Origin: Harmothoe impar
Taxonomy: Eukaryota; Annelida; Polychaeta; Phyllodocida; Polynoidae
DNA length: 64,000 nt
NCBI GenBank assembly: GCA_947462335.1
Contig: OX381704.1
Location: 24,134,442 to 24,198,441 of the forward strand
Direction of reading: 5' to 3'
The notes beneath the pieces were generated by a model. It saw only the letters and a program-made list of their open reading frames with translations, made no database searches and was not told the origin of the DNA. A program made the translations under genes and the position numbers. Position 1 is the stretch's first letter, and each line of letters starts with the position of its first letter. This document shows, one piece after another, positions 1-64,000 of this stretch.

Positions 1-1572
1 ACAGGTAGCAGGCTATAGCAAGTGGAATGTAAAGTGTATATATTGTATAAGAAATGAATTTACAGGTAGTTTATTATGAAGTTAGGACCCCTTAAACAAA
101 AAAGTGGTAAAGTGGAAGGGTGTCGGGCGCACATTAATACCCGCTTCATTATGAACATTACAAGTAGGTGTCCTTTATAACTTCTTTTTGACAAACCTTT
201 AAAGCCCTATTTTGCGAGCCATGTAATTTTCATGCACGTTAGATTTCATGAACAATATGTCCAAAATAGGCATTATGTAAACTTTATACATTTTAAAAAG
301 AAATTCTTTGGAAAGGTACAAAGATACCCTTGTAAACTAGTAGGTCCTATTTGCAACAGTTCTTAACTGGTTGTTCATAAGGCATTTATACTTTAATAAT
401 AGAGTCTAGAGAGATAGCAAACATATTTGTATGTTGAAAATCGTATAAGATTAACATTTTAGGACAGAAACATTAAACAGATTTTGCTCCGGGAATACAA
501 TGTACTTAATTGGTTTAACATAAATTGTCAATTTGTTTGTTTTTACACCAATCAACGAGCCTTTTAATATCTAGTTTGTAACGATAGCTTATCACCTGGT
601 TCAGCATTATATATGTTTTACAGTTTGCTTCGACATCATTTATATAAACTACGAATAGCAAGGGGCCTAGAAATGCTTGTGTGTGTTAGCTGTTGCATGC
701 CAGTCTTGTACTGAACACCGAGACAAAGGGGCCTATAGTCATTATGATGACCTAGGTCATCATAATGACTAATGGAAAGTGCTCTGGAGAAGGGTGTTTA
801 AATATAGTCTCTAATTAGTTCACCTCCTAATGAGAGGCATTGCTTTCACATAATTATTTGGTGTACTCTTGATTGAACTAAGTAGCTTTACTTGTTATAA
901 ATAAGGTGCAAATGGGTGAGAATGATGGTCCTATTATAAAAGGTATAGAGACCACTCGGCTACCTGTCACCTGTCTCATGATAGAAAATTTTCTTCATTC
1001 AATTAGCACTGGATTGCAGCATGTGCCGGGGCATTTCCCATGTGCAACACCCAAATATGCCCCAAGTGTCAATGACTACCCAGTGGTGTTGAGAGTTGTC
1101 ATTACTGATGACTTTAGGTCTTCAAAATGACAATACCTAAATCAACAACCTTAAGGTCATTCTGACTACCCAATCCATGTGACTACCTAAGGTTGTCATT
1201 ATGACAACTTTGGTCTATGTGGATCAGATATGAGTACCTTAGGTCGTCACAATGAGGACCTAAGGTCGTCACCTTGACCTAAAGTTGTCAATTTTGGTAT
1301 TGTCAATATGACGACCCTAAGGTTTTCAGTGTAAAGGGTCAAACTTAGTTATGTATACTTACCAGGTCTTGTAAGTGCAGAAAATAAAACTGCACCCGAA
1401 CGTTGACAGTGTCTGTCCATACCTTGACAGGTCGCACAGGTACATAGTTGTCCAGTAACTGGTGGTACAGCTCCCTTTCAGCCTTATCTACATCAACCAA
1501 AATAAAGTTTCACAATATCAATCAGAGTCTTGAGATTATGTAAAGGTTAGAATTTTTTAGTTTTTTAAGGGA
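1..1572. other. Non-coding left flank
   Basis: No gene is supported here. The only open frame of note (906-1130, 74 aa) has no recognisable domain and sits among short repeats. The stretch contains a perfect 36-bp palindrome at 736-771. From about 1080 to 1330 it holds a cluster of degenerate GACCTAAGG / GTTGTCATTATGAC words on both strands, which looks like a worn repeat. Confidence 0.6.
736..771. repeat. Perfect 36-bp palindrome
   Basis: The sequence reads identically on both strands around a central CCTAGG (centre between 753 and 754). Each arm begins TAGTCATTATGATGACC. Its words recur in degenerate form at 1080-1330, so it may be a fold-back element or part of a local repeat. Confidence 0.85.
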
Positions 1573-1576
1573 ACAG

Positions 1577-2353
1577 TGTAGTGGGTCGCCGCTGTACTAT
1601 TTCTAGGGAACCAGTTGGAGTTATATTTGGTATATGTGTTGTCGTGTATCCAGGCCGCACTCCTGTCTACTGCCGAGTATAAGGTTATATAAGCCCACCT
1701 GAGGAATGGTGGAGCGCGGCCTGGTTATGTGCATTGAGCCGTGACCGCCACGTGTCACCCGACATATCTCGGGTACAGTGTCGGCTCGGATGCACCGGCG
1801 CGTGGTTACCCGGAGTTCCTCGGGAACTCAAGTGTTTACGAGTAATGGAGAGAATTACATAACGACCAGTACATAAGACCTGGAGTTCTGCTAATCGAGG
1901 ACCCAGTCTTGCTGCGCACCTCGGCCAGCTTGGCTGCTCCACAACAGAGCTTCCCCGAACTCTGTTGTACCTTTTAGGCCTAGTCCTGTCGCTGCTTCCA
2001 CCTTGGTCACCCTGCGTCTCTCTCTGTTCTACCCTCTGGGGGAACTAGAGGAGATAGACGCACTGGTGTACAACTCCGGGTACAGAACTCCCTACGGGGG
2101 AGTCTGGCCCAAGAGGAGTTAACCAAGATGGAAGAGAGCATTGGAACTCGGGAACTATGTACTAGACCGTGAGCGTATACCTCCTGTATGTTCATATGAC
2201 CACTGGTGTTCAGAAGCCTATTTGATTATTGCTATCCGTCTGTATGATTACGAGCCGTATGTCAGAATGAATAAAGTGTAATTTCTGAACAACCTATTTT
2301 CGAATCTGGAGTTTTTATAGCAGATGTCTATCTTAGAATAGCCAACAGCTACA
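1577..2353 (+). repeat. 5' LTR, 777 bp
   Basis: It begins TGTAG and ends TACA and matches 15815-16591 over its full length. A TATA-like TATATAAG lies at 1686-1693, and an AATAAA lies near 2270 in the 3' part. This gives a plausible U3 with promoter and an R region with a polyadenylation signal. Short open frames on the minus strand in it (85 and 62 codons) are repeated unchanged in the 3' LTR and are not genes. Confidence 0.95.
1686..1693 (+). promoter_or_regulatory. TATA-like box of the 5' LTR
   Basis: TATATAAG lies 110 bp into the LTR and is repeated at 15924-15931 in the 3' copy. It is the only good TATA match in the LTR. It is assigned by position and motif only. Confidence 0.45.
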
Positions 2354-2354
2354 C

Positions 2355-2372
2355 TGGTGCCGTGACCACTTT
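2355..2372 (+). other. Candidate primer-binding site
   Basis: TGGTGCCGTGACC starts one base after the 5' LTR. The leading TGG is what pairs with the CCA end of a tRNA primer. I could not assign the tRNA with confidence. Confidence 0.5.
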
Positions 2373-2380
2373 GGGTAAGT
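2373..2380 (+). promoter_or_regulatory. Consensus 5' splice donor in the retroelement leader
   Basis: GGGTAAGT lies between the primer site and gag, with the GT at 2375-2376. A donor in this position is what retroviruses use to make spliced mRNAs for downstream genes. A candidate acceptor (pyrimidine-containing CCCTCTGTGTAG) lies just before the third ORF at about 10461-10472. Splicing is inferred from motifs only. Confidence 0.4.
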
Positions 2381-2437
2381 ATTGATTTACATTTATTTTG
2401 TTATTTTTCTTTCTGAAATTGAGAGGTAAGCTCTTAT

Positions 2438-5305
2438 ATGTTTGAACCAGAATTGGTAGGTTTCAAGGATAGCTATTACAGGTTGCTTTTGTGTGGTGAA
2501 GATATGTCAGATACAGAGGTACCTCCCCCGTCGGTTACTAACCAAGGGGAGGGGATGCGTCCTAGATTACGATCTAGGGTGAGGTTTGATGCTAGGCAGA
2601 AGGTGCATACGTTCAATCAGAGTAGGGAAATTGGACATGGAGGGGAAGATAGTGCCCATGAAGTGAGATCTGAGGATTCACTAGGGGACCCTCCAGCGAA
2701 ACGTCCAGCTCTGGAGCCAGATAGGGAAATGGTAGGCCGGGTCCGGGAGCTGCTTGGACCGGTAACCATAGAAGATATTGGAGAGGATAGTGACTCTAGT
2801 ATACCTAGTCTGGAGGGTACAGTAGATGTACCAGTGAGATGGGAACTTAGACCGGTACCCACTGTGGAAGCAGTGGAGGGGACTGGAGTAGTGGTCCCGG
2901 TCAGTCAGGAAGGAGTTGAGGTAGTCAAAAGGGACGACCTAAAGGAAACTCCTGAGGAAGGGGAAGAGACAGCTGAGGTGATCTCCAGGGGAGATAAGCT
3001 GTTCCCAGATCCTTTTAGGCTGACGATACCGGGTCTAGAAGTTCCACCTTATGAACCCAGGGAGAGGTTGAGCCTGGATGACATAAGGACGCTCAGATTG
3101 AGAAATGAGCATGAGCATATGAAAGAAGGGATAAGACTAGAGGAGGAATCCCTTAGAAAGCTGAAGGAGGAAAGGGAAGCTTTCGAAAAGAGTTTTTTGG
3201 CAAAGAGGTCGGGAAACATTGGGGAACATGCAGCTCAGATAAAACATCTGGAACAAATTTCAGTCAATGTAGGTCTACTTGAGGGAACTGAAGTCAGATT
3301 GAAGTCTGAAACAGAAAAGCTAGTGGTGCGGAATAAAGAAATTAGTTCCGAGATACTGGCAAGACAGTTACAAGTAGCGGAGTATGATGAGTTGTTGAAG
3401 AAACAGGATAGTAAGTTAGGAGAGTTGGAAGCACTAGCTCAACAAGCTGAGAATCACATGGTAAAGAAACTGGAACCAGAAGTGACTAAGGTACAAAGGG
3501 ACTCAGTGGGGACAGCACAAGAAGTGTCTAAAGATGAGACCTTTGTGACTGCCGACGATCCCTCAGTTTTTATAGTCAATACAGTGGAAGAGGTGGTGAA
3601 ACCACCTGCCACTGAGGATCTAGATGGTTCCATGGTGATACATACAGCTGACATGTTATCCAGTGTGAGTGGACACTCATCCATGCATGGCAGTAAGTTT
3701 GATAAGAATGAGGAGTTCATGTTGGAACTGTGTGGTAGAGTTGAAAAGCTGTTTCAGGAGAAGTTAGATTGCTTTCTTGAGGAAACAGAGTCAGTGAGTG
3801 TGGAGAATGACACCAAGGGAGTAAAAGGAGACGTTCCGGTAGCCCAGGCTGCAGGGAATAAGCCTCCTGTGGGACCAGGTAACACTGCTCCAGCTCCAGG
3901 TGCTCATTCTACTCCAGCTCCGGGAACAAGGCAGGTTCCTACAGGTCCGGTAAACGTGTCTACAGTGGGTAGACCAGGTTTGCCCAAGGGGGTAAACATG
4001 AATGCTCGGCCGCCAGGTCAAGGGAATCTGGCAGGGCCTAACACCTCCTATGGGGGGTGGAGTAATGTTGGCCCGGATAACTGTTATGGGAACGCAAGAC
4101 CGATGTTCAATTTACCACCTCCCCCATTGCCTGGCAGTCATGTAACTCCAGGAAGCATGAATACACCAAGGACAGGAGGTACTATTCAAAGTGGGACACC
4201 CTACCAACATAGGGCAAATATGTCTATGGAGGATGAGATAGTGTTCCAAAACAATCCAGCAATTAGAAGATTGGGGATTGATGCGGTACCAAACGACGTG
4301 GGGAACTTTAAAGCAGTGGACTATGCTTTAAGTCAGACTGATATACCGTTAAGAACGGGGATGACACCTGTGAGAAAGCAGGCTATCAAGATGAAGCAGT
4401 ATGATGGCACAGTTCCATGGAGAAAATGGTTCACACGATTTTCAGCAGATATGAGACATAATGGTTGGGAGGGCGATGAATGCCTTGCAGCTTTGTCATG
4501 GTGTCTGCGGGATGGTCCTGGTGATCCCGCTCTAACAAGCTTTGAGTTAAGCGGGGGTAGAACGTACAAGGGATTAGTGGAAACAGCTTCTTGGGCTTTA
4601 GGTTCCACATCCGGTGCGGATCCCGCGTCTGAGCTAGAGGCAAGAGTTCAGAAGCCCGGTGAAGGGCACAGACAGTTTGGAATGGCTCTCAGAGTGCTAG
4701 CAGCAGAAGCATTTGCATCTATGAGTCCAAGTGATCCATGGCTGGTAAGGAAATTGTCCAGCCTGTATATAGATGGACTTAAGGACGAAAGATTGTCGAG
4801 CGAGATTGCTTCACAGTGGAAGACCACTATGTCACTAGCAGATATCTTCGAGCTTACGGAAGATGCTCTGAGAAAGAGGAAGCTGTTGAAAACTGTAGAG
4901 GCAGCCCCTGTAGCAGTAATAGAAATGCCCGTAGAAGAGGTTGAACTGACTGCAGAGGGAGTGCAAGAGGTGGCAGCAATAGATCCTAAATGGAAAGGCC
5001 GTCGTTCTTTTTATGTAAGACGAAGGATTCCAGGATCAGACGCTCAGGCGCCAGAGGAGGGTGCATTGAAGACCATGATCGGAAAAGTCATGGAGGAGCG
5101 TAGTAAGGCTGAGAAGGCTGAGAAGGTCGCATCTCGTGGTCGCGGTAAGGGGAAACCCAACAAAGACACGAAATGTTATGATTGTGGGAAGAAGGGTCAC
5201 TTTGCAAGGACATGTTGGTCCAAGGATACTAAGAATGTATCATCGGTCGAGAAACAAAAAGACGGACCCTCTTCTGACCAAAGCCCACCACCGACGGAAA
5301 ACTAA
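2438..5305 (+). CDS. gag: Gag-like polyprotein of the LTR retrotransposon
   Basis: A 955-aa structural protein that would assemble the element's particle and package its RNA. Visible parts: an acidic N-terminal region; a long charged, heptad-like coiled coil at about residues 210-345; a Pro/Gly-rich linker at about 470-590; a gag-homology helical region at about 650-815 that begins near a YDGTVPWRKWFTRF segment; and a CCHC zinc knuckle at 913-926 (CYDCGKKGHFARTC), the nucleic-acid-binding mark of nucleocapsid. It is large for a Ty3/gypsy gag, because of the N-terminal and coiled-coil extensions. The second in-frame ATG at 2504 (residue 23) is an alternative start. The frame ends in TAA directly before a hairpin at 5308-5339 that probably drives frameshifting into pol. 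Confidence 0.9.
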   Translation: MFEPELVGFKDSYYRLLLCGEDMSDTEVPPPSVTNQGEGMRPRLRSRVRFDARQKVHTFNQSREIGHGGEDSAHEVRSEDSLGDPPAKRPALEPDREMVGRVRELLGPVTIEDIGEDSDSSIPSLEGTVDVPVRWELRPVPTVEAVEGTGVVVPVSQEGVEVVKRDDLKETPEEGEETAEVISRGDKLFPDPFRLTIPGLEVPPYEPRERLSLDDIRTLRLRNEHEHMKEGIRLEEESLRKLKEEREAFEKSFLAKRSGNIGEHAAQIKHLEQISVNVGLLEGTEVRLKSETEKLVVRNKEISSEILARQLQVAEYDELLKKQDSKLGELEALAQQAENHMVKKLEPEVTKVQRDSVGTAQEVSKDETFVTADDPSVFIVNTVEEVVKPPATEDLDGSMVIHTADMLSSVSGHSSMHGSKFDKNEEFMLELCGRVEKLFQEKLDCFLEETESVSVENDTKGVKGDVPVAQAAGNKPPVGPGNTAPAPGAHSTPAPGTRQVPTGPVNVSTVGRPGLPKGVNMNARPPGQGNLAGPNTSYGGWSNVGPDNCYGNARPMFNLPPPPLPGSHVTPGSMNTPRTGGTIQSGTPYQHRANMSMEDEIVFQNNPAIRRLGIDAVPNDVGNFKAVDYALSQTDIPLRTGMTPVRKQAIKMKQYDGTVPWRKWFTRFSADMRHNGWEGDECLAALSWCLRDGPGDPALTSFELSGGRTYKGLVETASWALGSTSGADPASELEARVQKPGEGHRQFGMALRVLAAEAFASMSPSDPWLVRKLSSLYIDGLKDERLSSEIASQWKTTMSLADIFELTEDALRKRKLLKTVEAAPVAVIEMPVEEVELTAEGVQEVAAIDPKWKGRRSFYVRRRIPGSDAQAPEEGALKTMIGKVMEERSKAEKAEKVASRGRGKGKPNKDTKCYDCGKKGHFARTCWSKDTKNVSSVEKQKDGPSSDQSPPPTEN

Positions 5306-5339
5306 CAGGGGTTGTTATCGATGACAAGATAACAACCCC
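5296..5339 (+). promoter_or_regulatory. Candidate -1 ribosomal frameshift site with hairpin
   Basis: The last two gag codons and the base before them form GGAAAAC (5296-5302), followed at once by the gag stop TAA (5303-5305). Five bases after the heptamer begins a perfect 12-bp stem: GGGGTTGTTATC at 5308-5319 pairs with GATAACAACCCC at 5328-5339 around an 8-base loop. The pol frame is -1 to gag and is open from 5278, so it overlaps the gag end by 28 bases. The heptamer is not a textbook X-XXY-YYZ site because the third base is A. The spacing and stem fit a frameshift stimulator well. In-frame readthrough is excluded because another stop follows in the gag frame inside the hairpin. Confidence 0.65.
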
Positions 5340-8300
5340 ACCTGTGATTGTCAAAGGTACTGTTAGGGGAGAATCAAAAGATTCCACTTCATGGGAACCG
5401 CTGGGGTTAGCCGCACCTGAGTCTGATCCGCCAGGTGGAGATGGGCCCCAGGGAACGGACGAGAATGGTGTTGAAGATTTAGCTCATCTGGACACCGTCC
5501 GCAGAATTGAGTTGGCGGAAGAAGTAGAAAGGTTTTGTGCTTCGCGACTCAAACCCGATGATCCTATAGTTAAGTTTCTCAACTCGAGGGGATATGACTT
5601 GGGCGGTGAAGCTGGAATCCAGAGATTTGCCTTGCAACCTTCCCCTTTACAAGGGAAGAGATGGTACTTGCCTGTGCAGATTCAGGGCTGCTTGGGGGAA
5701 TTTCTGATTGATACTGGAGCTAGTCACTCCATGATGGGTCACCATTTCTTCAAGAAGCTCGCAGGTCTGTCGACTAACCCTGTGGGGTCTGGGTCGGTCA
5801 GAAGTGCTGATGGGTCTCATATGCGGACACATGGCAGACAGGTGATACCCTTTTGGGTGAATCAACATTCATTTGTTGTTTCAACAACTGTAGCTGAATT
5901 GACGGATGAGGGAATCTTGGGAGTAGATTTTTGTTCTCTGTATGGGGCGGTATTGGATAGTGTGACAGGGGAACTCACTCTTCGATACCCACAAGAGATG
6001 AAAGTCCAGTGTGTACTCCGCCGGATTTCAGGCGTCTCGTCTGTCTCTCAGACAGTGCGAATTCCTCCCCGCCATGTGTGCAATGTAGTTGTATACTGCC
6101 GGGAAATGGAATTTGACCGCATGGGGGTGGTGGAACCGAATCAGCAGCATTTGAGTAAGCTGGGATTGGTTTCCACCAGTGCCTTAGTGCAAAGTTCAAG
6201 ACGAACAGTAGTACCAGTCAGTAATATGACTTTTCAGGATGTGTACCTGGAGAAGGGGACGACCTTTGGGGACGTAACATATGCTGACGTGGTAGGAAGA
6301 GCTGACTCACCGGAAGTGGAGTTAGCAGTAAAGAGGGCAGTGGAAATAGGAGCTTTGGATCCATCCGCTATGCCAGTGGTATTGCAAGACACTGGAGAGC
6401 AGGATAGGAAGGAAGGATATGGTTTGCCACTGCATCTTTTACCATTAGTGACAGATAGCCACTTGGAGACGGAGGAGGACAAACGGAGTCTAGCTCAGCT
6501 ATTATGCGAGAATGCAGACTTGTTCTCCGCTCCAGGGGAGCAATTGGGTAGAACTGACCGAGTAACTCATCGGATAGACACCGGTTCTAGCCCACCATTG
6601 CGCTTGCCATACCGGCGCCTCCCGTTGTCTAAGAAACAGGCATTGGAGGATGAGGTGGACAAGATGTTAGGGGAAGGGATAATAAGGCCCTCAGATAGTC
6701 CATGGGCTAGTCCGGTGGTAATGGTTACCAAAAAGGATGGCACCTGTCGGTTCTGTATAGATTACAGGAGACTGAATGGGATTACGAGGAAGAATGCCTA
6801 CCCCTTGCCACGCATTGACGAAAGTCTGGATTCCTTGGGAGGCAATCACTGGTTTAGTACCTTAGATCTCCAGTCAGGATACTGGCAGATTGGGATGCAC
6901 CCAGAGGATAAGGAAAAGACAGCATTCACAACCCACCGGGGTTTGTTTGAGTTCAATGTAATGCCATTTGGCTTATGCAATGCTCCGGCTACTTTCGAGA
7001 ATATGATGGAGACAATGCTAAGGGGATTGTTGTGGAAAAACTGTCTAGTTTATCTAGACGACATCATAGTTTTCGGGAAAACTCGGGAGGAGTGTCTATC
7101 AAATCTGAACAAGGTGATGGATCGATTGAGATCCTACAACCTTAGACTGAAAGCTAAGAAATGCAAGTTCTTCAGGCAATCAGTGGAATATCTGGGCCGA
7201 ATAGTCAGTGGCACAGGTATTTCGGCGGATCCAGGGAAATTAGAAGCTGTAGCTAATTGGGCAACGCCAAAAGACCAGAAAGAAGTGAGGTCATTTTTGG
7301 GTTTCTGCTCGTACTACCGCGATTTCATTCCCGGATTTGCTGAGGTGTCAGCTCCATTACAGGCGCTGGTAGTAGGAAAAAGGAAGGGAATGTTGAAGCT
7401 ACCTCCGTTTATTTGGACGGAATTAGCTGGACAGGCTTTTCAGAAGCTGAAGGAGTTATTTACGGTAACTCCTGTGCTGAGCTATCCTACTGAGGGTGAT
7501 CAGTTCATCCTGGACACCGACGCTAGCAACGATAGCATAGGCGCTGTCTTATCCCAAGTGCAGGAAGGTAGAGAAGTGCCCTTGGCATTTGCTAGCAACA
7601 GCTTGAGTAAAACTCAACGCAGTTATTGCACCACCAAGAGAGAGTTGTTGGCCATAGTAGTTTACACAAAGAAATTCCGCCATTATTTGTATGGTGGGAA
7701 TTTTATTCTACGAACAGACCATTCATCCTTGAGATGGCTCCTTAATTTCAAGGAAGCAGATGGGATGATGGGTAGATGGATCTCCGCGTTGTCTGAACTA
7801 GGGATAGAGAATACCCAGATTCAGCATCGGAGCGGAGTGAAGCACGTAAATGCGGATTGTTTGTCTAGGAGACCAATCCGAAGATGTGCAAGAATGGACT
7901 GTGAAGACTGTGGCATACATAACGCGTTGGTGGCTCCAATAATGAATTTTGATCCGGCCTGGGAAGAGAACTTGGTGTTTTGGTCGGCGGAGTCCATACT
8001 TGAAGCTCAGCAGGATGACGATGGTATCAATATGATACGGAATCTGATCCTGGAGAGAGCTGCTCGACCCGTCAGACCTGCTCTGTCATTGGAATGTGTG
8101 GAAGTAAGGAACTTAGTGGGCCAATGGTCGCAGCTGGTAGTGCGAGACGGCCTATTGTGTAGATGGAAAACTCTTGAAGGCAAAGCCAGGAGGAGGCTAC
8201 AGATAGTCTTGCCAGCTTCTCTGAGATGGGAAGTATTCGAGTTTTTCCATGGTCATCAGACTTCCGCTCATTTTGGCAGGAAACGGACTTTGGACAAACT

Positions 8301-9531
8301 CGCGAGGAGATATTACTGGCCGGGGATGTCTAAGGACGTAATACGTTGGTTGAGTGAATGCCCAACGTGTTGCCTGGTGAAGCCGGGCCCTGGGAAAGGT
8401 AAAACATCTCTCAGACAGGAACTGTTCGGAGTCAGATTTGCGAGGATAGCCATTGACATAATCACTGGCTTCCAGACAACTCCAAACTCCAACGTGTGCA
8501 TGATGGTGGTACAAGACTACTATTCAAAGTACGTGAAAGTGATTCCAATGAAGGATCACACGGCATTAACTTGCGCACAAGCTTTGGTTGAGGAGTGGGT
8601 ACTAACATTTGGCGCACCTCTCATGTTACATTCAGACCAGGGTAGGGAGTTTGAATCGCGTCTCTTTCAGGGGATGCTGGAAGAATTAGCCATAGTTAAG
8701 ACACGCACTAATCCGTACCGACCGCAGTCGGATGGGATGGTTGAGAGATTCAACCGCACGTTGATTCAGGGGCTGACCACGCTGGTTAATTCTAATCAGG
8801 ATGACTGGGATACGTTTTCCCAGTATGTGGCTCATGCATACAACGGTACGGTGCATGCTTCAACTGGCTGCACTCCTAACAGCCTGGTATTTGGATCTGA
8901 GATCATAATGCCTGCAGATTTGGTCTTTGGCAGTGTACTGCGGAGAAAGGATGTCCCATGCCGAGTGGCATTTGCGGAATCCCTGCGCAGAGAATTGCGG
9001 GAAGGCTATGCATTGGTGAGAGGCCATTTGAAGAAAGCGGCCATCCATCAGAAAGTAGGGTATGATACAGGCTTGAGAGAGAGGAAGTATGTAGTTGGAC
9101 AAAAGGTGGTGAGATTGAAACCACCTGTACATGGAAAAATCTCGAAGGGTTGGGATGGGCCATTTGAAGTGACAAAAGTAATATCGGATGTTACTGTGTT
9201 ATTGAAAAATGTGAAAGGCAAGATAGTTGCAGGCCATGTAGATCGCCTGAAGCCTTGGCTAGGTCGCCGGCCCGGCGATGAGAATGAGCCTTTGGTAGAA
9301 GTGCCAATGCCCCAACCCAGGTGGGTGCGTAAAACACAGGTTACAGCACCCCCGCCTACAAAGAAGACTAGAAAAGCAACGCCAGCTAGGAAAGTCGATG
9401 GTAGGAAGAAGAAGAAGAAGGTAGTTACTGAAAAGGAAACTAGAGAGGTTCCTACAGTAATTGAGAAGAAGAAACCCCAAGGACCCATACGTAGAAGTGC
9501 TCGTATAGCGGGTCGAGGTGCTGTTACGTAA
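5302..9531 (+). CDS. pol: Pol polyprotein: protease, reverse transcriptase, RNase H, integrase
   Basis: This polyprotein carries the enzymes that mature the particle, copy the RNA to DNA and insert it. The first non-ATG start-like codon is GTG 5344; expression most likely comes from the frameshift near 5302. Residues are counted from 5344. The aspartic protease has LIDTGAS (active Asp 123). The reverse transcriptase has YLDD at 570-573 (codon at 7051). RNase H has LDTDAS with acidic residues 724 and 726. The integrase has an HHCC zinc region at about 968-1015, catalytic Asp 1038, Asp 1098 and Glu 1134 (DD35E), and a C-terminal GPF-type segment (KGWDGPFEV) followed by a very basic tail. The order RT-RNase H-IN is that of Ty3/gypsy. 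No chromodomain is seen. The frame is complete, with no stop or frameshift. Confidence 0.95.
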   Translation, partial: LTGVVIDDKITTPPVIVKGTVRGESKDSTSWEPLGLAAPESDPPGGDGPQGTDENGVEDLAHLDTVRRIELAEEVERFCASRLKPDDPIVKFLNSRGYDLGGEAGIQRFALQPSPLQGKRWYLPVQIQGCLGEFLIDTGASHSMMGHHFFKKLAGLSTNPVGSGSVRSADGSHMRTHGRQVIPFWVNQHSFVVSTTVAELTDEGILGVDFCSLYGAVLDSVTGELTLRYPQEMKVQCVLRRISGVSSVSQTVRIPPRHVCNVVVYCREMEFDRMGVVEPNQQHLSKLGLVSTSALVQSSRRTVVPVSNMTFQDVYLEKGTTFGDVTYADVVGRADSPEVELAVKRAVEIGALDPSAMPVVLQDTGEQDRKEGYGLPLHLLPLVTDSHLETEEDKRSLAQLLCENADLFSAPGEQLGRTDRVTHRIDTGSSPPLRLPYRRLPLSKKQALEDEVDKMLGEGIIRPSDSPWASPVVMVTKKDGTCRFCIDYRRLNGITRKNAYPLPRIDESLDSLGGNHWFSTLDLQSGYWQIGMHPEDKEKTAFTTHRGLFEFNVMPFGLCNAPATFENMMETMLRGLLWKNCLVYLDDIIVFGKTREECLSNLNKVMDRLRSYNLRLKAKKCKFFRQSVEYLGRIVSGTGISADPGKLEAVANWATPKDQKEVRSFLGFCSYYRDFIPGFAEVSAPLQALVVGKRKGMLKLPPFIWTELAGQAFQKLKELFTVTPVLSYPTEGDQFILDTDASNDSIGAVLSQVQEGREVPLAFASNSLSKTQRSYCTTKRELLAIVVYTKKFRHYLYGGNFILRTDHSSLRWLLNFKEADGMMGRWISALSELGIENTQIQHRSGVKHVNADCLSRRPIRRCARMDCEDCGIHNALVAPIMNFDPAWEENLVFWSAESILEAQQDDDGINMIRNLILERAARPVRPALSLECVEVRNLVGQWSQLVVRDGLLCRWKTLEGKARRRLQIVLPASLRWEVFEFFHGHQTSAHFGRKRTLDKLARRYYWPGMSKDVIRWLSECPTCCLVKPGPGKGKTSLRQELFGVRFARIAIDIITGFQTTPNSNVCMMVVQDYYSKYVKVIPMKDHTALTCAQALVEEWVLTFGAPLMLHSDQGREFESRLFQGMLEELAIVKTRTNPYRPQSDGMVERFNRTLIQGLTTLVNSNQDDWDTFSQYVAHAYNGTVHASTGCTPNSLVFGSEIIMPADLVFGSVLRRKDVPCRVAFAESLRRELREGYALVRGHLKKAAIHQKVGYDTGLRERKYVVGQKVVRLKPPVHGKISKGWDGPFEVTKVISDVTVLLKNVKGKIVAGHVDRLKPWLGRRPGDENEPLVEVPMPQPRWVRKTQVTAPPPTKKTRKATPARKVDGRKKKKKVVTEKETREVPTVIEKKKPQGPIRRSARIAGRGAVT

Positions 9532-10478
9532 GAGCGGCGGGGCTGGGTTTGTTTGTTGTGGTTACCCGAAATAGTTCGGGTCTCCAAGGACTTACCCGGT
9601 AAACCCCGGAAAGTTGCGTAACTGGTGCTGATTGTCAAAAACACAACGAGAAATACCGGATTTTATTCTTTAGTCTTTGTGACGGGAATAATGGTGAAAT
9701 TGACCAGTAGATGGCATTGGGGTACCCAACGTTCTGCTTTACTAAAGTTAGTTTTGAATGTTTACATGCTATGGTCTGTGAGTTAGTTTCCCATTTAGTA
9801 CTTGTCGTGATGGTTTCGGATTAGAATCCAATCAAACCTAGTCAGTAATTTTTCTAAGGATAATATGAGGATCCTGATACGAAATATTATGTGGAAAGTA
9901 CGGGTGGAAAACTCGTTACAACAATATGAGAAAAGGTACTCATACGTATTCCGAATTTGTTCGGACAACCAAAGAAATTTACTTTGACACGTATTTTTTT
10001 TATAATGTTTGTTTAAAACAGCGTTCTGAAAGTTCATAAGCTATAAATGAGACAGCGGTGACGAACTGAAGAATTGCTATTACTTGAAATGATGTGCAAA
10101 AATACAATCCGAGAAAACCCGGCGAAGATTGCAACTACTACGCAGTTAACTCCGCCACCCGGTTTTCTTCGGATAATACCGGATAACTTCTTCGGGAAGG
10201 GCTATCCGGTACCCGTGATCCTTTGCGCTTGGGTGCGCACGCATGCTGGTTTGGCGCGGAAAGCGTCAGTCCTGCACATACCGTTGGAGAGGGTGGATGC
10301 GAAGGCACCTCTCTCCGCGTATGTAACACCGGTTAGAACATCTACATGTGAGGGAGAGAGGAGACACTAAAGTGAGGTAGTACAGGAGGACACATTTGTA
10401 ACAATTTTCCTGATTTTACTACTCATTTAAGCTCATTTTTAGAGTGGGCTCCTCTGGGCCGCCCTCTGTGTAGTTATC
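9532..10478 (+). other. Spacer between pol and the third ORF
   Basis: There are 0.95 kb without a convincing gene. A 98-codon frame (10074-10370) has no recognisable features. The 3' end has a pyrimidine-containing stretch ending in TAG at about 10472, seven bases before the ATG of the next ORF, which could serve as a splice acceptor. An internal promoter is the alternative; I see no good TATA box. Confidence 0.5.
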
Positions 10479-13400
10479 ATGGCGGATAACTATCCGTCGG
10501 GAGACTCCCATAGAAGGAGTCACTCGACGGAAGTTTCCCCTCTGTCGCAGGAACAGAGAGAGTTATTAGCTTTGGGGGACCTGGAGTCAACAGCTCCGGT
10601 CGAGTATGATCTTCCAAAACGATTTCGGGAGGCAGATTTACCTAAATTTGTGTATCATCCACCAGCTAAGATGAAGAATAGGGGTGTGAAACGCCGAAAT
10701 CACAGTAATATCTCGGAGATAAGGAGAGCTGAAAAGGTTAAAACCACACAGTATCTCCTAGCTCGGGGAGAACATGTTAAGAAACTGGTAGATATGGGTT
10801 TATCAGTGGCGCAAGCTAGGGGGTTCGTGTCAGGGCCGGGGTTAAAAGGACTCGAGGCCGGGGGATTTCCCTTGTTCCAGGTTGGGAATATTGCGTCACC
10901 ACCTACCTCGGGAGTGACCCGGACTGACCCGAATATGCCCGGGATACCGGTGTACCCGGTCAGTGACATGCCAGTGGGTGCTCCGTGGGGTGCTATGTCG
11001 TATGACCGTGCGGATGGTTTACATCCGGTGCATGGTAACTTTGTACCCGATTGGGATGCCCCTACACAGTCAACTCCGGAACGTATTCCAACTATGGCAG
11101 TAATGCAGCTAGCAGCAAAATTTGAGAAATTTAAGCCAGATGCAGTGATTCCCGGGAGTAAGATATGCAGGGGGGCATATATCCAACAGTTGGACAAATT
11201 CAACGAGAGGAAATGTACTAAACTATTCAGACCTCCTTCCGATAATTCCAAGTCCAGACCCTATACAGGGGAGGTTACTGGGGAGATAGGGAGCCGAGCT
11301 AGGCTACCATCCTACGAAGATACAGAAAGGGATTTGGAGTGGTGGTTAGAATATAGTAGTTCAGCAGCACATCAAGCTTACAAGTTCTGGGATGAGGTTA
11401 TAAAGCAAAGTATGGGGACATACAGGGCTGCCGACCTCTCCAACGAAGATAGAGACCGGTTGAAATGGGCGTGGATGACATTTGTCCCGCCAGGTATGCC
11501 TACTTATAAACCTGGTAGAGGTTGGAGAATAGGTTCGGGGCAATGCCCATTCAATGAGTGTATGGATAGAAATCCAATAGCTGAGTATCTGGACCTGTAC
11601 CAGTTCGCACGACATCTAGTGGAGTTCCACGCGCACTCCAAAATGATGTGGCAGTGCCGGGCCAGGCCTAATCGCTCAGTTAAATGTATGAAAGATGGTG
11701 AACCTTTCAGCACATCTAGAAAGGGTTGTATGGTAAGGCATTTAGTGGATGTACACCATATGAAGGCTGAAACTGCCATGTCCAATCTAGACATTCTCGA
11801 GAATAGTCCGGAGGCCTTAGGACTCACGGACAGAGAAAAGTGTGTGAGGGTACCACAGGGGTTGGCATACACCTTAGTGTTTAACCATAACCCGAGAAGG
11901 TTGTGGTTGAATCGAAAGGCGTGGCCATACTACCTTCAGGACTTTCCAGAGAAAGCCTCTGATTATCGTAGTAAAATGGAATTGGCCACTCCGCCTAAAG
12001 GTAAAATGCTGTCTGAAGGTAAAACTGTGGACCATGGAGTGTACACTCCTGTCTCGGTTACCTTAGGAGAGATGCGGACCACAGGTTCAGAGGAGTCCTC
12101 AGCTTCTGCTGAGTTGGACTCATCACCTGACGGCCGATCTACCCCAACCAAAAGACGTGCTCCGGGGTCTTCCTGTGGGTTTAGTAGGAACACTACTGAA
12201 TCCAACAAGGAGGGCTCTGGCGGAACATTACCGAGGGTTGCTGTTAGCCCAAGGCTAGCCTTAGAAGAGAAAATGGTAAATGACCTGTTGGCTTCTCCTG
12301 TAGAGGAGGAGGATGACTGTGTATTTGTGGGAGAGGAGGTAATACCTCCTACCACAATCTCTGAAGCTAGAGGGAACCCGGGAGTGTCAAGGAAGATATT
12401 AAAAACAGAAAATACTTCTACTGATAGTCAAGGGTATGTAACAGGGAAGATAGAGTCAGTAAGTGGGAAAGAGGATTCCAAATCTAAAATGATCTACAGA
12501 ACGATTGATTTTCAGTCTGAGGGAGATGATTGGGTGGACCAGAAATTCACCCCACCCACAGGCAGGGTTCAATCAAGTAAAACAGAGATGAGGAAGGAAC
12601 AGGAGATTGGTCGCAGACTATCCTCCGTTCCATCACCATCTACCTGTATGGGGGGTCTTTCACTAAACTCTCCATCACCTGGAGTGGGTGAGGAAGATAT
12701 CTCTTTGGAGTCGGTCCCCCTGCCTAAGCTGACTGGTGATATTGATCACCCTGAGAATGTAAGTATCAGGAATCTTCTGAAAGAACAGTATGTCACTGGA
12801 CTGAAAAGTTCATTTGACACACTGGATCTCGCTTGTCAACTAGCTCTGCAAGGAGCTAGGGCTCAAGCTGAGCAATTGGTAAAAGAAAGTCGTTTGGCCG
12901 AATTAGAGAAAGTGGAGACTGCTAAAGCAGAACTCCTATCTAAAATGTCCAAAATGACTGAGGAGAATGAAGCCCTCAAAAGACAGTTGGGACAACGAAA
13001 TGACATGGTAGCAACCTCTAGCAGAATAGTAGATGATTTGAGATTGAACATTGAAAAATCTCGTATGGAAAGTCAATTTTTAATTGATGATCTCAAAGTC
13101 AAGTTGGATCGCAGTAAGGATATGGTCAGTTCTGCTGAACATAAGCTAACTGCTGCCAGGACTGAAATAAGTCTAAAAACCAAAATTATTCGGAAGTTGG
13201 AACACGAAATTGGTGGTCTAACAGAAGAATTTTCTAGCTATAAAAAGGAAGCTCAGCAGAACGATGACTTCTATGAAGAGTTGGCTGAGTTCTTTGAGGA
13301 TTGCTATGAGATACCATTGTCAAGTTGGTACGACGAGAGTGTGTACAGGGTTGAACGGGGTTCCGCCCCTCTTCCCTTAGGATTTGACGGTGATGCATAC

Positions 13401-14315
13401 GCACAAAGGTTGAGAGCTGACTCCAGGGCTAGTAATACCCCTAGGAGTCCTCCACCTCCATCTACAGAAGATGAGACGCACCTGGCCGACTGCAGTTACG
13501 TGGCTGCCACCTCCATGGCCTGTGGGTCATCGGAGTTGGTTCCTGTGACGTCTGTTCCTAAGACGTCCGTGGCTGTGACGTCTGTTCCGGTGTCACCTGT
13601 TCCTGTGACGTCCGTTGCTGTGGCGTCTGTTCCGGTGTCACCCGTTCCTGTGACGTCTGTGGCTGTGACGTCTGTCCCTGTGTCACCAGTCTCGGTGACA
13701 CCTGTTGCTGTGACGTCTACCTCTGTGTCGTCTGATGCTAAGACGATGCAGTATACTACCATGGGGGTGGACACAACCGTGTCTTCCTTTGAGACTATGG
13801 ATACTCCAGCCGGGGTGTCCGCTCTAGCGAGGATGGTGGTGAATGAACTGCAGACAGAGTCACATAACTCGACTCCTGTCTCAACACCAATACTCGACAC
13901 CACCTCTTGTCAGTCACCGTACCAGATAACGGAAAGTGAGACTAGAGAGGCGGTTCAGATACTGATGGAGCTGAACGATGCAATTGCTGAGGCTGACTTA
14001 CGTCTGTCTATCCGTGATGCTGAGGCGCTTATGGCTCCTGAAAACGAACTCGAACAATCCATGATGGTGGATCCTCCAATGGACCTACCTGTGACGACTG
14101 GTTCTATGTCTGGGAACCATCGTCCATCTACCCTGGACATTCCTGTATCCATGGCGAGTATAGCTATGGGTGCTCAAATGCATGGTCCTGACCCTGACGC
14201 TTCGCAGCTACGGTTTGGGATGGACATATCCATTGAGATGAGTGACAATCGACCTAGTGAATGTATGTCTCCAGTGTCCAGAAACGAAGAACTTTTGCTG
14301 AGTGGCGAGTCATAA
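10479..14315 (+). CDS. Unrecognised 1278-aa third ORF with paired C2H2-like fingers and coiled coil
   Basis: A complete long frame in the position that env or accessory genes occupy. I do not recognise the family. Residues 356-386 form a C-x4-C-x17-H-x4-H finger and residues 393-426 a C-x9-C-x17-H-x4-H finger. Both end in the same RHLV-x2-H helix pattern, so they look like a diverged tandem pair. A strong coiled coil runs at about 795-935. Around 1020-1087 is a tandem Val-Pro-Val-Ser/Thr repeat, encoded by repeated GTGACGTCTGTT-like units. The C-terminal third is rich in Ser, Thr and acidic residues. I see no signal peptide or membrane segment, so it is not an obvious envelope protein. A nucleic-acid-binding or gag-like structural protein is more likely; this is inference. 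It starts at an ATG with a good context (TATCATGG). It may be translated from a spliced RNA. Confidence 0.85.
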   Translation: MADNYPSGDSHRRSHSTEVSPLSQEQRELLALGDLESTAPVEYDLPKRFREADLPKFVYHPPAKMKNRGVKRRNHSNISEIRRAEKVKTTQYLLARGEHVKKLVDMGLSVAQARGFVSGPGLKGLEAGGFPLFQVGNIASPPTSGVTRTDPNMPGIPVYPVSDMPVGAPWGAMSYDRADGLHPVHGNFVPDWDAPTQSTPERIPTMAVMQLAAKFEKFKPDAVIPGSKICRGAYIQQLDKFNERKCTKLFRPPSDNSKSRPYTGEVTGEIGSRARLPSYEDTERDLEWWLEYSSSAAHQAYKFWDEVIKQSMGTYRAADLSNEDRDRLKWAWMTFVPPGMPTYKPGRGWRIGSGQCPFNECMDRNPIAEYLDLYQFARHLVEFHAHSKMMWQCRARPNRSVKCMKDGEPFSTSRKGCMVRHLVDVHHMKAETAMSNLDILENSPEALGLTDREKCVRVPQGLAYTLVFNHNPRRLWLNRKAWPYYLQDFPEKASDYRSKMELATPPKGKMLSEGKTVDHGVYTPVSVTLGEMRTTGSEESSASAELDSSPDGRSTPTKRRAPGSSCGFSRNTTESNKEGSGGTLPRVAVSPRLALEEKMVNDLLASPVEEEDDCVFVGEEVIPPTTISEARGNPGVSRKILKTENTSTDSQGYVTGKIESVSGKEDSKSKMIYRTIDFQSEGDDWVDQKFTPPTGRVQSSKTEMRKEQEIGRRLSSVPSPSTCMGGLSLNSPSPGVGEEDISLESVPLPKLTGDIDHPENVSIRNLLKEQYVTGLKSSFDTLDLACQLALQGARAQAEQLVKESRLAELEKVETAKAELLSKMSKMTEENEALKRQLGQRNDMVATSSRIVDDLRLNIEKSRMESQFLIDDLKVKLDRSKDMVSSAEHKLTAARTEISLKTKIIRKLEHEIGGLTEEFSSYKKEAQQNDDFYEELAEFFEDCYEIPLSSWYDESVYRVERGSAPLPLGFDGDAYAQRLRADSRASNTPRSPPPPSTEDETHLADCSYVAATSMACGSSELVPVTSVPKTSVAVTSVPVSPVPVTSVAVASVPVSPVPVTSVAVTSVPVSPVSVTPVAVTSTSVSSDAKTMQYTTMGVDTTVSSFETMDTPAGVSALARMVVNELQTESHNSTPVSTPILDTTSCQSPYQITESETREAVQILMELNDAIAEADLRLSIRDAEALMAPENELEQSMMVDPPMDLPVTTGSMSGNHRPSTLDIPVSMASIAMGAQMHGPDPDASQLRFGMDISIEMSDNRPSECMSPVSRNEELLLSGES

Positions 14316-15802
14316 AAACATTCCCAGTTGCAGCATATATGGAACCTCTACCATGTGTCGTCATCAAGGTTGAACTTTTGCAGTAGTGGGGTTGTTAGTA
14401 CACCACGGATCATATGATGCTTTATACTATAGACTATAAGTCACAGGATGACGAGATAGATATATATATATTTATAAAAGACTGAGATGACAAGAACAGT
14501 GGATCATTATCACCTATTTATGAAAAGACTTTGATATGATCTAGGTTTGCAGTTATCGCTATATATGAAACTGTTAAAACCATCACCAAAGAGTGTTCTA
14601 TATTTTTTTGCCATAAGACAGTATTTGTGAAACGGGTTCTGTTTGAGTTGATGACATATGCTATAGGTATGATTATTGTATGCCGATTGTGATACTCAGA
14701 TTTAACCGTCCAATGAGTAAAGATATGAGGGACTGGATCCTGATGATACCTACTGAGATGAAAGGTTGCTTGACTACATTCGTACTATGTGTAGATCTGT
14801 GGTAATAACATATCAATGAACCTGAAAAACGCAAAATTTATTCAGGTACTGAGAGTGGAAATTGCGTAAGTTGTTATGGAGATCTGTAGGCTCCCGTTGA
14901 TTACTTTCAGAAGGAAGGTATCGAGTGAGGAGCCGGGTCATTCTATTTTTCAGCTTGCTGCGTTTTTTGATCTTTGAACTAAGTGTGGAGACTAATTCTC
15001 CCTGAATCGTTGAAATATGTTACGCCAACACTAGATCTGATTGCTTACGGTATTCCTATATGGAGAATGTCACTTGTATTATTGTGTGAAGACACCCATG
15101 TGACCATGGTGCATAAGGTTTTGGAGACCTTGATTGGATTGAAAACTGCATTTACCGGATCTACGCTATATGTTCATTTATTCCAAAAATATTGATCTTT
15201 CAAACCTTACTCTGGCACGTAAAGCGAGTGAGTCTATTCAAATAGACGGGTTGGGTCAAGGTTTACTATAAAGTCGACACTTGCCACCTTTTTTGTTTCC
15301 AATATGTCTTGTACTAAAACTTGGTAACTTTTAAGGAGAAGTGCTCATATTTGATCTGTATGTATACGATACCTGTTGTAACAAATCGTTTTCGATGAGA
15401 CATGGTTAGTATGCGATAAATGTGTCTTGAAGGTTTTATATATTTTTTTATGATATATAGTCAAGTTTGTTTTATAGGGCTTGACTGGCTGTGTGGAGTT
15501 TATCCTCTTAGTCCCATAAATCATGACTGTTATTGAAGGATTATACTCGATTATTGTGTAACTGGATCCTGATGGTTGATATGATTGACGTTAATATCAA
15601 AAAGGATGAATACATATCTATGATACCCAAGAAATATATTAGTGGTTCTAATAGAAAGAGTTACGCTTGCCTCCACTATGTATATGTTTGGAGACAATAT
15701 ATTTGTTTTTTGGGTTGTTTGGAGATAAAATTTGTCATTTGTATTAAGGTAGTATAATAATACTGCACTTAGTGCTGCTATTTAGACGCTGTGATATTGT
15801 CT
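14316..15802 (+). other. Non-coding 3' region of the retrotransposon
   Basis: An AT-rich 1.5 kb between the third ORF and the polypurine tract. Small frames (14983-15195, 15533-15757) have no family features. It has no tandem repeats that I could see. Confidence 0.5.
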
Positions 15803-15814
15803 GAAGGGGGGTAG
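15803..15814 (+). other. Polypurine tract
   Basis: GAAGGGGGGTAG lies directly before the 3' LTR, where plus-strand DNA synthesis is primed in LTR elements. Confidence 0.8.
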
Positions 15815-16591
15815 TGTAGTGGGTCGCCGCTGTACTATTTCTAGGGAACCAGTTGGAGTTATATTTGGTATATGTGTTGTCGTGTATCCAGGCCGCACTC
15901 CTGTCTACTGCCGAGTATAAGGTTATATAAGCCCACCTGAGGAATGGTGGAGCGCGGCCTGGTTATGTGCATTGAGCCGTGACCGCCACGTGTCACCCGA
16001 CATATCTCGGGTACAGTGTCGGCTCGGATGCACCGGCGCGTGGTTACCCGGAGTTCCTCGGGAACTCAAGTGTTTACGAGTAATGGAGAGAATTACATAA
16101 CGACCAGTACATAAGACCTGGAGTTCTGCTAATCGAGGACCCAGTCTTGCTGCGCACCTCGGCCAGCTTGGCTGCTCCACAACAGAGCTTCCCCGAACTC
16201 TGTTGTACCTTTTAGGCCTAGTCCTGTCGCTGCTTCCACCTTGGTCACCCTGCGTCTCTCTCTGTTCTACCCTCTGGGGGAACTAGAGGAGATAGACGCA
16301 CTGGTGTACAACTCCGGGTACAGAACTCCCTACGGGGGAGTCTGGCCCAAGAGGAGTTAACCAAGATGGAAGAGAGCATTGGAACTCGGGAACTATGTAC
16401 TAGACCGTGAGCGTATACCTCCTGTATGTTCATATGACCACTGGTGTTCAGAAGCCTATTTGATTATTGCTATCCGTCTGTATGATTACGAGCCGTATGT
16501 CAGAATGAATAAAGTGTAATTTCTGAACAACCTATTTTCGAATCTGGAGTTTTTATAGCAGATGTCTATCTTAGAATAGCCAACAGCTACA
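15815..16591 (+). repeat. 3' LTR, 777 bp
   Basis: This is the same length as the 5' LTR and has no difference I could find, followed by the ACAG target duplication at 16592-16595. If the TSD is read as AACAG, the terminal A of the LTR is shared. Confidence 0.95.
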
Positions 16592-16595
16592 ACAG

Positions 16596-17471
16596 CAACC
16601 AGAAAGCATGGTGGAAGTTTTCCCACCAAACCTTTTGGTTCCAGTTCCGGTTCCTTTTTGCTGGTTCACAGGGATTGCCCAAACCTAGAAAAGTGGTGTT
16701 TAAAGGTGCCATTCTGACAAAGGGTGTGTAGGAGAAGTACAAGTGTGTAGGACAAGTGCCTAATGCCTAGTAAAGATGCGCAATACCTTCATGTCTGGTA
16801 TTGTTATTGTGTATATCATAGGCTCTGCCACCCAGCCCCCCCCCCTTTCTTTCTTTTTCGAAACTGCAGGTACAGTTCAGTGGTGGCACTGAAGGTGAAG
16901 GAGAAGACATATAATATTAAGAACAATGTTATAATCTTAAAATCAAGGCTATGGTATTATTAAGATTATTAATGTGAATTAAGATGGACAAATTGTCATG
17001 TCCACGCTCCTGCTTGAGAATGTCCACTCATGGACAAACTTCCATATTCGATCATTATACAGTGTACATTATGTGCATCATACAAGAAACGGGCCTGAAT
17101 GAAAAGCGTTGGATGTAACGTTAGCAGATTTAGATATGTATTGCTAGATCTTAAGCCTGCAGACCTGCCTCTATTCTTATAGTTGCTATACAAGTTGGCA
17201 CACTCAAACCTACGTTTTCTTCATTTGCATCGTAATATCTTTCCCTGTTACAATCTGACTTTTTGGAATGAGATTCTTAATATCCCTAGTAGCAAGCCCA
17301 CAAAGGGCCAAAACGGTTTTTGCTTAGGCAGATATTAGTACCTGGGTTTTAACTGGACTAGTGGCTGGGTTTCCTGAGCAGGTTGCCCAAATTGAGAAAA
17401 CCAATCAGAACCAGTCTTTAGCCCATTGATTTTGGTCATTGGATTTCGGTGAAGCCCCAAGTGGGTTACCT
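16596..17471. other. Intergenic, no gene seen
   Basis: Only short frames without family features are present, plus a C-rich run near 16840. No exon or RNA gene is supported. Confidence 0.55.
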
Positions 17472-18384
17472 GAGAGCCATTTCATAACAAGGAATTACGA
17501 TATCGTTAATTTTGTGTGTTTCATAAGGTGCTATCGTTATTTTTGCTATCTTTAAAGCTATCGTTAATTCTGCTATTGTTAAATACATTTGCTATCGTTA
17601 AAAGCTAAATTGAGTGTATTTCATAACACATTTTTACGAGAGCGAACTGAATTTAACGAGAGCGATTTTATTTTAAGGAGAGCGTTTTTAGTCTTTCATA
17701 ACCAATATTTATCCAGACCTTGACCCCTGCTGATAAAGAAACAAATGTTTGAATTCTTCAAAATAGATGATGGGATCATATGATACATGTTTCAATGGTA
17801 TTCTATCTCAGATATTGTGGAAAGAAATCGAAAAGAAAACTTTTTATTCAAGTTTTACCATCGATTTTGGACTCCATCTTTTTTTGGCTATCGTAATTCC
17901 CAAAATATTTCCAAAAAGATGATTTGAATATGATGTCTCTGCATTATGCTACTTCCAGATTGGTTTATAACTTTATATTTTATTATGATATATCTGCCCA
18001 ATTTAATTTTCTAATGTGTTTGTATCAGATAATCCGAGCTTTTGTGCTAAATGAAAATGCCATAAAAATGCATTTCTGGTAGGAATATTTACAAAATTGT
18101 TTCATTTTTGGCAGGGTGATACGGTCCTTAATCATATACAAATATAAGATTATATCCCTAATTGACTTATGGAATTACGATAGCAAATAAGGTAAAAATA
18201 TGGAGCATTTCATAAGCTGCTATCGTTAAAATGACATCTGCTATCGTAACTCTAGGTTAAGAGAGCTGAAACAGAAGTGGTTTTATGAAATACGCTCCCT
18301 TTTCCATTGTTACGATATCGAAATTTTGCTATCGTAACTTTTTACTGCTATCGTTAATTCTATAAAACTTATGAAAAGGCTCTC
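17472..18384. mobile_element. Non-autonomous inverted-repeat element built of TATCGTTA words
   Basis: The ends are inverted: GAGAGCCATTTCATAA on the left and, on the opposite strand, GAGAGCCTTTTCATAA on the right. The 913-bp body is dominated by repeated GCTATCGTTAA and ACGAGAGCG words in both orientations. It has no coding capacity. This suggests a fold-back or MITE-type DNA transposon. I found no clear target duplication, so exact ends are approximate and the superfamily is unknown. Confidence 0.55.
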
Positions 18385-20133
18385 TGATCAAGTCTAAGGT
18401 GAGTTTGGACAGGGCAAACAGATGTGAAGGTTCCAAAACTTGACACTAAATGGCCCCTACTTTACAATATGTAGAGCTTTTATATAAAGCAGGATCTATT
18501 TTCATTAGTACAATGAAACCAAAATAGGGTACTAAGTTGCAGAATAGGTAATAATGAACAGATTTTCTAAAAGTTTGGAAATATAGAAAGGTCCCACTAG
18601 AATGTGTAAAATGAGGTTCTCCAAGTAGTAATATGCCATAGACCCCATTCCTGTCACTTTCAAATTGCCTGACGTATGGGCACATGCTTCATACAGATAG
18701 GAACTATGGGCTTCAAGGCCAATGTGTCCCTGGATCCGTTGAGTGTGTCTTGTGTAATCTGCATGGCTCAAATCTGATGATGATTATATGCCATGCTTGT
18801 CCATAACTGTATAGAAAGAGTATGATTCAGCCTTGGTTGTATTGATTAGCAGCACCTGGGATTGTTGGGGAGCCGTTGGGGCGGGCATGATATTCCTGCT
18901 CTCTCAGAGGGGGGTTGGACCTTTGTCTCTCTTTTTTTCTTTTCTTTTAGGGGGGAGGGGTCGCTAACTTATTGATGTTATTAAGAGCTGGATAAAATAT
19001 CGGAGGCATTTATCCTTCCTGATATATTTCTCTGATTTTAGCACAGTTTAAAGTCACAAAATCGATTGAGATTCTATCAGTACACTGCACTAAGGAGACT
19101 ATTCATGAATATGCATAAATTGGACTATTTATATATCTGAGGTAAGATGGCAGCTTTAATTTCGATTGCTCTTCAGACAATCCTGTTATTGAGTTACCCA
19201 CATATACATGTGATCTAGCCACTGCATATCTGGCACATGGCTGTTTAGAAATGACTGCTCCACTATTTTGGATGGAGGCGAGAGTAAATTAAGGATTCAG
19301 AATGCACGGATGGTCATATCTTGTTATTTTGTGCTTCTTGTGGTTTCAGTTACTATGTTTCAAAAGGCTAGCATACTCCCTGCAAAAATCCACCACACAC
19401 ACACCCCCCATGTTGTTAAAAAATGATCCTTCATATGGTAAAAGTCTAGGGTAGGTAAGGTTAGGTAACTTGAAAGCAAGTTTTGGCCTTATTACTAAGG
19501 TAGGTTCACCATTCATCGACCTACTATCTAGCAAGAACTATCCTAGTTAAAACATCTATAGGCACTGTGTTTACTCCTATTACCTAGATTCTAATTACAG
19601 TAATTGAGAGGTGGCCACTTAGGATGCATGTATTGACAACAAATAGAAGTGGGTTGATCTAGCCTACTTAGAAGCAATATTATGAGTTCTTATTACACCA
19701 ATATGCTTATAGGAGATATACATTATTCAATTGTCATATGTTTAACATTTTCGATGCCAAATTGTATGGTTTATATGTGGCAGGCTTGAGAAGTCTTCAC
19801 ATGTATTACAATAATGCAGCTTGCAATTAACATATATGGTATCAAGATACTGTAATACTTGACAAAACACAGAATTGTGGTAATACCCTTAAGTGAATTA
19901 CAGTGATACCCTTGACATATTGGAACAGGCATCATGCAAAAACTAGGATATGTACACCAGATCTATGCATAAGTATATTACCTCTGCAACTCATATTGTC
20001 CAAAGAACACAGTTCAAATAGCTTTATTTTTACTACAACTTACTACAATATAATGAAATATAATTTGACTTAATTCACCTTCAGCCATCTTGGATTACTT
20101 AAATTCGAATTAAGGTAATATGGGTAGACTATA
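18385..20133. other. Intergenic, no gene seen
   Basis: Frames of 62 to 79 codons occur on the minus strand but carry no recognisable features. A T-rich and G-rich run lies near 18900-18960, and a short CA run near 19390. Confidence 0.55.
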
Positions 20134-22648
20134 TAGGGTAGATTAACCATGAGTCGAACACACACCTTAAGTCGGACACATTTAACTTAAAAAATCAGAA
20201 TATAAGGTATAGTAGGTTCTATGCACTATATGGGGGTATTAGAGTAAAATTGAAGTGTTCTGCTTACCGATAAAGAAAATGGCATGCATGCAAATCAATA
20301 TCGTCTATCTCTGATCATGCCCTGGAGTAGGCCTGTTTCGTGGTGGAGTTTATCCCTTTAAATGCAGAGTTATATGGTACCTCATGTCCGACAGGGTGCT
20401 ATCATGCCAATCATTGCTGTTATACATACACCCAGACGGTACAATTATATCTGAACAGAAGGGTTTATCTATTCTGAAGTAGATTATATGAAAGAAAAAC
20501 TAAATAGTATCCAGGGAAACTATTTGAAGACCTGTTCATCTGACCATAAATCTAGAGGAAGCAACGCAATTGCTCTTTTAGTGAGAATAGTAAGTCCCTA
20601 TGACACAATATACTGTCTGAAATGCCATAGACCTGAACATATCAAGTTTTCTCATAATATATGAGGTATCTATAGATTTTTGTATTGAACAGGTTCAATA
20701 TTGTTAAAAGCATATTCATTATGTAGATATGTTAAAATCTATATGCAGCAGGTGTTGTGAATGGCTGAGTTGAGTGATGACTTCTGGTGCCATAGTCCCC
20801 ATCTCATATTTTTACAATTTTCCAGTCGTAAAACAACAGTTTCCTCATTAGGGACCTTTAGCATCCACATCAAAGCTCATAGAATGCAGACGTAATGTAT
20901 GTACATAAAATGACCACCATCTGCATTTATTGAGCTATGTTGGGTTTGCTTAAGGTACCTATTACCTTAAATCGTTGTGTAAAGCAGATCATTCAATGAC
21001 AGTAGACAATGAATAATTCTATCAATTAAAGAAATGTATAATGAAAAATACATTACCAACCTCCACGACCCCAAACAGCAGCAGTTGCTACGATGAATAA
21101 TATGACGAAAGATGTCGTTGACATGGTATCTCCAGTCCTGTCCTGCTGAACCAAATGCCTCGCTGCCTACCTGAGCAGCATTAGTGAGTGCCTGAATGCC
21201 ACTAGTGGCGCCTCCTAAGCCCACACAGGTGTGGTAATTGGTCACTTTCCGCAGCAGTTCCTCTCACCTGCTGGAGGGGGAGTGCACTAGGGTAGATTCA
21301 TCATTTTCGTACATTCATTTCCAGTGTAAATGCGAGCCTTTCTGATTTTTAGATGATTGTCTTTCAGCGTGAAACATTGGTTTCCTACTGATACATTTAG
21401 AAAGAGGAGCACCTCATCTTTATGGGATAGTAACAATTGCACAATAAGTTCATCTGGATTCGGACAATTTCTTTTTTTTCCTGTTTTGATAAAGAAAACG
21501 GGAGAAATTTATCATTTTACCATGGCAGGAATGTCCACAATGATATGTGGGTTTTAGTTCTATCAATTTTATTTTGGTCTCATACACATTAGATACCTCT
21601 ACGGGGGAGTCATAAGATCATAATGGACATTTATTAAACACTAGTTCTGTGTAGTTCTGTGGCAGGAGGTATCTAAAATAGCAATGTGAGCAACACTAAT
21701 GTTATAAAGTACACATTCCACTAGAATGGACATCCTGGCATTAACGATAATAGGTATCATCTAGTTTGATATGTTTGATAAGATCTGGGCAATCTTCTTT
21801 AACGTTAATATCATGCCCCTAATCTTTCTTCATCATACGATGAGTCTTGTCGTTTTATATCCTATCTCTGCTACTTTTATGATAGGAAGTCCCTTACTTT
21901 CATAAAATACCCAAAGAAACTAGTGTTCGACCCTGAGTGAAGTCGGTGTTGGACTCTAGGTGAAATTACATGGTCAGTTATAATCGGCTATAAATAGGAA
22001 TATTCTGACACAAATATCATTTTCCTCACGACTTTTCACTTCACAAATATATGGGATTCATCCGATATCTGCATTTATAATATATTCATTGGCAAATGCC
22101 CACAAAATGAGAATTTGTAAAACAGTTTTTTCATTTTCTCCTCAAATTCTTTGACAAAAATCACGATCATATCTTGTGATCTTTTTTTCCATTTCCTATT
22201 TGATCATGTTTTTAACTATCACCAGCCCCTTCGGGGGCTGGGATTGTGGTGGATACATATCCCCCCCAACCCTCGAACGTCGGTACATAGGCCTACTCCC
22301 CTGCAACCCCCCCCCCCCCCCAAACCTTCCCCCAAGACGCACACACGACATGTTCAGGACGAGACCACCGCCGCAGCCCTAGTCACGTCATTCAGCATGT
22401 GTACTGCAGAGCGTGATATAGGCGATGTGCTAAAAATATACAGCAAGATAGTGGGGACGCACCGTAACATGCCTTTTTCTTTACATTTTCTACTTTATAA
22501 TATATTGAACCATTCCTATGCATTATTTACAGATATCAATAGAATATCTAGATCATCTAACAGGTAGAAATTCCCTTTAAATGAAAACTTTGGGTGGGAA
22601 AAGTGTCCGACTCAAGGTGTGTGTCCGTTTTTGGGTGAACCTACCCTA
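20134..22648. mobile_element. 2.5-kb non-autonomous DNA transposon with ~50-bp inverted repeats
   Basis: The left end (20134 to about 20185) contains GTCGAACACACACCTTAAG and the right end (about 22599-22648) contains its inverse with few changes. The outer tip TAGGGTAG is mirrored by CTACCCTA. Related words (CATGTCCGACAGGG near 20383, GTTCGACCCTGAGTG near 21928) recur inside. No transposase is visible. Internal frames are short. A C-rich run and a hairpin with CAGCCCC/GGGGCTG lie near 22225-22320. The superfamily is not assigned. Confidence 0.5.
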
Positions 22649-25600
22649 ACTATGAATCAGTATGATTGCAGATTAGGGACTAATGAGCACGCACAACACT
22701 CAAGTTGTTGACAAAGCGCCAGTCGATTAGCAATAACAGGTGGGAGATGGCTGCATTAAAGGGTTTGACTTCTTTTCAATTAGATCAAAAAGATAGGAAA
22801 AAAGATAGCAAACACAATGGGTCCCACTACAACAGATTGACAGTAGTGCCATCTAGAATATCTATTCAGAGGTGAATCAGAGTCCAGGTCCCAGACTCCC
22901 TTTCCAATGAATTCATGCATCTAATGTCAGTTGAGGGTGTCACATGTGGCCTGATCTGCCCGAGGGACTTGCTGAATGCATGATGGAGTTACACAGTTAG
23001 TTATGTTTTATACCACAAGGTGATAGAAGTATGCTTAACATGATATCAGTTTGTATGCTTAGATCCCTAGATTCGTGTAATTTGTAACATTGATAATTAT
23101 ACTAATACACATATAAATCAATGTAGAATCAACATTTAAGGTCAGAATTAAGGTTCATAAAATCATTACAGTTACAATGTAGTTTAAAATTCTTGCATAT
23201 AAGCATACGCATAGACACTCAATTTGTAGAAACATGAGGAAGTTAAACTTAAAGCCACAAACATCATATGTTACTTCATATATCAACTTATGTGCACTAA
23301 GGGAGCCATATCCTTCTTATGCCTTGTACCGATTTAATGTAGAAAGACGGCATAAGGTAACACCCAATTTATTTATTCTTAAGTAATTTTTAATCAGGAG
23401 ATAAACAGGTTAGGCTCCTTTTAGAGTTTGCAGTGCCTATATTCTCCTGGCTCCTGAAGGCCGTATAATATCTATTGCACTTTACAGGCAGTTGGCATGT
23501 ACCAGACACATGTCACAAAGCTAATATAAGTATAACAGGGATGAAACAGTGTTATAAATGATATAGGGCAGAGAGGATATACAGGCTGGGGGCCGCCATG
23601 ACACCTCCGCCAACCATTACATAACACAGGTGAGGAGGCTAGGCTGGTGTGGCAGCCTCCTGTGGTGTGGAGGTGAAAGAAGCCACTCTCAACAGCTCAA
23701 TGCTCACACAATTTTCCTAACCAAAATGATGGTTATAACTCATTTTGAATTAGATGGTTTGAACTATGGTTTAATTACATACCAATGGCATTACAATGGG
23801 GATAGTAATGGACATATAAAATAGCAGAATAATAACAGAATTTAGGTGGCACAGTGGCTTCACTGTGAGCGAAAATAGGGAGCAGTCACACCTCTGACTG
23901 CTCACACCTCTGCACTCTGATATAAGTTTAAAACTGTCCAGAGCTTCATTTTACTTTAGCCATTGTGTGTTATAAGTTAAGGATTGCTAAGGGGGTCTGG
24001 GAAGAGTGTGAAAGTCAGCCAAATTATTACAGAACAAAGAGCCTATTACAGAGTTAGCCCCCGACAGGTACAGCTCCACACATGCGCCATCTAGGGGGTA
24101 GGCCCGGAACTAGGGTATGGCATCCTCGGTACAGTATAGTATAGAACAGGAAAAAGCATGTTTGTAAATAAAACAGGTTTAAGGTAATAAAAGAAAGCTA
24201 CGGATTTTACTTTCTTAGAGAGGCTAGGAATGTCTTCCAGTTGGTTTTGAATTCCTCCAGGTAACACAATTATAAAAAGTGAAAGGGGATAGAAATGGCA
24301 ATGTGACTCGCTATTCCTAAGCCTAATAAACTATTCTTCAATGACTCTCTCTACTAAGAGAGTCATGGCTCAATGAGTTCATTTACATATGGAGTTCCTG
24401 TGCCTAGACTCCGTTTCTAAAGGGAGTTTAAGCATGATCTGGACTCTGTTTCTGATGGGAGTCATAAAAGGGAGTCATTTTAGAGGCAAAAGCAGGTTTC
24501 TCTTACTAGTCTTAGGGGATTTACTTAACTCCCTTCATCAAGAGATTCATTCTAGAGGCAAGACTCCCTTTTGACCTCATTTCTTTTCTCTGTGTGTAGT
24601 TACTGCACTATGTATATACATAAGAAGCTTCGAAGGTCCGGATCTGTTTTTTAATTTAATTCTGAATACTTGAATTACAAGATTATATAATATAGCTAAA
24701 GCTTTGGGCAATCAGAGGCAGAATAGCTTACCCAATGAGGATTTCCCCCCGATTTTGATGCCAACATTTACCATTTACTGAGAGGTTAGAAAAGAGGACA
24801 CAGAAAAGCCCTTTATGGAACATACATCGACATTTCTTTTTTCAGATTTTTGATTGTTGAGAAATCTTGCAAATTAATGAAGGCAAAATGAAAATGTATT
24901 CTTTCAAAATTCACAGCGGTGGATCCATAATCAGAGAAATTAGAATAAGACGGTCTCGGCTACATGTTTCATATGTAAAGTAATAGCACAATACCTTGGT
25001 CTGATCTCTACTAATGAGCAGTCCTGAGAGATGAAATTAACCCACTTGAAGTTCCTTAAGTAGAATCGCCTATATATATTCACATAAGATACTGTTTTGT
25101 TATGACAAAAGCTATGTTATATTTTGCCTAATGTCTATGGCTACAATGAACCAATTCGTGCAGTGTTTCGCAGAGGTTCTGTCAACTACACTGATATTCA
25201 TTCGCTCCCTATAGGACCAATCTGTCAGTCACTATATCCTAACCAATTTAGTCATTTTAGGCTCTCAATATGACCAACCTTGGTTAGTTAATATTGTCAA
25301 AGTTGGTTGATGAACTCACCTTAGTCTTCACCATTCAATGAATTTTAGGCTAAGTCCTTTTGAGTAAGGCATTAGTCGTATGTTGTTATGCCTCAGTCAC
25401 TTTTGAATTGCACTTGGTCATGCCTGACCAATGCCCCTATGACTAACCTGGGATAGCCATTTCAGACTAAGGGCCGATCGAGGCATTTATAGATTGTCTG
25501 TGTAGTTGTCTATATGGTTAGGAGTAATATATTAATCGATGTATGTAAAGGTTGTTCAAGGTGTTGGCAGCAAGCCACCAGGCTATTCCTGTCAGAGGCA

Positions 25601-27590
25601 TGGCATACAAACTCACACCTCTCCTCTCAGTTGTGCCAAATTGTATTACAATCCACATGCATCAAAGAACGCATACATCATATAATACATTTTTAAATCA
25701 AAAGATAGCTGTCATTTTACTATTTATATTAGGATCAACGTCTTTCATTACCACTTAATTAAATCAATTACAATTCTGCAATTTTTTCATCAGGTTCACA
25801 TATAGTTGTTTTGGCTAGGTTGCCCACCTGGGACCTTGAGTAGTTATGGTATTATCTACAGAAATTTGGAAAAGGTTTGGGAAGTGTATTAGTTGAAATA
25901 CCATCTTTAAAGAATGTCCTTGCCAACTACACACTAGCGTTTACAAAATGTACTCAGTACCCCCTCCACACAAAGGCTGAGATACACCCAATAGTGATCC
26001 TCATCACATATTTAAGGTTATGTGCCGAGAAGCGACAAAATGGATCGGAGTATCCTACTGCTGACAGTATGGGACAATGGCCATTGGATTCCCCCATTGA
26101 CCTCTCTTTTCACCACAGTCAGCTGCTGATGGATAAGTGAGCTGTTCAGTAACGGGAATGGGAACAGATATAGATGAACTAAGCATAGCTCAGTCCTTTA
26201 GATGGGACAGCAACTCACTTTATCTTCACCAATGCATACTCATAGCAAAACCGAAAAACATTATTAGTATAACAACTCAACAGAAGGTGCAGACCTACTG
26301 TCTTGATCTTATTTGTTATTGATATATACACTGTTTTGTGTTGCTATGTTTTTGTAAGGAAACTATGGAAATAACGACTGCATCATGTAGCCAAAGACCG
26401 ATCATCATGTTTTATTCAGTACACGCAGAAAATGTAAGTATCGATGATGACACATAATTTATATTGCCTGTACCTTCGTCGTTTTATTGGCCACATACCA
26501 TGTGTAACAGCTTGTCAAGCAGACAATTATAAAGGTCTCTAGAGAGAAACCCAAACGGTCCTTGTCGTAATATATGTTTCACCAGAAATTTTCATGATAT
26601 AAGAACATTTGCTTTTTGTAAAGAAATCACACAAAGTTCCAAAAGGTTGGTTGACAGGTCAAGTTCCACCATTGAATTTATAAAGTCGAATTGCACCATA
26701 CACAATTCAACCACCCCGCGATCAGGGCTAGTTAGGGGCCTGTTTGAAAATTAGAAAATGTGCTCAGTTTATTGAAGCACTAACTAAACAGACTGTCTTG
26801 ATGATCATTGCTGTTTGATGTATTAACAAACAATATGATAAAGCCAGCAGTGGTCATATTGGTATTGAGTTAGACCGAGTTCCCATTCTACTTTATGTAC
26901 CAGTCACACCCGGGATACACTGTTGTTAGCCTCATTTATGGAAATCACAATGTAGATTAGTAAATAAAACCTGCTTACCAGTACATACAGTTATTTTAAG
27001 ATCCCACTTATATGGACAAGAATGTAAAGTGACCATGTACATACACCACGTATAATATTTAGGCATCATTGCACAGCAGTGTAATGCAACATGTCGCGCA
27101 CCAATCTGTTGTTTCTCATGTCAGTAACATATGCAGTATACTTCAGCATTATGCTGTCTAAAATACTATTTTAAGAACAAGTATAATCTACAGAGGTAAT
27201 AAAAACTGGGTGGTCTTTTCAGTTTTCAGCACCTGCCTTGTGACGCACGTTCAAGCAGGGCAGTGTTACATGTGTAAAAACAGCGCTGACTAATATAGAT
27301 TCACAATACACTAAAACAATTCTGGCACTGTATCGACCCTAATCTAGTCTATTGGTTCCAGTCTGAACTTTTGCTCACCCGTTAAGGTCAGCGTAGTATT
27401 TTACTATGCTATGCCCTTGCCGTTATGATGCATGAAATATCGGTGTCCATGCATCATGACAACCATACAGTGGCCATACTCCCCAGAAGGGTTCACATTG
27501 CTGCATCCAGTCTTTAAGGGTTAACCGTTGGAGTTTACATTGTAACCCGGGTACCCTGTTCATGTTGACATGTTTGTGTTAACCCTTTAA
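22649..27590. other. Intergenic, no gene seen
   Basis: This is downstream of the FAAH gene. It contains dispersed repeat pieces: GAGAGTCAT inverted arms near 24340-24366, a block of GACCAACCT / GGTTGGTC words at about 25190-25460 that recurs at about 52620-52900, and a GCATCATGACGACA family that begins near 27400. No exon or RNA gene is supported. Confidence 0.5.
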
Positions 27591-27790
27591 GGACAGCATA
27601 GTGCATTAATGCATCATGCCTTGGTCGTCATGATGCATGAATGCAGCCCTGGCAAGTAGCTCGTTGTATTCAAGCATCATGCCGACCATACAGGGTTGAG
27701 ACACTCCTTAAGGGCGTGATGCACCAATGCAGCACCTGTGAGTTCCTCGCCAGGGCTGCATTGGTGCATCATGACAACAAATTTCATCTT
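27400..27790. repeat. Dispersed palindromic repeat with GCATGATGCATGAATGCAGCCC-type words
   Basis: The core is GAATGCAGCCCTGGC followed, after a short loop, by its inverse GCCAGGGCTGCATT, bordered by TGCATCATGACGACA words. Copies or fragments lie near 28890-29050, 33660-33740, 47970-48080, 57420-57550, 59050-59180 and 60120-60280. Several border FAAH exons in both gene copies, so part of the distribution may come from the duplication. Confidence 0.55.
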
Positions 27791-27825
27791 TTTCAGACAT
27801 TCGTCCTGAAAGGGTTAATGACTGA

Positions 27826-30800
27826 TTACTTGTGTAGAGCCGTCTCCAGTTCCTTCATGACCCGCAGAGTGGTTTCATCCTGCCAGGGCAGACCAATCAC
27901 CTGCACTCCAACAGGCAATCCCTCCGCTCCCTCCATGGACTATTGAATAGCAGAAAGAAAATAATCATTATCTTTTGATAGTAACTGGCTTCCGTCATTA
28001 CCTGTTTCCAGCATATGTCCATTTCTGTCGGAAAATGTACATTAATTCCTAAATAAGGTCAAGGGTATTTTCAAATAGGTAGGCCTAAGTAATCACAAGC
28101 CCAATCAGTGAGAGTCATTGAACAAAAGAAGTATATATGGTGATGTGTGTATTAGGATGTAATAATTTCATTTTTCTCAATCCTACAATTGTATGACACC
28201 ACTACAATTATTAAATTATTTACTCCAATGCATACCCGAGGATCTATAGTGAAGTATGCTACACCTGGAGGATTGCCTTGTAGAAGAAAGCGTAACAATA
28301 AACCTAACAGAAAGGATGTTGAATTTCAGAATGCTCACCTTTTTTATAGTCTTCCCCCACATGTCTGGGGTGGGGTAGTCTGCCATGTTGGCCACATCGT
28401 CAGTTGTGACAGTGGTTACGGGTAACGTGCCGGCCGGGAAGTTCAACACGTTCAGGACTGCCGTGTAGGAGGCAGCACCTGAGGGGACAACACAACCTTA
28501 ATGTGACTTGGGCTGATGATTAGGGCTAAAAAATATAATTTTGTTTGTTTGAAATGAACCAGAATGTTCTCCATGGCTATATTTCATCTGCTGTCTATTT
28601 TGTAGCTCTGTATCACTGATTTAATGTGTTATGCTCTTCATCATCATGCCACATGAATGTGGCCGTGCTGAAGCAGTAAACCTCTGCATATACCTGATGC
28701 ATATTGGTGAAGCTCTATAGGTGGTGCTGGCATGGTGAAACCAGGAGCCAGCAGAACGTCAATCCCCTTCTCCCTCAAGTCCTCTTCCACCTCCTGTCTG
28801 AATGCCTGAAATAGGAACGTAATCTGAGATGTTGTGCTGACCTCAATTAAACCTTTAAGGGCGGCACGTTACTTTTAAAGCAACATTTGTCGCCATGAGC
28901 AACTCGCCCGTGCTGGGCTGTGTATCATGCCAACCCCTGAGGAGAGCAGCAGTCCTGCAGTATCAGTATAGCCCTGGGAAGTAACTCGCCAGGATTGAAT
29001 TTACAAACCATGCCAACAAAGGAGATTAAGGCACTATGCCGTCCTCAAAGGGTTACTGATTTAACTGGTATTCCCATGGGGTCATCACCCTCCAACTATA
29101 GTCAAAAGTTTATTGCCGCATCAAGTCATCTGACACCATACACAGCTTATATAGATAGGAGTAAGGAATAATGGATCCCAAAGATTTTACATGATGTATT
29201 TCAATATTCAAGAAATGTGACGTGCTTACGTGGACTTCCTGTACACATTTATGCCACTCAGTCACCGAGCTGAAAGGCAATGGATCAGTGGTTTGATGTT
29301 AAAGGATTTACTTGTTAGGCCAAAAAAGGTGTGATTCAGGCAACATGGCCTGGAAAATTAGGGTATGTAGGTCGGATTTATTTGTTTCATTTGATTTCTT
29401 TATGTTGAAAGTATCAGGAATGAGTCGCTAATCCCCATATCCACTTATGGATCATGAGGGTGACGCACTGATTCCTCTGGTGACTAGGAATATAACAAAA
29501 TTGTTCAATATTCCTGTTCATTCCTGGAGCGAGACAATTATTTAGGAAACTGAAATGAGTTTGATGTTGTTCTTCCTGACCAAAAATTTGCCAACCTCTA
29601 GAAAATCGGAATATTGAAAAATAAAGATAATAAAAAGATACAAAAAATTGGGAAATGATGTTAGAATCAGCCCTTTTTTTAAGCAAGCGTTGGGTTACCT
29701 GAAACACACCTTCTTTATTTAGCTTTGTACTATCAGGCTCATATAACTGCCAAACTTCTAATAGTTTTATATGTTGACTTTGCAAGTTGAATTTCAGTTT
29801 TTTCCTTTCCATACTTCATGCTAAAAGATACACAGAGAGAAGTAAAGGTGTCAACTGTGTCTCCCACGTGGCTCTGGTAAAATAGAGTCAAACAGCTAAT
29901 GACTTATATGAAGGGTCAACTTGAGTTGACTCTCTACTATTAGCGTCAATTTGAGTTGACTCTCTACTATCAGTGTCAATAGCAGAGTCAATAGCTGTTT
30001 GACACTCCATTTTTGCCAGAGCCACGCGGGAAACACAGTTGACACCTTTACTTTTCTGTATGAACATGTCACAAGATGTTCTGCATAAGTTGACAGGTTG
30101 ACGGCACTCATATTCGAAAGTGAATTCACTTTTGACTCATTTTCACTTTGGAAGTACATCAGTGTAAATCTCACATTCAGTGCTAAGCCTTCATTTATCA
30201 ACGATGATTTACTTAGTATCATTTGCATTGTTTTCCTAATAGACATATGGAAACCATTATGTAAGACAGTTAGTAATAGCCACAACATTTCAAAATCAAA
30301 ATTCATTGGACTTACTTTAGACCTAGGAGACCGGGGAGCGTAACTGCGATTCTTGGTTGCTAAAAAAAAGGAATATGTACTGGATATACTCCTGGGGGTC
30401 GAGAGGCAATATCATTGATATAAGCCAAGGCCGAAGGCCGAGGCTTATATCAATGATATTGACTCAAGACACCAGGAGTGTATCCGACATACAGCCCGCT
30501 TTCATAGATTGATTATGTAGAATAGCCTGATTACAGCTATTATTCCACACATGTGGCCTAGGAGGATATCCTGTATAACCCTCCTAGGAGGTTATATGAT
30601 CATCAAACATATCCTCTGTGTTTTCTCATAGAAATACAATGATCAGAGCACATGCTTGAAGAGTGTAGCCTCATTCTGATACAACATAGCCATATATAAA
30701 TTAACCATGAACCAACACTCCCAGCTGGTCATAGTGGTGGAGCTCCTTCAGTACATAGCACTTCTGGATTAGACTTGCACACCTTGGGTTCGAATCCCAT

Positions 30801-33800
30801 GTAGTGCGGAAGTTTTGAATTGCCTGATACACTTTTTTTTAAAATTCTTTGGCTATTCTGATATTTCAAGGGGGAAAAAAAGAAGAAAAAAAAGAAAAGG
30901 GGGGTGCGGGGGCGGAGCCCCCGAATTATACAATAGTGGCACTCTCAACCTTGTCTCATGGGACAATGCCTCACCAACAAAGGCCCTAGTTAGCTAGTTT
31001 GCTATTCTGATATTTCAAGGGGAAAAAAGAAAAGAAAGAAAGAAAAGGGGGGTGCGGGGGCGGAGCCCCCGATTTATACAACAGCAGTACCAACTTAGAA
31101 GCACTCTTTACATTGACTAATGGGACAATCCCTCACAAACATAGGCCCTAGTTAACAGGCTCCAACACATGTGGCTGGGTGCTCCTGCTGCTAGCATACA
31201 GGGCATTTCTTGTTGGGATTGGGACCAATTGGGTTCAAACCCCTCAAAGTTTTTCAAATAATATTTCTTATTGAGCTAAAAAGGCTGAAACACTACATAT
31301 ACTATTGGCTGTTTAGTATCATTGCATGAGTCCTCGTGGAGCAGTCAGTTAGCTGTTGGGCTCAATGCTCTAAGGTTGTGGGTACGGATCCTGCTAGATA
31401 CCTGGGTACTCAAAGAGAAAAAGAGCTCTTAAATATAACCACCTCCTAGGGGTGTATATTCAGCTGCTTATCTGAAGAAGGACATATACAAATCTAATCA
31501 AAAGGGAGTGAAGAGTATTTAGTATCTGTTAGCTCCATTAAATAGGAAATATGATGATATAGACATGTGGTGAAAGGTGTTCCATGAGCTTATATAATGG
31601 TCCAGTAAATGTCGGGGACTATGTAATGCTCCAGGACATTTGTCAACCTTGCTTCTAAATATACATTTATAATGTATAGGAGACAAGCCTAGGTTATATA
31701 CTGTCTTTAGTCAAACAATGCATTATCTACTGTCTATTGGAATAATGGGACAAAGAAACATAACAATCCATATGCATTGTGGCGTAAGAAAATAACACAT
31801 ATGAATGAATATGAAGACTTAGATGAAACAATAAAGTTTTTTATATTAATTATCAATCATACGTGTATTTAGTAGTTGCCATTAAGTATTGCTTAATAAC
31901 AAAGCGCCAATGGTATATGAGGATTTATGATGTGGCAATAAGGCATTATAGTCCACAATTAACCAAAAGATATTGCATAGGGAATTCACAGCAATACAAT
32001 TTTCACTTGGGCCAGTGTTTATTGCACTGGCCACTTGCGTATTGTCACTGTAACAGGCTCGATGGGACAGACTCATATAGGAGTGTCAACAAAATAATCT
32101 GTCCAATCTTAAAAGACCAATCTTAAAAACGTTACTATCTTAAAGTCAATGGACTATCTTAAAGAAAACATTTATTTAAGATAACTGGTTCTACCCCTCT
32201 CTTCCCTAGATGGCACCAGTGATGAACCACTGGTTAGACTACACAGTCCATTGTAGGATAGGCTAGTCAACTAGTATGTAATGGGGGGCTCTACCCCCCT
32301 ACCCCCATTTTTTCCCTTTTAGATGTTTATGTTGTCTCATCTGGGTGTAGGGTATATAGGCATGTAGCTGGATGCATTATCAACCAATGAGATAACTCCC
32401 TGGCCTTCACTGCGGAATTCTTAGGGTGCATTATGTAACAGCTTGTACCCATGTGACCGCTGGTACCGGTGCTTATCTCGCCAGTTACAGGCTTAAGTAA
32501 TGGCTGCGCCCACAGGGCATCCAGCTTGACCCCTATACTACAAAGGCAGAACCCAGCTAGCATAGTGTGGGTATGTGACACTAGGTGGCAATACAAAACA
32601 GTACATTCTTAAATCAATGTTATTATCTTAAATAAATATTTTAAGATTGGACAGTTTAAGAAAGTTTAAGACTGGACAGATTATTTTGTTGACCCTCCCA
32701 GGTGAGTCTGTCCACTGGTGCCTGTAACAGACCACTTCCCTATTTCTCCAACTTGGCCCCTTGCGGGTCAATGATTCTATAACAATGGGTATAATTCCCA
32801 GACATTAACATTTGGTGGAATGGACTCATATCCATTTAGGGCATGTCTTAAAAAGAGTAAAATTATTAACTCACAAGATATTTAGTTACAAGGAGGATGG
32901 CTTTAAACATTGCTTTATTCATCTCCAAGAAGCGCCTTATGATCCCAAAGGAATGATCTGAGGGATCATCTTTCCTGAAAAATAAGATGAATTTCTTCAA
33001 CCTCAACTAGTCTATAAAACTAACTTTATACTATAGAATAAAAATCATAGAATCACACAAACTGATTAATTATTCTCCCTTCATGTACATTATTTGATGA
33101 AATAGCTGATTTTAGACTAAGAAAGATCCCTTTATAAAGAACCGATGTCCAATTTACTATTTCTTTCTAAAAGTGTAAGAAAGTATGTCACTTACATCAC
33201 AGAGAGCATCTTTTTCGCCCTGTCACCCATCAGGATGTACGACCACAGACGTGCCCCACGAGCACCCAAGTTGGGGAATCTCCATGGAATAACCTAGCAA
33301 TATTCAAATAGTGTGTCTGAGACCATGTCAGTCCGAGCATCGACTATAGTTAATGCCATGGGGGGCCGAGCATCGACTATAGTCGATGCCATGTGGGGCC
33401 GAGCATCGACTATAGTCATCTTAACTCTATGGGATTCAGCAAAGGCTCGGCCCTGGGAGAGTTCCTGTAAAAGTGCCCCGCCCCACACAGCTGGCCTTTA
33501 AGATTTTGGCCGGCCTTAAAGGGTTAAGCAAAATGGTAATTAAAGCTTTTCCAGGGTCATATGCTATATTGGGGGTGATAAACCAAATGTACTACTTGAT
33601 TCCTGTGTTGCTACATGTATTTATTATACGGAAAGTCTACACGGTACCTTAATTCAGTATGGCCATTCTCGGCATGATGCATTAATGCATGCATCATAAT
33701 GACAAATCATATTGCTTCATGACAATGTGCCATGCTTGAAGGGTTATCAGTATAGGAGTGCTTATGAAGCTGAATATGATTACCTCATGTCCTTGCTCTC

Positions 33801-36800
33801 GGAGGGCATCAGCCGCCATGTTGACAGCCCTGTGCATGGAGGTGACTGCAGTCATAAAGTCATCAGAGCAGTAGAAGCCAATGCGCAGTTTGTTAGTCTG
33901 TTTAAAAACCTACAAAGATATGCCATGAGTTAACCTGACTGTAATTCCAATTCCTAATGTAAGACGTGGCGTTATGTACTTACTTCTTGTCACTACTGCA
34001 GAATCTGAGAGGACCCACCACTGCTGTGGCCAGGCTTAAGTATGATTATGGGGACTGTTTCCCCCCACCATAGGCCCTTCTCACCAAACTCTAATGTATT
34101 AACCCATTACTCTGCTTGGAGAGTGTGGGCATGTCCTGCCCCTCTGTGATTGGCCGCTTTTCTACTGCAGACCAGTACAGAGGTTGTGTAATGGCCTGTG
34201 GACCATTGCACTACCCTTGCACTACCCTAAAAACTGTAATTCCAAACTTATGCTACTCCATACCTGATGCTGCTAGCAAAAATTATATCTGTTTGATAAC
34301 TCAGAATGTGTATTATAACATTACATATTAATTGAATCCCTTGATGATCATTCATGTTACGATACCTATGGGGAGATAAAGGAAGTTAATAAATCTAGAT
34401 TTAAAAACCGCCTGTCCTAAAAAGACACATTTTTTCATGACTAAATACCACTTGTACCACAAAAAGGTGTTTTTTCCCCACAAACTACGGAATATTTTTG
34501 TCGACCGTATTATGTGGAGAAACAGCACCCAGGTGGTTGTGTATACCTCTTCATCAAACGGCATGGGTGCCACTGTGCGGTCCAACTCAAACATGTACTG
34601 ACACTGGACAGCACGTGACATGATAACGAGGCTGTCCACGTCACGGGCCATCGGACCATACACTGAAGGGACTGAAGTAAAGGAAAACCATTATTCAACA
34701 AACAGTATAAGCTTCAGAGACAATATGTAAAATATGTAAATTTGTCCACAAAATAAATCATACTTAGTAATGGAATTGTACCAGCAAAATGTTATTTGTT
34801 TAGGGCAAAAGGTTATAATTTTTGTTTCAGTAGTCTGAGAATCTATATCCTAGTAGTAAGGTATTCATTTTTTTCACTGAGACTTTAGGGATTGATTTTA
34901 TGGACAATTTGAGGATTGGCTTTAAAAATATAGAAGTTACTGGGAAGCTTCTCAGAAATTGATGTCTGGAAACATGCGAATCTTTGAGATGACTCGTTCA
35001 GTTCATTCAGTTGCATTGTAAACGACCCAAAAAAGTAAGGTCCTGCCAAATTTCTTCAAGCAACGGATAAACGTTTCTATAGTTCTGATCGCTGCTGCTT
35101 TACTAAGTAAGTATTAAAAAGCATAATGTGTTATCGGAATATTATATTTTCTTTTTCCTCCAGCCATTCATCTTGTGCAAAATTGTTATGGATTGTCTAG
35201 TTTTAGATTAGCAGTTTTAGTTTTAGCATGAAAGGACATGTAATAGCATGAAATAGATCTAACAATCTGCTGTACTTACTGACGGTTTGTCCCTTGAGTA
35301 ATTTGTTTACATCGCGGTTGCTCCAACGGCCGGCTGTGGGTTTAAAGCCGCAGATGCCACACATGGATGCTGGGATGCGGATACTGCCCCCGATGTCTCC
35401 CCCCAGCCCCAGTGGGCTGCCTCCTCCACCAATAAGCGCCCCCTCACCACCCGAGGAGCCACCCGCACACCGACCCTCACCGTGAGGGTTGTAGGTCTGG
35501 CCGAACATGGGACTCGATGTGTCATAGCTGAAAAATCCATGTTGTTATATCAACTTTATTCCTTTAAGGACTGTATGCTGCTTGGAAGCTGCTGTTCATT
35601 TTTCATCATGTTGCATCAATTTAATTACAAATATTAAGAGCCGAAGTATGTTCAATAAACAGTGTACATTCATTTCAGAGTTCTCTATAAACTAGGATGG
35701 GTTCTTAGAGGTCATAATTTAGCACGATGTATGTGTTTATAAAACAAATAACTAAGATAAGATGTCAACGTTTAAGTAACCCTATTGTTTGCCTTGATAC
35801 AATGTTATTCCCAACTTAACCTCGCCCACTATAATATGATTATCAATTTAATGGGTACTTGAAATGCCAATTGAAAGATAAAATCATGCTTGAATGGCAA
35901 GGTCTATATCTTATCTCTGTTTATCAGTCAATAAACAACATTGGACTGCAATGAGTACAGCGTTCTACTTATCTACCCAAATCATGGCCTAGTCGTGCTG
36001 AATTCAGGAATCTGTAATGTTCTTGATGTGGGGTTATTGCAATAATACTCAATTTAAGACTTTTACATTCCACCTGTCAGATTGTCCATCTGCTGGTGAG
36101 GTGGTACATGTATTTACGATAAGAAAGGACAAAAGATAGTACATGCCTGATACAGGTCTGAGGAACATTGGTCCTCACAAAGGGTATAGCTCCCTGCTTT
36201 TTGAGTACCTGTGAAGAACGCCATTAAGGTCAGTAAGCTTTAACTTAATATACTTCCTTAACAATGACTTATATCAAATCTAATTTCACGTTATTAACAT
36301 TTGATCCATGGCAAATAAATTAGAAACTATGTATTTAAACATATGTCAAAATCAGTGGATTATTCAATTAGTTATGCTGCATGGTAAGATATCTATTATG
36401 TCAATGGCAAAGATGTTACACTGTTTACCTTGACTATAACAGAGTCCTTTGTGCATGGCTTATTGATGTTACGGGTTACTCCGAGAAGACTATCATACCC
36501 CTTGGGATGGATTAGAAGCACAGTAAGCTGTCATATAAATCTCAAGTGTAATACCTCGTGAATCCAAAACATTGATGACGATGGATATATGCTATCTACA
36601 AGTTTATTATAATTTATTATAATGATATTGATACAATGTACATGTATTGAATTGTTACGTAATAAGATTATACAGAGGACTGATACAATGAACCTCATGC
36701 TGGATGGCCCCATGTGTCTATTCTCTCTATATTTGTCCACATATTTAGTATTGATAATCAGAAAATTTGCTTTAAAGTGCAAGGAGCAAATTTGGCTGGT

Positions 36801-38016
36801 ATCAATGCCCTCCTTATAACGAGACTTTTCTGTATATACCATTGCAGTAGTATAGTATGTATCGGAACGGGACTATAGTTAAGTACTGTTTATTACTCAA
36901 TCGACATGCAGCCAATCAGAGGCCTCCATTTGGTCACGTGACCCGTTGCCATGGTAACGTGACCTACTTAGGGCTCTCAGCCAATCAGAAGCCAGCATTC
37001 TGGGTGACCTACTGACCTACTTAGAAGCTCTCAGCCAATCAGAGGCCGGCATTCTGGTAACCATGGTAACGTGACCTGCTTACGTCACGTGACCTACTTA
37101 GGCTCAGCCAATCAGAAGCCGGCATTCTGGTAACTAGGGTAACGTGACCTACTTAGGGTTTGTTTGTAAACAACACCACGTGGCTCTCTTGTTTGTAAAC
37201 AACACCACGTGACACGTGACTGTTTGTAAACAAACAACTTATATATAGAAAATAAACACAACAAGTTCCATGTTATGTTAAAATTATATTTTCAAAAAAA
37301 AAGCACATCTGTTACAGCGTCTATGTGTAACTACGCGCGTTCTCATTCAAACACTATAACACTATCATACCGTAGCAGCAGCAGGTAGGACTGGAAGAAA
37401 AGCAAGCGCACGAGCAGAAGCGACGACACCAGTTGCACCATCCGGCCGTCGCGTTGGTAGCCCTACTACTCGTCGCGCGTTCAACTGGAGGTTTAAGAGT
37501 GACAAATGACGATTCTTTGTCAACGCGACTGCTAACATCAGCATCGGCAGCAGCATTGGCAGCATCGGCAGCAGCATCGGCAGCAGCGGCAGCAGCCTCG
37601 GCAGCAGCGGTAGCAGCAGTAGCAGCAGCTGTAGCAGCAGTAGCGTGAGCATTAGCAACAACAGCAGCAGCGACAGTAGCAAGGGCGGCAGAGCGGGCAC
37701 TAGCAGCGTTATCAGCGGCGTCATCGGCAGCCGCAACAGCATCAGCAGCAGCAGCGTCGGCATCGGTGGCATGAGTAGCTGCATCGGCGGCAGCAACAGC
37801 AGCAGTCACAGCCGCAGCGGCAACAACAACAACGTCATCACAACCAGCGTCACTAACAGCCGCAGTAAATGCAGCAGTAGCACGCTGAGCAGCACTAGCA
37901 GCAGCAGTAGCAGAGGCTACAGCATCAGCTTCACATTCGCGCGCCGCTTCGTCATTCCGCTTCATGTTACGGTAGCAACTTTCCATCATGGGGATCTGCA
38001 AATTGAGGCGCGGTGC

Positions 38017-38088
<72 letters not shown>

Positions 38089-41000
38089 CGTGAACGATGA
38101 TGACGATGCCGAATACGGTTTCACTCCCCCTTATATACCCTTACTCCCCCCTTTTTTTTCAAGCCACCGGCCAGCTGCCCCCTCACGGCAGGTCTTTAGA
38201 TCAGCCTTAAGTCGCTTACTACGCGGCTCATCATCCCTCTAATCGCATTTTCCAGCCGCCGGCCGGCTGACTGCTGACGACAGGAGAGGGTGATTTGTTT
38301 TTCTTTAGATTTAAGCCGCTTACCACACGCACACCCTCTAGTCACAGACAGAGTGACAGAAAGGGAGGGGGTCCAGCTGAAAAGCGTGATTAGGGCTTTT
38401 GTTTCTCTTATGATAGCAGCAGGTCAGCATGCGACAGCTGAAAATGTCAGACTCGCCGCTCCTATAAAAGACTGAGATGCGTCTCTCTTTCCACACACCC
38501 TTCTACCATCGCCGCCGACACCGCCACCACCGGCCAGCCGACCGCCGCCACCGCCTGCAGTCACCGCCATCACGCCAGCAGGGAATTTCGAGCTGAGTCT
38601 GCTTATTGCTTATTTTTTTTGTTTGAGCTTTTTGTTTTTTTAAAAATTTTTATTTTCACTCAGTCTTTTTTGTTTCGGAGGAAAGAAATATGGCGCTGCA
38701 GAGGGCGCGAGTTTCTAAAAGACGGTCGCGCGAACAAAGTGCTCTCCTCAACTGCCCGGCTATTTTTTTATCTCAAAGGAGAGAGCGTCACGTAGTTGAG
38801 GTTCACGCTTCTCTTGAAGCGTACCGAATTCTCGAGAAATGCAAAGCTGAGCGCCATCGTCGTTATACAAGAGCGGAAAAGGAAAACGTAGCGACATGGC
38901 CGAGAGCCGTCTTCTCAGAACAGCATTTACTCTACTATTGCATAACAGCCGCTCTCAGCGCCCCCACTCGTTGGGCGTTTCATGAAAAGAAAGAGCGCCG
39001 CTACTCTCCTCACCCTGCCTCCTCTTATAAAGTGAGAATAAGTGCTATGAAACGATTCGACAAGCCGATCGGTTTCTTGGGAGCGACTGCAGCTCCCACT
39101 CGGTGGGCGGGCGTTGTGGCCGACGTGAACACGGTCTCTAAACGTTTCGACGTCGTCACTTGTTATCCCGCATATTGCAACGCAGCCGAATTGAAGAAGA
39201 TAGGGACGCACTATTTTAAACCATACGCTCCAATATGTATTTGTCACCGCCGCGCTCACAGGCCTTATTGCTTTTTCGAGACGATCGTGTCACAACACAG
39301 AAATAGAAAAAAAAGCGGCAAAGCGACCAGCTTTGCCTAAATGATCAAAAAAAAAATAAAATAAAATAAAAAAAAAAGAAATTAATCTCCTCCTCCTCCT
39401 CCTCCTCCTCCTCCTCTTCCTCCTCCTCCTCCTCTTCTTTTTTAAAAAAAAAAAAAATATTTGTATCAGACTCCTCTGGAGTCTGATACAAACATTTATG
39501 ACTATTGAGTGAAAATAGAATTTTATCGCAAAAAAAAAAAAGAAAAAAAAGGCACTTCTGCCGCCGCTACTGTGACACCGGCCGGTATCAATAAAAAGGT
39601 CGGCTGACTTTTCTCCACAACCATTTCGACGCTCGACTACAAGGACCCTTTAGTTGTATCATTAGCGGTCCGTCGGGTTGTGGAAAATCGCGCTTGGTGG
39701 ATCAATTTCTGAGCGACGTGAACAATTTGGTCACGCCGCCGGTGGAAAAGACTTTTTACCATTACGGCGAGTGGCAACCTCTGTTTGAAAAAATGCAAAA
39801 TCAGTACGGTGTGGAATTCAGAGAAGGTCTTCCTAGCAAAGAGTCTATAGCGGGAGACGTGGAAGTAGCAGAAGACGCTTTACGACCCCACACTCTACTG
39901 ATATTGGACGATCTGATGAGCAGTTCCAATCAGCAAGTGGTAGCCGACATCTTTACTAAATACTCGCATCACTGGAACGTGAGCGTCATATACATCACTC
40001 AGAACCTATTCCAGAAATCACCCGACTTTCGAACTATGAGTCTGAACGCTCACTACATGATCGTTTTCAAGAACCCGCGCGACATGGGGCAAATAGCTAG
40101 TCTGTCTCGCCAGGTGTTTCCGTCCAACGCGGCGGCCCTCTCTAGTATATTTACCCATGAACTCAAGCGACCTCACTCATACCTCCTTCTGGACTTCAAG
40201 CAGTCAACACCTGACGATCTGAGAATACGCTCCTCTTTGACGTCCATACACTCTCAGCTAGTGTTCGTACCGCTAGACAAAAAAAAGAACAAGAGAAAGC
40301 AGTAGCAAAAAAATGTCTTCTCATCTACTCGAAAGACACTTTGGTACTCTCAAGCACTTAGCTAAGTGCTCGCCAAAGGACTGCTCGCATCTAATAGACT
40401 CTGGAAGCGACGATCTGATCGCAGCGTTAAGTGAGATCTGTCACAATTTACTGGTAGGGAACATCCCGCTCAGCGACAAACAACTGGACAAGCTTTGAGA
40501 ATCGGCTGACGTGTTGAGGGAGGTCGGCAAAAAATCTACGCCCATCAAAAAAAAGAGACGCGTCTTGGTACAAGAGGGAGGTTTCCTCATTCCGGCTCTC
40601 ATAGGGATGGCCTTACCGCTTATAAAGAGCATTCTCCGTATATGAGACACCTCATTCGACACCTACTCGCCGACAGCACCACCACCACCACCACCACTAC
40701 CGCCACCACCAGCGTCATTGCCACCGTCGTCCCCATGACGGACTCAGAGCAGCAACAACACTACAAACGTTTAGCGCTCGTGGATCCTGAGACGCTCTAC
40801 AAATCATCACGAGCAGGTCTACTTCATCATGTGCCCGCTGCTGCTGCTACTACTAGCGCTGCTACTACTGCAGTCGCTGCTGCTAGTACTTCTACTGCTC
40901 CAAACCTTCCTCCTCTTCCTGATGAGCGCACTGAAAAGAACGAGAGTTCCGCTCCTGCCACCGCCGCCCGCCTACCTGCCGACATGGCCTATTACCACAA

Positions 41001-44000
41001 GCAGGCAGAACAGTCCCTTCATCCCGACGCGGCCTTGCACCAGGTGCTACAGTTTATCTACAGGGACTTGGATTTAGTGTTGAACGACCCCACTTTGGAA
41101 TCGCGCGAGAAAATGTTGAAATACCGAAGGTTGTTGAATAGATTGCAATTTTTTCTCGCGAATCCCCACAACAGCAACATCTCTTCGTCCTACTCTTCTT
41201 CGCCCCCGGCTCACCTCCGTCAGTCTGCTGAAGAGGCCAGCGCGTCCCTACTCGAGCGGTTGGTGAACCAAGTTCCCAAGAGGAATCGCACTCGGACCGT
41301 GGCGCTGTACAAACAATTGGAGAAATCCGGTGTGATCAAGTGGAACGAGGACGGTGCGGTGCGCGAGATGTCGGGTCGGAGAATACCACCTGAGCATCGC
41401 ATCAACATAGTGGACTTACTGAACGACGCTGCCAGGTTCAGGAAGACGGCGCCCAGACCGGCGGGCTACTCGCCGTTCACGAAAGCGCTGCGCGAAGCAG
41501 TTCCCACAGACTCCTTGATCGGAAACCATCTGTATAAAGCGAGCGGACCTGGCCGAAGTTTGGACACACGGCTTGCTGACAGAGGTCGGAAACGACCGAG
41601 CTTCGACTCGGAAGAAGGAGAAGCAGCAGCAGCAGCAGCAGCAGTAGCAGCAGCAGACTCTTCTCTCCAGGTGGACGATCAATCCTCTGACGACGAGGAG
41701 GACGACAGTGAACTTTTCCAAACTCCGACTTCCTATAGGAGCGTGGCGAGTAAGAAAAGGAGAGGGCGCAACCGCCTAGCGGCGAGCTCGTCGTTCACGC
41801 CCTCAACAGGCCCACCATGGGCAAACCAGTGAAGAGACTGACCAAGAAGGAAAAAGAAAAGAAGCGCGTAGTAGCTAGATATACCGACGTCAAAGCGCCC
41901 TCCAGTTTCACTAGCGTGACTAAACATCATTTTCGCCACCTGAACCCGGCCGTCATCCGAGATGCTTTAGTGTCGCTGGACGCCTACACTAAACATAAAC
42001 CCATTCGGAGAAAATTCGCAAGGAACAAGACTATAACCGGCGCAATCGATCAGCAGTGGCAGATAGATCTGATGGACATGCAAGCTTTGGCGTCTCACAA
42101 CGACCGCTTCCGGTACGTGGTGACGGCGATCGACGTTTTCTCTAGGTACGCGTGGGCCGTTCCCATTAAATCCAAGAGCGGCGCTGATGTCACCGAGGCC
42201 TTCCGAGAGATGACAGGCACTGGCGAGAGACGACCGCGCACTGTTCAGACAGACAAGGGGAAAGAGTTTTTGAACAAGATCTTTCAAGATCACTTGAAGA
42301 GCGAGGGCATAGAGTTCTTCACTGGCGAGAACGACGACATCAAAGCTAGTCTAGTGGAGCGCTTGAACCGCAGTCTGAAGGAGAAGCTGTGGCGTTATTT
42401 CACACACAAGCGCACGTATCGCTACGTAGACGTACTGCACCATGTAGTGTCTTCTTACAATCGCACTCACCACAAGACGTTGAAAATGGCGCCGGCTCAA
42501 GTCAGCTCGGAAAACAGCGAAACAGTTTTCTACCGACAAGATCTCCCAACTAACAAACAAATCGACGAAATATGGAAAAAGAAGAAAAAAACAAAGACGT
42601 CCGCCGTCGACGTCATCGCTCCGGGTGACAGAGTGAGGATGTTGAGAACTAAAGGCGCCTTCGACAAAGGGTACGAGGGAAACAGAGGGTTCGAGCTGAA
42701 AGACGACAAGGGCGAGGAGATAAAAGGCGTCTTCTACCCGGAAGAGGTTCAGAAGGTGTACAAGAGTCGTTACGACAACAACTACCTGATAGACGAGGTG
42801 TTGCGCCGCAAGACCGTCGACGGTAAAGAGTTAGCTTTCGTACGTTGGTTAGGTTACGACGACAAGTTCAACGAGTGGATCCCCGTCAAAAAAATAAAGT
42901 AGAAAAAAAAAAAAAAAAAAAAAAAATGAACATCACTCTACCTAGCAACAGCTCTATGGAGTATTATCCTGACAACAGCTTGACGTCTTTCCGAACTCAC
43001 TTCGACTCGCCGCTCCTTCTGCCCGAAGCGTACGAAGCGGCTCTGACTGAGATCATCCTCCCTACAGAATGGACTAACGTGCACGACGACGACTTGATCA
43101 TCGTTGTTCCTCTGCGCACCAAAGGTTCGCTAGAGGAGGCGATCCAGGTTTTAAAAGAAACTAAATTCTCCGAAGGAAAAAAACCACAGGTAGACTGGAG
43201 GGGAATGAAAAACGCGAACGGTCTGAGCAAGCTAACGTTCAGCTCAAAATTCCCGCTGAGCTGGAAGGAAGCGAGCTATGTAACGGTGGAAGAGATATCA
43301 GACACGTCGGAAGAGCAGCAATTGAAACCGGAAACAAAAAGGTTCAAGAGAGAGGTCGACTTGAGACAGACAAATGCCGTATACAAGCAGTTCTTGTCCC
43401 CGGCGGTGAAGAAGAAGGCGATCAGCGATCAAGCAAGACAGATGATCGAAAAGATGGAGAAGGACATGGGAGTGCGCAGTTTCATGCCAAACATATTCGA
43501 GATACCTCCTATTTTCACCGGAAGCAACCACACCCTAATCGAGCGCTTGAGTGAGACGTTGCGAGATGACAGACTAGAGGGCGACAGCTTCTTGCTCAAA
43601 CCGATGCGGATCTTATCGTACGACGCCAAGACGAAACGCGTCACCATCAAACCGCCGAGACACTGTGCTGTCCTGCTGAGTCAGCATCTCGCATGCGTTC
43701 TAGGCTTCGGAGAGAAGACGTGTTTCGCGTCGCCGACTACCGGCGCCTACTCGATGGATGTTTACGGGGACGTGCACTCTGTGTACATATACACCGACAT
43801 GATCCAGGAGAGACGTGTGGGCGACATGCAAGTGCCGCTGTTGCGCTGCGTGGCGGTGGACAGAGGCGGAAAGCGTCGAGGTGGCGTGCAAGCTATCAGT
43901 TTTCCCCATTTGGATTATTTCCCCTTGAAATCCAAGAGGTTTACCGAGGTCGGCATCTATTTAAGAGACCGATCCGGTCATTCCATCCCATTCGGTAGAG

Positions 44001-47000
44001 GCGAGGTGACCGTGACACTTCATCTGAGACCTATTGAGCGCTGAAAGAGAGAAAAATGATGCGTCAACGCGTTCCGTACTTTCCACCCAGGCGCACCGTC
44101 GGCAGAGGGTACAGCGATTACTACAACGCGCAGCTGGGCAACGGCATCAACATGTACAGCGGGCGCTCTTTCCAGAGCGGGCACGGTTTGGGCGGCGCTC
44201 TGTTAGGTCTGATGCGCTCGGCTACCCCGCTATTGAAGTCGGTGGGAAAAACGCTGCTCCGCGCCGGTGTGGGCGTAGCTAAAGATGTGCTGGCGGGTCG
44301 GACTTTAAAGAGCAGCGTGAAAGACCGAGGCGCAGGCGCTCTGAAGAGACTGGCGAGTACGGCGTTCTCGGGAGGAAAGACGCCTGTCGCGTCTAAGAAA
44401 GGGTCGAAACGTCGCCGGCATTCTCCTCAGACGGGCGGTGGCTCTTGCAAGAGACGTAGAGGGGATGTATTCGACCGGTAAGCGCCTAGGCGTTCAGGTA
44501 TAAATAAAAAGACTGGAGGCGGCCGGCGTCAGTCTGTCGGCCGCGTGAAGAGAGAACACAATGGCTTACGTACACGAGAGCAGTAACGAGTGCGCGCTCT
44601 CTGAGCTCGACCTGCACACCGTAGCGCCGACTCAGACTACTATCTTAAAGTCGTCTTTCCTGGGGATAGAAACAAAAAACTCTTTAGAGGATGGAGGTAA
44701 CATAAATTTCACCATCAACAAGTCGCAAGAGTACACAGACCTGAACGAGAATTACCTTCATCTGGAATGTCAAGTGCTGAAAGCGAACGGAGCGGCGATC
44801 GAGGACACCGACGCGGTAGCTCCGGTGAACAACTTGGCTCACTCGCTCTTCAAAGACGTCCAAGTCTCCATCGGCGGTTTCAAAGTGTCTGGCAACACCG
44901 AGACCTACCCTTACCGAGCTTACTTGGAAGGGTTACTCAACTACAACAAAGACGTGAAGGACGGCGTCATGAGCGCCCAGGGGTGGCATGAAGATACGCC
45001 CAGTCAGTTTGACACGTTGACTGACGCGAATGCGGGGTACAAAGCGCGCAAGAAGCTAATCTCCAACAAGCGCTTTTCGCTGATGGCGCGACTGCACTTT
45101 GACCTGGCTCATCAACCGAAGCTCATCGTTGGAGAGACAGAAATCAATCTCACTCTGAAACAAGCGGCGCCCTCTTTCTATCTGATGTGCGCCGCTGACG
45201 GAGGCTACAGCTTGAAGATCTACAAAGCAAAGCTCTACGTGCGACGCGTGCTGGTGGCGGACGCTGTAGCGGAAACGCACGAGAGAGCGGTGATAGAACA
45301 CGGGCCCTTCGACTACCCGGTGAACAGAGTGGAGGTGACGACGTACGCCATCCCTCAAGGTAACAGAGATCACAGCTACACGCACTCCAACACAGGCCAG
45401 CTTCCCAAGTCGATGATGATTTGCTTCCTTGACCACGACGCCTTCAACGGTAGCTACACCAAGAACCCGTTCGAGATGAAGCATTACGACATCAGCTCGC
45501 TTCAAGTGATAGTGAACGATCAGAAAGTGCCGAACGACGCCTACGTGCCCGACTTTAAGACCAAAGCGGCCGTGAGAGAGTACTTGGCGCTTCACACGGA
45601 AACGGGGATGTACGAGGGCGCGCGCTCCTGCGGTATTTCATACGATCAATTCCTGAACGGTTACACGGTGTTCCCCCTCGACTTAACCCCAGACAGATCG
45701 CACGACGGGTGTCGCGTGAACCTTATAAGAGCGGGTCAGCTGAGGGTGGAAGTCAGTTTCCGCTCGGCGCTACAAGCGACAACAACGGTGCTACTCTACT
45801 TGGTGTACGACAACGTCGTCGAGCTGACCCGAGATCGACACCCCGTCACCGACTACCACATGAACTGAAGACAAGACGGCGGTACTTGGCGTATCGTATG
45901 AACACGCTTGAAATAAGCAGAGTGTTGAAGGAAAACGTTCACACAAAACATCGTTTCCTGGGCGTTTTCTCTTGTGACACTATTCCGAAGCACCCTATCA
46001 AAGACACTTGTTTCGTGAGCAACACAGATCCGCAACATTTACCAGGTCAGCATTGGGTGGCGTTTTACGTGTCGAGCACGGGTGAAGTGTACTACTTTGA
46101 TTCCTTCGGCTTACCGCCGCTGAGTGCGGAGTTCTTGTCTTTCGTGGAACGCTCTGCTCCGTTCAAGTGGCAAAGAAACCGCATTCAACTACAAGACACT
46201 TCTGCTGACACCTGTGGACCTCATTGCGTTCATTTCCTAATTGAAGCATGTCGAACAAGAAACCCCAAGAAGTGCGTCATGCGCATGAGCAAAATCCCAA
46301 AGCTGAGCGACCGGGCCGTGAGTCAGAAGCTATCGATGATGCTGTTGTGACGGGTTGTTGCGATGGCGGCCGTTTCATGGAGGCAAAGATTCTCTGCCTT
46401 GCCGAAATGGTGTTGGATTTATCCAAAGTCGTGCAATGTCTATTGGAGAGAAGTCGTCCGGGGTGTGGTGGTGCGAGTGACGGCGGTGTGAGACTTTGCG
46501 GCCTGTTGAGTTGCTGCAAATCGAAGAAGCAAGCTAAAAAAGCATAAACTTGTGTGTTTTTTCTGATTGAAATGAAAATAAAGAATAAAATGAAAAGAAA
46601 AGAAATTATCTTGTTGTGTTTTTATTTCTATATATAAGTTACATAACTTTTTTTTGTTTGTTTGTTTACAAACAGTCACGTGTCACGTGGTGTTGTTTAC
46701 AAACAAGAGAGCCACGTGGTGTTGTTTACAAACAAACCCTAAGTAGGTCACGTTACCCTAGTTACCAGAATGCCGGCTTCTGATTGGCTGAGCCTAAGTA
46801 GGTCACGTGACGTAAGTAGGTCACGTTACCATGGTTACCAGAATGCCGGCCTCTGATTGGCTGAGAGCTTCTAAGTAGGTCAGTAGGTCACCCAGAATGC
46901 TGGCTTCTGATTGGCTGAGAGCCCTAAGTAGGTCACGTTACCATGGCAACGGGTCACGTGACCAAATGGAGGCCTCTGATTGGCTGCATGTCGATTGAGT

Positions 47001-49654
47001 AATAAACAGTACTTAACTATAGTCCCGTTCCGATACATACTATACTACTCATTGCCATGAGAGAAAGCTGCCTACATAACCTGTTTGTCTATAAGTAAGT
47101 CTGAAAAATACATCCTGGTAATAAAAGTTAAATATACATCCTGGTTAATAAAATCTAACGGCTGTATGACTCACATACATATATTTGTTAGAGATAAGGT
47201 TTACTCACCACCATAGTGAAGTTATCCTTTATACTAATAGGAACACCGTGAAGTGGTCGGTTACTTCTGTCCTCCATCTGATCACACTCCAAGGCCGTTG
47301 CCTAGTTCATATAGATTCCAGGGGAAACGTATAATATTACTGCATATTTCACCTACATAACGCCATTTGGTAATTATAACACCACATTACTAACGTGATT
47401 TCGTTCCCCTGACTACTGTATTTGACCAATTAAGTATAATCCGTGAGCCTTTAGAAGTCCAGCGAGTTTACCATCATTTTTTCCATTAAACCTTAGGGAT
47501 ACGAGACATAAGATTTGAGATATATGATAGTGACTCAGTGGAGAAAGGTCATAACTGCTTTGTCTTGATCATGTAACCATGGATACCATTTATCATGATT
47601 ATTGTGACATGACATCTGGCTAGATATGATCTAGGGGTATAAAACCACATTGTACATAAAGTCGAAATTCCACCCCGTTGATGTTTCATGTATTTACTGC
47701 ATTATAAACATAACTATTTTTCTTAAAATGGAAATATCTCAAAAAAAGAGATTTCCAGTTACGACCTTTCTCCATTGAGGTGATTACTAAAGTTTTGGAG
47801 ATTAGAGATTTAAATTGTTGTGTCATACCTCTGCCTCGTGTACTACTTCAAGGATTGCATTGGTTTTCTTATTGACGATCAGTGCCTATTGGTAATAAGT
47901 GTGGGAACATAGTTACAGCGCTATGGTTTACAGATTAAGAGCAACATAGTGTTTTGATATGCTGTGGTACTTGTCATTATGATGCATGAATAAAACCATG
48001 GTGATTAGCTATAGCTATAGTGCTGCATTAATGCCACGGAGTTATGCATCATGCCGACCCTCTGGGGCTGCACGCCTAGGCTATGGGGTTCATAGATACT
48101 CTCGAGGTGTCAGCACCACCTTCCAAAGAAGATGTGATAGAAAAGTTTACAATAAAGTCTCTTGGCAGAATACCGTCCTTTTTAAAGGGCTAATAGACTA
48201 CTCTATATAGTTTCCAGAATAAATAAATAAATAAATAAATAAATAAATACCCTGGTACGTATATATATGTAAGACTGGGTAGTGTGACTTAGATAAACAT
48301 CAGGCTGCGGAGAATAGCTATATGTCTATACCCAGATAGGAAAACTTTTTCCAAACGTTTGCAAACGTTTTGCAGGAAAGCCTTTTTCATACAAGCTTAC
48401 CTATAGATAATGTTTGCATCCAAACATTGGAAAAACGTTTGCAAACGTTCGGAAAACGTTTGCAAACTGTTTTTCTTTTGGTAGCTGAGAAATGCAAATA
48501 GGTCAGTATTAGAACCGGGATTAGAACACTGGATAGGCTCACCTTCTTCTGGTAAGCACGGAGAACGTCAATTGCTTTCAGCTCTCCTTTCTGAAGTTTG
48601 TCAGTAAGTTGTTCCAGACTAAGTTGGCATATTTCACTCATTTGCTCATCGGTAATCTGTTATTTACAATATTAGTTTATCAATTATTTTAAAATTAACA
48701 ATCATGTAAGTGTATGCTGCACCACTATACATTAGAGCTATAGATTGCGCTGATAAAATGGGATGTCCCAGTAAACAAATAACATTATACACCATTTTAT
48801 ATTAAAAAAACGTTATATAACGTTATATGTCAACGTTTTTCTAAGGCTCTTTAGTATGACATAACGTTATGTAAAATTTAAAACGTTATTTTGACGTAAA
48901 ATAACGTTTTTTTGTTAGCTGGGGTTAGCCTTGCCAAAAAAGTTATTTTCAGAGGCAGACACTTTCAGAAAGGGAATCATCTGTGGGGTATCTCTACCTC
49001 GTATAGTAAACCTATGATATGTTATTGAAGGTCATAAGCGGTGTTCTGTGATAGATATAGTAATAGTACTGCCACATCTCTGTATGCATTGTATTTTGTA
49101 TTGGCCACAGTCAAGACTAATCACGAGTCGAAGACGAATGTACGCAGACTTGGCTGAGGTCAATATAATCCTACAGTGAATATGGCTGTACTACGTGGTA
49201 GATATGGTACACATGAGTAGCTGTAAAGATGTTATAAGCCAAGGACAACTTGATTTCCGAGGCATCAGCCGAGTTAATTACCATTTTCTAAGGATTAAAT
49301 ATTTATACGGTTACTCACATGTATCCATATACTTGACTATTTCTATGCAATATACACAGGGTGTTTCTGTTTTCCCCTAACCAACTCTGGTATAAACTTA
49401 CGCTATAACAGACATTATGATCTACTTACACCACTTTGTTGAATACGCTCGGAGAGTAAGGCTATGGCCTTTTGACATGCTTTCCGCTTCTCTTCGCGCT
49501 TGTGGCACAGCACAGCCCTTCTCCGCCAGGTCATAAGTTTGTTAATGAAGAGTCCTGCTAACACTGCTGACACCAGGGGTTTTCTGTGTTCCCAAAGCCA
49601 GAAATACACAGATGTCTGGGACAGAAACCATTCTCGGAGTTGGTCCATCATCAC
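27826..49654 (-). CDS. FAAH: Fatty-acid amide hydrolase, 16 exons, 589 aa
   Basis: An amidase-signature serine hydrolase that breaks fatty-acid amides such as anandamide into fatty acid plus amine at internal membranes. Exons in coding order (all minus): 49430-49654, 48543-48656, 47829-47885, 47209-47301, 36429-36500, 36147-36208, 35280-35527, 34547-34671, 33784-33909, 33196-33293, 32875-32974, 30316-30359, 29230-29269, 28694-28805, 28339-28478, 27826-27939 (stop TAA). Phases join without conflict into 590 codons including stop, close to the roughly 580 aa of vertebrate FAAH1. The N-terminus has a membrane helix (about residues 26-42) followed by a basic stretch. The catalytic Lys 157, Ser 232 and Ser 256 lie in SIKDN, GGSSGGEG and DIGGSIR. 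Their spacings (75 and 24) equal those of human K142/S217/S241. All introns are GT-AG except the one after exon 6, which has a GC donor. The fourth intron (between exons 4 and 5) is swollen to 10.7 kb by a Polinton. Confidence 0.95.
29832..30059. mobile_element. 228-bp MITE with ~70-bp inverted repeats in a FAAH intron
   Basis: The left arm has AAGTAAAGGTGTCAACTGTG and the right arm its inverse, continuing through CCACGTGGCTCTGG / CCAGAGCCACGCGGG. The centre holds two copies of TTTGAGTTGACTCTCTACTAT-type sequence. A broken relative is at about 51100-51400. It has no coding capacity. Confidence 0.7.
30384..30484. repeat. Palindromic hairpin element
   Basis: Perfect 20-bp arms at 30407-30426 and 30442-30461 surround a 15-base loop made of AAGGCCGAAGGCCGA. 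The outer 20 bases (ATACTCCTGG on the left, CCAGGAGTGTAT on the right) pair imperfectly, giving a ~100-bp fold-back. Confidence 0.8.
30731..31155 (+). repeat. tRNA-derived SINE followed by a tandem-duplicated tail
   Basis: A tRNA-like head carries a perfect B box GGTTCGAATCC at 30787-30797 and a weak A box upstream. It is followed by two direct copies (about 30852-31002 and 31003-31155) of a ~150-bp unit. Each copy has an AAAGAAA run, a GGGGGCGGAGCCCCC hairpin and an ATTTATACAA-like end. The same G-rich hairpin tail occurs near 52290 and 54700 and inverted near 32290. Confidence 0.6.
31155..31400 (+). repeat. Two further tRNA-like SINE heads
   Basis: GGTTCAAACCCC near 31235 and a tRNA-like stretch at about 31325-31395 (GTGGAGCAGTCAGTTAGC... 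GGATCCTGC) resemble Pol III internal promoters with degraded boxes. They do not fold into convincing full tRNAs in my reading, so I call them SINE remnants rather than tRNA genes. Confidence 0.4.
32049..32735. mobile_element. ~0.69-kb MITE with long inverted repeats
   Basis: The left end CTGTAACAGGC... continues into TCAACAAAATAATCTGTCCA, and the inverse of both blocks closes the right end. The internal TCTTAAA-rich parts are also inverted. The centre has a CTACACCCAGATGAGACAAC block (minus orientation) plus a C-rich run, shared with the element at 52157-52593. It has no coding capacity. Confidence 0.65.
33336..33420. repeat. Three tandem copies of a palindrome-containing ~34-bp unit
   Basis: Each unit has GCCGAGCATCGACTATAGT, and the middle copy completes the palindrome CATCGACTATAGTCGATG. 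It lies about 50-130 bases upstream (in gene sense) of FAAH exon 10. Confidence 0.75.
35280..35527 (-). CDS. FAAH: FAAH exon 7 (amidase signature)
   Basis: This exon carries the Gly/Ser-rich amidase signature with both catalytic serines (232 and 256) and the conserved CGICGFKPT. Its acceptor is TTTTTCAG. Its first base completes a Ser codon begun in exon 6. It ends one base into a codon, completed by exon 8. Confidence 0.95.
36840..36845. other. Left target-site duplication of the Polinton
   Basis: CATTGC is repeated exactly at 47050-47055. A 6-bp duplication is the rule for Polinton/Maverick insertions. Confidence 0.95.
36846..37265 (+). repeat. Left terminal inverted repeat with promoter-like motif array
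   Basis: It contains four CCAATCAGA boxes (CCAAT at 36912, 36981, 37034, 37108), five CACGTG boxes (36935, 37086, 37177, 37206, 37213), three TGTTTGTAAACA-like forkhead palindromes from 37161 to 37232, and TTATATATAG at 37239-37248. The CCAAT units are embedded in a ~55-70-bp subrepeat ending in GTGACCTACTTAGG. The layout resembles a strong inward-reading promoter. Confidence 0.9.
37354..37989 (-). CDS. Alanine-rich low-complexity ORF, uncertain
   Basis: A frame of about 211 aa from the ATG pair at 37989, with a non-repetitive start (MMESCYRNMKRNDEAAREC) and a Cys-rich end, separated by a long Ala/Asp run encoded by GCT/GCC-type triplets. A minus-strand TATATAAGG lies at about 38131-38139, at a suitable distance for a promoter. 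The frame extends upstream to a GTG at 38124. The opposite strand also reads as Ser- or Ala-rich frames, as any GCA repeat does, so this could be chance. I know of no function. If real, it is the only Polinton gene on this strand. Confidence 0.3.
   Translation of the reverse strand: MMESCYRNMKRNDEAARECEADAVASATAAASAAQRATAAFTAAVSDAGCDDVVVVAAAAVTAAVAAADAATHATDADAAAADAVAAADDAADNAASARSAALATVAAAVVANAHATAATAAATAATAAAEAAAAAADAAADAANAAADADVSSRVDKESSFVTLKPPVERATSSRATNATAGWCNWCRRFCSCACFSSSPTCCCYGMIVL
38463..38470 (+). promoter_or_regulatory. TATA-like box before the 216-aa ORF
   Basis: TATAAAAG followed by GACTGAG. It would place a transcript start near 38495 and a leader of about 195 bases before the ATG at 38690. 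Confidence 0.4.
38690..39340 (+). CDS. Unrecognised 216-aa basic protein of the Polinton
   Basis: A complete ATG-started frame (context AATATGG) in the GC-rich body of the element. The N-terminus is strongly basic (ARVSKRRSREQ) and could bind nucleic acid or act as a nuclear signal. Internal repetition is visible: APTRWA at 91-96 and 135-140, and KRFD at 121-124 and 151-154, suggesting a duplicated module. The second module is followed by Cys/His residues (C158, C163, C183, C185, H186, H190, C194) that could bind zinc. It ends in a basic tail. I do not recognise a family. It occupies the position upstream of the virion genes where this element lacks a polymerase, so a replication or regulatory role is conceivable, but that is inference. 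Confidence 0.55.
   Translation: MALQRARVSKRRSREQSALLNCPAIFLSQRRERHVVEVHASLEAYRILEKCKAERHRRYTRAEKENVATWPRAVFSEQHLLYYCITAALSAPTRWAFHEKKERRYSPHPASSYKVRISAMKRFDKPIGFLGATAAPTRWAGVVADVNTVSKRFDVVTCYPAYCNAAELKKIGTHYFKPYAPICICHRRAHRPYCFFETIVSQHRNRKKSGKATSFA
39341..39594. other. Non-coding gap with CTC repeats and a 15-bp hairpin
   Basis: It holds poly-A runs, a (TCC)n run at about 39386-39440, and a perfect hairpin. The arm TTTGTATCAGACTCC (39460-39474) pairs with 39478-39492 across the loop TCT. AATAAA near 39590 may end the upstream transcript. Confidence 0.7.
39595..40305 (+). CDS. A32/FtsK-HerA-type packaging ATPase of the Polinton
   Basis: This ATPase pumps the genome into the capsid, as in adenovirus-like and NCLDV-like virions. 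The frame is open from 39595 to the stop (236 codons). Walker A is GPSGCGKS at residues 25-32, Walker B is LLILDDLM at about residues 102-109, and the downstream YITQNLFQ fits the family's sensor region. Length fits the family. Oddly, there is no ATG in frame before Walker A: the first in-frame Met comes inside the domain, and only near-cognate codons (CTG 39604, TTG 39694) lie upstream. Either the start was lost, a non-AUG start is used, or a short upstream exon exists. It ends 7 bases before the next ORF. Confidence 0.8.
   Translation, partial: KGRLTFLHNHFDARLQGPFSCIISGPSGCGKSRLVDQFLSDVNNLVTPPVEKTFYHYGEWQPLFEKMQNQYGVEFREGLPSKESIAGDVEVAEDALRPHTLLILDDLMSSSNQQVVADIFTKYSHHWNVSVIYITQNLFQKSPDFRTMSLNAHYMIVFKNPRDMGQIASLSRQVFPSNAAALSSIFTHELKRPHSYLLLDFKQSTPDDLRIRSSLTSIHSQLVFVPLDKKKNKRKQ
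40313..40645 (+). pseudogene. Small Polinton protein gene split by an in-frame TGA
   Basis: The frame starts at ATG 40313 after seven A's and runs 61 codons to TGA at 40496-40498. The same frame then stays open to a second TGA at 40643-40645. The second part holds a basic cluster followed by a Gly-rich hydrophobic segment (GGFLIPALIGMALPLIK), which resembles small membrane-active proteins found in many Polintons. The simplest reading is one ~110-codon gene interrupted by a point mutation; readthrough is the alternative, though the base after the stop is not a strong readthrough context. The terminal TGA overlaps the ATG of the next frame (ATGA at 40642-40645). Confidence 0.55.
40642..41832 (+). 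CDS. Conserved Polinton protein of unknown role (396 aa)
   Basis: Two starts are possible: ATG 40642, overlapping the previous stop, which adds a Thr run from ACC repeats, or ATG 40735 (MTDSEQQQHYKRLALVDPE), which looks more natural. The middle (about residues 115-170) is helical around a conserved-looking tyrosine/arginine-rich segment. It is followed by LVNQVPKRNRTRTVALYKQLEKSG..IKWN and a G-x-x-I motif that matches a protein family I recall from many animal Polintons. That family has no known function. Alanine runs from GCA repeats and an acidic C-terminal region follow. It overlaps the integrase start by 16 bases. A virion or DNA-binding role is plausible but not shown. Confidence 0.7.
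   Translation: MRHLIRHLLADSTTTTTTTTATTSVIATVVPMTDSEQQQHYKRLALVDPETLYKSSRAGLLHHVPAAAATTSAATTAVAAASTSTAPNLPPLPDERTEKNESSAPATAARLPADMAYYHKQAEQSLHPDAALHQVLQFIYRDLDLVLNDPTLESREKMLKYRRLLNRLQFFLANPHNSNISSSYSSSPPAHLRQSAEEASASLLERLVNQVPKRNRTRTVALYKQLEKSGVIKWNEDGAVREMSGRRIPPEHRINIVDLLNDAARFRKTAPRPAGYSPFTKALREAVPTDSLIGNHLYKASGPGRSLDTRLADRGRKRPSFDSEEGEAAAAAAAVAAADSSLQVDDQSSDDEEDDSELFQTPTSYRSVASKKRRGRNRLAASSSFTPSTGPPWANQ
41817..42902 (+). CDS. Retroviral-type integrase with C-terminal chromodomain
   Basis: This enzyme inserts the element and makes the 6-bp duplication. It is 361 aa. Catalytic residues are Asp 84 (QWQIDLMDM), Asp 146 (VQTDKGKEF) and Glu 181 (ASLVERLNRS), a DD35E triad. The C-terminal part (about 318-361) is a chromodomain: YLIDEVLRRK...LAFVRWLGYDDKFNEWIPVKKI. 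It could direct insertion to modified chromatin. The ATG at 41817 has an excellent context (CCACCATGG). The protein resembles C. elegans F54H12.3. The stop at 42902 is followed immediately by the poly-A leader of the next gene. It appears intact. Confidence 0.95.
   Translation: MGKPVKRLTKKEKEKKRVVARYTDVKAPSSFTSVTKHHFRHLNPAVIRDALVSLDAYTKHKPIRRKFARNKTITGAIDQQWQIDLMDMQALASHNDRFRYVVTAIDVFSRYAWAVPIKSKSGADVTEAFREMTGTGERRPRTVQTDKGKEFLNKIFQDHLKSEGIEFFTGENDDIKASLVERLNRSLKEKLWRYFTHKRTYRYVDVLHHVVSSYNRTHHKTLKMAPAQVSSENSETVFYRQDLPTNKQIDEIWKKKKKTKTSAVDVIAPGDRVRMLRTKGAFDKGYEGNRGFELKDDKGEEIKGVFYPEEVQKVYKSRYDNNYLIDEVLRRKTVDGKELAFVRWLGYDDKFNEWIPVKKIK
42926..44044 (+). CDS. Candidate minor capsid (penton) protein of the Polinton
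   Basis: 372 aa, starting MNITLPSNSSMEYYPDNS. This opening (LPSNSSM-x-Y-x-P-x-N) is shared by a widespread Polinton structural protein family. I take it as the minor capsid or penton protein because it is encoded beside the major capsid gene; the fold itself cannot be seen from sequence. The start is the ATG at 42926, directly after a run of 24 A's. An upstream in-frame GTG extension through the integrase end is not credible. It is followed after 11 bases by the next ORF. Confidence 0.7.
   Translation: MNITLPSNSSMEYYPDNSLTSFRTHFDSPLLLPEAYEAALTEIILPTEWTNVHDDDLIIVVPLRTKGSLEEAIQVLKETKFSEGKKPQVDWRGMKNANGLSKLTFSSKFPLSWKEASYVTVEEISDTSEEQQLKPETKRFKREVDLRQTNAVYKQFLSPAVKKKAISDQARQMIEKMEKDMGVRSFMPNIFEIPPIFTGSNHTLIERLSETLRDDRLEGDSFLLKPMRILSYDAKTKRVTIKPPRHCAVLLSQHLACVLGFGEKTCFASPTTGAYSMDVYGDVHSVYIYTDMIQERRVGDMQVPLLRCVAVDRGGKRRGGVQAISFPHLDYFPLKSKRFTEVGIYLRDRSGHSIPFGRGEVTVTLHLRPIER
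44056..44481 (+). CDS. Small basic Polinton protein with glycine-rich amphipathic segment
   Basis: 141 aa. The start MMRQRVPYFPPRR is followed by YYNAQLGNGINMYSGRSFQSGHGLGG, then a Gly/Ala/Leu amphipathic stretch (about 50-90) and a Lys/Arg-rich tail with KKGSKRRR and KRRR. The pattern recurs in Polintons next to the capsid genes and is reminiscent of small adenovirus core or cement proteins; equivalence is inference. ATG is preceded by AAAAA. It is probably virion-associated and DNA- or membrane-binding. Confidence 0.65.
   Translation: MMRQRVPYFPPRRTVGRGYSDYYNAQLGNGINMYSGRSFQSGHGLGGALLGLMRSATPLLKSVGKTLLRAGVGVAKDVLAGRTLKSSVKDRGAGALKRLASTAFSGGKTPVASKKGSKRRRHSPQTGGGSCKRRRGDVFDR
44499..44510 (+). 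promoter_or_regulatory. TATA box before the major capsid gene
   Basis: TATAAATAAAAA lies 62 bases upstream of the capsid ATG and 18 bases after the previous stop. It also contains AATAAA, so it could serve as the polyadenylation signal of the upstream transcript. Confidence 0.5.
44561..45868 (+). CDS. Major capsid protein of the Polinton
   Basis: 435 aa, starting MAYVHESSNECALSELDLH. It belongs with the invertebrate proteins annotated F54H12.2-like, and its length fits a double jelly-roll capsid protein. Recognisable features are the N-terminal SSNE-x2-x2-LD-L motif, FTINKSQEYTDLNENYL near residues 51-67, and SLFKDVQVSIGG near 95-105. It would form the trimeric capsomers of an icosahedral shell. 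It is intact, with its own TATA box. The gene ends 29 bases before the protease ATG. Confidence 0.85.
   Translation: MAYVHESSNECALSELDLHTVAPTQTTILKSSFLGIETKNSLEDGGNINFTINKSQEYTDLNENYLHLECQVLKANGAAIEDTDAVAPVNNLAHSLFKDVQVSIGGFKVSGNTETYPYRAYLEGLLNYNKDVKDGVMSAQGWHEDTPSQFDTLTDANAGYKARKKLISNKRFSLMARLHFDLAHQPKLIVGETEINLTLKQAAPSFYLMCAADGGYSLKIYKAKLYVRRVLVADAVAETHERAVIEHGPFDYPVNRVEVTTYAIPQGNRDHSYTHSNTGQLPKSMMICFLDHDAFNGSYTKNPFEMKHYDISSLQVIVNDQKVPNDAYVPDFKTKAAVREYLALHTETGMYEGARSCGISYDQFLNGYTVFPLDLTPDRSHDGCRVNLIRAGQLRVEVSFRSALQATTTVLLYLVYDNVVELTRDRHPVTDYHMN
45898..46350 (+). CDS. Adenain-like cysteine protease of the Polinton
   Basis: 150 aa from ATG 45898. A maturation protease of the adenovirus/Ulp1 clan, expected to cleave virion proteins. 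The catalytic residues stand in the expected order: His 52 in GQHWVAFY, Asp 68 in YYFDSFG, Gln 99, and Cys 106 in DTCGPHC. Gln to Cys spacing is 7, as in adenain. The length is shorter than adenovirus protease (about 200 aa) but normal for Polintons. A longer frame reaches back into the capsid gene without an ATG of merit. It overlaps the next ORF by 103 bases. Confidence 0.9.
   Translation: MNTLEISRVLKENVHTKHRFLGVFSCDTIPKHPIKDTCFVSNTDPQHLPGQHWVAFYVSSTGEVYYFDSFGLPPLSAEFLSFVERSAPFKWQRNRIQLQDTSADTCGPHCVHFLIEACRTRNPKKCVMRMSKIPKLSDRAVSQKLSMMLL
46248..46547 (+). CDS. Small Cys-rich ORF overlapping the protease end
   Basis: 99 aa in the +2 frame relative to the protease, sharing 103 bases with it. 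It has a hydrophobic/Cys-rich centre (MEAKILCLAEMVLDLSKVVQCLLE) and a tail CGLLSCCKSKKQAKKA, a Cys-then-Lys pattern like acylated membrane tails. It is not recognised. It is followed within 35 bases by AATAAA. It may be real because it fills the last gap before the inverted repeat. Confidence 0.45.
   Translation: MSNKKPQEVRHAHEQNPKAERPGRESEAIDDAVVTGCCDGGRFMEAKILCLAEMVLDLSKVVQCLLERSRPGCGGASDGGVRLCGLLSCCKSKKQAKKA
46577..46590 (+). terminator. Polyadenylation signal at the right end of the Polinton
   Basis: Two AATAAA copies (46577 and 46584) lie downstream of the last rightward genes and just before the inverted repeat. Confidence 0.55.
46610..47049 (-). repeat. Right terminal inverted repeat of the Polinton
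   Basis: Inverse of 36846-37265 with a small insertion (extra CAAA/AAAAGTTATG near its inner end) and one clear substitution near 46812. It carries the same CCAAT, CACGTG and forkhead-like motifs and the TATATATA box, now reading leftward into the element. Confidence 0.93.
47050..47055. other. Right target-site duplication of the Polinton
   Basis: CATTGC, identical to 36840-36845. Confidence 0.95.
48221..48250. repeat. (AAAT)n microsatellite
   Basis: About seven AAAT units in the FAAH intron between exons 2 and 3. Nearby (48340-48480) are repeated AAACGTTTGCAAACGTTT words. At 48800-48920 in the next intron there are AACGTTATATAACGTTAT words. Confidence 0.8.
49430..49654 (-). CDS. FAAH: FAAH exon 1 (start and membrane anchor)
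   Basis: It encodes 75 aa, starting MMMDQLREWF, with a hydrophobic helix PLVSAVLAGLFINKL and then basic residues. It ends at a GTAAGT donor. There are three consecutive ATGs; the first is taken. A possible 5'UTR splice acceptor (TTTTCATCTACAG) lies about 50 bases upstream, so an untranslated leader exon may exist further right. Confidence 0.85.
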
Positions 49655-49773
49655 TCTGCCCTATGTCACAGACCTACAACGTCCAAGTATGATGTGGAAA
49701 AAATCTCCTGTAGATGAAAATGCACATCTGAGGTGAATCATTTTGAATGAAAATATGAATTGATTCTAAACTG

Positions 49774-51005
49774 CCCTAGTAGCAAACACACTGTGGCCCC
49801 AGACGGGGCCAGACTGTGTTTGCAAATCTGGCCCAGAGTGGGCTAACCGACGGGCTCCCGTCGGTTTGGGGCACTGGGCTTTGGTCTGGCCCCGTGCGGG
49901 CTACCCATGTTGGGTGCAGATCGGGTTTTGGACGGGCTTCCCACTTTGGGCTCAGATCAGTTTTTGGACGGGCTTCCCACTTGGGGCTCAAATCGGTTTT
50001 TGGACGGGCTGAAAGCGGGTTCAGATCGGTTTTTGGACGGGTTGAAAGCGGGCTCAGATCGGTTTTTGGACGGGCTGAAAGTGGGTTCAGATCAGTTTTT
50101 GGACGGGTTGAAAGCGGGCTCAGATCGGATAATTGTGGGTTTTTAGAATCTATTCAATCATTCTCCAATGATTTCTTGTATTTGTTGAACCAGATATCCT
50201 AGGTCCTGCTAATCAACTCAAGGCATAATCATACTCTTCCTACCCAATAATGGAAGTATCAAGCAGGCCTATTATCATCAGGTTTGAGCCACATGCAGCA
50301 TAGACAAGTGTCTATGGTGCACACTGGCCTTCAAAGCCATAGTTCATACCTACATGGGGCACATGAGTCTTATATCAAGCAGATTGTAATGCCAAAGAAA
50401 TAGTGTTTACACTGGATAGCTGCTTAGAGAACCTCCTTTTCATCATTCAAATATATAGTCTATCTTATTTCGAAACTGTGAGAACATCTATTTATTGTTT
50501 CCTATTCTACATCACTTTAACATTTTATTGTATTATTGTATAATGTCAATTTCATCTGGTTTTGTTGGAAAACTCTACATATTGTATAGTAGTGACATCT
50601 GGTGTCAATCATCAGAACTACTAGACCAGTTGCCCTATCCAAACCCAACCTCAGCCCTCATCGGCCCGGAGTGGGCTAACCGATGGGCGCCCGTTGGTTT
50701 AGGACACTGGGCTTTGGTGTGGCCCCAAGTGGGCTGCCCGAATTGGGCTCAGATCGGGTTTTGGACGGGCTTCCTATCATCTGCCCAACATGAACCCAAA
50801 GCGGGCAGCCCTCTTTGAAACTGATCTGAGCCCAAATCGGGCAGCCCGCTTTGAAACTGATCTGAGCCCAAAATGGGCAGCCCGATCGGGGCCACACTTC
50901 AGCCCAACCATCTGCCCAACATGAAACCCAGCTCAGTTTTGCCCGACTTCAAACAGCCAATCCGAGCTAAAACCAAATTGGCCCTGTGCGGGCTTGCTAC
51001 TAGGG
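49774..51005. mobile_element. 1.23-kb inverted-repeat element made of GGGCT-rich tandem units
   Basis: The ends CCCTAGTAGCAA and TTGCTACTAGGG mirror each other. The left half holds about six ~34-bp tandem units (GTTTTTGGACGGGCTGAAAG... at about 49960-50125), and the right half holds related units in inverse sense (GCCCAAATCGGGCAGCCC). The AT-rich centre has nothing recognisable. It starts 119 bases upstream of the FAAH start codon, so it lies in the promoter or 5' leader. Confidence 0.7.
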
Positions 51006-51159
51006 TGAACAGGGTTCCAACCGAAATTGGTTATATTTGTCTTTCAATAAAAGCATATTAGCTATAGCCAGTCATCAGCCTGAGAGCTTTTGATATTACA
51101 CAGAGAAAAGTAAAGGAGTCACCACGATTCCGCCAGCCACAGTTTGTCTCCCACGCGAC

Positions 51160-51318
51160 TGTCATAGTATTATGTCTATATTATGGACCAATCAGAGGCC
51201 AGCATTGTCTACTGCTGCTGAACCCTTACTGAATAAACAGAGATGACCTGCACTTAATGGAGTCCAGTTTGTGTCTATATCTACATGATATTCTAGTCCA
51301 AAATTCCCTAACTTTACA
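51160..51318 (+). mobile_element. 159-bp solo LTR nested in a MITE
   Basis: It begins TGTCATAG, ends CTTTACA, and is flanked on both sides by GCGAC (51155-51159 and 51319-51323), a 5-bp duplication. It contains an AATAAA near 51232. Surrounding sequence (AAGTAAAGGAGTCACC on the left, GAGAGTCAAATG on the right) resembles the MITE at 29832-30059, so the LTR inserted into such an element and then lost its internal part. Confidence 0.75.
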
Positions 51319-52156
51319 GCGACACCTGTAGAGGAGAGTCAAATGAATTTGACTCTCCGTTCCGGAAGAGTCAACAGCAGTTGACCCATTAAAAGAGGAG
51401 GAATCAATAGTGATACTTGAATTTATGACTGGTATGCAGCTAAGGTGTACTTTACATCAGGGGAGAGGGGGGGCAACAGGTGTATAAACAGTAGACAGGC
51501 CAGGTGAGGCCTATCAGAGAAGCGGTTCAGAGAAGTGAGTAGATGAGGTTATTGCCCGAGAGAGGTCAATAACAAGACATGTTTTCACGTCCACCACCTC
51601 TCCTTGTGTGAGAGGGCTAAATCATATCTCCCACTACATTCTGCGGATTATTGTCCCCATACATCAAATTAGATGCCAATATCATATGTCTATGTGTTGT
51701 ATATATCACATAGTGCCATACATCATATCTCAGCCAGTAAGTGCCCAGCCTTATGGTTATTTCCCTTACCCACAGGTATGGTGACTAATCTCTATACTGT
51801 TGATGTTCTTGGAGTGTATTATATAATTTATCGCAACATTTAATTCAGGTGAGTTAACTGGAAAAGCTTTTCTGTTGACATCCATTAACCACACTATTTA
51901 GACGTAGTGGACCTTTCTATAAAGAATCAAAACTATATATGGTATGTAGCAAATGTCTGAAGTATTGATAGCGGCTCTGGCTTGCCACTGGTACCAAACA
52001 AGTGTTGGCTGCAGCAGAACCCTGCAGCATCAGGTGGTTTCATATGCAACTTTTATCAGAGTCAACATACTTCTTATTGGTCAAACTACCAATGACTCTG
52101 CTGTGGGCAGAGTCAACTGCACTTAACTCTGCAATGAAGGTAGAGTTAAATTGTAC

Positions 52157-52593
52157 AGGTGCGCGGACAAACGTTAACAGCGCAATCTTAATCTTACATC
52201 TTTGCCTTAGTATAGTATATACCCTACACCCAGATGAGACAACATACATCTAAAAGAAAAGAAAAAAAAGGGGGATTTGGGGGGGGGGGAGCCCCCCATT
52301 TACATACTAATAACCAGCCTATCCCACAATGGCCTTACTGCTACTAGTGGCGCCATCTTCATTTGCCTAGTGATACTTTTAAGATAGTCTAAGATAGTTT
52401 AAGATAGCATTAAGATAGTTTAAGATAGCATTAAGATAGTTTGAGATAGCATTAAGAAGGGTAGCGCCCTCTAGTGCTTAGCTAGGTAACGGGTGGGGCA
52501 CTCTATTGAGGAATAAAAGCCCTAATTTTAGATAATTAAGATGATCTTAATTCTGTGTTAAGATTGCATTGTTGATGTTTGTCCGCACACCTA
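52157..52593. mobile_element. ~0.43-kb MITE with ~36-bp inverted repeats
   Basis: The left end has GTGCGCGGACAAACGTTAAC followed by GCAATCTTAA, and the right end is its inverse. Inside are the CTACACCCAGATGAGACAAC block, an A-rich then G-rich run ending GGAGCCCCCC, and TTAAGATAG tandem units. Its interior matches that of the element at 32049-32735 in opposite orientation. Confidence 0.65.
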
Positions 52594-52999
52594 GGAGAGC
52601 TATCCCAGGCGTGCACTGATATTCCTAGGCTCCCTATACGCCCAACCTCTCAGCCACTAGTGCCTAACCTAGTTAGTCATTTTTTGGCTCCCTATACGAC
52701 CAACCTAGATTAGTTATTATTGTCAGGTTGGTCACTACTGACCAACCCACCATCATCTCTTTAGTTCCAGGGGGAGCCACTGAGTGGTCATCACAGGTGA
52801 TGGACCTAAGTTAGCCACTACTGACTGACCCCTTGGTCATTTTTGAATATAACTTTGCCATTATGACTAACACACATATGACCAACCTAGGATAGTTGAC
52901 TATGTCAGAAGAGCCGTTACTTCTCTGTATGTAGTTGCTGATTTTCAAATATTTAAGAGTGGTAACAGCGTTTATCCCCAATAGGCAATTACAATACTG

Positions 53000-53713
53000 A
53001 TGCTGTGGTGTATCCGGGCCGCACTCCTGTCTGGTATCCAGTATGTGATTACATAATCCGGCACCTGAGGATTGGTGGAGTGCGACCTGGTAATACGCAC
53101 CGAGCCGAGACCGGCACGTGTCACCCAACATAACCCGGGTACCGTGTCAGTCCGGAGAAACCGGTTTCAGGTTACCCGGAGTTCCTCGGGAACTCAAGTG
53201 TTTACGAGTAATGGAGTGGAGTTACATAAGTCTCAGTATATAAACCCATCGGTTCTTCTACTCGAGGACTCAGTCTTGCTGTGCACTTCAGCCAGCTTGA
53301 TTGTTCCTCAACAGAGATTCCTAGAACTCTGTTGTACTTTTCGGCCTAGTCCTGTTGCTGCTCCTACCTCGGTGACCCTGCGTCTCTCTCCGTTCCACCC
53401 TTTGGGGGAATAGAGTAGACGCATTGGTAGATAACTCCGGGCCAGCCTCCCTCTGAGGAGTCTGGTCTATATGGAGTGTACCGAGATCGGAGAGAGCCCT
53501 GGACATTGGGGAATTATTGATTAGACCGTGAGCGTATCACTCCTGTATGTTCATGTAACACCTGTTGTTGGAAAGCATATTTGAATATCACTATGCATCT
53601 GTATGGTTATGTGCCGTATGTCAGAATGAATAAAGAGTAATTTCTGAACAACCTATTTTCGAATCTGGAGTTTTTCATAGCTCATGCCTATCTTAGAATA
53701 GCCAACAGCTACA
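53000..53713 (+). repeat. Diverged solo LTR related to the 777-bp LTR
   Basis: From GTGTATCCGGGCCGCACTCC to the end CCAACAGCTACA it matches the LTR at 1577-2353 with many substitutions and small gaps. The first ~60 bases are missing or unrecognisable, and no target duplication is clear. It is an old relative, not a product of the same insertion. Confidence 0.8.
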
Positions 53714-56700
53714 CTAGGATAATAATCACAAATCATCAAATGATAATCAAACCCAACACTTGGGACTTCAAGTTGTAGCTATATATTTTTCCTGGATTAC
53801 TAGATGGATCACACGTGATAATCAAAAGATGAAAGCAGTTCAGAAGAATCAAGGACCCTGCCAAGTATAGGTCTTACCTGGTTCCTTGGTGAGCCAGCGT
53901 CTGTCACTTTGTGTGGATTAAGGAGAGATGCAGCCTGACATAGAGGAGTGTCCCTGTTATATCCACATGTATAGCCTAGATAGATTACACAGATAAGGGA
54001 TGGTCTTGTTTATCCCTTTTATTATCGACATGATATTGAACTTATGCTATAATGGTCTGATTCATTTCTTAATGTCCATTCAAAGTCAATTCAAAATAAT
54101 GGTAAAATACTATCTCAGTTCACGTTTGAAAAGAATGCAATTTAGTTTCCATATAGTTATCCTGTTTTTTTACATTAAATAATATGTGTAAGGGCTGTTT
54201 CTCAAAGTGACAAATAGGCCGGGAAAGAGGACGCTGTCATTTTCTTTTATGAAAGAGAATACAACAGTTGCCAAAGCAGCAGTTGGTTTGAACAGAATGC
54301 ACATTTATAAATACGATATAAACTACCCTACCTACCAATTACACGTATAAGCAGCACATTGAAATGTTACATGTCCTCCTTGTTCCGACGATGTAAATCG
54401 GGGCCTACACTACAGTATTTCAATGTAACCCATTTCGGAGTGACTGGGACCATACTATAAAGGGAGTGATCATTTTTAACAACATGGGTGTGGTGTGTTT
54501 TGGGGGAGGTAATGTTGACCCCTCTAGGGAACGATTTTTGGTCCTTGGGAGTGGGGTTGACTATTCGGACGGGAAAATAATTGTGCAAAGAAAATCCCTA
54601 CGCCCCCCCCCCCTCCCCCTGTGCCGCCCATTCTATGCCACGTCTGGCGTAATCTCATTCCAGAAAAAGAAAAAGAAATGAGAAAGAAAAAGGGGGTGTG
54701 GGGGCAGAGCTCCCGATATATACAGCAATGTTACAAACTTACAGTGGTGCCATCTAGAGGATAGGTATCACCTGGAAACTGATTAAGATTATGCCAGAAG
54801 TGGCGATTCAAGATTACGCACAGAATGGGTGGCCTCTAGTGACTCCCCGGTGTGACTCCACAGGTTCGTCCCCACGTGCCTCCTTCGTGTGACCACTCCC
54901 TGCCATGGATGGAGATGGGCGAGTTTACTCAAGGCTGACATATTTACTTAGACTTCCTGCCATATGGCACGAATACAGTGCCGTCTGAAACGAGTTCACA
55001 GTCCCTTGAGTAGTGTTTGTAATATACCAGGTAGTGTCCTTTGCAAGATTGCAGGGATGGCTGTGGTGTAGCCTATATTATAACTATATAGTTAGAGTTT
55101 GGTTCATGGATCATTACAAATAATATGTTGATGATCTGAAGATCTAAAGAATTATGTTTAACACAGTGGTATAGAATATGAATTTTTGCTAGAGTACTTT
55201 ATTTGTCATAGACGGGAATCGAAATCTCATTCATGCATACAATAACATTAGATATCCCAGGAGGTTTGAAGATAATATTGTTGCACATGTGGAAACTAAT
55301 TACATTGATAGACCTTGTTAAAAGAGGAAATACAGTGTTTATATGATACAGATCGGTCAAGCGGTTTAGATTTGGGAGCCATTTGAAAGTGCAATTATAA
55401 GGTCTGGACTTAGCCAAATTTGGCCCCTCTCCTCAAGCCCATTATGCATGCATATGATAAGCATTCTGTAACATCTGGGAAGGGGAATAGATTGTGTAAA
55501 CTGATTGTATCCTGATTACAGCATATATATCCTTATCTCAATGAAGAGTCAGCGAGTTGAGACATCAAGTTTAATTTTTAGAGGCCCTCAAAATTGTGAT
55601 ATATTACATGTAAGCCATAGATTTTGCACAGAGATGTGCAAAATATTGCAAGTTTGGTAGTGTCTGACTTCATCAAAATGTCAGATACACCTTTGGTTCT
55701 CTCGGAATACCTTCTATAGGTAATGGAGAACATGTTTATTTTTTTTCTGTTCTGGATAATCAAGGTTGACTTTACAATTATCATTTGAAAATATGGAAGA
55801 CACTAGTTTTCCCATTGTCCCTGAACAGTGAAAATGACCCGACTCCAAATCAACACCACATAACTGTTGTTTTATATTTTAAGTTGAATTCTTTTATAGG
55901 CATAGCTCAACATGGTAGACATTAGTTTCAGGCAATATATACCATTTAAAAGTATTACATAATACTGAGTGATCTGATGAAAATCATGAAATTCTCTGAA
56001 ATGGCTGAAATATCCCTGATTTGGGGCTACTTTATAACATATTAGGACATAATTCCTTCTTGATCTCTGAATCCAACGTTTAATATCAACTCATTTACAC
56101 TATTTCTATGACATAACAACACAATTATGTAACTTTTAGCCCTATTACATAATGATTTGCAAATCCAGATATTGTGGCTTCCTATGCAGGGTAAAAATGG
56201 GTTTACAATTTGTACGTTTGCATGGAATCTCAAGAATGAGTGTGCTGAGAGATGTATATTTATTATATGCACTGATATATCATGTTATATAATCTATATG
56301 TAGCCAATATATAGGGTAATGTGGCCTTTGACCTAGACCCTGGGGCATGGGTTATGCACTTTATGTTGTTCTTGCTCTTGTGTCATTTATTGTATCAACT
56401 ACCTACATGATGCATCTTATAGAGAAAAACTAGCTTTCAAATGACCTCAAATATATGTATACAAAATTTACAGAAATCACCAAAAACTGTCAAAAATTGC
56501 CCAAAAATGTATATTCCTAAACTTTTAAAATGGATACGACAGACCTATGCATACTTCACATACCTCAAAATGACCCTCAGAGTGTCCTGCTTTCAGTGGT
56601 AACATTCTCGAGGCTGTATCTATAATGGCATGGGAGTGAGGTTGATATATGAAAAGTGTGTCCTCCACATTGTACACTTTGTGATGCTCTCGCTCATACG

Positions 56701-59197
56701 CCATTAATCATAGCGATTAATTAGTCAGTGCATCTGAGAGAGGGGAAAAATGCCTTTCAAATGATCCCAAATATGTGTATATAGCATTTCCGGAAGTTGC
56801 CAAAAATTGTCCAAAAAATCTTATTTTTTGATAAAAAAATAGTAATAATTGGTCTATCTCCACGTTCTATATCTCAAAATGACGCCAAGAGTCTCCTGCA
56901 TTCAGTGGTAATACTCCTGAGGCTGTATATATAATGGCGTAGGAGCGAAAGTGATATATAGACCATGGGATCTCCAGGCCTGCATGGCTGCTACCTGACA
57001 TAAGGTCCCGTTTTCTGATTATTAGCTAACTTTGCAGTATCACAATGGGTATCTAGCATTATGATACACCTTTCATGATGCATCAGGGTGATGCGCCTAC
57101 ATTAGAGCTTTCAGATGCACATTTTGGATATGCAATATTCCAAATAGTATGGAATAGAAAGCACTTCTAAAAGTACATGTTTTGGTGAGTTTCCACGCGA
57201 GGACACGGCCAGAGGCTGCCTACTGGGATACCTAATAACATGAGATCTTGCCAATAGAATGTCAAAGTAATTGGTAAGAATTCGGCTACTGCTACTTATA
57301 GAGCGGTATTTGCTATGGCGAATTGTAAATCACAGAAGGTTAGGTAACTATCACAGTACAAAGTCAAAAAAGTGTCATTGCATACTCAATAATGTAAATC
57401 TGGCGAATTAATAGGATAGTAGCTCTATCGTATTTTAATGCCCTATTTCTCGTCATGATGCATGAATCAGTTCTGTCAAATAAGTCGCCAGGGCTGCATC
57501 CATACATCATGCAGACCCTACGTGGTTGGTACACTCGAAGGGTCACAAGTTATTAGCGGGCGTTGCGTTATCACATTATACATGTACTGATAGGGCCGTG
57601 TCTCACCAAATCGATAGGTGGCACTCACCAAATATCGATATCGACTGATAATATTGCTATTTATGGGTAGCCACATGGAATAAATTAATTTTGCCATGAA
57701 ATTGGAGCAGACTAGAATGTCAGATCTATACCCGTGTGAAAGTTTTTCATGGCATGCATGGTATACGTCGTATTACTGTGTGACTAGTATAGGCTACATA
57801 CCCACGGCCACTAGCGTTGTGGGTATAAGATCGAGGTGCAGAAATAGCTCTGGTTTTGCAAATTCTTTTTTCTTCGCATTCCCCTATCCTTGATATTAAT
57901 TTTTTTTCAGAAAGAATTGCACAGTGAGCATCTTAGACCTATTCTCCACCTTAGTATATTTTTAGAATTTTTAGTTTATTAATCATTTCTACACATTAGA
58001 GCATTTTGAAGAGGGTAGTCCTTGTATGCAGGAGGCCTTTACTGCATTGCTGCCACCAATCAATTGGTATAGACATGCCTATAATTACCAATTTGTACAT
58101 TTCACCTCATCCGATTAAGGCCCTTAGTATCATAAACAGCCACTCATAGTTTGTCTTGATTGGGTGTAGAAATCTACATGATTGGCAAGGATATGCACAA
58201 CCAGCAGAAAACTAACCCTTCTATCCGTAACTCTCAGACAGCCTTTGGCCCCATCTGAGAGTTGCAGCCGTAACTATGTGTGACTGGCAATCATAATGCA
58301 GCTTAGGCCACACTTTTTTATTTGTGTTACGGACACCTCAAAAATTTACTAACGCACATAGGACGAAATAAAAGAAATAAAAAATAAAATCAAAGTTTTA
58401 TTCCGATTTTGGCCCTTCCTAGTGCGGCGGGCCCGTAACCCAAATAATAAAAGGAGTGTGGCCTTATAGGCAGTAGAATAAAATCATTATTGAACAGACG
58501 TTTCTACAAACAACTGATCAGAAAATAATGCTGTTAAATGATGGCCCTCTAACCATGCGCTGACAGGATGCATTCAACATTACCAACAATCAGATACCAA
58601 TGTCGCACAACCAGATGATAAAACATGCCAGTAGTAAATTGCTTTGGATATAATTGCATGCATAGCTTTTTGTATTCTGTAGCTCATGTAAGATAGGGTT
58701 AAATCACATATATTCACATTCGTTTCATTATTTATCTATTCACATGGCACAAAGAGCGAAATTTATCTACTCTAATTCTAAAACATATAAATGGCACTAT
58801 AATAGTATCAATCCTAATCGTGTTTGCGTCATTTTTATATAGTCTGGCCAACAAATTATATTGGAGGCTTTAGTTCTAATTTTTTTTTATTTGAGCGACA
58901 TGTATACATATAAAGCAAATATATCTACACCATAAATCAGAAATGTCATATGAGCACTAATTGGGACTGATTTGTTCACATATAGTTTTTTCCTATAGTC
59001 AAGTGATACACAAATTAATATACTGGGTCCATTTGTGTAGCTGTTTCAGCCCTTTAAGGGCTGCATAATCCTTCAATGCTATACATCCTTTGTCATTATG
59101 AATGCAGCCCTGGCAGGTTACTCACCAGGGCTGCATCATGACGACAAAGAGGATGGCACATTAAGGCACTAAGCTGCCTTTGAAGTATAATGACTAA
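53714..59197. other. Intergenic between the two FAAH copies, no gene seen
   Basis: It is AT-rich with short frames only. It contains a G-rich hairpin SINE tail at about 54660-54725, a C-run near 54605, a tandem duplication at 56420-56970, and a GCATCATG repeat piece near 57450. No exon of FAAH or other gene is supported. Confidence 0.55.
56420..56970. repeat. Tandem duplication of a ~310-bp unit
   Basis: The block CTTTCAAATGA...CAAAAATTG (56430 and 56752) and the block CTCAAAATGAC...GAGGCTGTAT (56570 and 56872) occur in the same order twice, about 300-320 bases apart, with roughly 20 percent differences. Confidence 0.65.
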
Positions 59198-61298
59198 TTA
59201 CTTGTGTAGAGCCGTCTCCAGTTCCTTCATGACCCGCAGAGTGGTTTCCTCCTGCCAGGGCAGACCAATCACCTGCACTCCAACAGGCAATCCCTCTGCT
59301 CCCTCCATGGACTGTAACAAAATATATAGCACTGAGATATTGATGCAAAAATCAATGTAAATAGAACAGTTTCAAGTCATTAACTGTATTTAACACATTG
59401 GTATTGATGAGATTCACTGACCATCATGTTTATTCATCAGGATTCATAAGTGCATGTCTTTTATAATTTATAAGTGCCTGGATTAGAGGCATCTTGAGAT
59501 GGTTCTTGAGGACTAAAATAGGATCTTGAATAAGCTGGTGTCTTAAATAAGTGCTGGGGCAACAGTACAGTATATTATAAAAGTTGTATTTCATCATTTC
59601 AAGTCCAGCGTAGATGTAATCTTCTTGGAACCAGTCTTCTTCTGTTAATATATTTCTCATACAGCATAACACATTATATTTACCTTTTTAATCATTTTGT
59701 GCCAGGGGTCCGGCGTGGGGTAGTCAGCCATGTTGGCCACATCGTCAGCATTAACAGTGGTTACAGGTAACGTGCCGGCCGGGAAGTTCAACACGTTCAT
59801 GCACGATGTGTAGGACGCAGCACCTGAACACCAACCGAAGATTGGAAAAATTATTATTTTTGTTCACATATAATTTTGTCTCATAGTTAAGTTATACGAA
59901 ACTATACATGTATTGCGTCCCATGGTACAGCTGTATCAACCCCTTTGAAATTTTTCATTAGGAAACTTTCCGGTGAATGGTTACACACTAACCAGTCACC
60001 TTTTTAAACACATATCATGGTTCTGTATCTCTTAAAATGGCATAATCACCGAGCGTATCCCACTCAGAATTCTAGTACTGTTCTAGTCTACTATGTGGTT
60101 AAGTGAGAGTGGTGATATTTAATGTGCTATGTCCTTTGTTGATATGATGCATGAATACAGCCCATACAAGTAGACTCGGTAAACCTGCATTCATGTATCA
60201 TGCTGATCCTTCAGGGCATGCGGCATAAATCATTAATGCCGCACTGGCTTCATAATGCATTATATCAAAGGGTCTGTAGAAGCACTATGCTGCACTTAAT
60301 GGACAAATACCGTAAGTTCCCGCGTATAACCCGCATCTCGCATATAACTCGCACCCCCAACACAGGAGAATCCTATAACCCGTTTCTGGGTCTGAAAATA
60401 TCTATTTTTAATAGTACTGTTATATAGTAATAAAAACCCTCGTATATAAAGGCATGTTTGGCATCAAATGAAAGCTGAGTTTGGTCGTGTACAACCTGCG
60501 GGTAGAGCGCGGGAATTTACGGTATTTTCGGAATGTTGTTGTGGTGGTACGGTACCTGAGCAGCGTTGGTGGGAGCCGACCGGTGTGGCGGGCATGGTGA
60601 AACCCGGGGCCAGCAGGACGTCTATCTGCTTCTTGCTCAGGTCCACCTCCACCTCCTGTCTGAAGTCCTGCAGAAACAGCCATGTCAGCATTTATATAGT
60701 CAGTCCTGGTGTGCCACAAACAAAGTCTATATGATTTAATAATTACAAGTTGTCTCATCATGAGGAGAATGGTATCAACAATCACTCTATTCATAATCAG
60801 AATTATCTTTGACAAGCCCAATTTATGTTCAGTTGTGTTATATGGGATAATCATCCCACTGCTTAAAGTGTTAGTGGTAAGGTACTATAAATGATAGACC
60901 ATTGGTTCAAGACAATACCTTCAGCAACAGGTCAGTTTTTATAATTGTAGTGAAAACTAACCCATTTCAGCTGACAGGGTGAGCAAATTGAATAACATAT
61001 TTGTCCCAAAAAGGTAAACATTTAATAAATACCAGAGTATCTATAAATAGAAAATAGCTATAATCAAACTTACTGATACATCCCGTACTACTTTCTGCCA
61101 CTCAGTTACGGACCTAGAAGTAAGAAGAAATATAGGCTGCAAATCTGACCAACGGACTTGCGGATATAGTTGATGACAAATCGACGATACATTTAATAGT
61201 TCTGTCTTAAATTATGATGATATGGTAGGATATTGGATATCTATATAAACTTACTTGAGTCCAAGTAGATTTGAGAAAGTCAATCCGATTCGTGGATA
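59198..61298 (-). CDS. FAAH-like: Second FAAH copy, last five exons only
   Basis: Exons in coding order (minus): 61255-61298, 61074-61113, 60556-60667, 59684-59823, 59198-59311 (stop TAA). Each has exactly the length and phase of exons 12-16 of the neighbouring FAAH gene. Encoded pieces include SVTEWQKVV, VLLAPGFTMPATP and FPAGTLPVTTV. The last exon differs from its partner at only 2 of 114 bases, while the exon equivalent to 14 differs heavily. The exons with the catalytic Lys and Ser residues are not in the window: the next upstream exon is not found in the 2.7 kb to the right edge. It is either a complete tandem gene continuing rightward or a 3' fragment. Confidence 0.88.
60310..60522. mobile_element. 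213-bp TA-flanked MITE in an intron of the second FAAH copy
   Basis: The ends CCGTAAGTTCCCGCG and, inverted, CCGTAAATTCCCGCG are flanked by TA on both sides. Internally it contains CGCATATAACTCGCACCCCC. It is related to the element at 61808-62622. It ends 33 bases before an exon. Confidence 0.7.
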
Positions 61299-61299
61299 C

Positions 61300-61800
61300 T
61301 GGAATTAAATGTGGGCTATGTTTATTCCCAAACTACTATAAAGCTATGGTTATGTACTTTTAAAATGCACATGTAGAATCAATAAGCTAGACCACAAAAT
61401 ATACAGCAGTCCAACATTATAGCACTCCAATGCACTATATGGATATATATCTAAAACTGGACATCGACATCCATGTAACAGAAAGCTATATTTATTAGAA
61501 GTAGAAATCCATGAATATCTATATGAAGGAGAACACCATGTTCATGCCTATATGTCTGTGTGTATGTTCATTTCGAAATTCAAGATTGCAACCATTGATT
61601 GAATGCCACCATGCTTTCAATGTAATCTCGAATTGCAGTTGCAGTAGTTTGATACTAATAAAAAAAAATCTATTCTATTTTTCTTTCATGAACAGTTGGC
61701 ATCCCATAGATTCAAGATGGCTATCACTTATTGAATGTCCCAATGCTTGAAATGCAATCTTGACTTGTAGTTGCATTAATTTGATACTATCAAAAAAACA
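61300..61800. other. Non-coding, with dispersed TTCAAGATGGCT repeats
   Basis: Two copies of a ~90-bp unit (ATTCAAGAT..., CAATGCTT..., TTTGATACTA) lie near 61578 and 61708, and a third partial copy near 62648, so the 61808-62622 element sits between copies. No exon is found. Confidence 0.5.
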
Positions 61801-61807
61801 AATCCTA

Positions 61808-62622
61808 CCGTAAAACCTCGCGTAGAAGCCGCGGCTAGTATGCGAGTCAGATCACCGGAGCGGCTTATAGGATCGGCCCAAATTCAGGGTGCGGCTTATA
61901 CGCGAGTTTTTCCACAGTATAATTTCCAAATCAACCATAATATGACCCTAATAGCTACAGAGAAAGCTGGGGTCGGGGGGGGGGTGTATCTTAGCACCTC
62001 AACGGAGACCACCGCTAATCCCTGCCAGCATCCTAATAGTGACCGCCACATACCTGTACTACTTGGGGGGGGGGGTGTAAAGAAAGCCGTGAACACTCAT
62101 AAGGTGACAGCTAACTAAGATTTCATTCTGAGTGGGCAGACAGAACCGTATTTCTCTTTTGATTGTAGCCCATACACTCATGTACACATTATTGCTCCGC
62201 CATGTTATAACATAGATATAATCCTTCATATCTATGGTTATAATTAGATCCATGAGACATTGAACTTGTAGCCTAATGGGGGAGGGGGTGGGGGAGATGC
62301 CGGTGTTGACAGCTTTCTCAACTGTATTTGTAATTATCTAACCCCCCCCCCAGACACACACACGCTGACCGGCCTTCAGAAAGAAAGCTGTGAGGAGGGG
62401 CGGGGGGGGGGGGGGGTGTGCACCGGACAGTACAGATGTGTGGTGGATGCTGGGTGGATGCGTGATGCAAATAAAAGGAGGTGGGGTCAGCCAAAGTTGG
62501 GGGTGCGGCTAATACGCGAGTTTTTCCCTGGGATGATTCGGAGGCCTCTGCGGCTTATAGGATCAGGCCAAAGTCGGGGTGCGGCTTATACGCGAGTTAG
62601 GCTTATACGCGAGGTTTTACGG
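61808..62622. mobile_element. 815-bp TA-flanked inverted-repeat element
   Basis: The left end CCGTAAAACCTCGCGTAGAAGCC mirrors the right end (one or two differences), with TA outside both. Inside, GGCTTATACGCGAGTTTTTCC-like words recur several times, with G-runs at 61976-61984, 62066-62076 and 62402-62416. No transposase is visible. The TA duplication fits Tc1/mariner-like mobilisation, but the superfamily is not proven. Confidence 0.7.
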
Positions 62623-62639
62623 TATTTGATTTTTCCTTC

Positions 62640-62890
62640 ATTCAACCCATTCAAGATGGCTACCATTTACTAAATGCCACAATGCTTTCAGTGCAATGAG
62701 CAGCTGACAGATTGCTGCGGCCACTATAGTCCCTAGAACTACGACGCTGCCGCGCCCGCTGCCGCGCCCGCCGCCGCGCGTGCAATACGCGCACGTCGCG
62801 CAGAGTGCTGTCTGGCACCGTGGGAAAGTAGGGTTGGGGGACAGGGTGGGTTTTTTTTCTTTTTTTTGGGGGGGGGGGGGGGGCATAGTT
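62640..62890. other. GC-rich and G-run stretch
   Basis: Overlapping GCCGCGCCCGC words at about 62750-62780 and a run of about 17 G's at 62867-62883. No gene is seen. Confidence 0.5.
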
Positions 62891-62911
62891 CAGGGGCCTA
62901 CAGTTAGGGCC

Positions 62912-64000
62912 TATAGTCCTAGGGACTACTTGTGTAGTCCTAGGGACTATACATGTAGTCCCTGGGAACTATGCATGTAGTCCTAGGGACTAATCCTATG
63001 TGTGGGGCCCCTGGGGCCATACCATTATGCACAGGCCTTCTAAATCCATGAATCTATAGGCTGCATGGCCTGCACAGTCCTGAGGACTACAGGTGTAGTC
63101 CTCAGGACTATAGGTGTAGTCCTGGGGACTACTGTTGTAGTCCTGAGGACTACCCACATAGTCCTAGGGACTTCCCAAGACTGCTACTACCAGAGAGGTA
63201 GATAGGATAGGCCTACATAGTGCTAGGGACTATAGAAGCATAGTCCTAGGGACTAGGGATTGGGAGTTGGTAGTCTCCAGGACTATGTCTGTAGTCCCCA
63301 GGACTATATAGGGCTGTTTCTGTAGTCCTTAAGACTATGCAGCTTGTTGTAGTAGTCCCCAGCACTATGCCTATAGTCCCCAGGACTACCATTTTATTAG
63401 TCCCCAGGACTACATATTTAATACTTGTAGTCCTAAGGACCTCCTCTGTAGTCCCCAGGACTACAGAGGATGTCCCCAGGACTACACATTTGATCTTGTA
63501 GTCCTAAGGACCTCCTCTGTAGTCCTGGGGACTACAGAGGATGTCCCCAGGAGTACACGTTTAATACCTGTAGTGCTAAGGACTCGCTCTGTAGTCCTAA
63601 GGACTTCCTCTGTAGTCCCTAGGACTACAGATTTAGTCCCCAGGACTATGCACCAATAATGTTCAGCACTTTTAGAATTAACTGTCAAGCAGAGGCATAT
63701 AGGCCCTTTATGATATAAAAAGGGGACAATAAGCAGCTCTATACTATTAAAGTTTTAGTCCTGGGGGCAACAACCATAGTCCTGTGGACTACAATCGTAG
63801 TCCTGGGGACTACAATTGTAGTCCTGTGGACTATATACATAGTCCTGGGGACAATAAACATGGTAGGGCCACATGCAGCCTTGCAGGGTGCAGAGGGGGG
63901 CAGGGGGCAGGCAGGCAGGGGGGGGGGGGGGGGGACGTAGGCGCGAGGACGCCCGTGGCAGACGCGTAAATTACGCGCGCGCCGGCGCATAGTCCCGAGG
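62912..64000. repeat. Array of short palindromes TAGTCC..GGACTA
   Basis: About 27 copies of TAGTCC, most paired with GGACTA a few bases later, giving palindromes such as TAGTCCTAGGGACTA or TAGTCCCCAGGACTA. Spacing is irregular (about 15 to 80 bases) with unrelated spacers. The array reaches the right edge. No open frame explains it. Confidence 0.85.

What the first reader, a model, noticed from the sequence alone, without database searches (positions are those of the whole stretch)
36846..47049. A complete-looking Polinton with capsid, packaging and integrase genes but no DNA polymerase
Ends, target duplication and inverted repeats are intact and nearly identical, so this is a whole unit and not a deletion product joined at random. 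At 10.2 kb it is far shorter than the usual 15-20 kb. All genes are accounted for, and none resembles a protein-primed family B polymerase. It could be a satellite that borrows a polymerase from a full Polinton or virus, or use a host enzyme. That would make it a virion-forming transposon with a different replication route.
Basis: partly seen in the sequence, partly recalled or inferred. Interest (0 to 1): 0.9.

Follow-up and report, generated by a model that had tools for sequence, protein, structure and literature searches.

The report
Polymerase-less Polinton family in animal genome
A virus-like jumping element that carries capsid, packaging and integration genes but no recognisable DNA polymerase has recently multiplied many times in what appears to be an animal genome, so it probably borrows a polymerase from related elements there.

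Summary
The window carries a 10,204-bp Polinton/Maverick with perfectly matching 392-bp inverted repeats and a 6-bp target duplication. No polymerase is recognisable. It is not a one-off deletion: of 38 further sites with the same repeat, 31 span 9.4-10.65 kb, mostly about 10.5 kb. Of 20 read at length, 19 have both ends with matching duplications, and none has a polymerase-sized extra frame. At least three keep ten open frames: a 216-aa unknown, packaging ATPase, integrase, double-jelly-roll capsid (by predicted fold), protease and five smaller or unassigned ones. This is the published Maverick gene order, with the unknown gene where the polymerase should be. The window copy itself is damaged. 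Genes of the copies are 99.5-99.8% alike and differ mostly by private changes, as after one recent burst. The ends keep the (AGT)2//(ACT)2 motif common in vertebrate Mavericks, and the same genome holds many open protein-primed polymerase genes, none near a listed repeat. Best reading: a satellite-like Polinton family replicated in trans. A helper with matching ends was neither found nor excluded; that search did not complete. New variant of a known kind.

The parts
36840..36845 (.). left target-site duplication CATTGC
   Evidence: read; identical to 47050-47055
36846..37237 (+). left terminal inverted repeat, 392 bp, tip AGTAGTATAG, four CCAAT and five CACGTG motifs
37433..38100 (.). low-complexity GCA/AGT-rich stretch without a recognisable gene
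38690..39340 (+). 216-aa ORF of unknown function, in the place of the polymerase gene of published Mavericks
   Evidence: (three homologues, 80-95%); no Pfam match, no PDB match beyond chance
39595..40305 (+). packaging ATPase frame (GPSGCGKS Walker A motif); in this copy no ATG before that motif
   Evidence: Adeno_IVa2 match of a sibling protein
40313..40498 (+). small ORF, 110 aa in siblings (position of published PM); stops early in this copy
40642..41832 (+). 396-aa ORF (position of published PZ)
41817..42902 (+). integrase with rve core and chromodomain (the latter below its cut-off); two in-frame deletions relative to relatives
42926..44044 (+). 372-aa ORF, probably minor capsid (penton) by position and recalled N-terminal pattern; fold not tested
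44056..44481 (+). 141-aa ORF (position of published PW)
44561..45868 (+). major capsid protein, double jelly-roll
45898..46350 (+). adenain-type cysteine protease
   Evidence: Peptidase_C5
46248..46547 (+). 99-aa ORF, unknown
46658..47049 (-). right terminal inverted repeat, 392 bp, tip ACTACT
47050..47055 (.). right target-site duplication CATTGC

Best explanation
It is one copy of a recently amplified Polinton family that encodes its own integrase and virion genes but has no protein-primed polymerase gene. Shown: the short form is the usual form of the copies examined, it inserts as a unit with 6-bp duplications, it has capsid, ATPase, protease and integrase genes, and protein-primed polymerase genes are abundant elsewhere in the genome. 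Inferred: a polymerase from another Polinton, or from a co-infecting virus, recognises the (AGT)2 ends and copies the element in trans. The element's own integrase inserts the copies, and its capsid genes may package them, so that it behaves like a satellite of polymerase-bearing Polintons.
For: Of 38 sibling sites, 31 have spans of 9.4-10.65 kb: 15 of 20 and 16 of 18. In 19 of the 20 read at length both ends have identical target duplications, and one of these holds a further complete copy nested with its own duplication. The 20 are colinear with the window copy as far as the stretches compared go. The three longest simple spans hold 3.3-3.7 kb insertions whose longest open frame is 146 codons. 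Of 184 variants in coding frames, 168 are private to one copy. All 41 ends found begin AGTAGTATAGTATG (they were found by this tip with up to 3 mismatches in 30). PMC8097293 section 7 gives (AGT)2//(ACT)2 as the commonest end of vertebrate Mavericks. One search lists 129 PF03175 matches; 28 rows cover positions 12-462 of the 468-position profile, 26 of these without a stop. Of 40 TIR hits, 0 lie within 147 kb of the 27 listed polymerase places on C1-C5.
Against: No polymerase-bearing element with matching ends was found. The 2.1 kb read beside one polymerase has no significant DNA similarity to this element and is much more AT-rich. The searches scored only part of their candidates: 83 of 695 for the polymerase and 40 of 521 for the TIR. 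So a long form with the same ends may have been missed. Virions, extrachromosomal DNA and terminal protein were not tested.
Confidence: 0.6

Rival explanations
1. Ordinary non-autonomous derivative: an autonomous parent with the same TIRs and a polymerase exists in this genome, lost the polymerase once by deletion, and the short form was amplified by the parent's whole machinery. Capsid and integrase genes would then be mere passengers.
For: Gene order matches published Mavericks with only the polymerase missing. Only 83 of 695 polymerase candidates and 40 of 521 TIR candidates were scored. Coding variants are only mildly biased to synonymous (pN/pS about 0.49 for shared and private variants alike), which does not prove selection on the genes. 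Numerous Maverick copies with broken polymerase genes are known in some vertebrates (PMC8097293, passage).
Against: None of the 20 copies read at length and none of the 16 further sized sites is a long polymerase-bearing form (2 of the 18 were not sized). A gene of unknown function with relatives at 80-95% sits where the polymerase should be. At least three of 20 copies keep all ten frames open.
Confidence: 0.2
2. The 216-aa protein, or another unknown frame, is a new replication initiator or terminal protein that recruits a host polymerase, so the element is autonomous by a new route.
For: It is the only gene in the polymerase position, has three relatives at 80-95%, and has no Pfam match and no PDB match beyond chance.
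Against: I noticed no known catalytic motif. The structure model is useless (mean pLDDT 32). Variants within the family are not clearly constrained (11 nonsynonymous and 1 stop to 4 synonymous).
Confidence: 0.12
3. The copies are made by host repair or replication after cut-and-paste by the integrase, with no dedicated DNA polymerase at all.
For: The integrase has an rve core and a weak chromodomain match, and all 19 two-ended copies read at length have 6-bp duplications.
Against: Excision by Polinton-type integrases is not known to me (recalled). The conserved (AGT)2 tips are unexplained by this model.
Confidence: 0.08

Closest known systems
Vertebrate Mavericks/Polintons (PMC8097293)
   Same: 6-bp target duplications, TIRs of similar length (mean 402 bp there), (AGT)2//(ACT)2 ends, gene order atp-pm-pz and int-mcp-pw-MCP-pro
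   Different: no ppolb; about 10.5 kb against 12.7-24.6 kb for intact vertebrate elements; all genes on one strand (reported there for Xenopus tropicalis)
Integrated protist elements without a detectable polymerase, and Polinton-like viruses (PMC10120064, PMC4642659)
   Same: capsid-encoding integrated elements in which no DNA polymerase gene is detected (PMC10120064, which adds that replication genes may have gone undetected)
   Different: those are protist elements; PMC4642659 says that PLVs, with one exception, lack the retrovirus-type integrase. Here the host appears to be an animal, and integrase and protease are kept
Adintovirus-type virion genes with other or no known replication genes (PMC11071296)
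   Same: related virion genes without a Polinton polymerase
   Different: the examples in the passages that I saw carry another replicase or lack a recognisable integrase; here the integrase is kept and no other replicase is recognisable
Virophages and satellite viruses (concept, recalled)
   Same: dependence on another element for replication, if the trans model is right
   Different: virophages encode replication proteins of their own; the proposed helper here is a related Polinton in the same genome

Membership tests
Polinton/Maverick | long TIRs and 6-bp target-site duplication | tested here: met
   19 of 20 siblings have matching duplications
Polinton/Maverick | rve integrase with chromodomain | tested here: met
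   PF00665 E 3.2e-13; PF00385 E 7.5e-4 but below its curated cut-off; most of the 120 relatives listed carry both domains
Polinton/Maverick | double jelly-roll major capsid protein | tested here: met
   model pLDDT 86.6; best PDB matches are PBCV-1, iridovirus, mavirus and Sputnik capsid proteins
Polinton/Maverick | packaging ATPase and adenain protease | tested here: met
   Adeno_IVa2 and Peptidase_C5 above cut-off in a sibling
Polinton/Maverick | minor capsid (penton) protein | tested here: inconclusive
   372-aa ORF in the right place; no Pfam match; fold not predicted
[quoted passage not shown]
   no match in the frames scanned; no polymerase-sized extra frame in the 20 copies read at length. 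So it is not filed as a standard autonomous Polinton
Polinton/Maverick | size of intact elements, 12.7-24.6 kb in vertebrates | tested here: not met
   10.2 kb here; siblings mostly about 10.5 kb
Satellite virus or satellite transposon | replication depends on a helper | not testable with these tools
   potential helpers exist in the genome; dependence not shown

The most novel reading that the evidence does not exclude
A virus-like lineage of animals has become a stable satellite: it dropped its polymerase, has an unknown 216-aa gene in its place, kept a full virion and integration set, and both transposes and packages itself with polymerase borrowed from other Polintons in the same cell. Relatives whose 216-aa gene is about 80% identical would mean that this state has lasted beyond the present burst.
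Probability: 0.35. Interest if true: 0.82.

Novelty: new variant of a known kind. Interest (0 to 1): 0.63.

Why it matters
Polintons are treated as self-synthesising because they bring their own polymerase. A family that multiplies without one while keeping the virion and integrase genes separates these functions. It makes the question of whether Polintons can be satellites of each other directly testable in one genome. It also offers a natural experiment on what the protein-primed polymerase needs at the DNA ends.

Tried and rejected
Single random deletion: rejected, since the short form is the usual form. Hidden polymerase in low-complexity or antisense frames: nothing in Pfam. Long siblings as polymerase carriers: the 11.95, 13.77 and 14.25 kb spans hold insertions with no frame above 146 codons (not profile-scanned), and one site (C4:72046044) is truncated, with no frame above 126 codons in the flank read. 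Free viral forms in IMG/VR: three scans found no relatives. Fold of the 216-aa protein: useless model. DNA similarity between the element and 2.1 kb beside one polymerase: none significant. A frame there looked to me like a Polinton minor capsid N-terminus, but BLASTP did not support it (E 0.51) and Pfam gave nothing.

Full report
What is there. The element spans 36846-47049 (10,204 bp). Its 392-bp inverted repeats are 100% complementary and it is flanked by CATTGC on both sides. Pfam finds an rve integrase core (E 3.2e-13), a chromodomain (below its curated cut-off) and an adenovirus-type protease in the window copy. The ATPase frame has its Walker A motif in the window, and the sibling protein reaches the Adeno_IVa2 cut-off. 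The 435-aa protein has no Pfam match, but its model (37 sequences, mean pLDDT 86.6) matches the double-jelly-roll capsid proteins of PBCV-1, an iridovirus, mavirus and Sputnik. One of its sequence relatives, in the limpet Patella caerulea, is called 'Major capsid protein' by one source and 'hypothetical protein' by another.

No polymerase. Scans of 9 window ORFs (Pfam, PHROGs), 10 sibling ORFs and 10 further small or antisense frames gave no DNA polymerase. Of the 28 rows in this genome that cover most of the polymerase profile, 27 lie in frames of 1,133-1,189 codons. The longest stretch of the element without an assigned frame is about 1.4 kb, partly of low complexity, between the left repeat and the 216-aa ORF.

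A family, not an accident. A search with the repeat gave 521 first candidates, of which 40 were scored, and all 40 were 100% identical over 392 bases. The list is cut: all 40 lie on contigs C1-C5, and the window's own right repeat, equally identical, is not in it. The 40 include the window's left repeat and both ends of one other copy, so they mark 38 sibling sites. I read 20 of the 38 at length and only a 320-base stretch at the expected far end of the other 18. The 20 are colinear with the window element as far as the stretches compared go. In 19 of 20 both ends were found with identical 6-bp duplications; one site (C4:72046044) is truncated. Fifteen of the 20 span 9,397-10,634 bases, three carry 3.3-3.7 kb insertions, one carries a nested second copy and one is truncated. 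Of the other 18, 16 have the far end at 10,468-10,564 bases and 2 were not found in the stretch. For those 18 I checked neither duplications nor gene content. The sample is biased: all were chosen for a perfect copy of the repeat.

State of the copies. At least three of the 20 keep ten frames open. The window copy does not: its ATPase frame has no ATG before the Walker A motif, one small frame stops early, and the integrase has two in-frame deletions, of 3 residues present in 20 of 21 aligned relatives and of 14 present in whole or nearly so in all 21. Mean pairwise identity is 99.46-99.83% gene by gene (14-19 full-length copies per gene); the non-coding left part varies more, down to about 95%. 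Of 184 coding variants 168 occur in one copy only (sites where two frames overlap count twice), as expected after a recent burst from one source. The ratio of nonsynonymous to synonymous changes is about 0.49 for both shared and private variants. Since private changes after insertion should be neutral, mutation bias may explain this, and I do not use it as proof of selection.

Comparison with published Mavericks. In vertebrate Mavericks the first module holds ppolb, atp, pm and pz and the second int, mcp, pw, MCP and pro. Intact elements have 12,723-24,620 bp, and the commonest end motif is (AGT)2//(ACT)2 (PMC8097293, section 7 read, passages). Here the order is 216 aa - ATPase - 110 - 396 - integrase - 372 - 141 - capsid - protease - 99 aa, all on one strand. 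The 110-, 396-, 372- and 141-aa frames are matched to pm, pz, mcp and pw by position only. The unknown 216-aa gene stands where ppolb should be. All 41 ends found begin AGTAGTATAGTATG (found by this tip with up to 3 mismatches, and about half chosen for a perfect repeat). Repeated terminal triplets are also used for jumping back by adenovirus protein-primed replication (recalled). So the ends look like those of an element copied by a protein-primed polymerase.

Source of a polymerase. The same genome has 129 matches to DNA_pol_B_2 (83 of 695 candidates scored). Of these, 28 rows cover positions 12-462 of the 468-position profile and 26 of the 28 have no stop. I compared the 40 TIR hits with the 27 listed polymerase places on contigs C1-C5; the nearest pair is 147,654 bases apart, and the window copy is 169,737 bases from one. 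So potential helpers exist, but none of the scored ones lies at a listed copy. A 2.1-kb stretch beside one polymerase has no significant DNA similarity to this element (best E 0.063) and is far more AT-rich, so that stretch gives no sign of a recent parent. Whether any polymerase-bearing element shares the TIRs could not be tested: the pattern search did not complete.

The unknown gene. The 216-aa protein has only three relatives among 477 candidates (95, 81 and 80%). It has no Pfam match, no PDB match beyond chance and no usable model (mean pLDDT 32). The relatives suggest that the gene is older than this burst; whether they lie in elements without a polymerase I could not check.

Literature. 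What I saw: PMC8097293 section 7 and passages; PMC4028283 section 4 and passages; passages of PMC11071308, PMC11071296, PMC10120064, PMC4642659, PMC3671162 and PMC6431247. PMC10120064 states that many integrated elements in protists lack a detectable DNA polymerase and may use another mode of replication, but also that replication genes may have escaped detection. PMC4642659 suggests that integrated PLVs may use the integrases of resident Polintons in trans. PMC11071296 describes adenovirus-class virion genes in genomes without recognisable polymerase and integrase. PMC8097293 reports many Maverick copies with broken polymerase genes in some vertebrates, so numerous polymerase-defective copies are not new in themselves. 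In the searches (listings and starts of abstracts; one search failed) I saw no description of an animal Polinton family that keeps open integrase and virion genes, lacks the polymerase gene and has amplified. The library lacks most subscription papers.

Verdict. The satellite interpretation is plausible but unproven, and replication most likely uses the usual protein-primed route in trans, not a new one. Because a defining feature (the polymerase) was tested and not met, I call it a polymerase-less variant of the Polintons and not a standard member.

Noticed in passing
window 2438-14315: Three long + strand ORFs (955, 1395 and 1278 codons) that look like a Gypsy-type LTR element with a large third ORF (read by eye, not scanned).
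   Followed up: no
window 35203-35508 and 48387-48641, both - strand: Fragments that look to me like exons of an amidase-type gene on either side of the element, as if it sits in or between such genes (by eye).
   Followed up: no
G000 C1:5583582-5604218: One copy holds a second complete copy nested inside it, each with its own 6-bp duplication.
   Followed up: yes
G000: Two size classes of protein-primed polymerase frames: near-uniform ones of about 1,133-1,189 codons (27 of the 28 rows that cover the profile) and diverse ones of about 1,400-1,567 codons, many without stops. The genome seems rich in recently active Polintons.
   Followed up: partly
P0001: The closest integrase relative (95%) lies on public contigs of up to 10,510 bases, the usual length of this element. 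This could be a collapsed repeat or a free linear form.
   Followed up: no
L067: Two neighbouring frames of 271 and 297 codons with cysteine-rich ends beside a polymerase gene, AT-rich, with no convincing Pfam match.
   Followed up: partly
P0121 and P0122: Two relatives of the 216-aa protein differ in their first part but are identical over roughly their last 75 residues, which suggests recombination between subfamilies.
   Followed up: no
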